Source: an uncultured Erysipelotrichaceae bacterium (GTDB lineage: Bacteria; Bacillota_I; Bacilli_A; RFN20; CAG-826). From it: 37,089 nucleotides of DNA. Position 1 is the first letter of the stretch. Every line of letters starts with the position of its first letter. The position numbers were made by a program, and so were the translations under genes. Under the pieces are notes generated by a model. It did not search any database, was not told where the DNA came from, and saw only the letters and a list, made by a program, of their open reading frames with translations. Below are positions 1-37,089 of the stretch, piece after piece. The DNA lies in assembly GCA_947166565.1 (NCBI GenBank), contig CAMVEL010000019.1, positions 1 through 37,089 on the forward strand, read 5' to 3'.

Positions 1-55
1 GAAAGTCCTTGACGGAGACCGCGAGGCAGCGTGCGTACACGCGGGCAGGGGTGAA
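1..55. repeat. Terminal direct repeat, left copy (circular closure)
   Basis: These 55 bases are identical to 37035-37089. Nothing else in the window is duplicated this way, and an open reading frame continues without a break from the right end through this copy to a stop at 93-95. This is what a circular molecule gives when the assembler leaves a k-mer-length overlap. A true short terminal redundancy is possible, but the exact length of 55 favours an assembly overlap. Confidence 0.9.
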
Positions 56-95
56 GACGATTATCCGATGCTATCGGAAGAAAGCGAAAAATTAA
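1..95 (+). CDS. C-terminal part of small HTH-like protein crossing the circle junction
   Basis: This is the 3' end of the gene that starts at 36878. The reading frame enters with codons beginning at base 3 and stops with TAA at 93-95. Joined across the overlap, the protein has 83 residues. The part here reads KSLTETARQRAYTRAGVK and ends in a basic tail (RCYRKKAKN). The pattern of two short helices with a turn suggests a sigma-region-4-like or homeodomain-like DNA-binding protein, but no family was recognised with certainty. See the entry at 36878 for the full description. Confidence 0.75.
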   Translation, partial: KSLTETARQRAYTRAGVKTIIRCYRKKAKN

Positions 96-116
96 CAACC
101 CAATTTGCAACCTATG

Positions 117-149
117 GAGCCATTGCGACACGCGTGGCTCTTTTTGTAT
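117..149 (+). terminator. Rho-independent terminator between early and late operons
   Basis: GAGCCA (117-122) pairs with TGGCTC (135-140) around a 12-base loop and is followed directly by TTTTT (141-145) and further T-rich sequence. It lies 21 bases after the stop of the junction-spanning regulator gene and before the first late gene, so it would separate early from late transcription unless antitermination occurs. Confidence 0.75.
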
Positions 150-232
150 TTTCGAAGAATCAAGGGAGTCTACGTGATGATTCGTGGTTTCGCTTCTTCC
201 CGGTAGAGCCCTTGAACCAGGAGATCTCGGAT

Positions 233-376
233 ATGAAATTCATCGGCAAGCTGCTCGCGACATTGTTGTTCATCGTGGCTTTGCTGTACCTCGCAGGACT
301 GGTATGGACTTCCATATGCGGAAGCCAGGTTCCGCCTGGAGTGCGATGGTTCTATCCGTGGCTTCCTAATGCCTAG
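233..376 (+). CDS. Small single-span membrane protein
   Basis: A 47-residue protein starting MKFIGKLLATLLFIVALLYL. Residues 5-27 form one hydrophobic segment, suggesting a single membrane span with a short polar tail. The ATG at 233 was chosen over the upstream start at 68 because an AGGAG lies eight bases before it and because the longer version would cross a terminator. Its last 8 bases overlap the HNH gene, so the two are translationally coupled. The function is unknown; its position before the HNH packaging nuclease is the only context. Confidence 0.6.
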   Translation: MKFIGKLLATLLFIVALLYLAGLVWTSICGSQVPPGVRWFYPWLPNA

Positions 377-689
377 CCAACATGGTCCGAAGGTAGAGGC
401 TTTCTACCATTCGGCCACATGGAGGAAGGCTCGTTCCAACATCATCAAAAAGGCGCATGGCATCTGCCAAATGTGCCATAGCAAACCAGGCACGCATGTG
501 CATCATAAGATTCATTTGGATGAATGGAACGTGGAAGACCTCTCAATCGCGATTGGCGAGGACAACCTGATCCTCGTCTGCCAAGACTGCCACAACCAAA
601 TCCACTTCAAGGCAAGCCAAGGCAACGGTCTCAAATGCTTATTCGACGAGCATGGGAACGTGGTCGATATCATCGAGTCGAAGCATTAG
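369..689 (+). CDS. HNH endonuclease (DNA packaging associated)
   Basis: A 106-residue HNH-family nuclease. Visible motifs are the zinc-binding pairs C33-C36 and C71-C74, the catalytic HH at 45-46 (VHHKIHL), an Asn at 66 and the closing H79 in CHNQIH. The length and the place directly before the small terminase match the HNH proteins that cooperate with the terminase in cutting DNA during packaging in cos-type HK97-like phages (family knowledge). It overlaps the preceding small membrane protein by 8 bases. No unusual residues were seen. Confidence 0.93.
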   Translation: MPSQHGPKVEAFYHSATWRKARSNIIKKAHGICQMCHSKPGTHVHHKIHLDEWNVEDLSIAIGEDNLILVCQDCHNQIHFKASQGNGLKCLFDEHGNVVDIIESKH

Positions 690-849
690 ATACCCCCCGG
701 TCGGAAGTCTAAAAACAGTCTCGAATATTCAGCGGTCGGGGACTGCCGAAAAACAAAATCCCGAGTTTCGAAATAACTTGGGAAAACTTGGGGAAATCAA
801 TTGGAAAATTGGGAAAAGCCCCATTCCATCGAAGAAAGGAGGACAAAAC
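690..849 (+). other. Intergenic region between HNH and terS; candidate cos site
   Basis: This 160-base gap opens with a C-run, TACCCCCCGG, just after the HNH stop. The rest is purine-rich and ends in the small terminase ribosome site AAGGAGG (837-843). Phages with an HNH protein next to the terminase usually package from a cos site in this area, so the C-rich tract is a candidate cleavage or terminase-binding site. That is inference from position and composition; the cut position cannot be read from the sequence. Confidence 0.35.
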
Positions 850-1494
850 ATGGGAAGACGCGGACCTAAGCCGAAAGCCACTAGCAAGCATCATTATTCC
901 AAAGCCGAGCGCGAGAAGCGCGGCATCCTCCATTTCGACCTCAAGAAGGACCCTATGGGAGCGGAGAAGGCGGCCATCGTCGCCGAACTCACCGCCCCTG
1001 AATGGATCGGCGAGAACTCAAAGAAATTCTATAACCTCCTGCTGACCGACTACGTCAACGTCGGAGGTGATTTCCTGAAGCAAATCGATACGTCGATGCT
1101 TGCGATGCTCGCCGAATCCTTGGCTTCTTACGTTTTCTATTCCAACCAGCACGGCGAACTCTTGGCCAAATACGACGATTTGATCAAGACGGTCCGCAAG
1201 ATAAGCAAGAAGATGGCCGCGGACGATTCCATAGACCAGGACGACATGGCCAACTTCATGGCGACGGTCGATTCACTCAAATCGGTCGCCGCGGTGATAA
1301 CGATGTTCGAGAAGAAGAAGCTCGATTGGCATAAGCAATTCATCGCGACCTGCCAAAAGCTCGGATTCACCCCCAAAGAGAGGGTGGATCTCATCGCGAC
1401 CATCAACGCATCGAAAACCCCAGAGAAAGAGGAAGACCCCGCCTTGCAGTGGCTCAATAAGCTCAGAGGCGAGAAGGAGACCAAAACCGCATGA
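850..1494 (+). CDS. terS: Terminase small subunit (P27 family)
   Basis: A 214-residue protein starting MGRRGPKPKAT, with the basic RxGPKPK opening common in P27-type small terminases. The C-terminal half contains LGFTPKERVDLI, matching the family's short conserved LGLTPxxR motif. It would bind the packaging start site and recruit the large subunit. The ATG at 850 was chosen because AGGAGG lies seven bases upstream; the reading frame extends back to 652 but without a ribosome site and through the candidate cos region. Its stop overlaps the large-subunit start (ATGA). Confidence 0.88.
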   Translation: MGRRGPKPKATSKHHYSKAEREKRGILHFDLKKDPMGAEKAAIVAELTAPEWIGENSKKFYNLLLTDYVNVGGDFLKQIDTSMLAMLAESLASYVFYSNQHGELLAKYDDLIKTVRKISKKMAADDSIDQDDMANFMATVDSLKSVAAVITMFEKKKLDWHKQFIATCQKLGFTPKERVDLIATINASKTPEKEEDPALQWLNKLRGEKETKTA

Positions 1495-3233
1495 CGGGCC
1501 TAGAACAGTACATAGCGGACATCGAGTCCGGGAAAGCAGTCGTCGGCGTTTGGATCCGCAAACTTTACCTCGAGGTTCTGAAGCCGATTGTCGAGGGCAA
1601 AGACCCCCTTTATTACTACGACAAGGAGGCGAGCGCCGACTATTACGAATTCGTGTTTTCCTTTTGCAGGAACACGTCAAACAAGGAATGGTATGGCAAG
1701 CCCCTCCAGTATTTCACGTGGCAGAAGGCCATATTCGACGCGCTTTTCGGCATCAAGGTCAGGAAGACCGAGAAAAGGCGCTTCAAGCAATTGTTCCTTG
1801 AGGTCGGCTGCAAGAACGGCAAATCGGAGATGATGTATCCGTTGCCCCTTTACATGATGATGACCAATAAAGGCATCGACATCGCCTGCGCCGCATTGGA
1901 CCAAAAGCAAGCGAAGATCCTCTGGGGGAAATCCGCGAAAGCGGTAAGGCTCTGCGACTCTTTAGAGAAGCATGTCTTCAAAGTCAAGGAATACCCGCCT
2001 TATTCCATCTCGACGAAGCCAGAAACCAAAATCGGCTCAAGCTTCGTTCCCCTTGCCAGGGACAACTCCCGCGACAAGGCAGGGTGGGAAGGCTTCGAAT
2101 ATTACGTGACCTTCATCGATGAGGTCCACTCCGCCAACAGCGAGATGAAATCCATCCTCGCCGCCCGTCAGTCCTCCTATGATGATCCGATTGCCATTGA
2201 GATGGGCACGGCGGGGCGGAAGCGCTCTGCGCTGTTCGACGCTGAGAGGAAAGCCGCGAAGGAAATCCTCCTCGGCGTCATGGAGAACCCGAATCGCCTC
2301 GATATCCTCTATGAAATCGATTACGACGATTTGGACCTTATCGACGAATCCTCTAGGCCATCGGTCGATGACCCCTATAACGAGAAGTGCTGGCCAAAGG
2401 CGAATCCTTGCCTTGGCGTCACGAAGAAAGTCTCCGCGATCGAATCCGCGATGGCTTCGGCCAAGGAGAACAAGGAGGTCGAGATCGACTTCCTCACCAA
2501 GCACCTCAATGTCGTCGGCGCAGCCACGCTCGGATGGCTTCCTTACAAGTATTACATCAACCGCCACGTCTATTCGCCTGAGGAGATGGCGGAGCTCTTC
2601 GATAACCAAGTTGTCATCGGAGGATATGACCTCTCCAAGACCAATGACGTCACGTGCTTCGGCACGCTCATGTTCGACAACAAGAACGGCTTTCTGTTCT
2701 TCGACCCCATGTTCTGGATAACCGAGGAATTCCTCGACTCCGAGGACGGCAGGGCGAGCGGAGTGCCGTGGGACGCGTGGATTCAGCAAGGGCTCGTCCG
2801 AAAATCCTCAGACGCCCACAAAATCGATTATCGGGACGTCACGAGGTATCTCCTGGAGACCTTCAGGAAGCACGGATACACCTATTCCGAGATCGATTAC
2901 GACTCATGGTCCGCGACCTATCTAATAAACGATATCAAGGAGGCGGGCTGGAACTGCCAAGTGCCCGTCATCCAAGGATATAAGTCGCTCCATCAGCCCG
3001 TTGACGAGTGCGAGGCGCTCCTAAAGTCGGGCAAACTCCGATGGAACGATAACCCGGTCATGACATGGATGCTCTCCAACGTCGAGATGGTCCTTGACCG
3101 AAACGGCAACCGCGTCCCCAAGAAGGTCTTGGACGACCGCTCAAGGAAAATCGACGGCCCAGCCGTATTGTTCAACTGCCTATATGGGTATTGCCAAAAC
3201 CCTCAAAGGTATTTTTCGGGAGGTAATGCCTGA
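1491..3233 (+). CDS. terL: Terminase large subunit
   Basis: A 580-residue packaging motor. The ATPase half has a Walker-A-like EVGCKNGKSE (residues 104-113) and a Walker B ending in FIDEVH (208-213). The nuclease half shows the RNase-H-like acidic positions D380 (GGYDLSKTNDVT), D469/D471 (IDYDSW) and D555 (KIDGPAV). This order and length fit the Terminase_1 family. It starts inside the terS stop (ATGA) and ends with a one-base overlap into the portal gene, so the packaging genes form a tightly coupled block. Confidence 0.96.
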   Translation: MTGLEQYIADIESGKAVVGVWIRKLYLEVLKPIVEGKDPLYYYDKEASADYYEFVFSFCRNTSNKEWYGKPLQYFTWQKAIFDALFGIKVRKTEKRRFKQLFLEVGCKNGKSEMMYPLPLYMMMTNKGIDIACAALDQKQAKILWGKSAKAVRLCDSLEKHVFKVKEYPPYSISTKPETKIGSSFVPLARDNSRDKAGWEGFEYYVTFIDEVHSANSEMKSILAARQSSYDDPIAIEMGTAGRKRSALFDAERKAAKEILLGVMENPNRLDILYEIDYDDLDLIDESSRPSVDDPYNEKCWPKANPCLGVTKKVSAIESAMASAKENKEVEIDFLTKHLNVVGAATLGWLPYKYYINRHVYSPEEMAELFDNQVVIGGYDLSKTNDVTCFGTLMFDNKNGFLFFDPMFWITEEFLDSEDGRASGVPWDAWIQQGLVRKSSDAHKIDYRDVTRYLLETFRKHGYTYSEIDYDSWSATYLINDIKEAGWNCQVPVIQGYKSLHQPVDECEALLKSGKLRWNDNPVMTWMLSNVEMVLDRNGNRVPKKVLDDRSRKIDGPAVLFNCLYGYCQNPQRYFSGGNA

Positions 3234-4468
3234 TGGGAATCTTCACCAATATTCTGCATAAGGTCTTCCCCGGTCGGAAGACGAGGCCCAATGGCCAAGG
3301 CACCGCGACGTTCCTCGGCGTCAGATTGCCAGGGACCTCTGCCGCCGCGGAACTGGACGCAACCTTCAACAACTGTGTCTCGACAAACGCCACGAACCTA
3401 TGCTCCATCGAGCCGGCCGTCTTCTACAAAGGCGCGGCAAACGACAAGCGAAAAAGGCTCAACAACCTGCTCGCGTTCAAGCCGAATCGGTTCCAGAACG
3501 CGCCCGAATTCTGGGAGACGGTGGCGGCAGCTTATTTCAGGGACAACGTCGCCTTGATATGGATCATCCGCGACTGGACGTCCCCAAGCCTAGAGCCGAC
3601 CGAATTCATCCAGCTCGACCCATACGAGAACCACGTCGGCGTGACGGTATCCAACGTAGACGGAAACCTCTACGCCGAATTCGACTTCCAGGGCGCGAAA
3701 CATTACGTCTCGTGGAGCGACCTCATCGTGGTTCAGCGCAACAAATCCATAAGCGATCTGACCGCGAAGAGAAGCTCTTCGATTAACGCCCCGCTCAACG
3801 TCATTGCCGCGGCCACCAAAGGCGCGGAAACGGCGGTCACGCAGTCCCAGTTCATCCGTTTCTTGGCTCAGACGAACACCCAGCTCTCCGAGCAGAACCA
3901 AAAGATCATGGACGAGCGGCTGCAATCCATCCTCTCCAATGCGCAAAACGGCGTCGGGGTGGTCCCTGCGGGCTCCACATTGACCCCCGTGAACACGGCG
4001 GGCAAATGGCTTCCCGATGCCGATGTGACGGGCTTCAAGAAGGATATCTACGCCTACTTTGGGACGAACGAGAAGATCCTCACACGTTCCTATAACGAGG
4101 ACGAATACTTGGCTTACGTGGTTTCGACCCTCAGCCCGTTCTGCACCAAATTGGAGGCGGAACTCACCAACAAAATCCTCACCGCGACGGAAATCGCCCA
4201 CGGCAACGAGATCCGAATCCCGATCGACAAGCTTCAGGCGGCTTCCTTGAAGACGAGGATCCTCATGGCCAACGTGGTCCAAAGGGAATCCATTCACATC
4301 CCGAACACCGTGTTCGAGCTTCTCTACCTCCCGACTTTCGAGGAAGGCGCGAAGCCACAGAAATCGCTTAATTTTGTTGATAGCGACAAAGCGAACGAAT
4401 ACCAAGAGGTCTCTCCGACCGACAAGAAGGAAGAGCCCGAAAAGAAAGAAGAGAAGGAGGGCGAATAA
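3233..4468 (+). CDS. Phage portal protein (HK97 family)
   Basis: A 411-residue portal protein that would form the dodecameric ring through which DNA enters and leaves the head. The middle region (AQTNTQLSEQNQKIMDERL followed by a Gly/Val-rich loop) and the segment before FGTNEKIL match the HK97-type portal pattern. The C-terminus is a charged Lys/Glu tail. The order terL-portal-protease-capsid supports the call. The start overlaps the terL stop by one base, and the stop lies one base before the protease start. Confidence 0.93.
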   Translation: MGIFTNILHKVFPGRKTRPNGQGTATFLGVRLPGTSAAAELDATFNNCVSTNATNLCSIEPAVFYKGAANDKRKRLNNLLAFKPNRFQNAPEFWETVAAAYFRDNVALIWIIRDWTSPSLEPTEFIQLDPYENHVGVTVSNVDGNLYAEFDFQGAKHYVSWSDLIVVQRNKSISDLTAKRSSSINAPLNVIAAATKGAETAVTQSQFIRFLAQTNTQLSEQNQKIMDERLQSILSNAQNGVGVVPAGSTLTPVNTAGKWLPDADVTGFKKDIYAYFGTNEKILTRSYNEDEYLAYVVSTLSPFCTKLEAELTNKILTATEIAHGNEIRIPIDKLQAASLKTRILMANVVQRESIHIPNTVFELLYLPTFEEGAKPQKSLNFVDSDKANEYQEVSPTDKKEEPEKKEEKEGE

Positions 4469-4469
4469 C

Positions 4470-5156
4470 ATGCCATTCGATAGAGAAAAATACCTGGCGT
4501 CGCTTCAGGAGAACCGCGCCAAGCACCCTGGAGACCTTCACCGCATATTCAAGGTGAGAGCTGGGGATCGGCTCGAAGGGGAGCCCGAAGGCACGATGGT
4601 GGTCGAGGGCGAGGCGATCGTCTTCAACGACCAAACGGTCCTGTACGAAGACCCCGACGACGGATTCACCATCCGCGAGACCATCGCCCCAGAGGCTTTG
4701 GCCAACACGGACATGAGCGACGTCTTCATGCGCTACAACCATTCCAACGACCAGCCGCCACTCTGCCGTTGCCACGGCGAGAACAAAGGGCTGACCCTAA
4801 CCGTCCATGAAGGCGGCCTCCATATCCGAGGCGTCATCATCGACAACCAATTCGGGCGCGACATCTACGCGTCCATCAAGCGCGGTGACATCGACAAGAT
4901 GTCGTTTGCGTTCCGCTCCGCCGGAGACGAGATCAACGAGGTCATCAAAGGCGGCAAATTCATGGGTGCGGATATCGTCGTCCGCAACATCACCAAACTC
5001 ATCGACGTCGCGCCTGTCATGGTGCCGGCGTATGAGAATACGGAGATCGGCATTCGCCGCAAGCTGGAGGTGGAGGCCTTCAGGGCTAGCTTGGAGGAGC
5101 AAAAACGAGCGCACGATCTCAAACTCGCAAAGCTTAGGGCGGGAATAAAAATCTAA
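4470..5156 (+). CDS. HK97-type prohead protease
   Basis: A 228-residue protease that would process the capsid and itself during head maturation. The catalytic His is expected at H91 (FMRYNHS) and the Ser at S145 (IDKMSFAF), as in the S78 family. The start at 4470 was preferred over an in-frame ATG at 4374 because AAGGAGG lies just upstream and the longer version would overlap the portal tail by about 95 bases. The last 30 residues are charged and helical, probably a scaffold-like extension. It lies between portal and major capsid as expected. Confidence 0.93.
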   Translation: MPFDREKYLASLQENRAKHPGDLHRIFKVRAGDRLEGEPEGTMVVEGEAIVFNDQTVLYEDPDDGFTIRETIAPEALANTDMSDVFMRYNHSNDQPPLCRCHGENKGLTLTVHEGGLHIRGVIIDNQFGRDIYASIKRGDIDKMSFAFRSAGDEINEVIKGGKFMGADIVVRNITKLIDVAPVMVPAYENTEIGIRRKLEVEAFRASLEEQKRAHDLKLAKLRAGIKI

Positions 5157-5186
5157 GCCGATTCATTTGATAGGAGAAAAAACAAC

Positions 5187-6407
5187 ATGAATGAACTTGA
5201 AAAACTCCGCAAGGCCCTTGCTGAGAAGAATGAGCGCCTTGCAAACCTCGACGCCGAACTCCGTTCCGCGACCGAGGAATCCAAAATCTCCGAATTAGCC
5301 GCTGAGAAGGAGAAGCTCGTTTCCGAGCGCGGCAAAATCGAGGGGCAGATCCTCGAACTCACCCGCGCCAATGCCTTGAACAACAACGGCGTCCGCCAAG
5401 TCTCTGGCGAAGTCCGCGCAAACCCCATCGAAGGCGTTACCAACAAGCGTTCCGCCATCGCCTTCTCCATCGGGCTTGGAGTCCGTGGCAAGAAGCTTTC
5501 CGATGAGCAGCAACGCGCCCTTGGCGTTTTCGTCGGCACGACCGCGACCACTTTCGTCGAAGCCACCGCCACAGTCGATGGCGTCAACAACTACGGCGTC
5601 CTCATCCCGACCAACACCCTCCTCGATTTGCTTAAAGAGGAAGGCATTGCAACCCCAGTCCTCCGCGACGTTCTCGCTAGCGCGACCAACATCCCCGGCA
5701 TGCTCGTCCGTCCATACCGCGCATCCCGCGGAACCGCCGTCGGCGTCAAGGAGAAGGAAGCTGGCAAAGATCAGAAGAATCAAATGTCTTCCCTCACCCT
5801 CGTCCGCGGCGAACTCCAACTCCAAGTCCCCGTCACCGACGAAGTCCTCAACTCCACCCCGATCCAGCTCGGATCCTACATCATCGATTGGCTCATCGCC
5901 GACATGAAGGAAGACTTCTCCGAGGAAGTCATCTACGGCGCCGGCGTCCCAGATTCCGATGGTGTCCCTCATATCAAGGGCATCCTCGCCGACAAGACCG
6001 CGGCCGCCCCTGCCTCCGGCAAGACCATCCTCGACCATTACCTTGGCATCAAGCACGGCTTAGCCGCCCGCTACCAGCAAGGCATCAAGGGTTACGTCTC
6101 ACGCTCCGTCTGGAACGCGATCACCGAGCTCAAGGACGAAAATGGCCGCTATCTCATCAACCCCATCAACCAGGCTCAGGGTTTGGTCACTATCGATGGC
6201 GCGACCGTCGAGGTTGATGACACCCTCCACGCCGGCGATTTCTTCGTCGGCAACGTCGCGAAATGGTTCTTCCTCAACTTCCTCTCCGACATCAAGTACG
6301 AAGCGGACCGCGAAGCGAAGAAACGCCTCACCACCTATGTCTGCAACGTCGATGCGGCCTCCGCCGGCATCTCCAACGCGTTCGGCATGGGCAAATTGAC
6401 GGCCTAA
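5187..6407 (+). CDS. Major capsid protein (HK97 fold)
   Basis: A 406-residue HK97-like capsid protein. Residues 1-60 form a heptad-rich coiled coil (EKLRKALAEKNERLANL), matching the delta domain that acts as an internal scaffold and is removed by the protease. The mature region likely begins somewhere after residue 70. Typical capsid segments are seen around IPTNTLLDLL and LVRGELQLQVPVTDEVL. A GGAG ribosome site lies upstream. GC at third positions is higher than in its neighbours, fitting high expression. Confidence 0.95.
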   Translation: MNELEKLRKALAEKNERLANLDAELRSATEESKISELAAEKEKLVSERGKIEGQILELTRANALNNNGVRQVSGEVRANPIEGVTNKRSAIAFSIGLGVRGKKLSDEQQRALGVFVGTTATTFVEATATVDGVNNYGVLIPTNTLLDLLKEEGIATPVLRDVLASATNIPGMLVRPYRASRGTAVGVKEKEAGKDQKNQMSSLTLVRGELQLQVPVTDEVLNSTPIQLGSYIIDWLIADMKEDFSEEVIYGAGVPDSDGVPHIKGILADKTAAAPASGKTILDHYLGIKHGLAARYQQGIKGYVSRSVWNAITELKDENGRYLINPINQAQGLVTIDGATVEVDDTLHAGDFFVGNVAKWFFLNFLSDIKYEADREAKKRLTTYVCNVDAASAGISNAFGMGKLTA

Positions 6408-6446
6408 TCCATCAACCCAAATCCAGAAAGGAGGTAGTCAGACCGT

Positions 6447-6734
6447 ATGAACATCCTCACCGACCAAGAGGCTCTTGATGCGCTTCGCATGGAGCCTGGC
6501 CAAATCGACGAACTCGTATCGCTCCATAACGCGATGGCTACCTCCTACGTGGACTCGCGCACAGGCTTTCAATGGGAGAAGTGCAATCCCATCGACAAGG
6601 AGGCAAAATTATGCGCCACCTACGTCCTTATGAGGGATTTCTTCCATGACAAAGACCATGACTTCTCCTATGCGATATCCGACTTGATCACGGAATTGCA
6701 GATGAAGGCCAAGGCCTTGGGAGGCAATAGGTGA
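6447..6734 (+). CDS. Head-tail connector protein (gp6-like)
   Basis: A 95-residue, mostly helical protein placed directly after the capsid gene, where HK97-like phages carry the gp6-type adaptor that binds under the portal ring. It has the typical opening LTDQEALDALRM, then a central helix with YVDSRTGF. The length is usual for the family. It has a strong ribosome site (AAAGGAGG) and shares bases with the next gene's GTG start. The function is assigned mainly from position and length. Confidence 0.75.
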   Translation: MNILTDQEALDALRMEPGQIDELVSLHNAMATSYVDSRTGFQWEKCNPIDKEAKLCATYVLMRDFFHDKDHDFSYAISDLITELQMKAKALGGNR

Positions 6735-7108
6735 GCGATTACCAGCATCCAAACAAAAACCGCCGCGCGGAGATCTTCGGGGCAAGGCGCTCTAAGGTCT
6801 CCCGAGAAGGTAAGACCGCCTACGTCACCTTGATCAAGAGACGACATCCAAAGGGAACGAAGCTGTGGGCATACGTCCGCATGCTGACGAGCTCGGAAGG
6901 AGCCGTCCAAGTGAACGTCGGCGAAGAGCGATACCTAGTCATCATCAATTACAACAAAGACGTCAAGATGGGCGATTACGTTAGGCTTAACGACAAGCTT
7001 CTCCAAATCGCCTTGCCTCCAGACGTCTATGAGGACCGAAAGTTCGAGATGAAGCTCACCTGCGTGAGAGTCGAGGAACTGGAAGGCCCGCTGGAGGAAG
7101 AGCAATGA
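6731..7108 (+). CDS. Head closure / head-tail joining protein
   Basis: A 125-residue, beta-rich protein. The segment with LWAYVRM, then a polar loop, then ERYLVIINYNKDVKMGDYVRLNDKLLQI fits the phage head-tail joining (SPP1 gp16-like) pattern of a small beta barrel that closes the connector. The start is GTG at 6731, overlapping the previous stop; no other start fits. It overlaps the next gene by 4 bases (ATGA). The family call rests on pattern and gene order, not on a catalytic motif. Confidence 0.7.
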   Translation: MSDYQHPNKNRRAEIFGARRSKVSREGKTAYVTLIKRRHPKGTKLWAYVRMLTSSEGAVQVNVGEERYLVIINYNKDVKMGDYVRLNDKLLQIALPPDVYEDRKFEMKLTCVRVEELEGPLEEEQ

Positions 7109-7533
7109 TCGCAGACACCTATTCATCCGCGCTCAGCGAAGTCCCCGAAATCTTGGCTGAGGCAGGGCTTACCGATGGGGAGAAGCCGCTCAAGGAAGAG
7201 GAAGCCCACGAAGCGATTCGTCCCTTCTTCTGGCATGAGCAAATCGGCTCGAAGGAAGCCGCCAAGAAGCCAATCAACGTCATCTACAACATCCTCACGG
7301 TCTCGCATAGAGGCATGGCTGATGGGAGACCATCCCACCCAAACGTGAGGATTGGAGTGGATGCCATCGTGCTTCGAAAGTCCATCGGTGATCCGTTGGT
7401 GGTTAACACCATCAAAGCCATCGAGAAATCGTTCCTGGCGCATGGCTACCAATTCGAGGCTGAGGTCAATATGTCCTCGCCCCTTGACGCCGAAAGGTCA
7501 ATCCTCTCGTTCACCGCGTCAAAAACAATCTAA
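7105..7533 (+). CDS. Putative tail terminator / tail completion protein
   Basis: A 142-residue protein between the head closure protein and the tail tube. The central part (INVIYNILTVSHRG followed by GVDAIVLRKS) is beta-rich and the end is ERSILSFTASK. In phages of this layout this slot usually encodes the tail terminator that caps the tube. No diagnostic motif was recognised, so the call is positional. Note that the gp10-like neck protein that often sits here is found instead at 8725-9153. Confidence 0.5.
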   Translation: MIADTYSSALSEVPEILAEAGLTDGEKPLKEEEAHEAIRPFFWHEQIGSKEAAKKPINVIYNILTVSHRGMADGRPSHPNVRIGVDAIVLRKSIGDPLVVNTIKAIEKSFLAHGYQFEAEVNMSSPLDAERSILSFTASKTI

Positions 7534-7550
7534 GAAAGGAATAATCGAAT

Positions 7551-8150
7551 ATGTTCTCAATGTGCAGATTCTTCCCGTACACCGCTGTTGACAACACTGG
7601 GAAGCCGGACATCTCGAATTCGATCAAGTTTCTGACCCCGGCAACAGGGCAAGAGGAATTGACCTCGATTTCCATCGAGTTGTCTCAAGAAAAATCCACG
7701 AAGACCAAGAGGGCTGACAATCGTGTCAAACGCGATGAAGTCCTTGTCGGTCTCAATGGAAAAATCACCGCCTATGGCATCGACTTCGATGCTTTGGCGG
7801 CCATCACCAACTCCTTCGTCAAGGATGCCACCGCAAGCGCGTTCGACTTCGTTGCCCCGGCTAGCGGCAACCCTCGCGGAGTCTTCTATTACCATGCGAA
7901 GACCGGGGATGGAAAGAAATACAACGTCTGGCTCTATGACGTCGAATTCGAGACTCCGAACCTCCCTGCCGAGCAGGAATCGGAAGAACCTCAAACCATC
8001 GAACTCAACTTCTTTGCCGCTAAATTCAAATACGGCACGAAGGTTGTCATCGGTCGTTTCGTTCCAGAAGGCGCTACCGGCTATCTCGAAGACGGTGTCG
8101 AACCCACCGCCTCGAACCTCCCGACTCCTGCCGCCACCACTGGGGTATAA
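7551..8150 (+). CDS. Major tail tube protein (phi13-like)
   Basis: A 199-residue tail tube subunit. The beta-rich body contains KRADNRVKRDEVLVGLNGKI near residues 55-75 and YNVWLYDVEFETPNLPAEQ near 125-143, features of the phi13-type major tail protein. A short Thr/Pro-rich C-terminal tail (TASNLPTPAATT) may be exposed. A GAAAGGA ribosome site lies upstream. Its place just before the paired tail assembly chaperones is the standard order for a siphovirus. Confidence 0.85.
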   Translation: MFSMCRFFPYTAVDNTGKPDISNSIKFLTPATGQEELTSISIELSQEKSTKTKRADNRVKRDEVLVGLNGKITAYGIDFDALAAITNSFVKDATASAFDFVAPASGNPRGVFYYHAKTGDGKKYNVWLYDVEFETPNLPAEQESEEPQTIELNFFAAKFKYGTKVVIGRFVPEGATGYLEDGVEPTASNLPTPAATTGV

Positions 8151-8153
8151 CCT

Positions 8154-8483
8154 ATGATCCAAACCGAGGTCAGAGGCAAGCCCCTCCGAAACGGAGCTTC
8201 GGCATTCATTGAATATCATCGTCGGTTCGGTAAGGACATCACCAAAGATTTGCCTTCCCCCAAGGTAAAGCCCAATGGAGAAATCCAATCCGAACCGATT
8301 CCGGTGTCCACAATCCTCAAACTCTATGAGGTCTTCCGCATTTCTGCAGAGCCTGAACTCAAAAAGAAATTGCCCGGAGACATCATGGATGAGGAAATCG
8401 ACATCGCTGACGCCGAAGTCATGGCGGAAGTCACGACCGAGGTGTGTCGGCTGCTATCCGAAAGGTCCAGCCAAAAAAACTGA
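8154..8483 (+). CDS. Tail assembly chaperone, short form (gpG-like)
   Basis: A 109-residue protein directly after the tail tube, in the position of lambda gpG. It ends in SQKN followed by TGA at 8481-8483. The codons just before the stop form the slippery heptamer A AAA AAC (8474-8480), so a share of ribosomes should slip back one base and continue into the next frame, giving a longer gpG-T-like product of about 191 residues. These chaperones bind the tape measure and help tube assembly. The assignment is positional plus the frameshift signal. Confidence 0.8.
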   Translation: MIQTEVRGKPLRNGASAFIEYHRRFGKDITKDLPSPKVKPNGEIQSEPIPVSTILKLYEVFRISAEPELKKKLPGDIMDEEIDIADAEVMAEVTTEVCRLLSERSSQKN

Positions 8484-8728
8484 GTAAGGGGAGGGGAGGT
8501 CCTTCCTTCCCCAATATCTCAATAGCGTTCGAGGTCCTGTCCTTCGCGATAGACCTCGGAATATCGATGGAACTTCTGAATGAGCTATCCGTTCCCGATC
8601 TCCACGCATTCGCGGATTACCGCGATCGCAGGGCTGACTGGGCCGAGAAGCAACGGAAGAAGAAGTCGAAAGCCGGCGACATAGTCGACGTCGGCGCAAT
8701 TATTCGGAAAGGAGGCGGCGACCTATGA
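8444..8728 (+). CDS. Tail assembly chaperone, frameshift extension (gpT-like part)
   Basis: This reading frame overlaps the short chaperone in the -1 phase. It most likely exists as the C-terminal part of a fusion, entered at 8480 by the frameshift, adding 82 residues (LSKGRGGPSFPNI onwards) to the 109-residue first part. A separate start (GTG at 8444) is possible but has no good ribosome site. The tail is rich in charged residues (RADWAEKQRKKKSKAG). It overlaps the start of the next gene by 4 bases. Confidence 0.8.
   Translation: MSAAIRKVQPKKLSKGRGGPSFPNISIAFEVLSFAIDLGISMELLNELSVPDLHAFADYRDRRADWAEKQRKKKSKAGDIVDVGAIIRKGGGDL
8474..8512 (+). promoter_or_regulatory. Programmed -1 ribosomal frameshift signal
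   Basis: The slippery heptamer A AAA AAC lies at 8474-8480 in the correct phase, directly before the TGA of the short chaperone. After a 7-base spacer, a G-run block (8488-8499) folds back on a C/T block (8501-8512) in a hairpin of about 11 pairs with a three-base loop. The downstream frame is exactly -1. The slippery site, spacer and hairpin are all as expected for tail chaperone genes. Confidence 0.88.
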
Positions 8729-9153
8729 GCGCGTCATGGAGTGAACAATTCTATAAGCTCGGTGACGACTTAAAGGAAGCCGCCAGAACTTCCGTAAAGA
8801 CGGTCTTGAAATCAAGGGCTGAGAGGTTCTTCAACGAACTGAAAGCCAAGACTCCTAGAGACACAGGCGGACTTGCTGAGTCGCTTGCCATCAAGGAACT
8901 AAAGCCGACAAAGCGACACAAAAGTCGCATCGGCTATGAGGTCGGCTTCTATGGCTATGACAAGCATGGAAAAGCCTACCAAATCATCGCGAACGCCCTA
9001 AACGCTGGGTATATCGCGAACAACTTCAAGATCATCAAAACAGCAAGCTACCGATTCATTGCCACGGCTCATGAGGCGCTTGTAGGGATAGACCCTGAGA
9101 TAACTGAGGAGTGGCACAAGCAACTGGAAAGGATTTCGAAGCATGGCGACTGA
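8725..9153 (+). CDS. HK97 gp10-like neck / tail completion protein
   Basis: A 142-residue protein with the hallmark KTPRDTGGLAESL (residues 47-59), followed by a beta-rich half and a terminal AHEAL segment. These match the HK97 gp10-like tail-component family. Such genes normally lie between head closure and tail terminator; here it sits after the tail chaperones and before the tape measure, an unusual place. It overlaps the tape measure start by 11 bases. The start ATG overlaps the chaperone stop (ATGA) with AAGGAGG upstream. Confidence 0.78.
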   Translation: MSASWSEQFYKLGDDLKEAARTSVKTVLKSRAERFFNELKAKTPRDTGGLAESLAIKELKPTKRHKSRIGYEVGFYGYDKHGKAYQIIANALNAGYIANNFKIIKTASYRFIATAHEALVGIDPEITEEWHKQLERISKHGD

Positions 9154-10630
9154 GATTTCACGCGATCTGAGAGAAATAAATGACGAGCTGTCAAAGACCG
9201 ATGCGGCGATTAAAAAGGCATCGTCCAGCGCGACATACTTTCAGCGTGCTTTGAAATCAGATCCACAAAATCAAAACGCGCAAACGCGAGCCATCGAATC
9301 TCTATCTCGCGAAATCGAACTATGCGCGAAGAAAGCCGATTTGCTCCGCGAGAAACAGGCTAAGATGCTCCAAGCCAATGGCCCTGCGGCTAAATTGACT
9401 CCTGAGTACAAAGCGTTAGAGGATGAGATCGCAAAATGCGATGCCACGACTGAGCAACTCGAAAAGCAAATGAAGAAGCTCAATGGCATCGACTTTAACA
9501 AACTGAAGTCCGGTGCGGCGGCTTTCACCAAAACGCTGAAACAAGGTCTTACGACCACCATTGGAATCTATGGCGCGGTCATCGCCATCGGCAAGACATT
9601 CTCCGACCAGGCTGACGAAATCGCCAAAGCCTCAGCGAAGTGGGGAGAAACTGCCGAGCAATGGCAGCGCAACCAATTCGTTTGGGACAAACTAACTGGC
9701 GATTCAGAAGCCTATGCATCCGCGCTTTCTGCGGTTGCGTCATTGGAAGGCCAGGCTTTGAATGAAACTGATAAACTTGCGAATAAACTCGCGATGCTTG
9801 GGCTTTCGTTCGATGACCTAAAAGGGAAATCGTCAAGCGATGCCCTTCAGATCATCCTCGATGCGCTAAAAGCCATCGAAGACGAAACCGAAAGGACCGC
9901 AATCGCCATCAACCTCTTCGGACAAAGCGCAGGTATGTCAATCGCTCAAATGGCGAATGCTTCCTCAAGCGAACTGGCTTCCTTCAACGAATCCTTGGCA
10001 AAGACAGGGATCCTCACAAATGAGGAAGTTGAAGCAGGAGCAAAACTCCACGATACCTTCGAAGATGTCACCAAATCCATCCGAAACATGATGGCAAGAA
10101 TGGGCGATAAGCTCGTTCCAATGGTCGAGACGTTGCTCAACACCGCGATGGCGTTGACTCCTGTTCTGGAAGTTGTGGCTGACGCGCTCAACTCCATTGG
10201 TCCTGCCGGAGCGATAGCTCTTGCGACATTCATCGGTCTTGCATCGGCAATACCTGGCTTAGTCATGATGCTTATCGCGCTGAACGTTGCGGCGCACAAC
10301 ATCGCTATCGCAGCGGCTGCGACAGCGGCTTTGGCGGCTGCGACAGCAGTGGTGGTCGGCTTCACGGCATCGGCTAATATTCCATCGAATTCCTACACTC
10401 CGACCGCAGGGAGCACATCCTTGGCATTGGAGGAAGAAGCGAGCGGATTGAACTCTTCATCCTCTGGCACGAGAAACCATCTCTCCGATGGCTCGTCCTC
10501 TGGCGAGGGGAACACCTATGTCGATAACTCACAATACAACGTGACGGTCACGGACGAAGCCGATGAAGACCGCCTCGTTGAAAAGATAACCACCGCCAAA
10601 CGCAGCTTGATGAGAGGAGGAACAACCTGA
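9143..10630 (+). CDS. Tape measure protein
   Basis: A 495-residue tail length ruler. Residues 1-120 are long, charged coiled coil (DLREINDELSKTDAAIKKAS), as usual at the N-terminus of phage tape measures, followed by helical repeats, a hydrophobic Ala/Ile/Val-rich stretch near residues 356-410 (probable membrane-active segment) and a Ser/Gly-rich tail. At about 1.5 angstrom per residue the tail would be roughly 70 nm, short for a siphovirus. Position between the chaperones and the distal tail protein supports the call. Confidence 0.9.
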   Translation: MATEISRDLREINDELSKTDAAIKKASSSATYFQRALKSDPQNQNAQTRAIESLSREIELCAKKADLLREKQAKMLQANGPAAKLTPEYKALEDEIAKCDATTEQLEKQMKKLNGIDFNKLKSGAAAFTKTLKQGLTTTIGIYGAVIAIGKTFSDQADEIAKASAKWGETAEQWQRNQFVWDKLTGDSEAYASALSAVASLEGQALNETDKLANKLAMLGLSFDDLKGKSSSDALQIILDALKAIEDETERTAIAINLFGQSAGMSIAQMANASSSELASFNESLAKTGILTNEEVEAGAKLHDTFEDVTKSIRNMMARMGDKLVPMVETLLNTAMALTPVLEVVADALNSIGPAGAIALATFIGLASAIPGLVMMLIALNVAAHNIAIAAAATAALAAATAVVVGFTASANIPSNSYTPTAGSTSLALEEEASGLNSSSSGTRNHLSDGSSSGEGNTYVDNSQYNVTVTDEADEDRLVEKITTAKRSLMRGGTT

Positions 10631-11562
10631 TGAACATCCTTGTTTATAACGGCGACTCCATCACCGAAACGCTGAAATTCGACGTCATCTCCCAAGAGGA
10701 TAGATCCATCGTCAAGAACAACGGCATCGATGAAGCCCCTCAAATCGACTTCATCGAACCGCCTGAAGGTATTGGATTCCAGCAGGGACTCGACCTAGTA
10801 ACCGGTGATACCATCGATTACGTTCTGAAGCAAACCATCCAAAAGAGGAACATCACCCTCACACTCCATTGGGAGGGAAGGGATGCCTTCGGAAGATATG
10901 GCGCGTTTGCGGACTGGATCGCCCAGTTCTTCGACCTCGACAAATATCGGATCAGACTCTCCTATCAGCTCACCAACATGGCTGAGAGAAGATATGTTGA
11001 AGTATCGCCTGTCGATTTAACCCTTAAAGGAAGAGACCTCAATGACGTTGAGGCTTCTATCATCCTCAAACCCCTCACTCCGTTCTACGAGGAGGGAGTA
11101 TCCATCTTCACGGTCGGTTCTACATCTTCCGGCAAGAAGTACAACTACGCATACCCCTATGTCTATGGAGGAGGGAACGTCGAAGGACGAGACTTCATCC
11201 AGAACAAGTACATCAAGCCGATTCCGCTTCGCATCACGCTCAAAGGTCCGATGTCCGAGCCGTTCGTCGCAATCCGCGAGAACGTGGACGGAGCGTCCGC
11301 TTATGGTCAAATCCGAATGGTGTCGAGTTTCTCGCTTTCTGCGAATCAAGAGCTCACCTTCGATGCGTTCACCAATAAGGTCACGCTGACGACATATGAC
11401 GGAAGCGGAAGTGTGATTGCGGTCTCCGATGCGTTCAATTCGGTTGACAAGAACTACCAAACCTTCCTCTATGCGAAGCCTGGTCAAAGCAGATTCTCCG
11501 CTTCGATTAACGCAGGAGAAGGCGAATGCCGCGTCTACTATGTGAGGTATGTCCTGTCATGA
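10630..11562 (+). CDS. Distal tail protein (Dit-like)
   Basis: A 310-residue protein following the tape measure with a one-base overlap. The N-terminal half, with ITLTLHWEGRDAFGRYGAF near 76-94 and the later LKGRDLNDVEASIILKPLTP, matches the Dit ring domain of Firmicutes siphoviruses (Sipho_tail family). The C-terminal half is a beta-sandwich-like region that may be the galectin-like extension. Dit forms the hub joining the tail tube to the baseplate. Its stop overlaps the next start (ATGA). Confidence 0.82.
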   Translation: MNILVYNGDSITETLKFDVISQEDRSIVKNNGIDEAPQIDFIEPPEGIGFQQGLDLVTGDTIDYVLKQTIQKRNITLTLHWEGRDAFGRYGAFADWIAQFFDLDKYRIRLSYQLTNMAERRYVEVSPVDLTLKGRDLNDVEASIILKPLTPFYEEGVSIFTVGSTSSGKKYNYAYPYVYGGGNVEGRDFIQNKYIKPIPLRITLKGPMSEPFVAIRENVDGASAYGQIRMVSSFSLSANQELTFDAFTNKVTLTTYDGSGSVIAVSDAFNSVDKNYQTFLYAKPGQSRFSASINAGEGECRVYYVRYVLS

Positions 11563-12647
11563 GCTTCCTCTGTTTGTATGATAAAAGCTTCAACGCCCTT
11601 GGCAGTTGGAATCAGCATCGAGTGAAGTCTTACCGATTGAAGAGGAAGTCACAGGAACTCGATGAATTCGAGGCGGTTTGCCAAGAATGGGAAGACTCAA
11701 AGAATGCTTGTTTTGTTGGCTTACACGAGGATGACGGAACATTGTCCTACCTTTGCTTCTCCGGCATTCCATACACCAAAGACCACCTCACAACGGTGAC
11801 CGGCACGGACTGTCTAGCCTTGTTCGACCAGGAGATTGTCATCGACTATTCCCAAAGGACGGCATCTGGCAGCTATTCCATCAACTCATGCGCGAGCCTG
11901 TTCCAATTCCTTCTGAAAGGCATCTTCTCCACCAACCAAAGGAACATCCCGATCGGATTCGACTACGAAGTCAATGTGGATGATGTCATCGATGCATATG
12001 TCACATGGGATGGCGTTTGCGTATATGACGAGCCGATGAAACTTAACGTTCTCGGAGAAATCAAACGGCTTTGCAGGTTCTATGGCTTGTTCGTCCTTCC
12101 TGAAGTATCCGTGGACCGGACAACGAACAAGTATGTCCTGACATTCCGAGTCAGGAGAATCCACAACCAAAGGGCAATCCGGCTTGCTGACTACAACGTG
12201 ACGATGACCAGGGATTCCAATTCCATCAACATGGCCATCGCGACCTGCGGTTCGTCGAGCGCGAGATATTACCTCCATAACGATGACACGGTCGACACAA
12301 CCTACTCAGCATCGACTCAGCTCTTCCCTCTTAAATGCAGGGAATATGTTGAGGAGGCCGGAGACGATGCGACCGCATCATTCGATAAAGCCAAAACGAA
12401 CGCGAAGAGCGCGTTGCTCAAGGCTAGATTCCGTGATAGATGCCGAATCGATCTGAGGAATCAAATTAACGCAAAAAGCATTTCCGACATGGACTTCACG
12501 TTCATCGGATTGCTTACCGGCTACAACCCAGCCGACCCATCTACCGTCAAAGCCCTTCCGGTGGCGGAGATCGAGTATGACCAGACCGGAAAAAAGGCAA
12601 TCGTGTTCGGTTTCCTCCCCGAATACTGGTTCTTGGATGAGGAGTGA
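11559..12647 (+). CDS. Baseplate hub / Tal-like tail protein
   Basis: A 362-residue protein immediately after Dit. The start at 11559 was chosen over 11526 because it overlaps the Dit stop as ATGA. The first 250 residues are beta-rich (SFLCLYDKSFNALGSWNQ; then VTGTDCLALFDQEIVIDY), resembling the hub domain of Tal or Gp37-like siphovirus tail proteins. It lacks a long C-terminal peptidase domain, so it is a short version. No catalytic motif was seen. Probable role: closing the tail tip. Confidence 0.65.
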   Translation: MSFLCLYDKSFNALGSWNQHRVKSYRLKRKSQELDEFEAVCQEWEDSKNACFVGLHEDDGTLSYLCFSGIPYTKDHLTTVTGTDCLALFDQEIVIDYSQRTASGSYSINSCASLFQFLLKGIFSTNQRNIPIGFDYEVNVDDVIDAYVTWDGVCVYDEPMKLNVLGEIKRLCRFYGLFVLPEVSVDRTTNKYVLTFRVRRIHNQRAIRLADYNVTMTRDSNSINMAIATCGSSSARYYLHNDDTVDTTYSASTQLFPLKCREYVEEAGDDATASFDKAKTNAKSALLKARFRDRCRIDLRNQINAKSISDMDFTFIGLLTGYNPADPSTVKALPVAEIEYDQTGKKAIVFGFLPEYWFLDEE

Positions 12648-12659
12648 AAGGAGTAAAAG

Positions 12660-13628
12660 ATGGCCACTGTCAACCTACTACGAGCCGTGAATGGGTCAGT
12701 CCCTGTCACCGCCTACCATGACGCGGCTGTTTTCCATTCCGCGCTAGGAAATCGAATCTTCAAAGGTGTCTATCAAGACATGAAGGCAACGATGTCCGGC
12801 AACACCATCACCATCCTCTCTGGGATGTGTTTGTTCGGTGGTCGACAAGTCGAAATACCTGCTGGAACATCCATCACATTGGACATCAGCGAAATCGCCG
12901 GATCCTTGGACATCTTCGTCATGTTGAAAGTCACCGTCACATCCGATGGCGAAGGCGAGTCCGCAGAGGTCTACGCAAGCACTGCGAACGAGACAACTTC
13001 GACGACTCCGATCAATGGAGTCGGCATCCATAAGATCATGTTTGCTGGATGGCACAAAATCGGTGGCGGCTACGCTCCTTGGACTCCGACCATGAGAACG
13101 ATAGAAGCAGGGCACGCTAAAAAGTCCTATGCGCTCCTCGAAAGCGGCTCCATCGCTGGTATGCCAGTGAGAAGCATCTTCCTCCCTGATTTCAGCGGAG
13201 CGAAATATGCGAAGAACGCCGATGTCGCTTCCGAAGCAAGGGGATTCGTCGGTGGTTTGAAAAACAGAGTCAACGCGAATCTATATATGCCGAATAGGGG
13301 AGTAACACTTGCAGGTTTCGTCATCTTAGTCAGTCAAGCGAGCCTGTCGGTTGCAGCGAATACATCAGCGACTCTTTCCATACCGTCTACCATCACTCCT
13401 GGAATGGTGTTCCTCGACGTCATCTATGGTATGAACGGAGGAAGGTCTCATAGTTGGGCATACGCTCAAAAGCTTGAGTCTTCAGAGCCGAAGTTCACCT
13501 ATGCCGGATTAGAGTGGACATTCAATTTCACCACCCACACGGTCATTGTCAGAAACACCAGCACTTCATCGGCAGTCAATTTGACTAAGCCGTTCATCGC
13601 CGCAATGGTCGGCGCAGGGAGCAACTAA
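12660..13628 (+). CDS. Putative baseplate protein 1
   Basis: A 322-residue protein. Its N-terminal 150 residues carry a pattern (ITILSGMCLFGGRQVEIPAG, then an LDIFVMLKV strand) that recurs in looser form in the two next genes, suggesting three serial relatives of one attachment module. The C-terminal 120 residues form another beta-rich domain. A ribosome site GAAAGGAG precedes it. The gene lies within the baseplate block. No enzymatic motif was seen; it may be a structural arm or a carbohydrate-binding accessory. Confidence 0.55.
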   Translation: MATVNLLRAVNGSVPVTAYHDAAVFHSALGNRIFKGVYQDMKATMSGNTITILSGMCLFGGRQVEIPAGTSITLDISEIAGSLDIFVMLKVTVTSDGEGESAEVYASTANETTSTTPINGVGIHKIMFAGWHKIGGGYAPWTPTMRTIEAGHAKKSYALLESGSIAGMPVRSIFLPDFSGAKYAKNADVASEARGFVGGLKNRVNANLYMPNRGVTLAGFVILVSQASLSVAANTSATLSIPSTITPGMVFLDVIYGMNGGRSHSWAYAQKLESSEPKFTYAGLEWTFNFTTHTVIVRNTSTSSAVNLTKPFIAAMVGAGSN

Positions 13629-15142
13629 TGAGCCAAGTCACCTTAATCACAACGAAAGAATCAAGGCCGACCCCTTATAGGGATTCGATGCTTTCGTTCG
13701 CGATGAAAGGTGGCGACAAGACTTCCGCGACTGTCCTGAACTTCCAAGGATCTCTCCCATTAGGGAAACCATATGGAATCATTAAGACAACCTACCAAAA
13801 TCCGCTTTCTCTGACTTTCAATGAGTCGACTAGGAAGGTTTATATCAACCCTGGTGTATTCATGGCTTATGGAAGGCTTTGCGAAATCACTGAGCAGGGA
13901 TTGGTAATGGATTTCGCGTCCATCACACCAGCATCCACCGATAGAGTCTTCTATGTCGTCTACGTCGTCATTGACGTGAACGATGCCGTTGTTAATTCCG
14001 CAACAATCAAGCTTACCGAACCGACGTCGCAGCCAGTAAACATCGATGCCCTTCAAGACCAAGATGATTTGTATATGCGCGAATATGGGGTATTCATGAT
14101 GCCGATCGCGCAGTTCTCATACAGCCCGATTCAATCCAGCGGACGATACTTCTCCGATTATTCATTGATTCCCGAAGTTTTCGATGAGGAAACCGTGCAG
14201 ATCACAGACGATTTGCTGGACAACGAAGATGTAAACGGAACGATTGGAGATGCGCTTATCAAAAATATTTTCGAGTTTTCCCAAGGCAATATGACAAACA
14301 AGTTTTCGAACGCGAGCAATGCTGATGCCGAGGAAAACTACGAAGCGTTGGAAGGCTCATATTCCACTCCGGAAGAAGTTCCTGGATATTCGATTTCCGA
14401 AGTAGCTTCCGCGTTCGGTGAGGTAGGCGATTCTCGCCAAATCGGAGCGGATTTGGCAGGGATATTGACCTACAGGAGAATAAAGATTACCGACATCGGA
14501 AAGGACTTTGCGACCGCCTCATACTCATTCGAAAAGGAAATCGATTTCGATTGGGACCATGTTTGCGCCATCAAATTATTCTTCAATGGTTTAATGCTCG
14601 AAGCGAGAACCATCTATGAGCAAAAGGAAGTCTTCTCGTTCGGCGCTTCCGCTTGGTTCGGTGGATCAGGCGATGGCGTCATCACCAATTTCGATGCACT
14701 GAAAGAGCCGTTTGGATTAACCGGCATCGAAGATAGAAGCACAAATGAGCTTGTATTTGTCCTCTATGGCGTTCTGAGGAGGCCGATTGGCGAATCCCAC
14801 AAATCCGATTTACATTTCGAGCAAGCCTATTGGGATGAAGAAGCCCAAAGATACAGAGCAAACGGAATGGTAAGCTACCAAGAACTCATCGACTTGATTG
14901 GCATTCCAATCGCCGCCTTCGACATCGGCTCGACCTGTTATCTAGTCATGAAGATAACGAAGACCGGAAACGGAAAGAGAGCGAAGATCAAGATGGAGGG
15001 AGTCGGTGATTCCGGCTGGCTCTATCGATGGGGAGGCGGCCTTGACTTCTCGTATTGCGACTACCAGCCGTTACGAGTCGACAAAGCCTCTGGTTCGATG
15101 TGGATCGAACTCCAATACGAAGGCGCCGCGTTCAACGATTAA
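13628..15142 (+). CDS. Putative baseplate protein 2
   Basis: A 504-residue protein overlapping the previous stop by one base. The N-terminal part has VYINPGVFMAYGRLCEI followed by DRVFYVVYVVIDV, equivalent to the attachment-module pattern of its neighbours. A central acidic linker (residues about 185-235) separates it from a C-terminal domain of about 230 residues rich in aromatic residues (SAWFGGSGDGVITNF). Likely a baseplate arm or receptor-contact protein. The family was not recognised; the call follows from position and the repeated module. Confidence 0.5.
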   Translation: MSQVTLITTKESRPTPYRDSMLSFAMKGGDKTSATVLNFQGSLPLGKPYGIIKTTYQNPLSLTFNESTRKVYINPGVFMAYGRLCEITEQGLVMDFASITPASTDRVFYVVYVVIDVNDAVVNSATIKLTEPTSQPVNIDALQDQDDLYMREYGVFMMPIAQFSYSPIQSSGRYFSDYSLIPEVFDEETVQITDDLLDNEDVNGTIGDALIKNIFEFSQGNMTNKFSNASNADAEENYEALEGSYSTPEEVPGYSISEVASAFGEVGDSRQIGADLAGILTYRRIKITDIGKDFATASYSFEKEIDFDWDHVCAIKLFFNGLMLEARTIYEQKEVFSFGASAWFGGSGDGVITNFDALKEPFGLTGIEDRSTNELVFVLYGVLRRPIGESHKSDLHFEQAYWDEEAQRYRANGMVSYQELIDLIGIPIAAFDIGSTCYLVMKITKTGNGKRAKIKMEGVGDSGWLYRWGGGLDFSYCDYQPLRVDKASGSMWIELQYEGAAFND

Positions 15143-15154
15143 GGAGGAAAGGAA

Positions 15155-16273
15155 ATGGCATTTAGACTTATATCAAAGAAAAACGATTCCATCGGCGTCA
15201 CCGTCGATGTGGATGCCGTTGAGCATCACAAGGCTTTCCACGAGCAAAGCGGCGCTGTTTTCGGATTCAACATCACTTTGAGCAGCGGTTATGTCCGCGC
15301 TTCAAAAGGTCTTCTTTCCGTTCGCGGATTCCTGTTCGAAACAACCGAAGCCACGAATCTATTTAATCTCGCGGCTTATTCTGTCGCGGATTCGCAAACA
15401 AGATGCCTTTATCTCAAGCTAACCTACAACGCGAATACGAGAGATACCTCTTATGAATTCGTTGTCAATTTACCTTCTTCAGTTCCTGCATCCTCTAGCA
15501 TCGAGCAAAATGAGGATGGTGATTGCTACTATGAAATCGCAAGATTCTCCAAAAACGGAAGCGTTATCTCGACGTTCTCCTCATCGGTCAAAGGCATCTC
15601 TGTATCCATCAGCAGCGGAGGCACTGGCCTTCATGTTCCAGAGCCTTTGATTAAGGTTGTTGGAAACTCCGCGTTATGCGATTTGAGGCATATCGATGGT
15701 ATGGCGGCAGGGGACTTCAAGCTTGCGAACTTTGATGCCTATCGCGAATTGGCGAATCGCTATGAGGTCAAACTTATCTTCTTCCGCCGTCACCAAAAGA
15801 TTCATTACAAAAACGGATCTCGCGGAGGCTATAACGATACCCATTGGTCTGAGATCGGCTCTTTGTATAACACCGCAACTCATTTGGCTCAGAACTTCGA
15901 TGGAAGATTGTCGCTATCTCACGGCGAATTCACCGCAAGCGGATTTCCAATAATCGATCTGATCTCCAACCTGTTCTTTGTCCAAAACGGAAGAAGCAAA
16001 TCCATATTGGACATCACTAGCATCGATTCCTTGCCTTCCTCGGCTTGGATCAGGGCAACGAGGTCTAAGGTTCAATACGAACATGGGACTTCAAACATCC
16101 ATTCCATTAGGCACAACTTCGTGGAAATCGCGGTTCGCATCGACGTCTATGACGCTCATACAAGCGAGCTTCTCGGTTCATCCGCGATGTCATCTCCTCT
16201 ATTGATCCTACCGATTAGGCAATACTCAAGGAGTACGCTGGCAGCGAGGAGGTTCTTGGTGAAGATGGGCTAA
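15155..16273 (+). CDS. Putative baseplate protein 3
   Basis: A 372-residue protein with AAGGAGG before its ATG. The first 150 residues again show the pattern seen in the two genes upstream (VRASKGLLSVRGFLFE, then TRCLYLKLTYN), so it looks like a third member of the set. The C-terminal half contains a His/Asn-rich segment (YKNGSRGGYNDTHWSEIGS) of unknown role. It ends the baseplate series before the large stem-loop and the DGR target gene. No endolysin-like or peptidase motif was recognised. Confidence 0.5.
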   Translation: MAFRLISKKNDSIGVTVDVDAVEHHKAFHEQSGAVFGFNITLSSGYVRASKGLLSVRGFLFETTEATNLFNLAAYSVADSQTRCLYLKLTYNANTRDTSYEFVVNLPSSVPASSSIEQNEDGDCYYEIARFSKNGSVISTFSSSVKGISVSISSGGTGLHVPEPLIKVVGNSALCDLRHIDGMAAGDFKLANFDAYRELANRYEVKLIFFRRHQKIHYKNGSRGGYNDTHWSEIGSLYNTATHLAQNFDGRLSLSHGEFTASGFPIIDLISNLFFVQNGRSKSILDITSIDSLPSSAWIRATRSKVQYEHGTSNIHSIRHNFVEIAVRIDVYDAHTSELLGSSAMSSPLLILPIRQYSRSTLAARRFLVKMG

Positions 16274-16283
16274 ACAAAATTAT

Positions 16284-16409
16284 CCAGATGGCTTAGAACT
16301 GCGCCTTTGGTCTCCCGGTATTGGCTCTGTCGGGTAGTTTGAGTCGGTTGGTCCCGTCGGGTAGTTGGGATCTTCATGAGACTGAAAGGCGCGCCTCTAA
16401 GCCACCTGG
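16284..16409. repeat. 126-base imperfect inverted repeat before DGR target 1
   Basis: Left arm 16284-16313 and right arm 16379-16409 are reverse complements over about 30 bases with few mismatches (CCAGATGGCTTAGA against TCTAAGCCACCTGG, then GCGCCTTT against AAAGGCGC). The 65-base loop holds GTCGGGTAGTT twice (16329-16339, 16356-16366). No T-tract follows on the plus strand, so it is not a simple terminator for the baseplate genes. It would form a large structure in the leader of the VR1 gene. Confidence 0.7.
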
Positions 16410-16456
16410 TCAAAAAAGCAATAAAACAATCGTTATTCAAAGAAAGGAAAAGAAAC

Positions 16457-18496
16457 ATGACTAACATCTTAGAACTGATGCTTCACGAATCTGGCGCGAT
16501 GACGCCGGTTCAAGAAGGCGCTGGCCTTGGATTCGAACTCGAAACCAATGCAACAACCATCCGCATCATTTTGAACAAAGCCGTTCAGGGCTTGGTCCAT
16601 TATCTCGAATTCTGCCGTCCTGATGGTACGACCATCTCTTCGAAGCCTCTTGACGAGGTCTCAAATTCGGTCGGTTTGAGATTCATTGAGCTTCCAGTCT
16701 CTGAACTCTTGACCCCGCAGCTTGGGCGCTATGCCATGCAATACGTTGGAAGATACGGCAATAAAGTAGTAAAATCCCAAATCGTCTACCTCGACGTCAA
16801 ATCCTCCATCAACGCTGGCGTGTTCATCCAACTCGAATCCGCCGACTTCGTCTCCTGGACGACTGAGCAGATTGCCGAAATCCGCTCTCTCATCAACGAA
16901 TTCGACATCAACAAAATCAAAGCCGAAATCCGCCAGGAAGTCTCCGAGGCTTTGCAAAAGGCCGTCGAAGAGGCGAAAGAGGAAATCATGGCCACCCAAT
17001 CCATGAACTATTTCGTCGGCGTCATTTTCTATGGTCACGAGACCAAAGGCGAAAGGCTCGGCGCGGCGACCGGAAGGCGCGCTGGCGTCAACGGCGACGT
17101 CAACGACTTTGACAACGACCCGATGTTCAAAATCGGCTCTGGGAAGGAATTCGGCGATGGCGTAGGCATCACCTTCTACAAAGACGTCCTCGGAAACGAC
17201 ATCGGTAAAGTCAAGGAATTCTACGTCTACCATTTCAAGAATAGCACCCCAGACGAAGACGATGCCTATTACGAGATCCTTTGCATCTCGCCAATCCGCT
17301 ACAACGAGAACTACAAACTCCACCCCGCGTTCCTCAACAAGGACAAGGAAAGCCGCGGATTCTTCACCTATGGCAAATACCCCGCTCAAAAATCGGACGA
17401 TGGCCTAAGGCTCGTTTGTAAATCGGGCAAAGCTCCGCTCAACAACACGACCATCACCGACGCGAGGCTTCTTGCGACCGCCGGAGGATTCCATATCGCA
17501 GAAAGGCGCAAATACAACGCTTTGGCCATGATGTTCACCATCGAATTCGCGACCAGGGATTCCCAATCGATCTTCTGGGGAATCGAAGGCAAAGAAGGTT
17601 TAGCATCCTTCGCCTATTGCGATGTGAAATACGACAAGACCATTGACGGCAAGCAAATCATCATCGGCTCTGGAGAGGATTTCGGGCTCGATGACTACAA
17701 AGCCACGCTTCAAGTCGGAATGAAACTCTCGTTCTACGACTGCGAGGATTGGTCTTTGGTTGGCGTCGGCCAAATCACGTCCATCGAGGAGACGACCGCC
17801 CATAACATCGATGACGACGAGGACCAAGAAGTTCTCATCGTCACCCATGACGGACCGTCAATCCCTTGGAAGACCACCGAAAAGGATTACGATGTATCCT
17901 GCTTCTATGACATCCGCTCCGGCTCAACCGATTCGCTTCCTGGCTCTTCCGCCGAAGATACGACCGCTCCTGAAGGGCTAAGGCACTTCAAATACCGCGG
18001 GTTCGAAGACCCGTATGGCATGCTTTATTGGATCATGGACGGCGAGATCTATCGCATCGAGAACAATCCACAAGGCGGCAAAACCTCGTATTACGTCAGC
18101 TATGACCCGTCCAAATACAAGAACGCAGATTACGTCGAAGGAGCGACGACTTATGCCTTGGAAGGCTATGAGGACGTCTATTCCGAACTTTATACCTCGG
18201 GAAGTTATGGCGTCGAATTCGTCGAAGGGAAAGACGGCCATCTCATCTTGGTGCCCAATGACGACGTTGGAGGAAGCACCGCGGATTATTATTGCGATAA
18301 CTGCAATATCCCCGGACATAGTAGGACGAGCGGCTCGACCGTCACGGTCGGGGACCCTCAGTTCGTCTGGGTCGGTGGCGTCTGCTTCGTCGACGGCGGC
18401 AACCAGGCTGGCGGAGGCTTGTTCTATTGCTTCTGCGGCTATTCGAGGAACTACGACTACGGCGCCGGGTTCCGCCTTTCTTCCGATCCTTCCTGA
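16457..18496 (+). CDS. DGR target 1: baseplate/receptor-binding protein with variable C-type lectin end
   Basis: A 679-residue protein. Residues 1-115 resemble the BppU-type baseplate attachment domain (IRIILNKAVQGLVHYLEFCRP). Residues about 155-175 form a coiled coil. The rest is a beta-rich region ending in a lectin-like domain, with YRGFEDPYGMLYWIMDG near 513-529, a mark of the C-type lectin fold used by many DGR targets. The variable repeat covers residues about 631-673, and the end is GFRLSSDPS. It likely contacts host receptors. The start at 16457 (AAAGGAAAAG upstream) was preferred to the in-frame ATG at 16376, which lies inside the stem-loop. Confidence 0.85.
   Translation: MTNILELMLHESGAMTPVQEGAGLGFELETNATTIRIILNKAVQGLVHYLEFCRPDGTTISSKPLDEVSNSVGLRFIELPVSELLTPQLGRYAMQYVGRYGNKVVKSQIVYLDVKSSINAGVFIQLESADFVSWTTEQIAEIRSLINEFDINKIKAEIRQEVSEALQKAVEEAKEEIMATQSMNYFVGVIFYGHETKGERLGAATGRRAGVNGDVNDFDNDPMFKIGSGKEFGDGVGITFYKDVLGNDIGKVKEFYVYHFKNSTPDEDDAYYEILCISPIRYNENYKLHPAFLNKDKESRGFFTYGKYPAQKSDDGLRLVCKSGKAPLNNTTITDARLLATAGGFHIAERRKYNALAMMFTIEFATRDSQSIFWGIEGKEGLASFAYCDVKYDKTIDGKQIIIGSGEDFGLDDYKATLQVGMKLSFYDCEDWSLVGVGQITSIEETTAHNIDDDEDQEVLIVTHDGPSIPWKTTEKDYDVSCFYDIRSGSTDSLPGSSAEDTTAPEGLRHFKYRGFEDPYGMLYWIMDGEIYRIENNPQGGKTSYYVSYDPSKYKNADYVEGATTYALEGYEDVYSELYTSGSYGVEFVEGKDGHLILVPNDDVGGSTADYYCDNCNIPGHSRTSGSTVTVGDPQFVWVGGVCFVDGGNQAGGGLFYCFCGYSRNYDYGAGFRLSSDPS
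18346..18476 (+). repeat. DGR variable repeat VR1
   Basis: 131 bases at the end of the target gene align without gaps to the template repeat at 18604-18734. About 22 positions differ by hand count, and every one is an adenine in the template. Examples of codon pairs, template to VR1: AAC to GTC, AAC to GGC, AAT to TAT, TAC to TGC. This adenine-only substitution is the signature of DGR mutagenic retrohoming. Outside the repeat, differences also fall on other bases. Confidence 0.96.
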
Positions 18497-18528
18497 TCGA
18501 GGAGGTCGCAAGGGGGATACCTCCCCTT
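18479..18528 (+). promoter_or_regulatory. IMH-like segment and hairpin after VR1
   Basis: These 50 bases recur after VR2 at 32728-32777 with one difference (GAT/GAC, silent). They are not present after the template repeat. The segment contains GGAGGT (18501-18506) pairing with ACCTCC (18519-18524), or alternatively AAGGGG pairing with CCCCTT. In studied DGRs an initiation-of-mutagenic-homing sequence plus a hairpin lies just after the variable repeat and marks it as recipient, so this is the likely equivalent. Confidence 0.8.
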
Positions 18529-18603
18529 TGCATAAACAAAACTTAAATATACAGGGCGCGACGCCGGGACTGGAGCCCCTCTTTGGTGGGGTTGTCTGTC
18601 CTT

Positions 18604-18734
18604 GGTCGAGAACCCTCAGTTCGTCTGGGTCGGTGGCAACTGCTTCAACGACGACAACAACCAGGCTAACGGAGGCTTGTTCAATTGCAACTACAACAAT
18701 TCGAGGAACTACGACAACAACACCGGGTTCCGCC
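18604..18734 (+). ncRNA. DGR template repeat (TR) within TR RNA
   Basis: A 131-base non-coding copy of VR1. Read in the VR frame it has about 11 AAC and 2 AAT codons, the adenine-rich codon use that lets random changes at A reach many amino acids. It lies between the target gene and the reverse transcriptase. The match to VR2 covers 18633-18738. The RNA probably starts upstream, after a small hairpin with AGCCCC and GGGGTT arms near 18573-18592, and runs to the reverse transcriptase gene. This fills most of the 372-base gap 18497-18868. Confidence 0.95.
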
Positions 18735-18790
18735 CATCGCCCACGGCCACCCTTCATATTGACCGGCGCCGTCCTGCCTGAATGGCGAAA

Positions 18791-18835
18791 TGGCCTAAAG
18801 GAAGGCCGACTAGTAGGGAAACCGAAAATCGGTTT
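18791..18835 (+). ncRNA. Hairpins between TR and reverse transcriptase (spacer of TR RNA)
   Basis: Two stem-loops sit between TR and the reverse transcriptase start: GGCCT pairing with AGGCC around 18792-18807, and AAACCGA (18819-18825) pairing with TCGGTTT (18829-18835). In the Bordetella phage DGR the RNA segment just after TR is needed for priming and binding of the reverse transcriptase. These hairpins are candidates for that role, by position only. Confidence 0.55.
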
Positions 18836-18868
18836 GGGCAAGAAGAAGACTATGAAAGGAGGAAGTCC

Positions 18869-19942
18869 ATGCCGAAGAGGAAGAACGGGCTGTTCGACAA
18901 CATGCTCAAGAAGCCGAATGTCGTCAAAGCGTTTTTTGAAGCATCGAAAGGCAAGAAGGAGCGCGACGACGTCAAGGCGTTCCTCGAAGATGTGGACCAT
19001 AACTCCGACAAGATAATCGATATGCTCAAAAGCGGGTTCAAGGCATCGCCGAAAACCCGCTTCACGCACAAGGAGAGGACGAATGGCAAGGTAAGGGAAA
19101 TCTCTACCTGCCCGTTCTTCCCGGACCGCGTGGTGCATTGGCTGGCGATGGACCAGCTCGTTCCAATCATCCAAAGAGGCATGGACGCCCATTCCTGCGG
19201 GTGCGTCCCCGGAAGGGGAGGAAGCGAGATGAAGCGATACGTGGAATCTCTGCTGAGGAACCATCCTAAGGAGACGAAGTACTGCCTCAAATGGGATATC
19301 CATCATTTCTATCCGTCAATATCCATCGATAGGCTCATGGCCAAACTTCGAAGAGTCGTCAAAGACGAGCGCTTCCTTGAGGTGATCCATGAGATACACG
19401 ATGGTGAGAAAGGCCTTGACATCGGCCTTTACCCTAGCCAATGGCTCGCGAATTTCTACCTTCAGGACTTTGACCACTTCATCAGGGAAAAATCCATCAA
19501 CCGCCCATTCGCATATGCAAGGTACGTGGACGATGGAATCGCATTCGCCCCGAATCGAAGGAAATTGAAGAAACTCATGAAGGAGATCATCGCGTTCCTT
19601 GAGCAAGAGGGACTGGAGGTCAAGCCGACGTGGAGGATATTCAACACCCACGAAGAGGAGGTCGATATCTGCGGATGGCGCATATCATCCGACGGTTCGA
19701 GAATCCGCAAAAGGGTGTGGAAGAACGTGAGAGCGACCATATTGAGGGTCGCGCATCACAAAGTCACGCTGGCACTGGCTCGCAGGATGATGTCATACAT
19801 CGGTTGGCTGAAGCACGGCCGAACGAGGAAGGTCTATAGCGATTACCCGATAAAGGAAGTCGTTGCAAAGTGCAAGAATCTCATTAGAAAGGTATCGAAA
19901 AATGCAGAAAATCGAAAAAGTGCGCTCCTCCAGGGAGCCTAA
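18869..19942 (+). CDS. DGR reverse transcriptase
   Basis: A 357-residue reverse transcriptase. Visible motifs are KWDIHHFYPSI with catalytic D143 (residues 141-151), the DGR-specific IGLYPSQ (185-191; consensus IGxxxSQ) in place of the QGxxxSP of most other reverse transcriptases, and YVDD (219-222) with the catalytic Asp pair. It would copy the TR RNA into adenine-mutagenised cDNA. The start at 18869 has AAAGGAGG upstream; the frame extends to 18782 without a ribosome site. No separate Avd-type accessory gene is evident beside it. The end overlaps the next gene by 41 bases. Confidence 0.96.
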   Translation: MPKRKNGLFDNMLKKPNVVKAFFEASKGKKERDDVKAFLEDVDHNSDKIIDMLKSGFKASPKTRFTHKERTNGKVREISTCPFFPDRVVHWLAMDQLVPIIQRGMDAHSCGCVPGRGGSEMKRYVESLLRNHPKETKYCLKWDIHHFYPSISIDRLMAKLRRVVKDERFLEVIHEIHDGEKGLDIGLYPSQWLANFYLQDFDHFIREKSINRPFAYARYVDDGIAFAPNRRKLKKLMKEIIAFLEQEGLEVKPTWRIFNTHEEEVDICGWRISSDGSRIRKRVWKNVRATILRVAHHKVTLALARRMMSYIGWLKHGRTRKVYSDYPIKEVVAKCKNLIRKVSKNAENRKSALLQGA

Positions 19943-20246
19943 GCAGGTCGTCATCGGCCATTCGACCGTCGATGTCGCCTCGAACGTCGTCTTCGTCGAG
20001 AAGACGGAGAAGGCCGAAGCCCATTTCGAATATGATTTGGAACGCTACAGCAAGGACGAGTACATCGCCAAACTAGCGGAGAACTCCGGGAAGACCGTCG
20101 AATCCGCTCCCCAAGGGATGACCGAGGAGGAGAGGAACGAACTCGCCAAGGCCAAAGCCGCCGCCGAGGACGCCAAAGCCAGGGCGGACGCCGCCCTTGA
20201 CGCGTTCGCGGAACTGAACAAGCTCGTCAGCGCAGTCAGCGCATAA
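19902..20246 (+). CDS. Hypothetical protein after DGR reverse transcriptase
   Basis: A 114-residue protein whose start at 19902 has AGAAAGG about nine bases upstream and overlaps the end of the reverse transcriptase gene. Residues 1-65 look beta-rich with FEYDLERYSKDEYIAKLAE. The C-terminal 45 residues are an Ala/Glu/Lys helix (coiled-coil-like). Proteins of this type are often found after tail genes of Firmicutes phages, just before the CD1375-like gene. It could be a baseplate accessory or, less likely, a DGR accessory; it does not resemble the Avd four-helix bundle closely. Confidence 0.6.
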   Translation: MQKIEKVRSSREPKQVVIGHSTVDVASNVVFVEKTEKAEAHFEYDLERYSKDEYIAKLAENSGKTVESAPQGMTEEERNELAKAKAAAEDAKARADAALDAFAELNKLVSAVSA

Positions 20247-20255
20247 GGAGGAGAT

Positions 20256-20405
20256 ATGGAAAACGAAAAGAAGCCGTCAGCGAGGGCGAGAGCCTATTAC
20301 TTTCTCATCAAAGACGGAAAGATGACGCTTAACCAAGTCCCCGATATCGCCCTTAGGCTCGAAGTCAAATCCTTGATTGAGCCGGAAAAGCCCGTTGCGA
20401 AATAG
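20256..20405 (+). CDS. CD1375/XkdX-like small phage protein
   Basis: A 49-residue protein with a strong AAGGAGGAG ribosome site before ATG at 20256. The core RAYYFLIKDGKMTLNQVP followed by LRLEVKSLIE matches the small CD1375/XkdX-type proteins found at the end of tail modules in many Firmicutes phages. Their role is not well known. It sits between the post-DGR protein and the holin candidate, exactly where these small genes normally lie. Confidence 0.75.
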   Translation: MENEKKPSARARAYYFLIKDGKMTLNQVPDIALRLEVKSLIEPEKPVAK

Positions 20406-20645
20406 GCTGCATAGGACTTGGTCAAAGCACGTCAGAAGAGGCTCTTTCCTCTGGCGGATACGTTCCGCGTTCTGGAGGAATCGCCTCATAGACAGCCTCA
20501 TCCAAAGGAAATTGGGGAGAGGCTTCAAAAAAGACAGGAATGGGGATGAATAATCTTCGTCCCCGTCCTATAATTTAGATGCCATTCTCCTCGATGGCAC
20601 AGGGAAGAAGCGAAACCACAAACCAAGCCATAGGAGGAGAAGAAA
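20406..20645 (+). other. Gap before holin gene; no convincing coding sequence
   Basis: A 240-base stretch. A basic reading frame reaches a TAA near 20551 but has no start with a ribosome site. A stem can form between AGGAATGGGGA and TCCCCGTCCT (20536-20568), followed by ATAATTT, so a weak terminator or processing site is possible. TATAAT at 20569-20574 resembles a -10 box but has no matching -35. Nothing else is supported. Confidence 0.4.
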
Positions 20646-21179
20646 ATGAACGAGATCCTGCGTACCCTCGGCCTTTACTCGGTCAAGGATGCCATCATCA
20701 TCCTGATCGTCGTCATCTTGACGTCGCTCATCAAGATTCCGGTCAAGCGCGCTGCTAGCAAGTACGCTGAGAACGGCGGCAACAAAAGCGTGATCAACTT
20801 CCTGATCGTCTTCATCTGCTTGGCTCTTTCTTTCTTCGGTGCCCTTGCGCTGAAGCTCATCGAGCTCAACTGGGATTGGTCCGCCATTCCCTGGTGCGAG
20901 AAGGTGAGCGACGTCCTTCCGCAATGGGGCATCATCTTCGCTGGCGCATCAACCATCTACGCCATCGTCTGGGAGTCTGCCGAAAAAGGCGTCTCCGCAA
21001 TCTTCAAGCTCATCCTTGAGAAGCTCTTCAAAAAGGATGAGGAGAAGTCGGACGAGGTCAAGATGGTCGATGAATCACCCGTTCAGGTTGAGCAGCCAAA
21101 GCCGAAGCTGAAGGCGAAAGATCGGAGTCCCGAGCAAGAGGAAGTTCAGGTTGCAAAAAAAGATCGGTCGCTATTCTAA
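20646..21179 (+). CDS. Putative holin
   Basis: A 177-residue membrane protein with hydrophobic segments at about 14-31 (DAIIILIVVILTSLIKI), 49-68 (VINFLIVFICLALSFFGALA) and 90-106 (QWGIIFAGASTIYAIVW), then a charged, Pro/Lys/Glu-rich C-terminal tail of about 55 residues. Two to three spans, a cytoplasmic charged tail and the position after the tail module fit a holin that releases lysis enzymes. No endolysin gene is recognisable beside it, which weakens the assignment slightly. AGGAGGAG precedes the start. Confidence 0.68.
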   Translation: MNEILRTLGLYSVKDAIIILIVVILTSLIKIPVKRAASKYAENGGNKSVINFLIVFICLALSFFGALALKLIELNWDWSAIPWCEKVSDVLPQWGIIFAGASTIYAIVWESAEKGVSAIFKLILEKLFKKDEEKSDEVKMVDESPVQVEQPKPKLKAKDRSPEQEEVQVAKKDRSLF

Positions 21180-21184
21180 GATGG

Positions 21185-21215
21185 GAGGTCGCTTGAAAAG
21201 GCGGCCTCTTTGCTT
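21185..21215 (+). terminator. Rho-independent terminator after holin
   Basis: GAGGTCGC (21185-21192) pairs with GCGGCCTC (21201-21208), an 8-pair stem with one G-T, followed by TTTGCTT. It lies six bases after the holin stop and probably ends the late transcript. Confidence 0.65.
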
Positions 21216-21443
21216 ATGCCAAGACTGAGAAAATGGAAAAGGATACGCGTGGACGATTCCACGGTTGACGCCTTTAAAGGCTTCGAGATAGTCTCATATG
21301 GCGACCTTGAGATAATCGTTAGGAGGAAGTCGGACCATAGCGACGCCATCAGCTATTGGCTCATCGATGATGAGGCTTATGATGAACTCCTATCGTTCCT
21401 AATGGAAATCCTTCCGAAAGCAAGACCAGATTTCATGTGGTAG
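21216..21443 (+). CDS. Small hypothetical protein before attP
   Basis: A 75-residue protein starting MPRLRKWKRIRVDD, with a body of alternating charged and hydrophobic residues (EIVSYGDLEIIVRRKSD) and an acidic helix near the end. The start is uncertain: there is no ribosome site within the usual distance, and the gene begins inside or just after the terminator of the holin gene. It is in the same frame as the holin gene, separated from it by one TAA. Base use resembles the neighbours. Function unknown. Confidence 0.45.
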   Translation: MPRLRKWKRIRVDDSTVDAFKGFEIVSYGDLEIIVRRKSDHSDAISYWLIDDEAYDELLSFLMEILPKARPDFMW

Positions 21444-21467
21444 CCGTTGCATAAATATTGCATAAAA
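21444..21467 (+). repeat. Integrase arm-type repeat, left copy
   Basis: 24 bases identical to 21672-21695. The unit contains TTGCATAAATATTGCATAA, itself two TTGCATAA boxes. The two copies flank the tRNA-end core at 228-base spacing, the arrangement expected for arm-type binding sites of a tyrosine integrase at attP. Confidence 0.75.
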
Positions 21468-21480
21468 ATCTCCGAAAAAT

Positions 21481-21571
21481 TTACAAAATTCGCGCATTCA
21501 GGAAAAAGAATGATTCCAGAAAGTTTCGATTTTATCTTTATTTTACAAAATACGCGCATGCAGGAAAAAAT
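21481..21571 (+). repeat. Pair of 28-base direct repeats beside attP core
   Basis: Copy one (21481-21508) and copy two (21543-21570) share TTACAAAAT, CGCGCAT and CAGGAAAAA with only two to three differences; their starts are 62 bases apart. They lie between the left arm repeat and the core and may bind the integrase or an excisionase. Function is inferred from position only. Confidence 0.6.
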
Positions 21572-21591
21572 ATGGACTCGTCCGGTATGTC

Positions 21592-21619
21592 GGCGGTTCG
21601 AGTCCGCCCTCAGCCACCA
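21592..21619 (+). other. attP: attP core: 3' end of a tRNA gene
   Basis: GGCGG-TTCGAGT-CCGCC forms a perfect T-arm with 7-base loop, followed by CTCAGCC, a discriminator A and CCA. This is the 3' part of a tRNA gene. No matching 5' half (GGCTGAG start) lies upstream, so it is not a complete tRNA. With the integrase gene next door it marks the attachment site: integration would use a host tRNA gene and restore its 3' end. The exact crossover and tRNA identity cannot be read. Confidence 0.82.
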
Positions 21620-21630
21620 AAAGCAAGATT

Positions 21631-21658
21631 CCATCGGAGAAATTCGGTGGTTTTTTCT
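21631..21658 (+). terminator. Terminator carried with the tRNA end
   Basis: CCATCG (21631-21636) pairs with CGGTGG (21645-21650), followed by TTTTTTCTTTT. It follows the tRNA 3' end by 11 bases and would terminate the reconstructed host tRNA transcript after integration. Confidence 0.7.
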
Positions 21659-21671
21659 TTTCTGAAAATAA

Positions 21672-21695
21672 CCGTTGCATAAATATTGCATAAAA
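21672..21695 (+). repeat. Integrase arm-type repeat, right copy
   Basis: Exact second copy of the 24-base unit at 21444-21467, on the other side of the tRNA-end core. Probable arm-type integrase site. Confidence 0.75.
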
Positions 21696-21752
21696 GTACC
21701 AAGGAATTTCACCTATTGTCATCATGGTGAAAGGGGTTTTCACGATAATAAA

Positions 21753-21788
21753 AAATCCCCTGCGATGTAGCAAATAAGCAGAGGATTT
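21753..21788 (-). terminator. Terminator of the leftward lysogeny operon
   Basis: AAATCCCCTGC (21753-21763) pairs with GCAGAGGATTT (21778-21788) with one mismatch. Read on the minus strand the stem is followed by TTTTTTATTA. It lies about 75 bases after the end of the FxLYD-like gene and would stop transcription before attP. The remaining bases between it and that gene (21789-21860) show nothing else convincing. Confidence 0.75.
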
Positions 21789-21860
21789 CCAGGAGGCTTC
21801 GATAATGAATAGAAGCGACTTAAGTATATACGTAAGTAGTGGCTTGGCTAGGGTACGATA

Positions 21861-22358
21861 TCAGTATTGCCGGAACCAATCCAGAGACACGCTGTAGGTC
21901 GCTGGCTTCTTCTCCAGATACGGATCAACGGACCAATACGCAGTCTGTCCGACATTCAATCTTCCTGTGTTCGATAAAGCGTAATCGATTTTGATTCCGT
22001 TTTCGTCGAATAGATCTACCGTTACCATCACATAAGCCAAATCGACATTGCCATCGTTCTTCACGGTTCCTTCAGCGTGAAACTCCCAATATGAACCATC
22101 TCTCTTCATCGTTTGCTTTGATTTGTCGATGGCAACGGAAGCGTGAGCGTTGACTTGAGCGGTTGGAGTGCCGGTACTTTGGTTTAGATTCTTAAAATAC
22201 GAAGAGATGAAAACCGATGTGAGAACGATTGAAGCAGTGAAACCAACAAGGCCAATGATGAAGATGATGACTCTTTTTCTCTTTGATCTTTTTGCAGCTT
22301 CTTCGGCTTCGATTTTCTTTTCGATCTCCGCCATGTCTTCGGGATGTTCTACTAACAT
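21861..22358 (-). CDS. Membrane-anchored FxLYD-like protein
   Basis: A 165-residue protein with a charged cytoplasmic start, one membrane span near residues 29-53 (VIIFIIGLVGFTASIVLTSVF) and an extracellular beta-sandwich. The segment AEGTVKNDGNVDLAYVMVTVDLFDENGIKI is the pattern of FxLYD domains. It follows the integrase gene by 24 bases on the same strand with an AAGGAG site, so it is probably expressed in the lysogen. A surface role such as lysogenic conversion or superinfection immunity is inferred only from location and expression timing. Confidence 0.7.
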   Translation of the reverse strand: MLVEHPEDMAEIEKKIEAEEAAKRSKRKRVIIFIIGLVGFTASIVLTSVFISSYFKNLNQSTGTPTAQVNAHASVAIDKSKQTMKRDGSYWEFHAEGTVKNDGNVDLAYVMVTVDLFDENGIKIDYALSNTGRLNVGQTAYWSVDPYLEKKPATYSVSLDWFRQY

Positions 22359-22382
22359 TTCTATAACTCCTTTATAACAAAT

Positions 22383-23591
22383 CTATGCCTGAGACGGTTT
22401 CTTGAACATGTCTTCAACCATCGCTCTGACCTTCTCTTTGGTGGCGAGGTGATTATAGATGTTCACGTCGACCATCGCGGTATGGCCAAGCATTTTGGCA
22501 ATGACCTCCGGGCGATAGCCTAGCTCATGGGCGATGGTGGAGAAGGTGTGCCTTGCGGCGTGAGGGGTGACGACCTTCACTCCAGCGGCTTTGCAATACC
22601 TCGCCAAGCGTTTCCTATATGCCGAATGGTCTAATGGCATCCCTGGTTTTGTTCCGGGGAATAGGAAGTCTCTTGGCTTCAGTCCGAGGATCGCGATGTG
22701 GCTGGACAAAATGGAGGCGATGTCATCGGTGATCGGAACGGTTCGGAATCCGTTCTTGGTCTTGGTTCTCGCGAACTTCTTCATCTCGCCGTTCTCGTTT
22801 GGAGCGACCGTCGATTTGATTGTTATCTCATTCGTGGAGAAGTCGACGTCCTCCACGGATAGGGCCAGGGCTTCGTTAATGCGGAATCCTGCCGTGAAAA
22901 GCAGTCGGGTAAGGACATAATCCATCGACCCGTATTCAATCGCCTGTACGAGCCTAAAAACCTCGTCTAAGGTCAAAGCAATCGGAGGACGCTTGTGACC
23001 GCATAGGCTTTCGTCGGAATTCTTGATCTTCTTCATCACGGCTTTGCAGTGGCGATACTCGTCCATGTCGACAAGGTAATCGTTCCCCAAAGCGAACTCC
23101 AGCATGTTCAGGAACAAGGTCACGGCCCTGTTTTTGTCCACGATGGTCATGGAGTCTCCGTATTGAGTCTTGGCTTCCGCAATCGACTTCATGATCAGCC
23201 TTGCGTTGGCTTCCGTGAAGCATTCGAAAGCGCGTTTCCCCTTGAACACCGGTTCAAAGAACTTATTCGTAAATGGCCTGTCTTTGGAGTACCAAGTGTT
23301 GCCTTTTATGGAGTGGAGTAGACGATCTTCTTTGAACGCTTCCCTGAATTCCTCCCAAGAGGCGTTTTGCCTCGAAAACCTTGCAAAACTAAATTGCTTT
23401 CTCTTTTTTTCGATGGCGGAATCCAAAACGCTTTGGTAATCAGCTTTGGCTTCAGATTTCGTCCGATACCATTGCTTGCGAACGTATATCACACCAAGCT
23501 CTTGGTGTGTGTAGCATTGCTGAATCCGCCATCCTTTTCCGTCTTCAAAATAGAAAGGCGGGTCATTGTTTGTAGATTTCTTGTTTTTCAT
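22383..23591 (-). CDS. int: Tyrosine-type integrase
   Basis: A 402-residue site-specific recombinase that would insert the phage at a tRNA gene and help excise it. The N-terminal part has an AP2-like arm-binding region (GWRIQQCYTHQELGVIYVRK), then the SAM-like core-binding domain and the catalytic domain with R237 (TAGFRINEAL), H344 and R347 (PHAARHTFS), H370 (MLGHTAM) and Y379 (VNIYNHL). All five key residues are present. It lies beside attP as expected. The ribosome site AAGGAG is about 14 bases from the start, a long spacing. Confidence 0.96.
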   Translation of the reverse strand: MKNKKSTNNDPPFYFEDGKGWRIQQCYTHQELGVIYVRKQWYRTKSEAKADYQSVLDSAIEKKRKQFSFARFSRQNASWEEFREAFKEDRLLHSIKGNTWYSKDRPFTNKFFEPVFKGKRAFECFTEANARLIMKSIAEAKTQYGDSMTIVDKNRAVTLFLNMLEFALGNDYLVDMDEYRHCKAVMKKIKNSDESLCGHKRPPIALTLDEVFRLVQAIEYGSMDYVLTRLLFTAGFRINEALALSVEDVDFSTNEITIKSTVAPNENGEMKKFARTKTKNGFRTVPITDDIASILSSHIAILGLKPRDFLFPGTKPGMPLDHSAYRKRLARYCKAAGVKVVTPHAARHTFSTIAHELGYRPEVIAKMLGHTAMVDVNIYNHLATKEKVRAMVEDMFKKPSQA

Positions 23592-23658
23592 GTAGAATTA
23601 TTTCGCTCCTTAATCGATTTGCAGTCATTACTGGGCATTGGCAGGGACATCCCTGCTT

Positions 23659-23994
23659 TTATTTTTTAATGATGTACTCGCTTACGAACGCGAGAGTTTT
23701 CCTAAGTTGCTCTTCGTCCATTAAGCGAATGGAACGTTCAAGTTCGGCTTTCGTTGTTTCCGCTTCCTTGGAGAGAATCTTCCGTTGAACGTCATATCCT
23801 AGTATCCATGCAGGATTGACTTGGAATCTTTGGGAGAGCTTTTCAAGGATGTTGAGCTTCAGTGTTTCGATGTTACCTGTCTCCCAGCGAGACACGGTTG
23901 TCTTGGTTACACCGACTATCTCAGCGAGCTCGGTTTGGGTCAAATTATGCTCCTCTCGAAGAGTTTTTATCCTTGGTTTTCCTCTTTTTTCCAT
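23659..23994 (-). CDS. CI-like transcriptional repressor
   Basis: A 111-residue HTH_3 (Xre-family) protein. The helix-turn-helix spans about residues 17-40 (LTQTELAEIVGVTKTTVSRWETG). The C-terminal 45 residues are a helical, charged region likely used for dimer formation; no peptidase (self-cleavage) domain is present, so it is the short type of repressor. It is transcribed leftward, away from the Cro-like gene, with the operator region between them. It would keep the early operon off in the lysogen. Confidence 0.9.
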   Translation of the reverse strand: MEKRGKPRIKTLREEHNLTQTELAEIVGVTKTTVSRWETGNIETLKLNILEKLSQRFQVNPAWILGYDVQRKILSKEAETTKAELERSIRLMDEEQLRKTLAFVSEYIIKK

Positions 23995-24146
23995 TTTTGA
24001 TTCCCTTCTTTTTCTGCCTCAATTATCCTCTAAAATTGCTTTAACCGCAACGAAATTATCAAGATACGCAACTTTGTTATTGCAAAAGGAAATTGAATCA
24101 GCTAATCTTTTGGTGCGGAAAACGCAACAAGCAAAGGAGGAAAGCA
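23995..24146. promoter_or_regulatory. Lysis-lysogeny switch: divergent promoters and operator motifs
   Basis: Rightward: TTGCAA (24080-24085), a 17-base spacer, then TAATCT (24103-24108). Leftward (minus strand): TTGCGG (24045-24050 complement), a 17-base spacer, then GATAAT (24022-24027 complement). CGCAAC-type boxes occur near 24047, 24067 and 24123. The last is part of an 18-base unit at 24112-24129 that overlaps the expected rightward transcription start. These are candidate operators; none has been tested. Confidence 0.65.
24112..24129 (+). repeat. 18-base operator-like repeat, first copy
   Basis: GGTGCGGAAAACGCAACA occurs here and again exactly at 24354-24371. The unit has an imperfect inverted symmetry (TGCGG, then CGCAA). 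This copy lies at the expected start point of rightward early transcription, fitting a repressor binding site. Confidence 0.65.
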
Positions 24147-24383
24147 ATGTTCAAACCAGAAAGACTGAGGTCAGTCCTCGGCTCAAAAGGCATCACTGAA
24201 AAGACCATCGCGAAGAAAGTTGGGCTTTCTCCTGTCGCTTTTTCTCGGAGAATGACGAAGAAGATTGAAATGACTCTTGAACTCTCTGAGAAAATCGCTG
24301 AAGCGGCAGGAATGAGTTTTGACCAGTACTGCGATGTTTTTTTATCGTTGCAAGGTGCGGAAAACGCAACATCAAATGCATAA
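24147..24383 (+). CDS. Cro-like HTH regulator
   Basis: A 78-residue DNA-binding protein, the first gene of the rightward early operon. The helix-turn-helix lies near residues 17-38 (TEKTIAKKVGLSPVAFSRRMTK). The short length, divergent orientation to the repressor and strong AAAGGAGG ribosome site fit a Cro-type regulator that favours lytic growth. The start at 24147 is chosen over 24093 because the longer form would begin before the probable promoter. The last codons contain the second copy of the 18-base operator-like unit. Confidence 0.85.
   Translation: MFKPERLRSVLGSKGITEKTIAKKVGLSPVAFSRRMTKKIEMTLELSEKIAEAAGMSFDQYCDVFLSLQGAENATSNA
24354..24371 (+). repeat. 18-base operator-like repeat, second copy
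   Basis: Exact copy of 24112-24129, here inside the last codons of the Cro-like gene (encoding about GAENAT) and 25 bases before the next start. It could be a second regulator site acting as roadblock or autoregulator. Confidence 0.6.
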
Positions 24384-24396
24384 AAGGAGTCCAGTA

Positions 24397-24705
24397 ATGA
24401 CTGCAAATCAATTAGAGTCGCTCCTATGCAAGCCTGTTTGGGACTACCGCGACGTCGAGTTATTCACAGGCGTGTCCTCAAAGACTGCTTACGAAATCAT
24501 CGAAGATCTTCGCGGCCCGGATCCAAAGCACAAGAAAAGCGGTTGGGTAGATGCATTTCCGAAAGGAGTGCGCCGCGATGCCGTCCTGGAGAAATACGCA
24601 ACCGATGCGAAGACCGAAATGGGAATCGCCATCATCGCGAGGCTCTCCACCAACTTCTTGAGGGCATTGGCATCGATGGAAGGAGGTAACGATGGCGGAG
24701 TATAG
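24397..24705 (+). CDS. Excisionase-like / AlpA-type DNA-binding protein
   Basis: A 102-residue protein. Residues 14-40 (VWDYRDVELFTGVSSKTAYEIIEDLRG) followed by GWVDAFPKGVRRDAVLEKY fit the winged MerR-like helix-turn-helix of excisionase and AlpA-type proteins. The start at 24397 has AAAGGAG upstream; the frame extends to 24319 inside the Cro-like gene, which is less likely. It could direct excision with the integrase or regulate early genes. The family call is from the motif shape, without a key catalytic residue. It overlaps the next gene by 14 bases. Confidence 0.6.
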   Translation: MTANQLESLLCKPVWDYRDVELFTGVSSKTAYEIIEDLRGPDPKHKKSGWVDAFPKGVRRDAVLEKYATDAKTEMGIAIIARLSTNFLRALASMEGGNDGGV

Positions 24706-25663
24706 CAAGGAAAAGCTCTATTTCCTCAAACTCCCGAAAGACTTCTTCCAGTCCTACAAGATGAGGGCTTTGGAGGGAATCGCAGGAGGAAAGGACTACG
24801 AGCTCATGTACCTCAAGCTGCTGTGCGAGTCTATCAGCCACAATGGATACCTCCGCTTCGATGAGAGGACTCCATACACCGCCGAGATGATCGCCGGCAT
24901 CACGAATTCGCCGATCGACACCGTCCGAGTCGGAATCGAGGTGCTTCAGAGATTCGGCTTGGTCGAGATCAACGACTCAAGGACCATCTACATGCCTGAA
25001 GTGCCGTCCATGACAGGAACCACAACTGTCGGCGCAGCCAAGAAGCAAAAGCAAATCGCAAACAGGGGAGAGGTGGAACAAAAGGTGGAAGATTTTCCAC
25101 CAAGAGAAATAAGACAACTAGATAACGGTATGTCTACTAACGTATCCATACCTACAGAGAACTTAGAAGATTCCTCCTCACCTAAAGGTTCGTCGTCATC
25201 TCACCGTAAGAAAAAGTATGACCAAAGTAAAAAGCAAAATCCTTTGCTCGAACTGATGGTCAAATTCAAATTTCTCGAAGAATGGGAACTCGATGATCCG
25301 CAATGGGAGGATTTGGTAAACGAATTCCTTTTGGAACGGAAGCAAGAACTTGGCGGCAAGCAGGGATTCATCGATGCCAAGAAGCGCATCGACTACGTCC
25401 TAGACCGCATATCCACAACCGTGTTCGAAGGTGAAAGCAGGGAAGGCAAGCCGAACTACCACCGCGAAGTCGACCCTCAAATCATGGAGACCATCGAGAA
25501 CAAGTTCGCTTGGTTCTCAAGGGCCATCCGGAAAGCCGTAGAGCAACTCGAAGCCGGCGAGCGGATCGCCGAGCAATATCAGCAGATGCTGGACTCCGAG
25601 CCACCGGAGGAAGCCGAATCCATCGACGATGACATCGATGACGGCGGCGACCAGCCATTCTAA
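24692..25663 (+). CDS. Replisome organizer / replication initiation protein
   Basis: A 323-residue protein. Residues 1-110 (YFLKLPKDFFQSYKMRAL onwards, with ELMYLKLLCESISHNGYLRF) match the phage replisome-organizer N-terminal winged-helix domain. A low-complexity linker near 145-185 rich in Ser, Pro and Lys follows, then a helical C-terminal region and an acidic tail. It would bind the phage origin and recruit host helicase-loading proteins. The linker-coding part is more AT-rich and holds short repeats that could be the origin. AAGGAGG precedes the start. Confidence 0.85.
   Translation: MAEYSKEKLYFLKLPKDFFQSYKMRALEGIAGGKDYELMYLKLLCESISHNGYLRFDERTPYTAEMIAGITNSPIDTVRVGIEVLQRFGLVEINDSRTIYMPEVPSMTGTTTVGAAKKQKQIANRGEVEQKVEDFPPREIRQLDNGMSTNVSIPTENLEDSSSPKGSSSSHRKKKYDQSKKQNPLLELMVKFKFLEEWELDDPQWEDLVNEFLLERKQELGGKQGFIDAKKRIDYVLDRISTTVFEGESREGKPNYHREVDPQIMETIENKFAWFSRAIRKAVEQLEAGERIAEQYQQMLDSEPPEEAESIDDDIDDGGDQPF
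25072..25152 (+). other. Candidate replication origin inside the replisome organizer gene
   Basis: GGTGGAA occurs at 25072-25078 and 25084-25090 and inverted (TTCCACC) at 25095-25101. GGTATG (25127-25132) is inverted as CATACC (25147-25152). The stretch is more AT-rich than its flanks. Firmicutes phages with this type of initiator often carry the origin within the initiator gene. The repeats are short, so this is a suggestion. Confidence 0.4.
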
Positions 25664-25675
25664 GGAGTAACCCAA

Positions 25676-25867
25676 ATGAAAATTGACATGATCGTATCCG
25701 TTCCGCTGTATGTCTGGCTCGTGTGCGCCGTTCTATTGGCGGCCATCGCCTTCTTCGGCGGATGGAAGATGCATAAGAACCACCTCCTCGCGAAAAACGC
25801 GCCAAAGAAGGAGAAGAAGCCCAAGAAGCAACCTGCCCCCGATGGCTGGGATTGCTGGGAGATCTAA
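25676..25867 (+). CDS. Small membrane protein
   Basis: A 63-residue protein with one hydrophobic span near residues 6-28 (IVSVPLYVWLVCAVLLAAIAFF), then a basic Lys/Pro tail (KEKKPKKQPAPDGWDCWEI). An AAGGAG site lies eleven bases before the start. It sits between replication genes. The role is unknown; single-span basic proteins of this type can anchor replication or act on the host membrane, but nothing in the sequence decides this. Confidence 0.65.
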   Translation: MKIDMIVSVPLYVWLVCAVLLAAIAFFGGWKMHKNHLLAKNAPKKEKKPKKQPAPDGWDCWEI

Positions 25868-25879
25868 GGAGACCGAAGC

Positions 25880-26506
25880 ATGGAAGAAGCAAAACAACTC
25901 GTGAATCAGGTCTTCGCGACCGTCGAACCGCTCAAAGAGGTCGAGCAGCCAAAACCGATGACCAAAGAGGAACTCGCCAAGAAGGTCGAGAAGCTCGAAT
26001 CGGAAACAGTCAAGCCAGCCGACCCACTCACCCCTCTGCATTGGTCCGTCTATCGCGCCATCCGCGAGAACACGCTAGGCAGAAATCCTCCATTAACGCA
26101 AAGGCAGGTTGTAGACCTCGTCAACGCCGACATGGAGAAGATGGGACACCCCGAACGCCTCCCATATGTCGAGAACGATGCCAACCATTGCCGCAAGCTC
26201 TGGGACCTCGTCCAAGACATCAACGACTCACCGGAAATCGAGAAGGTGATCGTCGTCTACAAATACACCTACTTCCTCGGCAACGAATACGAGACCGAGT
26301 GGTATCGGTGCAAACTCCGCTCAGACGCCATCCGAAAACTAGTCCGCGCTGCAAGAGTCGCACAAAAGACCAGCCGTAACGGACAAGGGAAGCTGATCAG
26401 CTGCCACGGCAAAGTCCTGGAAGTCGACATCGACTTCATTGAAGCCTTCCCTCCAATCCCAAATTCCGAAGAAGAAAAGCCACAACAAGAAGGAGAAACC
26501 GCATGA
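25880..26506 (+). CDS. Hypothetical early protein
   Basis: A 208-residue protein. The start is a charged helix (KEELAKKVEKLESETVK), followed by a compact domain with HWSVYRAIRENTLGRNPPLTQRQVVDLVNAD near residues 54-84 that resembles a winged helix, and later TYFLGNEYETEWYRCKLRSDAIRKL. The layout suggests a DNA-binding or host-interacting early protein. No family was recognised with confidence. GAAGCATGG context with GGAG upstream supports the start; the stop overlaps the next gene (ATGA). Confidence 0.65.
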   Translation: MEEAKQLVNQVFATVEPLKEVEQPKPMTKEELAKKVEKLESETVKPADPLTPLHWSVYRAIRENTLGRNPPLTQRQVVDLVNADMEKMGHPERLPYVENDANHCRKLWDLVQDINDSPEIEKVIVVYKYTYFLGNEYETEWYRCKLRSDAIRKLVRAARVAQKTSRNGQGKLISCHGKVLEVDIDFIEAFPPIPNSEEEKPQQEGETA

Positions 26507-26871
26507 ACTTCATCGAAAACAAAAGAGAGCTCGAAGACGCCATGATCGTCGTCGAGGCCATTGCCGCAAACGCTGGCTACAAAGTCAAAGCCATCACCGC
26601 CTCCACCGAGGAATACAAAGCCCTCAAAGTCTACGCATTCGGAAGCAAAGCCGAATTCATCGCCATCGACACCGGACACGAAGTCCATTTGATGAACGTG
26701 ACCGGGAACAACAAGACGTACACCGTCGATCAGTTCATCAAGGTCTACGCCACGCTGAACCAGCAACTCTCCTTCTCTTTGCCAAAATCGACCGTCAAGT
26801 CCTACCAGGAATGCCTGGTCAAATCCAAGAACCATGTCAGACAAATCTGCGAAGAGGCGTTCAGGCCCTAA
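26503..26871 (+). CDS. Hypothetical early protein
   Basis: A 122-residue protein of mixed helix and strand (AMIVVEAIAANAGYKVKAITAS; later AFGSKAEFIAIDTGHEVHLMNV). No motif was recognised. It overlaps the preceding gene by 4 bases and the following HTH-like gene by 38 bases in another frame. Base use matches the operon. It is probably a real gene with an unknown role. Confidence 0.65.
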   Translation: MNFIENKRELEDAMIVVEAIAANAGYKVKAITASTEEYKALKVYAFGSKAEFIAIDTGHEVHLMNVTGNNKTYTVDQFIKVYATLNQQLSFSLPKSTVKSYQECLVKSKNHVRQICEEAFRP

Positions 26872-27022
26872 GCCGACCCTCAACTTGACGGAAAGCGAGA
26901 AGACGATGATCGTCGTCGCCTTCCGCTCCGGCACGAAGACCGTCAAGGAGATATGCGATAAGTTCGGCATCTATTCCAAGGATGTCAAACGGATCGTCGA
27001 AGAAGCCGGATATGCATATTGA
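26834..27022 (+). CDS. Small helix-turn-helix protein
   Basis: A 62-residue protein with KPTLNLTESEKTMIVVAF then TVKEICDKFGIYSKDVKRIVEEAG, the spacing of a homeodomain-like helix-turn-helix (residues 23-57). The first 13 codons overlap the previous gene in another frame and the ribosome site is poor, so its translation may be coupled to termination of that gene. Likely a small regulator or a DNA-binding helper of replication. Confidence 0.6.
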   Translation: MSDKSAKRRSGPKPTLNLTESEKTMIVVAFRSGTKTVKEICDKFGIYSKDVKRIVEEAGYAY

Positions 27023-27036
27023 AGGAGAACATCAAC

Positions 27037-28161
27037 ATGGCGAAGAAGCGAACCACCGAAGAGCTTGAAGAAACCGTCGACGAGGAAATCGGGGAGGAAC
27101 CCGAATCCGAGGAAAAAACACAACCAAAGCCGATGAAAAAGGCGAAATCCGATAAGAAAGCCGATGAAGCCAAGGAGGAATTCGAAAAGAAAGTCACCAG
27201 GCTCATAACCTATAGAAACGACTACCTGTCAAAAAAGCCAAGTCAAGCCGATTCCATCATCGTATTCGACTTTATCCTCTATGGCGCTGGCATCATCGAG
27301 GCGGTCGATTTGGCCAAGGCGCCGATGCCGATAGAAGCGAAGAAAGGCATCTCCGGATATAAAGGCTCAGGCAAGAAGTACGGAGAATTGCTGGACCTGT
27401 TCGAAAGCCAAATCATGGCCTACCAAACCGACCTTGCGTGCTTCATCTGCAACATATCGACGATGAGTCGCGAGCACCTGTTCAAAGGCAGGATGTTCGA
27501 GGAGATGGTCAAATACCTCAAGACCGCGCCGATGTCGCATATGGAGAGGCTTGAGAGCGTCGTCATTGCCCAGATGATCGTCGAGGGCGCTTGCTCCGAA
27601 GAAGCGGGGGTATCGCTCCATGCGTTCGACCTCATCCCGATCGCGAAGCAGAGTAAGGAATTCTGCGACAACTATTCGCAGAAGGACTGGACCCTCACGA
27701 AGCTCTTCTATGAATGCGGGGCGATCCTCGCGAAGAGGGCCAAGCAACGGCGCGGGCCGATGGCGTTCGACAATGAGGAGGTTGACGACATCCTCGTTGA
27801 CCTGGTCATGAAGGAATCGCCGAAAGCCAATGCCGCCAGAACGCAAATGACCTGCAACCCGCCCGAGAACCCATCGTCGGTTCCGCCAGCAGAGCCTCAA
27901 CCGGCTCCAGCGAAGAAACCGTCGTCTGAGCCTGAGCTTACCGAAGAGGAGATCAAGGAAGCCAAGAAGAAGGCGATGAAGCGCATCGAGGATGAGAAAT
28001 ACGAAAAGATGAAGAAAGCCGCGGAGCGCAGGGAAGCCCTTGAAAAGAAGAAGGCGGAAGCGGCGAAGAAGAAATTCGAAGAAGCCGAAAAGAAAAGGAA
28101 GGAATCTGGGCAAATGAGCCTGTTCGACTTCCTAGACGACAACCAAGGAGCGACCGCATGA
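27037..28161 (+). CDS. PcfK-like protein with clamp-binding-like end
   Basis: A 374-residue protein. The start at 27037 has GAAGGAG nine bases upstream. The first 60 residues are acidic/basic low complexity, the middle (residues 75-250) is helical, and the last 90 residues are a long charged helix ending in GQMSLFDFLDD. The final QMSLFDF fits the short motif by which proteins bind the DNA polymerase sliding clamp. It is paired with the PcfJ-like gene by a 4-base overlap, as PcfK and PcfJ pairs commonly are, which is the main reason for this name. The match to PcfK itself is weak. Confidence 0.5.
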   Translation: MAKKRTTEELEETVDEEIGEEPESEEKTQPKPMKKAKSDKKADEAKEEFEKKVTRLITYRNDYLSKKPSQADSIIVFDFILYGAGIIEAVDLAKAPMPIEAKKGISGYKGSGKKYGELLDLFESQIMAYQTDLACFICNISTMSREHLFKGRMFEEMVKYLKTAPMSHMERLESVVIAQMIVEGACSEEAGVSLHAFDLIPIAKQSKEFCDNYSQKDWTLTKLFYECGAILAKRAKQRRGPMAFDNEEVDDILVDLVMKESPKANAARTQMTCNPPENPSSVPPAEPQPAPAKKPSSEPELTEEEIKEAKKKAMKRIEDEKYEKMKKAAERREALEKKKAEAAKKKFEEAEKKRKESGQMSLFDFLDDNQGATA

Positions 28162-29987
28162 GAAAGAAGGACGTCTACGAGAGAATCAATTCCATAAAGC
28201 TCAATGAGCCGAATAAGCAAGGCATCATCGCCAAGGCGTTCGAAGGCTATGTGCCATCAGTCGCGAAATTCTACAAAAGGCCGAACAAATGGCTTGCAAC
28301 ATGCGGGTGCTGCGGACACGTCTTCGATACCGGCGAGAAGCCAAACAACCACAATGAGGACATCAACATGGAATGCCCATCCTGCCATACGATGCTCTGC
28401 GTCAACCATTATGGCAACCCAAGGCATTTCAACCAAACATACCTCGCAATGACCACCGAGAACCACGAAGGCATCGACTTCATCCGATATTGGTGGTGCG
28501 AGTGGCGTTACGACTCAAGCCACGGCAAATGGACGCATGCCTTCGAAGCGTTCCGCCTCGTCTATTACACCGACGACGGCGTACCCCTCTTATATCGCAG
28601 GATATTCCGAGGTCCTGAGTACTGTTGGTACTTCAAGGAATACGACCCATTGATTTGCAGGCATGGCGCTCCGACTCAAAAAGAGATGGATAAGCTCGCC
28701 TTGGGCGCGGAGATCTACGGAGATATAGACCTCACTGAAAGATTCCACAACTCCCATATCAAGGAACTGTTCGAAATCGGATGCGGCTGCTGGCTGATGG
28801 ATTGGGTCTTAACCTTCATGAACGAAGGGGGTCCGCTCCCGAAATGCGAGACGATCCTCGAACTGAAGAAGGGGTTCGTGTTCAGCCAGGCGATGAGGAA
28901 CATCAACCATATGAACCCAGAGAACTTCCTCGAACTGTATTGGCCGCAGCTGAAGATGGCGTTCAAGAGGAACTACAAGATAACCCAAATGTGGTTCGAC
29001 GAGATAGACCTCCTCCGAGACCTTTGCCTTAGCGACACAAAACCCGAGAACCTGTTTCCGAAGAACCTCAAGAAAGTGCATGACGAGCACCTGAAGAAAT
29101 ACTGGGCGACGAGGCCGGCGATGCCGCCAGCCCAAACGCCGCTGAAAAACGTTGAGGAGGCCGAAAAGGCGTTTGGCAAAAAATACGCGAAGCACATTGC
29201 GCCATACGCCAACGTCAGGCTTACAGGCCCTGGAGTCGAGATCGTCCCGATGCTCACGATAGCCGACTTCTTCGAGAACGCGGAGAAGCTTCAGAACTGC
29301 TTTGTGACCTCAAGGTATTGGCAGGTCGAGGACTATATCATGTTCCTCTGCAAAGACGGAGGCGGAAGGGTGCAGGAAGTGCTGACGGTATCCAAGCGCA
29401 AAAGGAAAATCGAATTCCTTCTGGGAAAGAACAACAAATTCAGCCGATACCACAAGAAATTCCAATACCTTGCCGAGCAGGGCATGAAATCCATCATCTC
29501 CGGGAAACCCTTCTCCGTGGAGGCCTTTCCCGAATCGACCGATAAATGGCAGGAGACCTTCCAAAAGGTAGCCGCGGAGCAAAATCTAATCCCATCCATC
29601 ATCCACAACCAGGACAGGGTATGGCCGAACATCTTCTTCAAGAAGGCGTTCTGCCTCGACGGCAACGAGGTCATCGTCTGCCTCAAGAAGCCCGAAGTCA
29701 TCAAAGAGAACGACCTCGGGTGGAAGCAAGACGGCGGTTCTGCCAAAACGCTTCGGGAAGCGCTCGTGATAGCCATCTACTCGAAGGAGGGCATCATGAC
29801 CGACCTCATCCAGGCGGCGTCGTCCCATGACCGGAGTTTCATCTACGAAGTGGGGCAAACCGTCAAGCCGACCAACCGCTCCTCGCATTCTGGAATCTAC
29901 TGCTTCGACACGTTCAAGGCCGCCAAGACCTATTGGGAGAACATGTTCCACCCGAACGTGCTGGGCACGGAATCAGCAAAGGCATAA
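28158..29987 (+). CDS. PcfJ-like protein
   Basis: A 609-residue protein. The N-terminal part has a probable zinc site (C49, C51/C52 and C73-C76: TCGCCGH and MECPSCH). The central part has ENLFPKNLKKVHDEHLKKYW (near residues 294-313), typical of PcfJ-like proteins found on plasmids, integrative elements and phages, and the C-terminal half resembles their conserved region ending with a segment around SHDRSFIYEVGQ. The biochemical function of PcfJ is not established. It is coupled to the gene upstream by ATGA, and AAGGAGG precedes the next gene. Confidence 0.75.
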   Translation: MRKKDVYERINSIKLNEPNKQGIIAKAFEGYVPSVAKFYKRPNKWLATCGCCGHVFDTGEKPNNHNEDINMECPSCHTMLCVNHYGNPRHFNQTYLAMTTENHEGIDFIRYWWCEWRYDSSHGKWTHAFEAFRLVYYTDDGVPLLYRRIFRGPEYCWYFKEYDPLICRHGAPTQKEMDKLALGAEIYGDIDLTERFHNSHIKELFEIGCGCWLMDWVLTFMNEGGPLPKCETILELKKGFVFSQAMRNINHMNPENFLELYWPQLKMAFKRNYKITQMWFDEIDLLRDLCLSDTKPENLFPKNLKKVHDEHLKKYWATRPAMPPAQTPLKNVEEAEKAFGKKYAKHIAPYANVRLTGPGVEIVPMLTIADFFENAEKLQNCFVTSRYWQVEDYIMFLCKDGGGRVQEVLTVSKRKRKIEFLLGKNNKFSRYHKKFQYLAEQGMKSIISGKPFSVEAFPESTDKWQETFQKVAAEQNLIPSIIHNQDRVWPNIFFKKAFCLDGNEVIVCLKKPEVIKENDLGWKQDGGSAKTLREALVIAIYSKEGIMTDLIQAASSHDRSFIYEVGQTVKPTNRSSHSGIYCFDTFKAAKTYWENMFHPNVLGTESAKA

Positions 29988-29997
29988 GGAGGAAACA

Positions 29998-30174
29998 ATG
30001 ACCGCTGAAGAAGAGATAGAGAAAGAACTGAAAGCCACCGAGGGTGCTTCCCTCAGGGCGACGGAGAGGTGGAAGAGCAACCCCTCCCAAAGCCGATACC
30101 CAATCGGCTATGCCGACGGACTGAGATTCGCCTTGAACGCGATCCGAAAGGAGAAGGGAGTTAAAGACAACTAA
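29998..30174 (+). CDS. Small hypothetical protein
   Basis: A 58-residue protein with a strong AAGGAGG site before ATG at 29998. The sequence is helical and charged (EEEIEKELKATEGASLRATERW), then YPIGYADGLRFALNAIRKEK. It looks complete and stops just before the 200-base structured leader. No family was recognised, but GYADGLRFALNAI-like endings are seen in many small phage proteins. Confidence 0.7.
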   Translation: MTAEEEIEKELKATEGASLRATERWKSNPSQSRYPIGYADGLRFALNAIRKEKGVKDN

Positions 30175-30374
30175 TCCTCGTGAAACGAGGTGAAGTAGAA
30201 GGTTAATAGCGAACTGCTTGTAATTGGCGAGAAGAACGGAGGGTTAATGCGTAAGCCACAGCTGAAAGAAGCGTCCGAAAAAGGACCGACGCGGGACTAT
30301 CCCTGAGCAAGGCTGAATAGATACCTCTGCCGACCGCCATGCCTGAATTCAACGAAGAACGTTGAAACGGGCTG
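30175..30374 (+). ncRNA. Structured 200-base leader before the PAPS-reductase-like gene
   Basis: A gap with clear short stems: CCTCGT/ACGAGG with loop GAA (30176-30190), GCGTC/GACGC near 30271-30292, GGGA/TCCC with loop CTA near 30293-30303, and TTCAACG/CGTTGAA with loop AAGAA (30348-30366). An outer AGCC/GGCT pairing could close the middle part. A tiny frame with GGAGGG upstream (30247-30306, 19 codons) and an 8-codon frame (ATG near 30339 to TGA) also lie here. It may be a regulatory leader, an intron-like RNA or a small RNA; no known class was recognised. Confidence 0.45.
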
Positions 30375-31265
30375 TTGGAAGATTACGAACTCACGCTGTT
30401 CGACCGAATCGAGGTCATCAAAACCACCATCAACAAATACGGAGAGGGGAACTTCTATATAAGCTTCTCCGGCGGGAAGGACTCAACCGTCTTATCCCAC
30501 CTGGTCGATATGGCCATCCCAAACAACAACATCCCTCGTGTGTTTATCGACACCGGCATCGAGTACTTGGCCATCCGCGAATTCGTGCTGACCAAGGCAA
30601 AAGCTGACGAACGGTTCCAGATCATCAAGCCAAGCAAGCCGATAAGGAAATTGCTTGAGGAAAACGGATACCCGTTCAAGTCTAAGGAGCATTCGATGAA
30701 GGTCGGACTCTACCAAAAAGGGAGCCGGGCCAAGAACATCATGGCATACAAAGACGGCGAGAATTCATTCTCCTGCCCGAAGATGCTCCTCTACCAGTTC
30801 GAAGAGGGATTCGACCTCAAGCTCTCATCCGACTGCTGCCTGAATATGAAGAAAAGGCCAGTCCATAAGTGGGAAGCAGAATCTGGTCGGCACATCGCCA
30901 TCATCGGCATCCGCATGGCCGAGGGTGGCCAGAGGAAGAACCACAAAGGGTGCGTCGTCTTCGACAAGAAGGGAGGCATTAAGCGGTTCAAGCCGCTCAA
31001 CCCCGTATCCGACGCCTTCGAGGATTGGCTAATCGAAAGGGAGAAGATCGAGCTCTGCAAGCTCTATTACCCGCCGTTCAACTTCAAGCGGACGGGGTGC
31101 AAGGGCTGTCCGTTCTCCCTTGACCTTCAGGAGCAGCTCACCACGATGCTCCTGTACATGCCAGCCGAGAGGCAGCAATGCGAAGTCATCTGGAAGCCTG
31201 TGTATGAAGAGTATCGGCGAATTGGCTTCCGGCTCGACCAAATCGAGCAACTGAAGCTCTTCTAG
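30375..31265 (+). CDS. PAPS-reductase-family protein (N-type ATP-pyrophosphatase)
   Basis: A 296-residue protein. The PP-loop SGGKDSTVL (residues 32-40) binds ATP pyrophosphate. Further family marks are FIDTGIEY (58-64), CC at 154-155 and GCKGC (241-245), which could hold an iron-sulfur cluster. Phage members of this family may take part in sulfur transfer or nucleic-acid modification, as DndC does in phosphorothioation, but there are no DndB/D/E partners here. The start is taken as TTG at 30375, without a clear ribosome site; an upstream ATG in the same frame is cut off by TGA. Confidence 0.82.
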   Translation: MEDYELTLFDRIEVIKTTINKYGEGNFYISFSGGKDSTVLSHLVDMAIPNNNIPRVFIDTGIEYLAIREFVLTKAKADERFQIIKPSKPIRKLLEENGYPFKSKEHSMKVGLYQKGSRAKNIMAYKDGENSFSCPKMLLYQFEEGFDLKLSSDCCLNMKKRPVHKWEAESGRHIAIIGIRMAEGGQRKNHKGCVVFDKKGGIKRFKPLNPVSDAFEDWLIEREKIELCKLYYPPFNFKRTGCKGCPFSLDLQEQLTTMLLYMPAERQQCEVIWKPVYEEYRRIGFRLDQIEQLKLF

Positions 31266-31270
31266 GCTTA

Positions 31271-31295
31271 CCCCTGCGCCTAGCCCAAGCAGGGG
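31271..31295 (+). other. Intergenic GC hairpin
   Basis: CCCCTGC (31271-31277) pairs with GCAGGGG (31289-31295), followed by purines and not by a T-run. It is therefore not a typical terminator; it may act in RNA processing or stability within the early operon. Confidence 0.5.
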
Positions 31296-31315
31296 AGAAA
31301 GCGAAACCGAAAACA

Positions 31316-31843
31316 ATGCCAGAACGAAAGATTAGCGACCTTGAGATCGATGAGGTCCGAGTCGAGATTCGAAAACTGAACGACATCTTCAAGGAAGGGT
31401 TCCTGAACAACCACCTCGACTTCGTGATCTGCCATCCTCTCTACCTATGCGAAATATACGAGGAAGAATACCTCGTCATCAATGGGAAGGTCTACACGAT
31501 TCCTAAACGAGGCCTCTACTGCAACATCTTCTTCCAAACCTCGTCCTGCAAAACGAAGCAAGACGTCCAACGAAGCGTCATCGAATGGTTCAGCAGAGAC
31601 GCCTATAAGACGAGATTCTATGGAGGCAGGACGGACGAGCTGATACACAAGTACGTCTTAGACGGCATCAACGCCTACCTAAAAACCGATTTCACCGAAG
31701 AGCAGATCGAACACATCTACACCTACCTCGGAAACGGCGTAAACCGCGAATTATGCGTGAAATTCATCGAATCCGGATTCGACCTGAGCGTATTGCCGGA
31801 CGAAGCAAAAGCAAGCGCAAAAGCGCAAGGAGCAAAGAAATGA
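31316..31843 (+). CDS. Hypothetical protein upstream of DGR target 2
   Basis: A 175-residue protein, helical at the start (DLEIDEVRVEIRKLNDIFKE) with a central beta region (YLVINGKVYTIPKRGLYCNIFF) and a helical second half. It ends in an Ala/Lys-rich tail. It overlaps the start of the second DGR target by 4 bases (ATGA), so the two are translated together and may act together, for example as partner or carrier of the lectin-fold protein. No family was recognised. The ribosome site is weak and distant. Confidence 0.65.
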   Translation: MPERKISDLEIDEVRVEIRKLNDIFKEGFLNNHLDFVICHPLYLCEIYEEEYLVINGKVYTIPKRGLYCNIFFQTSSCKTKQDVQRSVIEWFSRDAYKTRFYGGRTDELIHKYVLDGINAYLKTDFTEEQIEHIYTYLGNGVNRELCVKFIESGFDLSVLPDEAKASAKAQGAKK

Positions 31844-32745
31844 AAGCAAAAATCTCAATCAAGAACTTCGAAAAACTCTCCAGCGGAGACCTCGTCCCCG
31901 CTTACCTGGACGGCGAGTTGATCTCCTGCAAGGTCCAGAGAGCGTTAAAAACTCAAACCGTCGTCACCTCGTCTGCGGACGGATTCCTCCATGAGGCCAT
32001 CAAGGACAATCCCGAATTCATCATCGTATCCGAGGAAAACCGAATCGCCGCTAAAGACAAGATGGTCCCATTCGGCGAAATCAAGCTGAAGCCGATCTAC
32101 GTCAAAGTCGATGGCGACGAAACCGAATTCGCCTATGAGCCGTTCGAGGACGCGGTTCCCCTGATTCCCCAAACCGTCTCAAGGACTCGCGCCGCGAACG
32201 ATGACGGATACCCAATCGTCAGCATCACCTATGAGAAAGCCGAACTAGCGATGAAGGGAAGTGGCAAAAGGCACATCTCCTGGCGCACCATCCTCTACTT
32301 CCAATTGCTGTTCCTCCTCGCTTACCGCACGAGGAACCCGTTCACCATCATGATGGGCGAGACGTGGAAGGGGATTGACCCAGTAACCAAATCGCATTGG
32401 TGCCGAGTCGGATTATCACTTGGCCCGACGTCTTATTCCGCTTGCCTCAGCCGCAACGATGACACGAGGCAGATCTCATTCCTGCAGATCGAGAACCTAT
32501 TTGGCGGAGGCTGGTGCTTCTTCGACTGGAGGCATGACGAATCCGAAACCGTCCTCTGGAAGCTGTTCCTGAGGTTAGGAGGCGCGGAAGACAATTGGTA
32601 CAGGGACGAAAACGTTGGCGTTTGTGGCCTCTGCTTCGGCGGCGCCTACGACCGGGCTAGCGGGGGCTTGTTCTATTGCTACTACCTCAATTCGTGGATC
32701 TACGACGGCAGCGCCGGGTTCCGCCCATCTTCCGACCCTTCCTGA
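31840..32745 (+). CDS. DGR target 2: lectin-fold protein with variable end
   Basis: A 301-residue protein. Residues 1-110 form a separate N-terminal domain not shared with target 1. Residues 124-230 fit the C-type lectin fold of DGR targets (GYPIVSITYEKAELAMKG, HISWRTILYFQLLFLLAYRT, FLQIENLFGGGWCFFDW). Residues 262-296 are the variable repeat, and the end GFRPSSDPS is almost that of target 1. It has no baseplate attachment domain and no signal peptide, and lies in the early operon, so it may work inside the cell or be a late-assembling accessory fibre. The start (31840) overlaps the previous stop. Confidence 0.88.
   Translation: MKAKISIKNFEKLSSGDLVPAYLDGELISCKVQRALKTQTVVTSSADGFLHEAIKDNPEFIIVSEENRIAAKDKMVPFGEIKLKPIYVKVDGDETEFAYEPFEDAVPLIPQTVSRTRAANDDGYPIVSITYEKAELAMKGSGKRHISWRTILYFQLLFLLAYRTRNPFTIMMGETWKGIDPVTKSHWCRVGLSLGPTSYSACLSRNDDTRQISFLQIENLFGGGWCFFDWRHDESETVLWKLFLRLGGAEDNWYRDENVGVCGLCFGGAYDRASGGLFYCYYLNSWIYDGSAGFRPSSDPS
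32624..32729 (+). repeat. DGR variable repeat VR2
   Basis: 106 bases align without gaps to the template at 18633-18738. About 21 positions differ by hand count, and every one is an adenine in the template. Examples, template to VR2: AAC to CTC, AAC to GGC, CAG to CGG, AGG to TGG, GGA to GGG. The last two show changes at adenines outside AAC codons. It differs from VR1 at most of the same positions, so the two repeats were mutated independently. Confidence 0.95.
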
Positions 32746-32777
32746 TCGAGGAGGTCGCAAGGGGGATACCTCCCCTT
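32728..32777 (+). promoter_or_regulatory. IMH-like segment and hairpin after VR2
   Basis: 50 bases matching 18479-18528 with one silent difference. GGAGGT (32750-32755) pairs with ACCTCC (32768-32773), or AAGGGG with CCCCTT. Its conservation across two unrelated genes, spanning coding and non-coding bases, indicates selection on the DNA or RNA itself, as expected for the recipient signal of mutagenic homing. Confidence 0.8.
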
Positions 32778-32796
32778 GGCAAATCTAACGCGGTTC

Positions 32797-32819
32797 GCCC
32801 GCTCCGCCTAAAAGCGGGC
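32797..32819 (+). other. Intergenic GC hairpin
   Basis: GCCCGCT (32797-32803) pairs with AGCGGGC (32813-32819), followed by AAGAAAGGAG, the ribosome site of the next gene. No T-run, so not a terminator. It could affect translation of the next gene. Confidence 0.5.
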
Positions 32820-32837
32820 AAGAAAGGAGAATGACGA

Positions 32838-33587
32838 ATGAAAACACTGGAAACCGAGGACCTTGAGCAGAGGCTTTTGCAGAGATATTTCAAGATGGGC
32901 AGCCACATCGCCTTCGAGGTTGACCTTCGACGGGCGATGACTCGGACGATCGTGAAGGACCAAATGTCGCGCCAGCCGAAGAACATAGAATTGGACGATC
33001 CTGGCATCGCGGACGTCGTCCAAGTGGACAACTACGGAGTGATTACCTGCTTCGAATTGAAGGTCACGAAGTCCGACTTCCACAGCGATGCGAAACTGAG
33101 TTTTATCGGAAACAAGAACTATTACGTGATGCCGGAGGAACTCTACGAGAAGGTCAAGGACGAGATACCTCCCAACATCGGCGTGCTGGTTCCACTTGGA
33201 AACAAAGACCTCCGATTCGTTAAGAAATGCAAAAGCCAGAAGATGGTTTACGACAAGGAGGCCGTCCTCATAGCGATGGTCACGGCCAGTCACAACCACA
33301 CGACGCTGTCCAACCTCATGGAGTTCGCGCCATACAGGTTCAAGAAAGCGGAAAGGCCTCAGAAGCCGAACACGCCTATGTTCGATAAGAAGAAGCACAG
33401 ATTCGCGCGCCTTGAGGACGGGACCATCGAGCCGCTCTACCATCCGAACGGCAAGCCACGGAACTTCTACAAAGACGAGTTCGGAGAGTGGCGCATGGAC
33501 TTCGACAGGTACGCGGATACCGATGGCATGAAAATGCAGATGTACATGAGCGAACTCATAACCGAGTTCTTGGAGGAAAATAAATGA
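32838..33587 (+). CDS. PD-(D/E)XK nuclease-like protein (MmcB-like)
   Basis: A 249-residue protein. The N-terminal half has GIADVVQVDNYGVITCFELKVTKSDF with D59, E73 and K75 in the D-(X)n-ExK order of PD-(D/E)XK nucleases, and then YYVMPEELYEKVKDEIPPNIGVLVP, which matches MmcB-type DNA-repair-associated proteins. The C-terminal part is basic and variable. It may be a DNA repair or restriction-like nuclease; activity cannot be judged from sequence alone. GAAAGGAG precedes the start, and its stop overlaps the next gene (ATGA). Confidence 0.65.
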   Translation: MKTLETEDLEQRLLQRYFKMGSHIAFEVDLRRAMTRTIVKDQMSRQPKNIELDDPGIADVVQVDNYGVITCFELKVTKSDFHSDAKLSFIGNKNYYVMPEELYEKVKDEIPPNIGVLVPLGNKDLRFVKKCKSQKMVYDKEAVLIAMVTASHNHTTLSNLMEFAPYRFKKAERPQKPNTPMFDKKKHRFARLEDGTIEPLYHPNGKPRNFYKDEFGEWRMDFDRYADTDGMKMQMYMSELITEFLEENK

Positions 33588-34276
33588 ACAAAACAAAAAT
33601 CGATTGGTGCGATTGCACTATTAACCCAGTAATAGGATGCAAAAATGGTTGCCCTTACTGCTATGCCGAAAGACTTAACAAAAGATTTGGATTCATTCCT
33701 AACTGGAAAGAACCGCAATTCTTTCCTGAAAGATTAAAGCAGCTTAATTCAAAGACACCTAAAACAATCTTTATGGATTCTATGAGTGACGTTGGTCATT
33801 GGAATAAAGATTGGGGAGAAACTATCAGGAAAGCAATCTTGAGCAACCCTCAACACGCCTATATATTTCTCACAAAAAATCTTATTTTTGGAAGTGTTAT
33901 TCAGCCAATAAGATTAGAACCTAACATTTTTTGTGGAAGGTCTGTAACAAAGCAAAGCGACTTATGGCATATGGGCGGCGAAGGATATGAATTTCTTTCT
34001 ATCGAACCATTGTTAGAAAAAATTAATTTACCAGATTTCGATATAAGGCCAGCAATGAGAACCTTAAAGGCGATTATCATTGGTGCAGAAACAGGCAATA
34101 GAAAAGACAAAATCATTCCGAAGAAAGAATGGGTTTTAAGTCTAGTTAAATATTGCAATAAAAGACACATCAAAGTCTTCATGAAAGAATCATTAAGGGA
34201 ACTTATGGGTGACGATTTCAGGCAAGACAAACTTCCTTGGTACGAATATTTAGAATCAGAGACAAGGGGAAACTGA
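33584..34276 (+). CDS. DUF5131 / Gp37-Gp68 radical-SAM-like protein
   Basis: A 230-residue protein with KIDWCDCTINPVIGCKNG then CPYCYAERL. Cysteines C19, C23 and C26 form the CX3CX2C motif that holds a 4Fe-4S cluster in radical SAM enzymes. The DSMSDVGHWNKDW and IFLTKN segments are typical of the phage Gp37/Gp68 family (DUF5131). The substrate of the family is unknown. The gene is much richer in A and T than the rest of the genome, as is the next gene, so both were probably acquired recently. Confidence 0.87.
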   Translation: MNKTKIDWCDCTINPVIGCKNGCPYCYAERLNKRFGFIPNWKEPQFFPERLKQLNSKTPKTIFMDSMSDVGHWNKDWGETIRKAILSNPQHAYIFLTKNLIFGSVIQPIRLEPNIFCGRSVTKQSDLWHMGGEGYEFLSIEPLLEKINLPDFDIRPAMRTLKAIIIGAETGNRKDKIIPKKEWVLSLVKYCNKRHIKVFMKESLRELMGDDFRQDKLPWYEYLESETRGN

Positions 34277-34277
34277 A

Positions 34278-34658
34278 ATGACCAATATCGAGAAATGGCT
34301 TATACAAAAAGGGTTTGAGTTACGCAAAAAAGAAGTAAGTTACAACCCAGTACTTACCGAGACTAAATTAGTCTATAAAGCGTGTTTCTACGGAAATAAC
34401 CATTTCGAAGCCACAGTTAGGCTATTTAGTGAGTTACGCGGAAGCAACATGAACTGTTGCGAGATAAAGGCGGATAGTGCGCTTTTTATCAACCGTCTTC
34501 AAACAAGCATTGAAGACAAGAAAGATATATACGCAAGCAGATTTCCAAATTTTTGTAAGGAAAAGGCAGAAGAAGCCGTTTTCCTGCTTAATCTATGGGC
34601 AAGGGAGATGGATGCAGTTGATAATCCTTTTGATGAGGTTAAGGAGGAACTGGGATGA
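34278..34658 (+). CDS. Hypothetical protein in AT-rich insert
   Basis: A 126-residue protein with the same AT-rich base use as the DUF5131 gene one base upstream, so the two probably entered together. The sequence is mixed helix and strand (IEKWLIQKGFELRKKEVSYN; later KVCFYG-type strands) and ends in an acidic helix. No motif was recognised. It may help the DUF5131 protein. GGGG then AAATG gives a weak ribosome site. Confidence 0.6.
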   Translation: MTNIEKWLIQKGFELRKKEVSYNPVLTETKLVYKACFYGNNHFEATVRLFSELRGSNMNCCEIKADSALFINRLQTSIEDKKDIYASRFPNFCKEKAEEAVFLLNLWAREMDAVDNPFDEVKEELG

Positions 34659-34897
34659 AACCTAAGCAAGCAGACAAATATTGCGGAAAACTGGTCGCCG
34701 TCACGTTCAAAGAAAGTTGGTTCAACGAAGCCTTTCAAAGGTGGATATTCGAGGAAGAGGAGTACACAGGTATCCTTGAGCACTGTCCATATGAAGGGCA
34801 GGAGAGATACTACCAGCTCACCAGCACGGATTGTCTACCAACCGACCGAGCCTGTTGGAGCGCAAACAGAATGAAAAGGATAAGAAGTTTGGAGTAA
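34655..34897 (+). CDS. Small hypothetical protein
   Basis: An 80-residue protein overlapping the previous gene by 4 bases (ATGA) with AAGGAGG upstream. The body (LVAVTFKESWFNEAFQRWIFEEEEYTGILEH) looks like a small beta-barrel with acidic surface. Base use returns to the GC level of the rest of the genome here. Function unknown; its place before the ASCH-like gene suggests shared expression only. Confidence 0.55.
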   Translation: MKPKQADKYCGKLVAVTFKESWFNEAFQRWIFEEEEYTGILEHCPYEGQERYYQLTSTDCLPTDRACWSANRMKRIRSLE

Positions 34898-34902
34898 CTC
34901 AA

Positions 34903-35547
34903 ATGAAATCATTCCTAATATCAATCCACTCCGAGTGGGTTATAAAAATCTTCAATGGCGAGAAGACCAGAGAAATAAGAAAGACCGCCCCAAAGGAATG
35001 GGTGGACTACCTCTCTGGAAAGACCAAGGAGAAGCCAAAGCCGATGACAGGGTATATCTACTGCACGCAAGGCAAGCCTTATGTCGCATATATCAACGGG
35101 AAACTTTACACGCAAAGTGACGGCACAGGAAGAGGACCAGCGGGCATTTGCTTCAACGGAAAAGTAGTCGCCAAGTTTACGCTTATGGAAGTAGAGCGGT
35201 TCTCAAAAATAAAAATGTTCGATGGATCGCTTGCCTTCGAAGGCCCGCTAACCGAAATCATCTCAATATACGAAAACGCATGCCTTAGCCTGGAGCAACT
35301 TCTTGCTTACTGCAAAATTGGCGACAACTACGCTTGGCACATCTCCGACCTAGAAATATTCGACAGGCCTTGGGAACTTGGTGATGGTAGCGTATTTAGG
35401 GAAGTGCGCCCATCTATGTTCTCACACGACGAGCCATTTGACCCGTTAAGCGATTCTGACAACAGATACGTCCGAGTGACGGAAGATTGGAATAAGCCTA
35501 TATATAAAGCGCCGCAGTCTTGGTGCTACGTGGAGGTGCAAAGATGA
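34903..35547 (+). CDS. ASCH/PUA-like domain protein
   Basis: A 214-residue protein. The opening FLISIHSEWVIKIFNGEKTREIRKTAPKEW is the ASCH-type pattern (a PUA-fold domain), and YAWHISDLEIFDRPWEL near residues 144-160 is the second conserved block seen in phage ASCH proteins. Such domains bind RNA or modified nucleosides. The start at 34903 was chosen over 34831 because the longer frame would overlap the previous gene. The stop overlaps the lipoprotein start (ATGA). Confidence 0.75.
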   Translation: MKSFLISIHSEWVIKIFNGEKTREIRKTAPKEWVDYLSGKTKEKPKPMTGYIYCTQGKPYVAYINGKLYTQSDGTGRGPAGICFNGKVVAKFTLMEVERFSKIKMFDGSLAFEGPLTEIISIYENACLSLEQLLAYCKIGDNYAWHISDLEIFDRPWELGDGSVFREVRPSMFSHDEPFDPLSDSDNRYVRVTEDWNKPIYKAPQSWCYVEVQR

Positions 35548-35816
35548 GGAAAAGATTCCTTATGGCTCTCGCCTTGGTTGCGTTGTGCCTCGCTTCATGC
35601 GATAAACCATCATATTCAGGCGGAGAATCCCTCAAAGCGCATTTCGTGGATTTGGGGCAATGTCTGAAAATAGCGAGTTATGGAGAAGAGCGTACCGGCA
35701 TCTTCTACATCAAAATGAAAGACGGGACGAAGATATTCGTCCATTCCGCTAAAGTCTACATCATAGAAGGTAATTGCCCATTCTGCGAAGGAGAAGAATA
35801 TGCCAAGAAGAGCTAG
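35544..35816 (+). CDS. Small lipoprotein
   Basis: A 90-residue protein with a lipoprotein signal peptide: MRKR, hydrophobic FLMALALVALCLA, and lipobox LASC with C19 as the modified cysteine. The mature part has a beta-rich segment (GIFYIKMKDGTKIFVH) and a CPFC motif near the end that could bind metal or form a disulfide. The start at 35544 overlaps the ASCH gene stop. Phage lipoproteins of this size often block superinfection; here that is inference. Confidence 0.75.
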   Translation: MRKRFLMALALVALCLASCDKPSYSGGESLKAHFVDLGQCLKIASYGEERTGIFYIKMKDGTKIFVHSAKVYIIEGNCPFCEGEEYAKKS

Positions 35817-36459
35817 AACCATAACAACCGTCTCGCATCGTCAGGTGAAGAAGCCGGGCGGGGCGAAGTCAACGCACCCTATAAAAGACCCAGAGAAAAG
35901 GGTGCTCTTCAAGAACTGGTTCAAAACGCGGTTCGAGAAAGAGAAAAGCGAGAAGAGGAAGCCAATCTTCTATCGCGACTACATGATCGTTATGACGGGC
36001 CTATACACCGCCTTCCGCGCCGAGGACCTTCTCCAGCTTCGCCTGAAGGACGTCGCTGGAGGTTGGCTTGACATCAAGGAGAACAAAACCGGTAAGGTGG
36101 CGTCATTCCCACTGGCTGATGATTACCTTAACGCCTTGAAAGAATACGCTGCATACCTCAAACTCGAACCGAATGATTACTTATTCAATTCATCCCGTCC
36201 AGGATGCATAAACGCAATCACGAGGCAAAGAATGGATAGGGTCATCAAGAAAGCTTGCGAAGAAGTCGGAATCGGATTCACAGTCGGAATGCATGGCCTA
36301 AGGAAGACGTTTGGGTATTGCTGCGTCTCCCAATGGGGATTCGATACGAAGGACGTCAGGGTGTTCCTTAACCATTCGTCCGAGGCGACCACCGAGCATT
36401 ACATCGAATGGAGCAGGGACGACATCGCCAAGGAGAGGAGGAAGGAGATACGTATATGA
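35800..36459 (+). CDS. Short tyrosine recombinase (catalytic domain only)
   Basis: A 219-residue tyrosine recombinase. The catalytic set is present: R73 (TAFRAEDLL), a Lys in the beta-hairpin (NKTGK, about 97-99), H165 and R168 (MHGLRKTF), H192 (LNHSS) and Y201 (TEHYIEW). It lacks the arm-binding and most of the core-binding region of the integrase at 22383. It lies far from attP, in the early operon, so it may resolve phage DNA multimers, act as an XerC/D-like helper or be an inversion enzyme. It overlaps the lipoprotein gene by 17 bases with GGAG upstream. Confidence 0.87.
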   Translation: MPRRARTITTVSHRQVKKPGGAKSTHPIKDPEKRVLFKNWFKTRFEKEKSEKRKPIFYRDYMIVMTGLYTAFRAEDLLQLRLKDVAGGWLDIKENKTGKVASFPLADDYLNALKEYAAYLKLEPNDYLFNSSRPGCINAITRQRMDRVIKKACEEVGIGFTVGMHGLRKTFGYCCVSQWGFDTKDVRVFLNHSSEATTEHYIEWSRDDIAKERRKEIRI

Positions 36460-36506
36460 GCGCAGTGGAATTCTACAAAGAGTTTCCAGTCTCCAAAAAA
36501 ATGTAA
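36456..36506 (+). CDS. Possible 16-residue peptide after the short recombinase
   Basis: ATG at 36456 overlaps the recombinase stop (ATGA) and has a very strong GGAGGAAGGAG site. The frame runs MSAVEFYKEFPVSKKM, then TAA. It may be a real micropeptide, or the remains of a longer gene whose 3' part was lost. Nothing supports a function. Confidence 0.3.
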   Translation: MSAVEFYKEFPVSKKM

Positions 36507-36609
36507 ACTCACGCGTGCGTACCTTATATATAAATATATAACGCCTATATACATGAGTTTCTAGTTTATAGGCTTTGTAAACTCAATTAGAAAGGAAAAA
36601 CCAACAAAT
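36507..36609 (+). promoter_or_regulatory. AT-rich intergenic region with AAACTC boxes
   Basis: AAACTC occurs directly after the micropeptide stop (TGTAAACTCA) and near 36578 (TTGTAAACTCA), and inverted as GAGTTT near 36555. Between them lies a run of TATATATAAATATATAA (36524-36541) suitable as a -10 region. A regulated promoter for the last two genes is plausible; no clear -35 was found. Confidence 0.4.
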
Positions 36610-36894
36610 ATGGAATTCGTTACATTCAAGGATTGCATAATCAAAGGGGAAATGGTCCCGGAGATTTCCGTCAATCCGTTCGCTGTCGAAGCGATATTCC
36701 CCGTCAAAACGAGAATCAACTTCAGGACGGTCGAATCTAGAACCCAAATCTCTCTGAAGTCCGGAACAATCTTCTCCACGACCGATCCATACGAAGTATG
36801 CGTCGGGAGGATAAAGTCGATTGACCCGAAACACAAATCGATCCCAGAGCCGAAGACGACCGTGAGCCAATACCGAAATGGAAAGACAAGATGA
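36610..36894 (+). CDS. Hypothetical protein before the junction regulator
   Basis: A 94-residue beta-rich protein (VEAIFPVKTRINFRTVESRTQISLKSGTIFSTT, then YEVCVGRIKSID). No family was recognised. GAAAGGAAAAAC lies upstream of the ATG at 36610. Its end overlaps the start of the junction-spanning HTH-like gene by 17 bases, so both are likely coexpressed. Confidence 0.6.
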   Translation: MEFVTFKDCIIKGEMVPEISVNPFAVEAIFPVKTRINFRTVESRTQISLKSGTIFSTTDPYEVCVGRIKSIDPKHKSIPEPKTTVSQYRNGKTR

Positions 36895-37089
36895 GGAGAT
36901 ACTGATCGCCTTCATCAAAGCCCAGTCCTCGAACCAGCATGAGCTCGCCTCCGTTCTTGCGAGCAATCTCAGGAAGAGGGCGAGAAGGTCTAGCGACAGA
37001 AGATTCCTAGTATGTGTTGACCACCTCGTTAATGGAAAGTCCTTGACGGAGACCGCGAGGCAGCGTGCGTACACGCGGGCAGGGGTGAA
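36878..37089 (+). CDS. Small HTH-like protein crossing the circle junction (possible late regulator)
   Basis: The start is ATG at 36878; the frame runs off the window end and continues at base 3 to TAA at 93-95, giving 83 residues. It begins MERQDEEILIAFIKAQSSNQ, has a basic middle (LRKRARRSSDRR), then LVNGKSLTETARQRAYTRAG, a helix-turn-helix-like pattern similar to sigma region 4. It is the last gene before the terminator at 117 and the late operon, the place occupied by late activators or antiterminators (Q, RinA, ArpU) in other phages. The role is inferred from position. GAAAGACAAG is a weak ribosome site, so coupling to the gene upstream is likely. Confidence 0.75.
   Translation, partial: MERQDEEILIAFIKAQSSNQHELASVLASNLRKRARRSSDRRFLVCVDHLVNGKSLTETARQRAYTRAGV
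37035..37089. repeat. Terminal direct repeat, right copy (circular closure)
   Basis: Exact copy of bases 1-55. See the left copy. The unit genome is 37,034 bp if the overlap is counted once. Confidence 0.9.

Follow-up and report, generated by a model that had tools for sequence, protein, structure and literature searches.

Diversity-generating retroelements (DGRs) are usually interpreted as a means of altering receptor binding. Among the described phages in which a second target is served, Quimbyvirus was reported to carry another C-lectin target, non-structural in appearance, in the vicinity of methylases, a nuclease, and a tRNA ligase (Benler et al., 2021; PMC8008677), and in four inducible gut prophage species published in 2025, a second variable repeat (VR) is located distal to the reverse transcriptase (RT), near methyltransferase or counter-defence genes (PMC12629997). 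Tentaclin DGRs also possess two targets of differing architecture, as in the present locus, with a C-lectin domain in each Tentaclin target; both targets, however, are located in the DGR cassette, one VR lies in a 5' part, and their role is described as receptor-binding (PMC10743442). Two VRs and two targets are likewise present in the Faecalibacterium phages Lelie, Lagaffe_CP, and CP11, and alignments for two of these three phages showed adenine-specific variation at both VRs, but the targets differ from ours in being DUF6273-bearing or Mtd-like (PMC11792537). In the survey by Roux et al., which covered more than 30,000 DGRs, VRs distant from the RT would go undetected (PMC8144416), and distal DGR targets are, therefore, probably under-counted.

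The locus in the present study resembles the four prophage species in its layout and in the suggested counter-defence setting, which were reported mainly for Bacteroidota phages (PMC12629997). With Quimbyvirus and phages of the LoVEphage type it shares a single RT and template repeat (TR), a first VR (VR1) in a tail gene, changes confined to adenines, and a second VR (VR2) in a small, non-structural-looking gene within a block of methylase, nuclease, PAPS reductase, and ASCH genes. It differs from them in that their VR2 protein, of 194-195 aa, has no blastp kinship to ours and their hosts are Bacteroidota; moreover, in the LoVEphage type VR2 is on the strand opposite to the TR and the VR is inside the protein, whereas our VR is at the protein end. 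A preliminary description of this DNA had regarded a diversified target in an early block as unusual, a view that needs to be tempered because distal second VRs beside methylases are in print (PMC8008677, PMC12629997).

The window, by which we mean the whole stretch of 37,089 nucleotides that was analyzed, carries an identical 55-nt direct repeat at positions 1-55 and 37035-37089 and, therefore, probably represents a full circle of 37,034 bp. Its features are listed in Table 1. Two tyrosine-recombinase genes are present, one at 22383-23591 on the minus strand by the repressor and the other at 35800-36459 on the plus strand, just before the packaging genes. Rfam and tRNA scans of the window returned nothing, and a promoter and terminator scan, which gave fewer sites than were found in shuffled sequences, is silent on the different temporal control suggested earlier for the two targets.

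Table 1. Positions of the repeats, their flanks, and the genes discussed in the text
Feature	Position	Strand	Remarks
VR1 target, tail protein, 706 aa	16376..18496	+	phrog_5302 'tail protein', E 6.3e-15
VR1, variable repeat	18349..18480	+	3' end of tail gene 16376..18496
VR1 3' flank	18481..18540	+	hairpin 18508-18531
TR, template repeat	18607..18738	+	between VR1 gene and RT; pairs with VR1 (from 18349) and VR2
Reverse transcriptase, 357 aa	18869..19942	+	start with good ribosome site; longer alternative start 18782
Repressor/integrase	22383-23994	-	position marker for 'early' side
DnaD-like replisome organizer	24692-25663		VR2 lies in block after it
PAPS-reductase-like protein (PP-loop)	30375..31265	+	PF01507, E 1.8e-13; 55% identical to G609 gene
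phrog_7711 protein (unknown function), 175 aa	31316..31843	+	E 1.2e-27; coupled to VR2 gene
VR2 target gene, 301 aa	31840..32745	+	ATGA overlap with preceding gene; probable C-lectin-type head, short N-terminal part
VR2, variable repeat	32624..32729	+	3' end of early-block gene 31840..32745
VR2 3' flank	32730..32789	+	holds stop codon; hairpin arms 32758-32764, 32772-32778
Possible MmcB-like nuclease	32838..33587	+	Pfam E 0.027, below cut-off (weak)
DUF5131 protein	33584..34276	+	PF07505, E 1e-27; 50-56% identical to G242, G619, G620 genes
ASCH-like protein (weak)	34831..35547	+	Pfam ASCH, E 0.086, below cut-off; PADLOC PDC-M11B, E 6.3e-6

A search of the window for a 169-nt repeat located copies at three positions (18364, 18622, and 32613), the second of which is the TR. 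About 21 differences between VR2 and the TR, all at template adenines, had been noted previously; over the 106 nt matching TR positions 18633-18738, there are exactly 21 at adenines and none elsewhere, with 21 of the 34 template adenines and 0 of the 72 other positions changed (Fisher p 1.2e-13), and the adenine-specific pattern is confirmed. VR1, compared with the TR over 18375-18480, has 21 mismatches at adenines and one at another base. The TR was placed at every position of the window in both orientations; non-adenine mismatches were fewest for the TR itself (0), VR2 (0), and VR1 (1), after which come placements with 35, 36, and 36. In the frame of VR2, 11 of the TR's 12 AAY codons are altered, in line with the usual design of DGR templates.

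The RT gene adjoining the TR is of the DGR type. Its product has the motifs IGLYPSQ and YVDD, the first of which conforms to the [IVL]GxxxSQ mark of DGR RTs, and it matches PF00078 (E 2.4e-16) and, in its longer form, phrog_1423 (E 1.4e-83). The DGR accessory protein Avd, common near the RT but not required, had no Avd-family Pfam match in the four window ORFs at 19902-22358, near the RT. The RT would make errors at adenines when copying the TR transcript, and the resulting cDNA would take the place of the homologous 3' ends in the tail gene with VR1 and in the 301-aa gene with VR2 located 14 kb away. The earlier proposal that one RT and one TR serve two targets, the second of them far from the tail module, is supported, and this phage DGR appears to keep altering two proteins, the tail tip and a small early-block protein.

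In phage BPP-1, a hairpin or cruciform downstream of the VR is required for homing, and the hairpin loop of this type is the 4-nt GRNA (PMC3240598). In the 60 nt beyond the stretch homologous to the TR, VR1 and VR2 are identical at 53 positions, whereas the TR agrees with VR1 at 15 and with VR2 at 14. The DNA following VR1 (z -2.79, matched by 1 of 200 shuffles) and that following VR2 (z -2.69, 2 of 200) both fold into a hairpin with arms of 7-10 bp and a loop that differs from that of BPP-1-type DGRs; the stretch that follows the TR lacks it (z -0.07, 89 of 200). This shared flank probably marks both VRs as recipients, and its absence the TR as the donor. In the related genome G609, the hairpin TAAGGGG-TGT-CCCCTTA follows both VRs (z -2.94 and, after VR2, -1.59 with 13 of 200 shuffles as good), but the DNA downstream of the TR can fold as well (z -1.88), and in the related genome G619 the hairpin at VR2 is no better than shuffles (z -0.21, 82 of 200); the target mark is, therefore, clear in the window and mixed in its relatives. 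Judging from these sequence features, retrohoming would take place into both VRs, and the DGR may be active now.

Regarding the gene setting of VR2, the ATGA coupling reported earlier is correct, in that the preceding gene ends in TGA and the VR2 gene starts with ATG at 31840; the product of that preceding gene had no blastp match in the relatives compared. From its position, the VR2 gene would be expressed early. Its surroundings had been described as an early metabolic block with PAPS-reductase-like and nuclease-like genes. The PAPS-reductase domain, upstream, stands, but support for the nuclease, downstream, is weak: the MmcB-like match is below the cut-off, and the protein also matches phrog_2776 (unknown function, E 6.6e-26) and phrog_5429 'DNA repair protein' (E 3.4e-5). 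The word metabolic is doubtful, since three neighbors match PADLOC models, namely, the PAPS-reductase-like protein BrxP (E 8.5e-14 at residues 10-101, with a weaker match to SspD), the DUF5131 protein PDC-M30B/M41B, and the ASCH-like protein PDC-M11B. The neighborhood thus leans towards host-conflict genes as far as such matches tell, the PADLOC names being names of models. The ASCH-like gene has relatives in genomes G242 and G619, that of G619 being recognized as ASCH at E 6e-5.

Homologues of the VR2 protein were found in four genomes, G609, G242, G619 (locus L050), and G620 (locus L051), the G242 protein being 28% identical (E 7.1e-7; 5e-14 in a pairwise comparison). G609 and G242 belong to the same order as the window, the host of which is therefore probably one of the Bacilli. 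Matches occurred in 2 of 224 genomes (one of them chance-like) and 3 of 395 (including the same chance-like one), and in further sets in 4 of 279, 2 of 18, 2 of 392, and 2 of 291, where the sets overlap and the counts include the window's own genome and weak matches. Relatives were absent from IMG/VR scans and from tblastn searches of named phages and plasmids, which indicates that the family is rare. A fragment in genome G1018 matches the family at E 1.3e-4 and contains three internal stops. A match in genome G084 to VR2 residues 41-140 (E 4.2e-4) was rejected as chance; it is a region of an 885-aa frame with a lipoprotein-like visible start.

The non-tail setting of the gene is not a quirk of one contig, as it is also found in non-tail blocks of all four relatives, and in none of the five members does it adjoin tail genes. 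It is flanked by two SSB-like genes and by sigma-like and RusA genes in G242, G619, and G620, and in G609 it has a methylase/PAPS-reductase block on one side and the packaging genes on the other; in that genome, the PAPS-reductase-like gene is seemingly split into two frames (2702-3268 and 3430-3678 of L039, G609:C5). Between the window and the compared parts of the four relatives (blastp, E 1e-4), the VR2 gene, the PAPS-like, DUF5131, and ASCH-like genes, the replisome organizer, the integrase, and the RT are common, and no structural gene is. The window, G609, and G619, which make up three of the five members, each have a TR that matches the VR2-type gene of the same genome with changes wholly or nearly confined to adenines, and this TR also matches a second, separate, tail-type target beside the RT. 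The order in G609 is TR-RT-VR1 with an early homologue, in which 14 of 21 adenines and 2 of 52 other positions of the VR are changed; the tail-type gene beside the RT, with a BppU N-terminal domain, shows 11 changes at adenines and 2 at other bases. The TR of G619, on contig C24, differs over a 60-nt stretch from the gene beside the RT at 14 adenines and from the early gene on contig C23 at 11-12 adenines, with no other change in either; over 85 nt, which runs past the end of homology, the numbers are 20 adenines and 6 others for the gene beside the RT and 17 and 4 for the early gene. Both contigs are syntenic with a single prophage of G242.

In G242, the VR2-type gene is intact, there is no counterpart to the VR1-TR-RT part of G619, and no DGR RT was detected in the genome, which suggests that the early gene outlives the DGR cassette. 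Between G242 and G619, the four genes beside the VR2 gene are 86-97% identical, the VR2 gene 76%, and the replisome organizer 73%. No RT was found in the G620 genome, where the contig with the gene is 20.9 kb long. The preliminary description had considered a VR2 that is fixed in related genomes; the contrary was found, in that a comparison of the VRs of G609 and G242 shows differences at 9 of 21 template-adenine positions versus 1 of 52 others (and at 25 of 300 sites upstream).

Parallel cases were found in phages with a different target protein. In PV4-TP1 (PQ571302.1, LoVEphage/Quimbyvirus type), VR1 belongs to a tail gene, and the minus-strand VR2 is part of a 194-aa gene adjoining genes for PAPS reductase, ASCH, and methylase. 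Across six records of the LoVEphage type, in which the TR of PV4-TP1 was used for all and two VRs are identical, VR2 varies at 21 of 22 template-adenine positions, 0 of 72 other positions, and 18 of 491 outside the VR. In the Bacteroides phage Versailles (ON453897.1), 14 of 22 adenines and 0 of 74 other positions of VR2 are changed, and VR1, in a tail gene, has 11 changes at adenines and no other. Its second VR, like ours, is in a recombination/replication block, which comprises SbcC-like, RecT-type, NinB, and replisome genes, with the VR2 target between NinB and the replisome organizer; this target differs from ours in belonging to the PV4-TP1 family (38% identity to the PV4-TP1 protein). The VR2 protein of the window gave blastp E values of 2.5 or worse and a best hhalign E of 0.046 against the PV4-TP1 protein.

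Among DGR loci that were not chosen for a distal VR, a second VR was present in 0 of 8 within the sequence scanned, that is, in G018:C86, G007:C136, G007:C67, G016:C30, and G016:C32 (three of these five contigs being under 13 kb) and the complete records of Idris, Epona, and vir215. A same-strand scan of LBR48 revealed no TR-VR pair. G609, G619, PV4-TP1, and Versailles are not a random sample, having come to attention either by way of a VR2-type protein or as a suspected Quimbyvirus-like record. The same-genus genomes G007 (L023 and L026) and G016 (L024 and L025) each have two DGR loci, with one VR apiece in the sequence scanned. In comparison with the open-licence literature in PMC, the present analysis would extend the range of targets by another protein family and that of carriers by phages of Bacilli and other gut-type MAGs; it would also add a location in replication/recombination blocks for two unrelated families and the retention of the gene where the RT has been lost.

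The VR2 protein has no relative by sequence in Pfam, PHROG, or the PDB, and no signal peptide or membrane segment (by eye) and no tail shaft were noted. The lectin fold assumed previously thus has no match in Pfam or the PDB, and two AlphaFold2 models based on five-row alignments had mean pLDDT values of 32.5 and 30.7. A profile of the VR2 family with the VR left out found a 501-aa DGR target of genome G142 (E 8.8e-7 among 439 proteins), which has an apparent N-terminal membrane segment and the motifs GVENWYG...WCDG, which, by eye, we take to be of the C-lectin type. This target (14586-16091) is on a circular 16-kb contig (L079, G142:C14, 16108 bases), with the TR at 145-208 and the VR at 15973-16036 showing 10 adenine and 0 other changes; the contig also has a 55-nt end repeat, an integrase, and several membrane-type proteins, and no tail module among its listed ORFs. 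Against nine tail heads, the same profile gave no more than weak matches (hhalign E 0.0023 for G298 and 0.041 or worse for the others). Although the tail heads match weakly, the match to the G142 target makes a C-lectin-type head without a tail shaft probable for the VR2 protein, as far as may be judged from its sequence. The two targets of the window had been called unrelated, which is too strong: outside the VR, they have no significant similarity in VR-free hhalign, but since the profile retrieves a DGR target that is membrane-anchored and bears C-lectin motifs, both probably share the head fold.

Two candidate origins or links were rejected. The VR2 scaffold does not appear to have been copied from the tail head encoded in the window itself, as blastp between them finds the VR alone and VR-free hhalign is not significant. 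PHROG 2889 does not serve as a bridge, as phrog_2889 matches the VR2 family weakly (E 0.0013 to 0.0058) and gave two fragment matches in 159 genomes, one of which is the DGR tail-type target of G298. In that genome, the tail-type target is followed by the RT at L067 (G298:C140), and G298:C136 contains another strong RT match.

On balance, we favor the view that the window is a temperate phage with a two-target DGR, the VR2 protein of which is an intracellular, fast-changing binder of a variable partner, for which a defence factor of the host or of a rival element is the first candidate. The protein would be a stand-alone binding head, originating from a replication/host-conflict block, that acts inside the infected cell or the lysogen. 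An intracellular role is suggested by the gene setting, by the lack of a shaft or export signal (by eye), and by retention of the gene without an RT. The protein would, accordingly to this view, be absent from the virion, and its role may be one in counter-defence; counter-defence is our first guess, followed by a replication adaptor and then by an adhesin of the virion or cell surface.

An adaptor for host replication or recombination proteins would also be intracellular, and the tail tip and the adaptor would then tune entry and genome replication, respectively, to a new host. The position of the gene between SSB-like and sigma-like/RusA genes in G242, G619, and G620 fits such a role, as does that of the unrelated VR2 target of Versailles beside the replisome organizer. 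In the window, G609, and PV4-TP1, however, the gene is nearer to PAPS-reductase, methylase, or ASCH-like genes, and replication proteins are slow-changing, such that hypermutation seems excessive for binding them. We regard this explanation as unlikely.

Somewhat less likely still is that the VR2 protein is an accessory adhesin, carried by the virion or displayed on the host cell, and that its gene is merely distant from the tail module. Phage DGR targets are mostly tail proteins (PMC8144416), the apparent membrane segment of the G142 target found by the VR-free profile indicates that related heads can sit at the surface, and the weak similarities to phrog_2889 and to the tail-type target of G298 point in the same direction. 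These points are set against the lack of a signal peptide, membrane segment, or shaft in the window protein and against the distance from tail genes in every member, the window, G609, and G619 having a separate tail-type target.

We consider it very unlikely that VR2 is a relic, i.e., an old VR copy in which rewriting has ended. G242 illustrates that such a gene may be retained without an RT, but VR2 of the window shows no drift at the 72 non-adenine positions, its flank and hairpin match those of VR1, and its frame is open; in addition, G609 and G619 are independently in the same state. Chance has already been refuted as the source of the VR2 pattern by the adenine bias and by the jump from 1 to 35 non-adenine mismatches over all placements, and an assembly artefact, which a repeat in a MAG contig could in principle cause, is scarcely credible given that the gene around VR2 is not repeated and has counterparts in other assemblies and that the two-target layout recurs in other contigs.

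The retention of a second target in non-tail blocks of otherwise different phages suggests that targeted hypermutation serves a step after entry. The second targets span at least two unrelated protein families, that of the window and that of PV4-TP1 and Versailles, and the existence of cultured phages with the same layout (the LoVEphage type and Versailles) makes the question open to bench work. We tentatively raise the possibility that several unrelated lineages of gut phages have independently put a small, stand-alone early-block binder under DGR hypermutation, which tracks host or rival factors inside the cell, with the tail tip being retuned from the same TR. If this is true, such binders would be the phage counterpart of a diversified repertoire.
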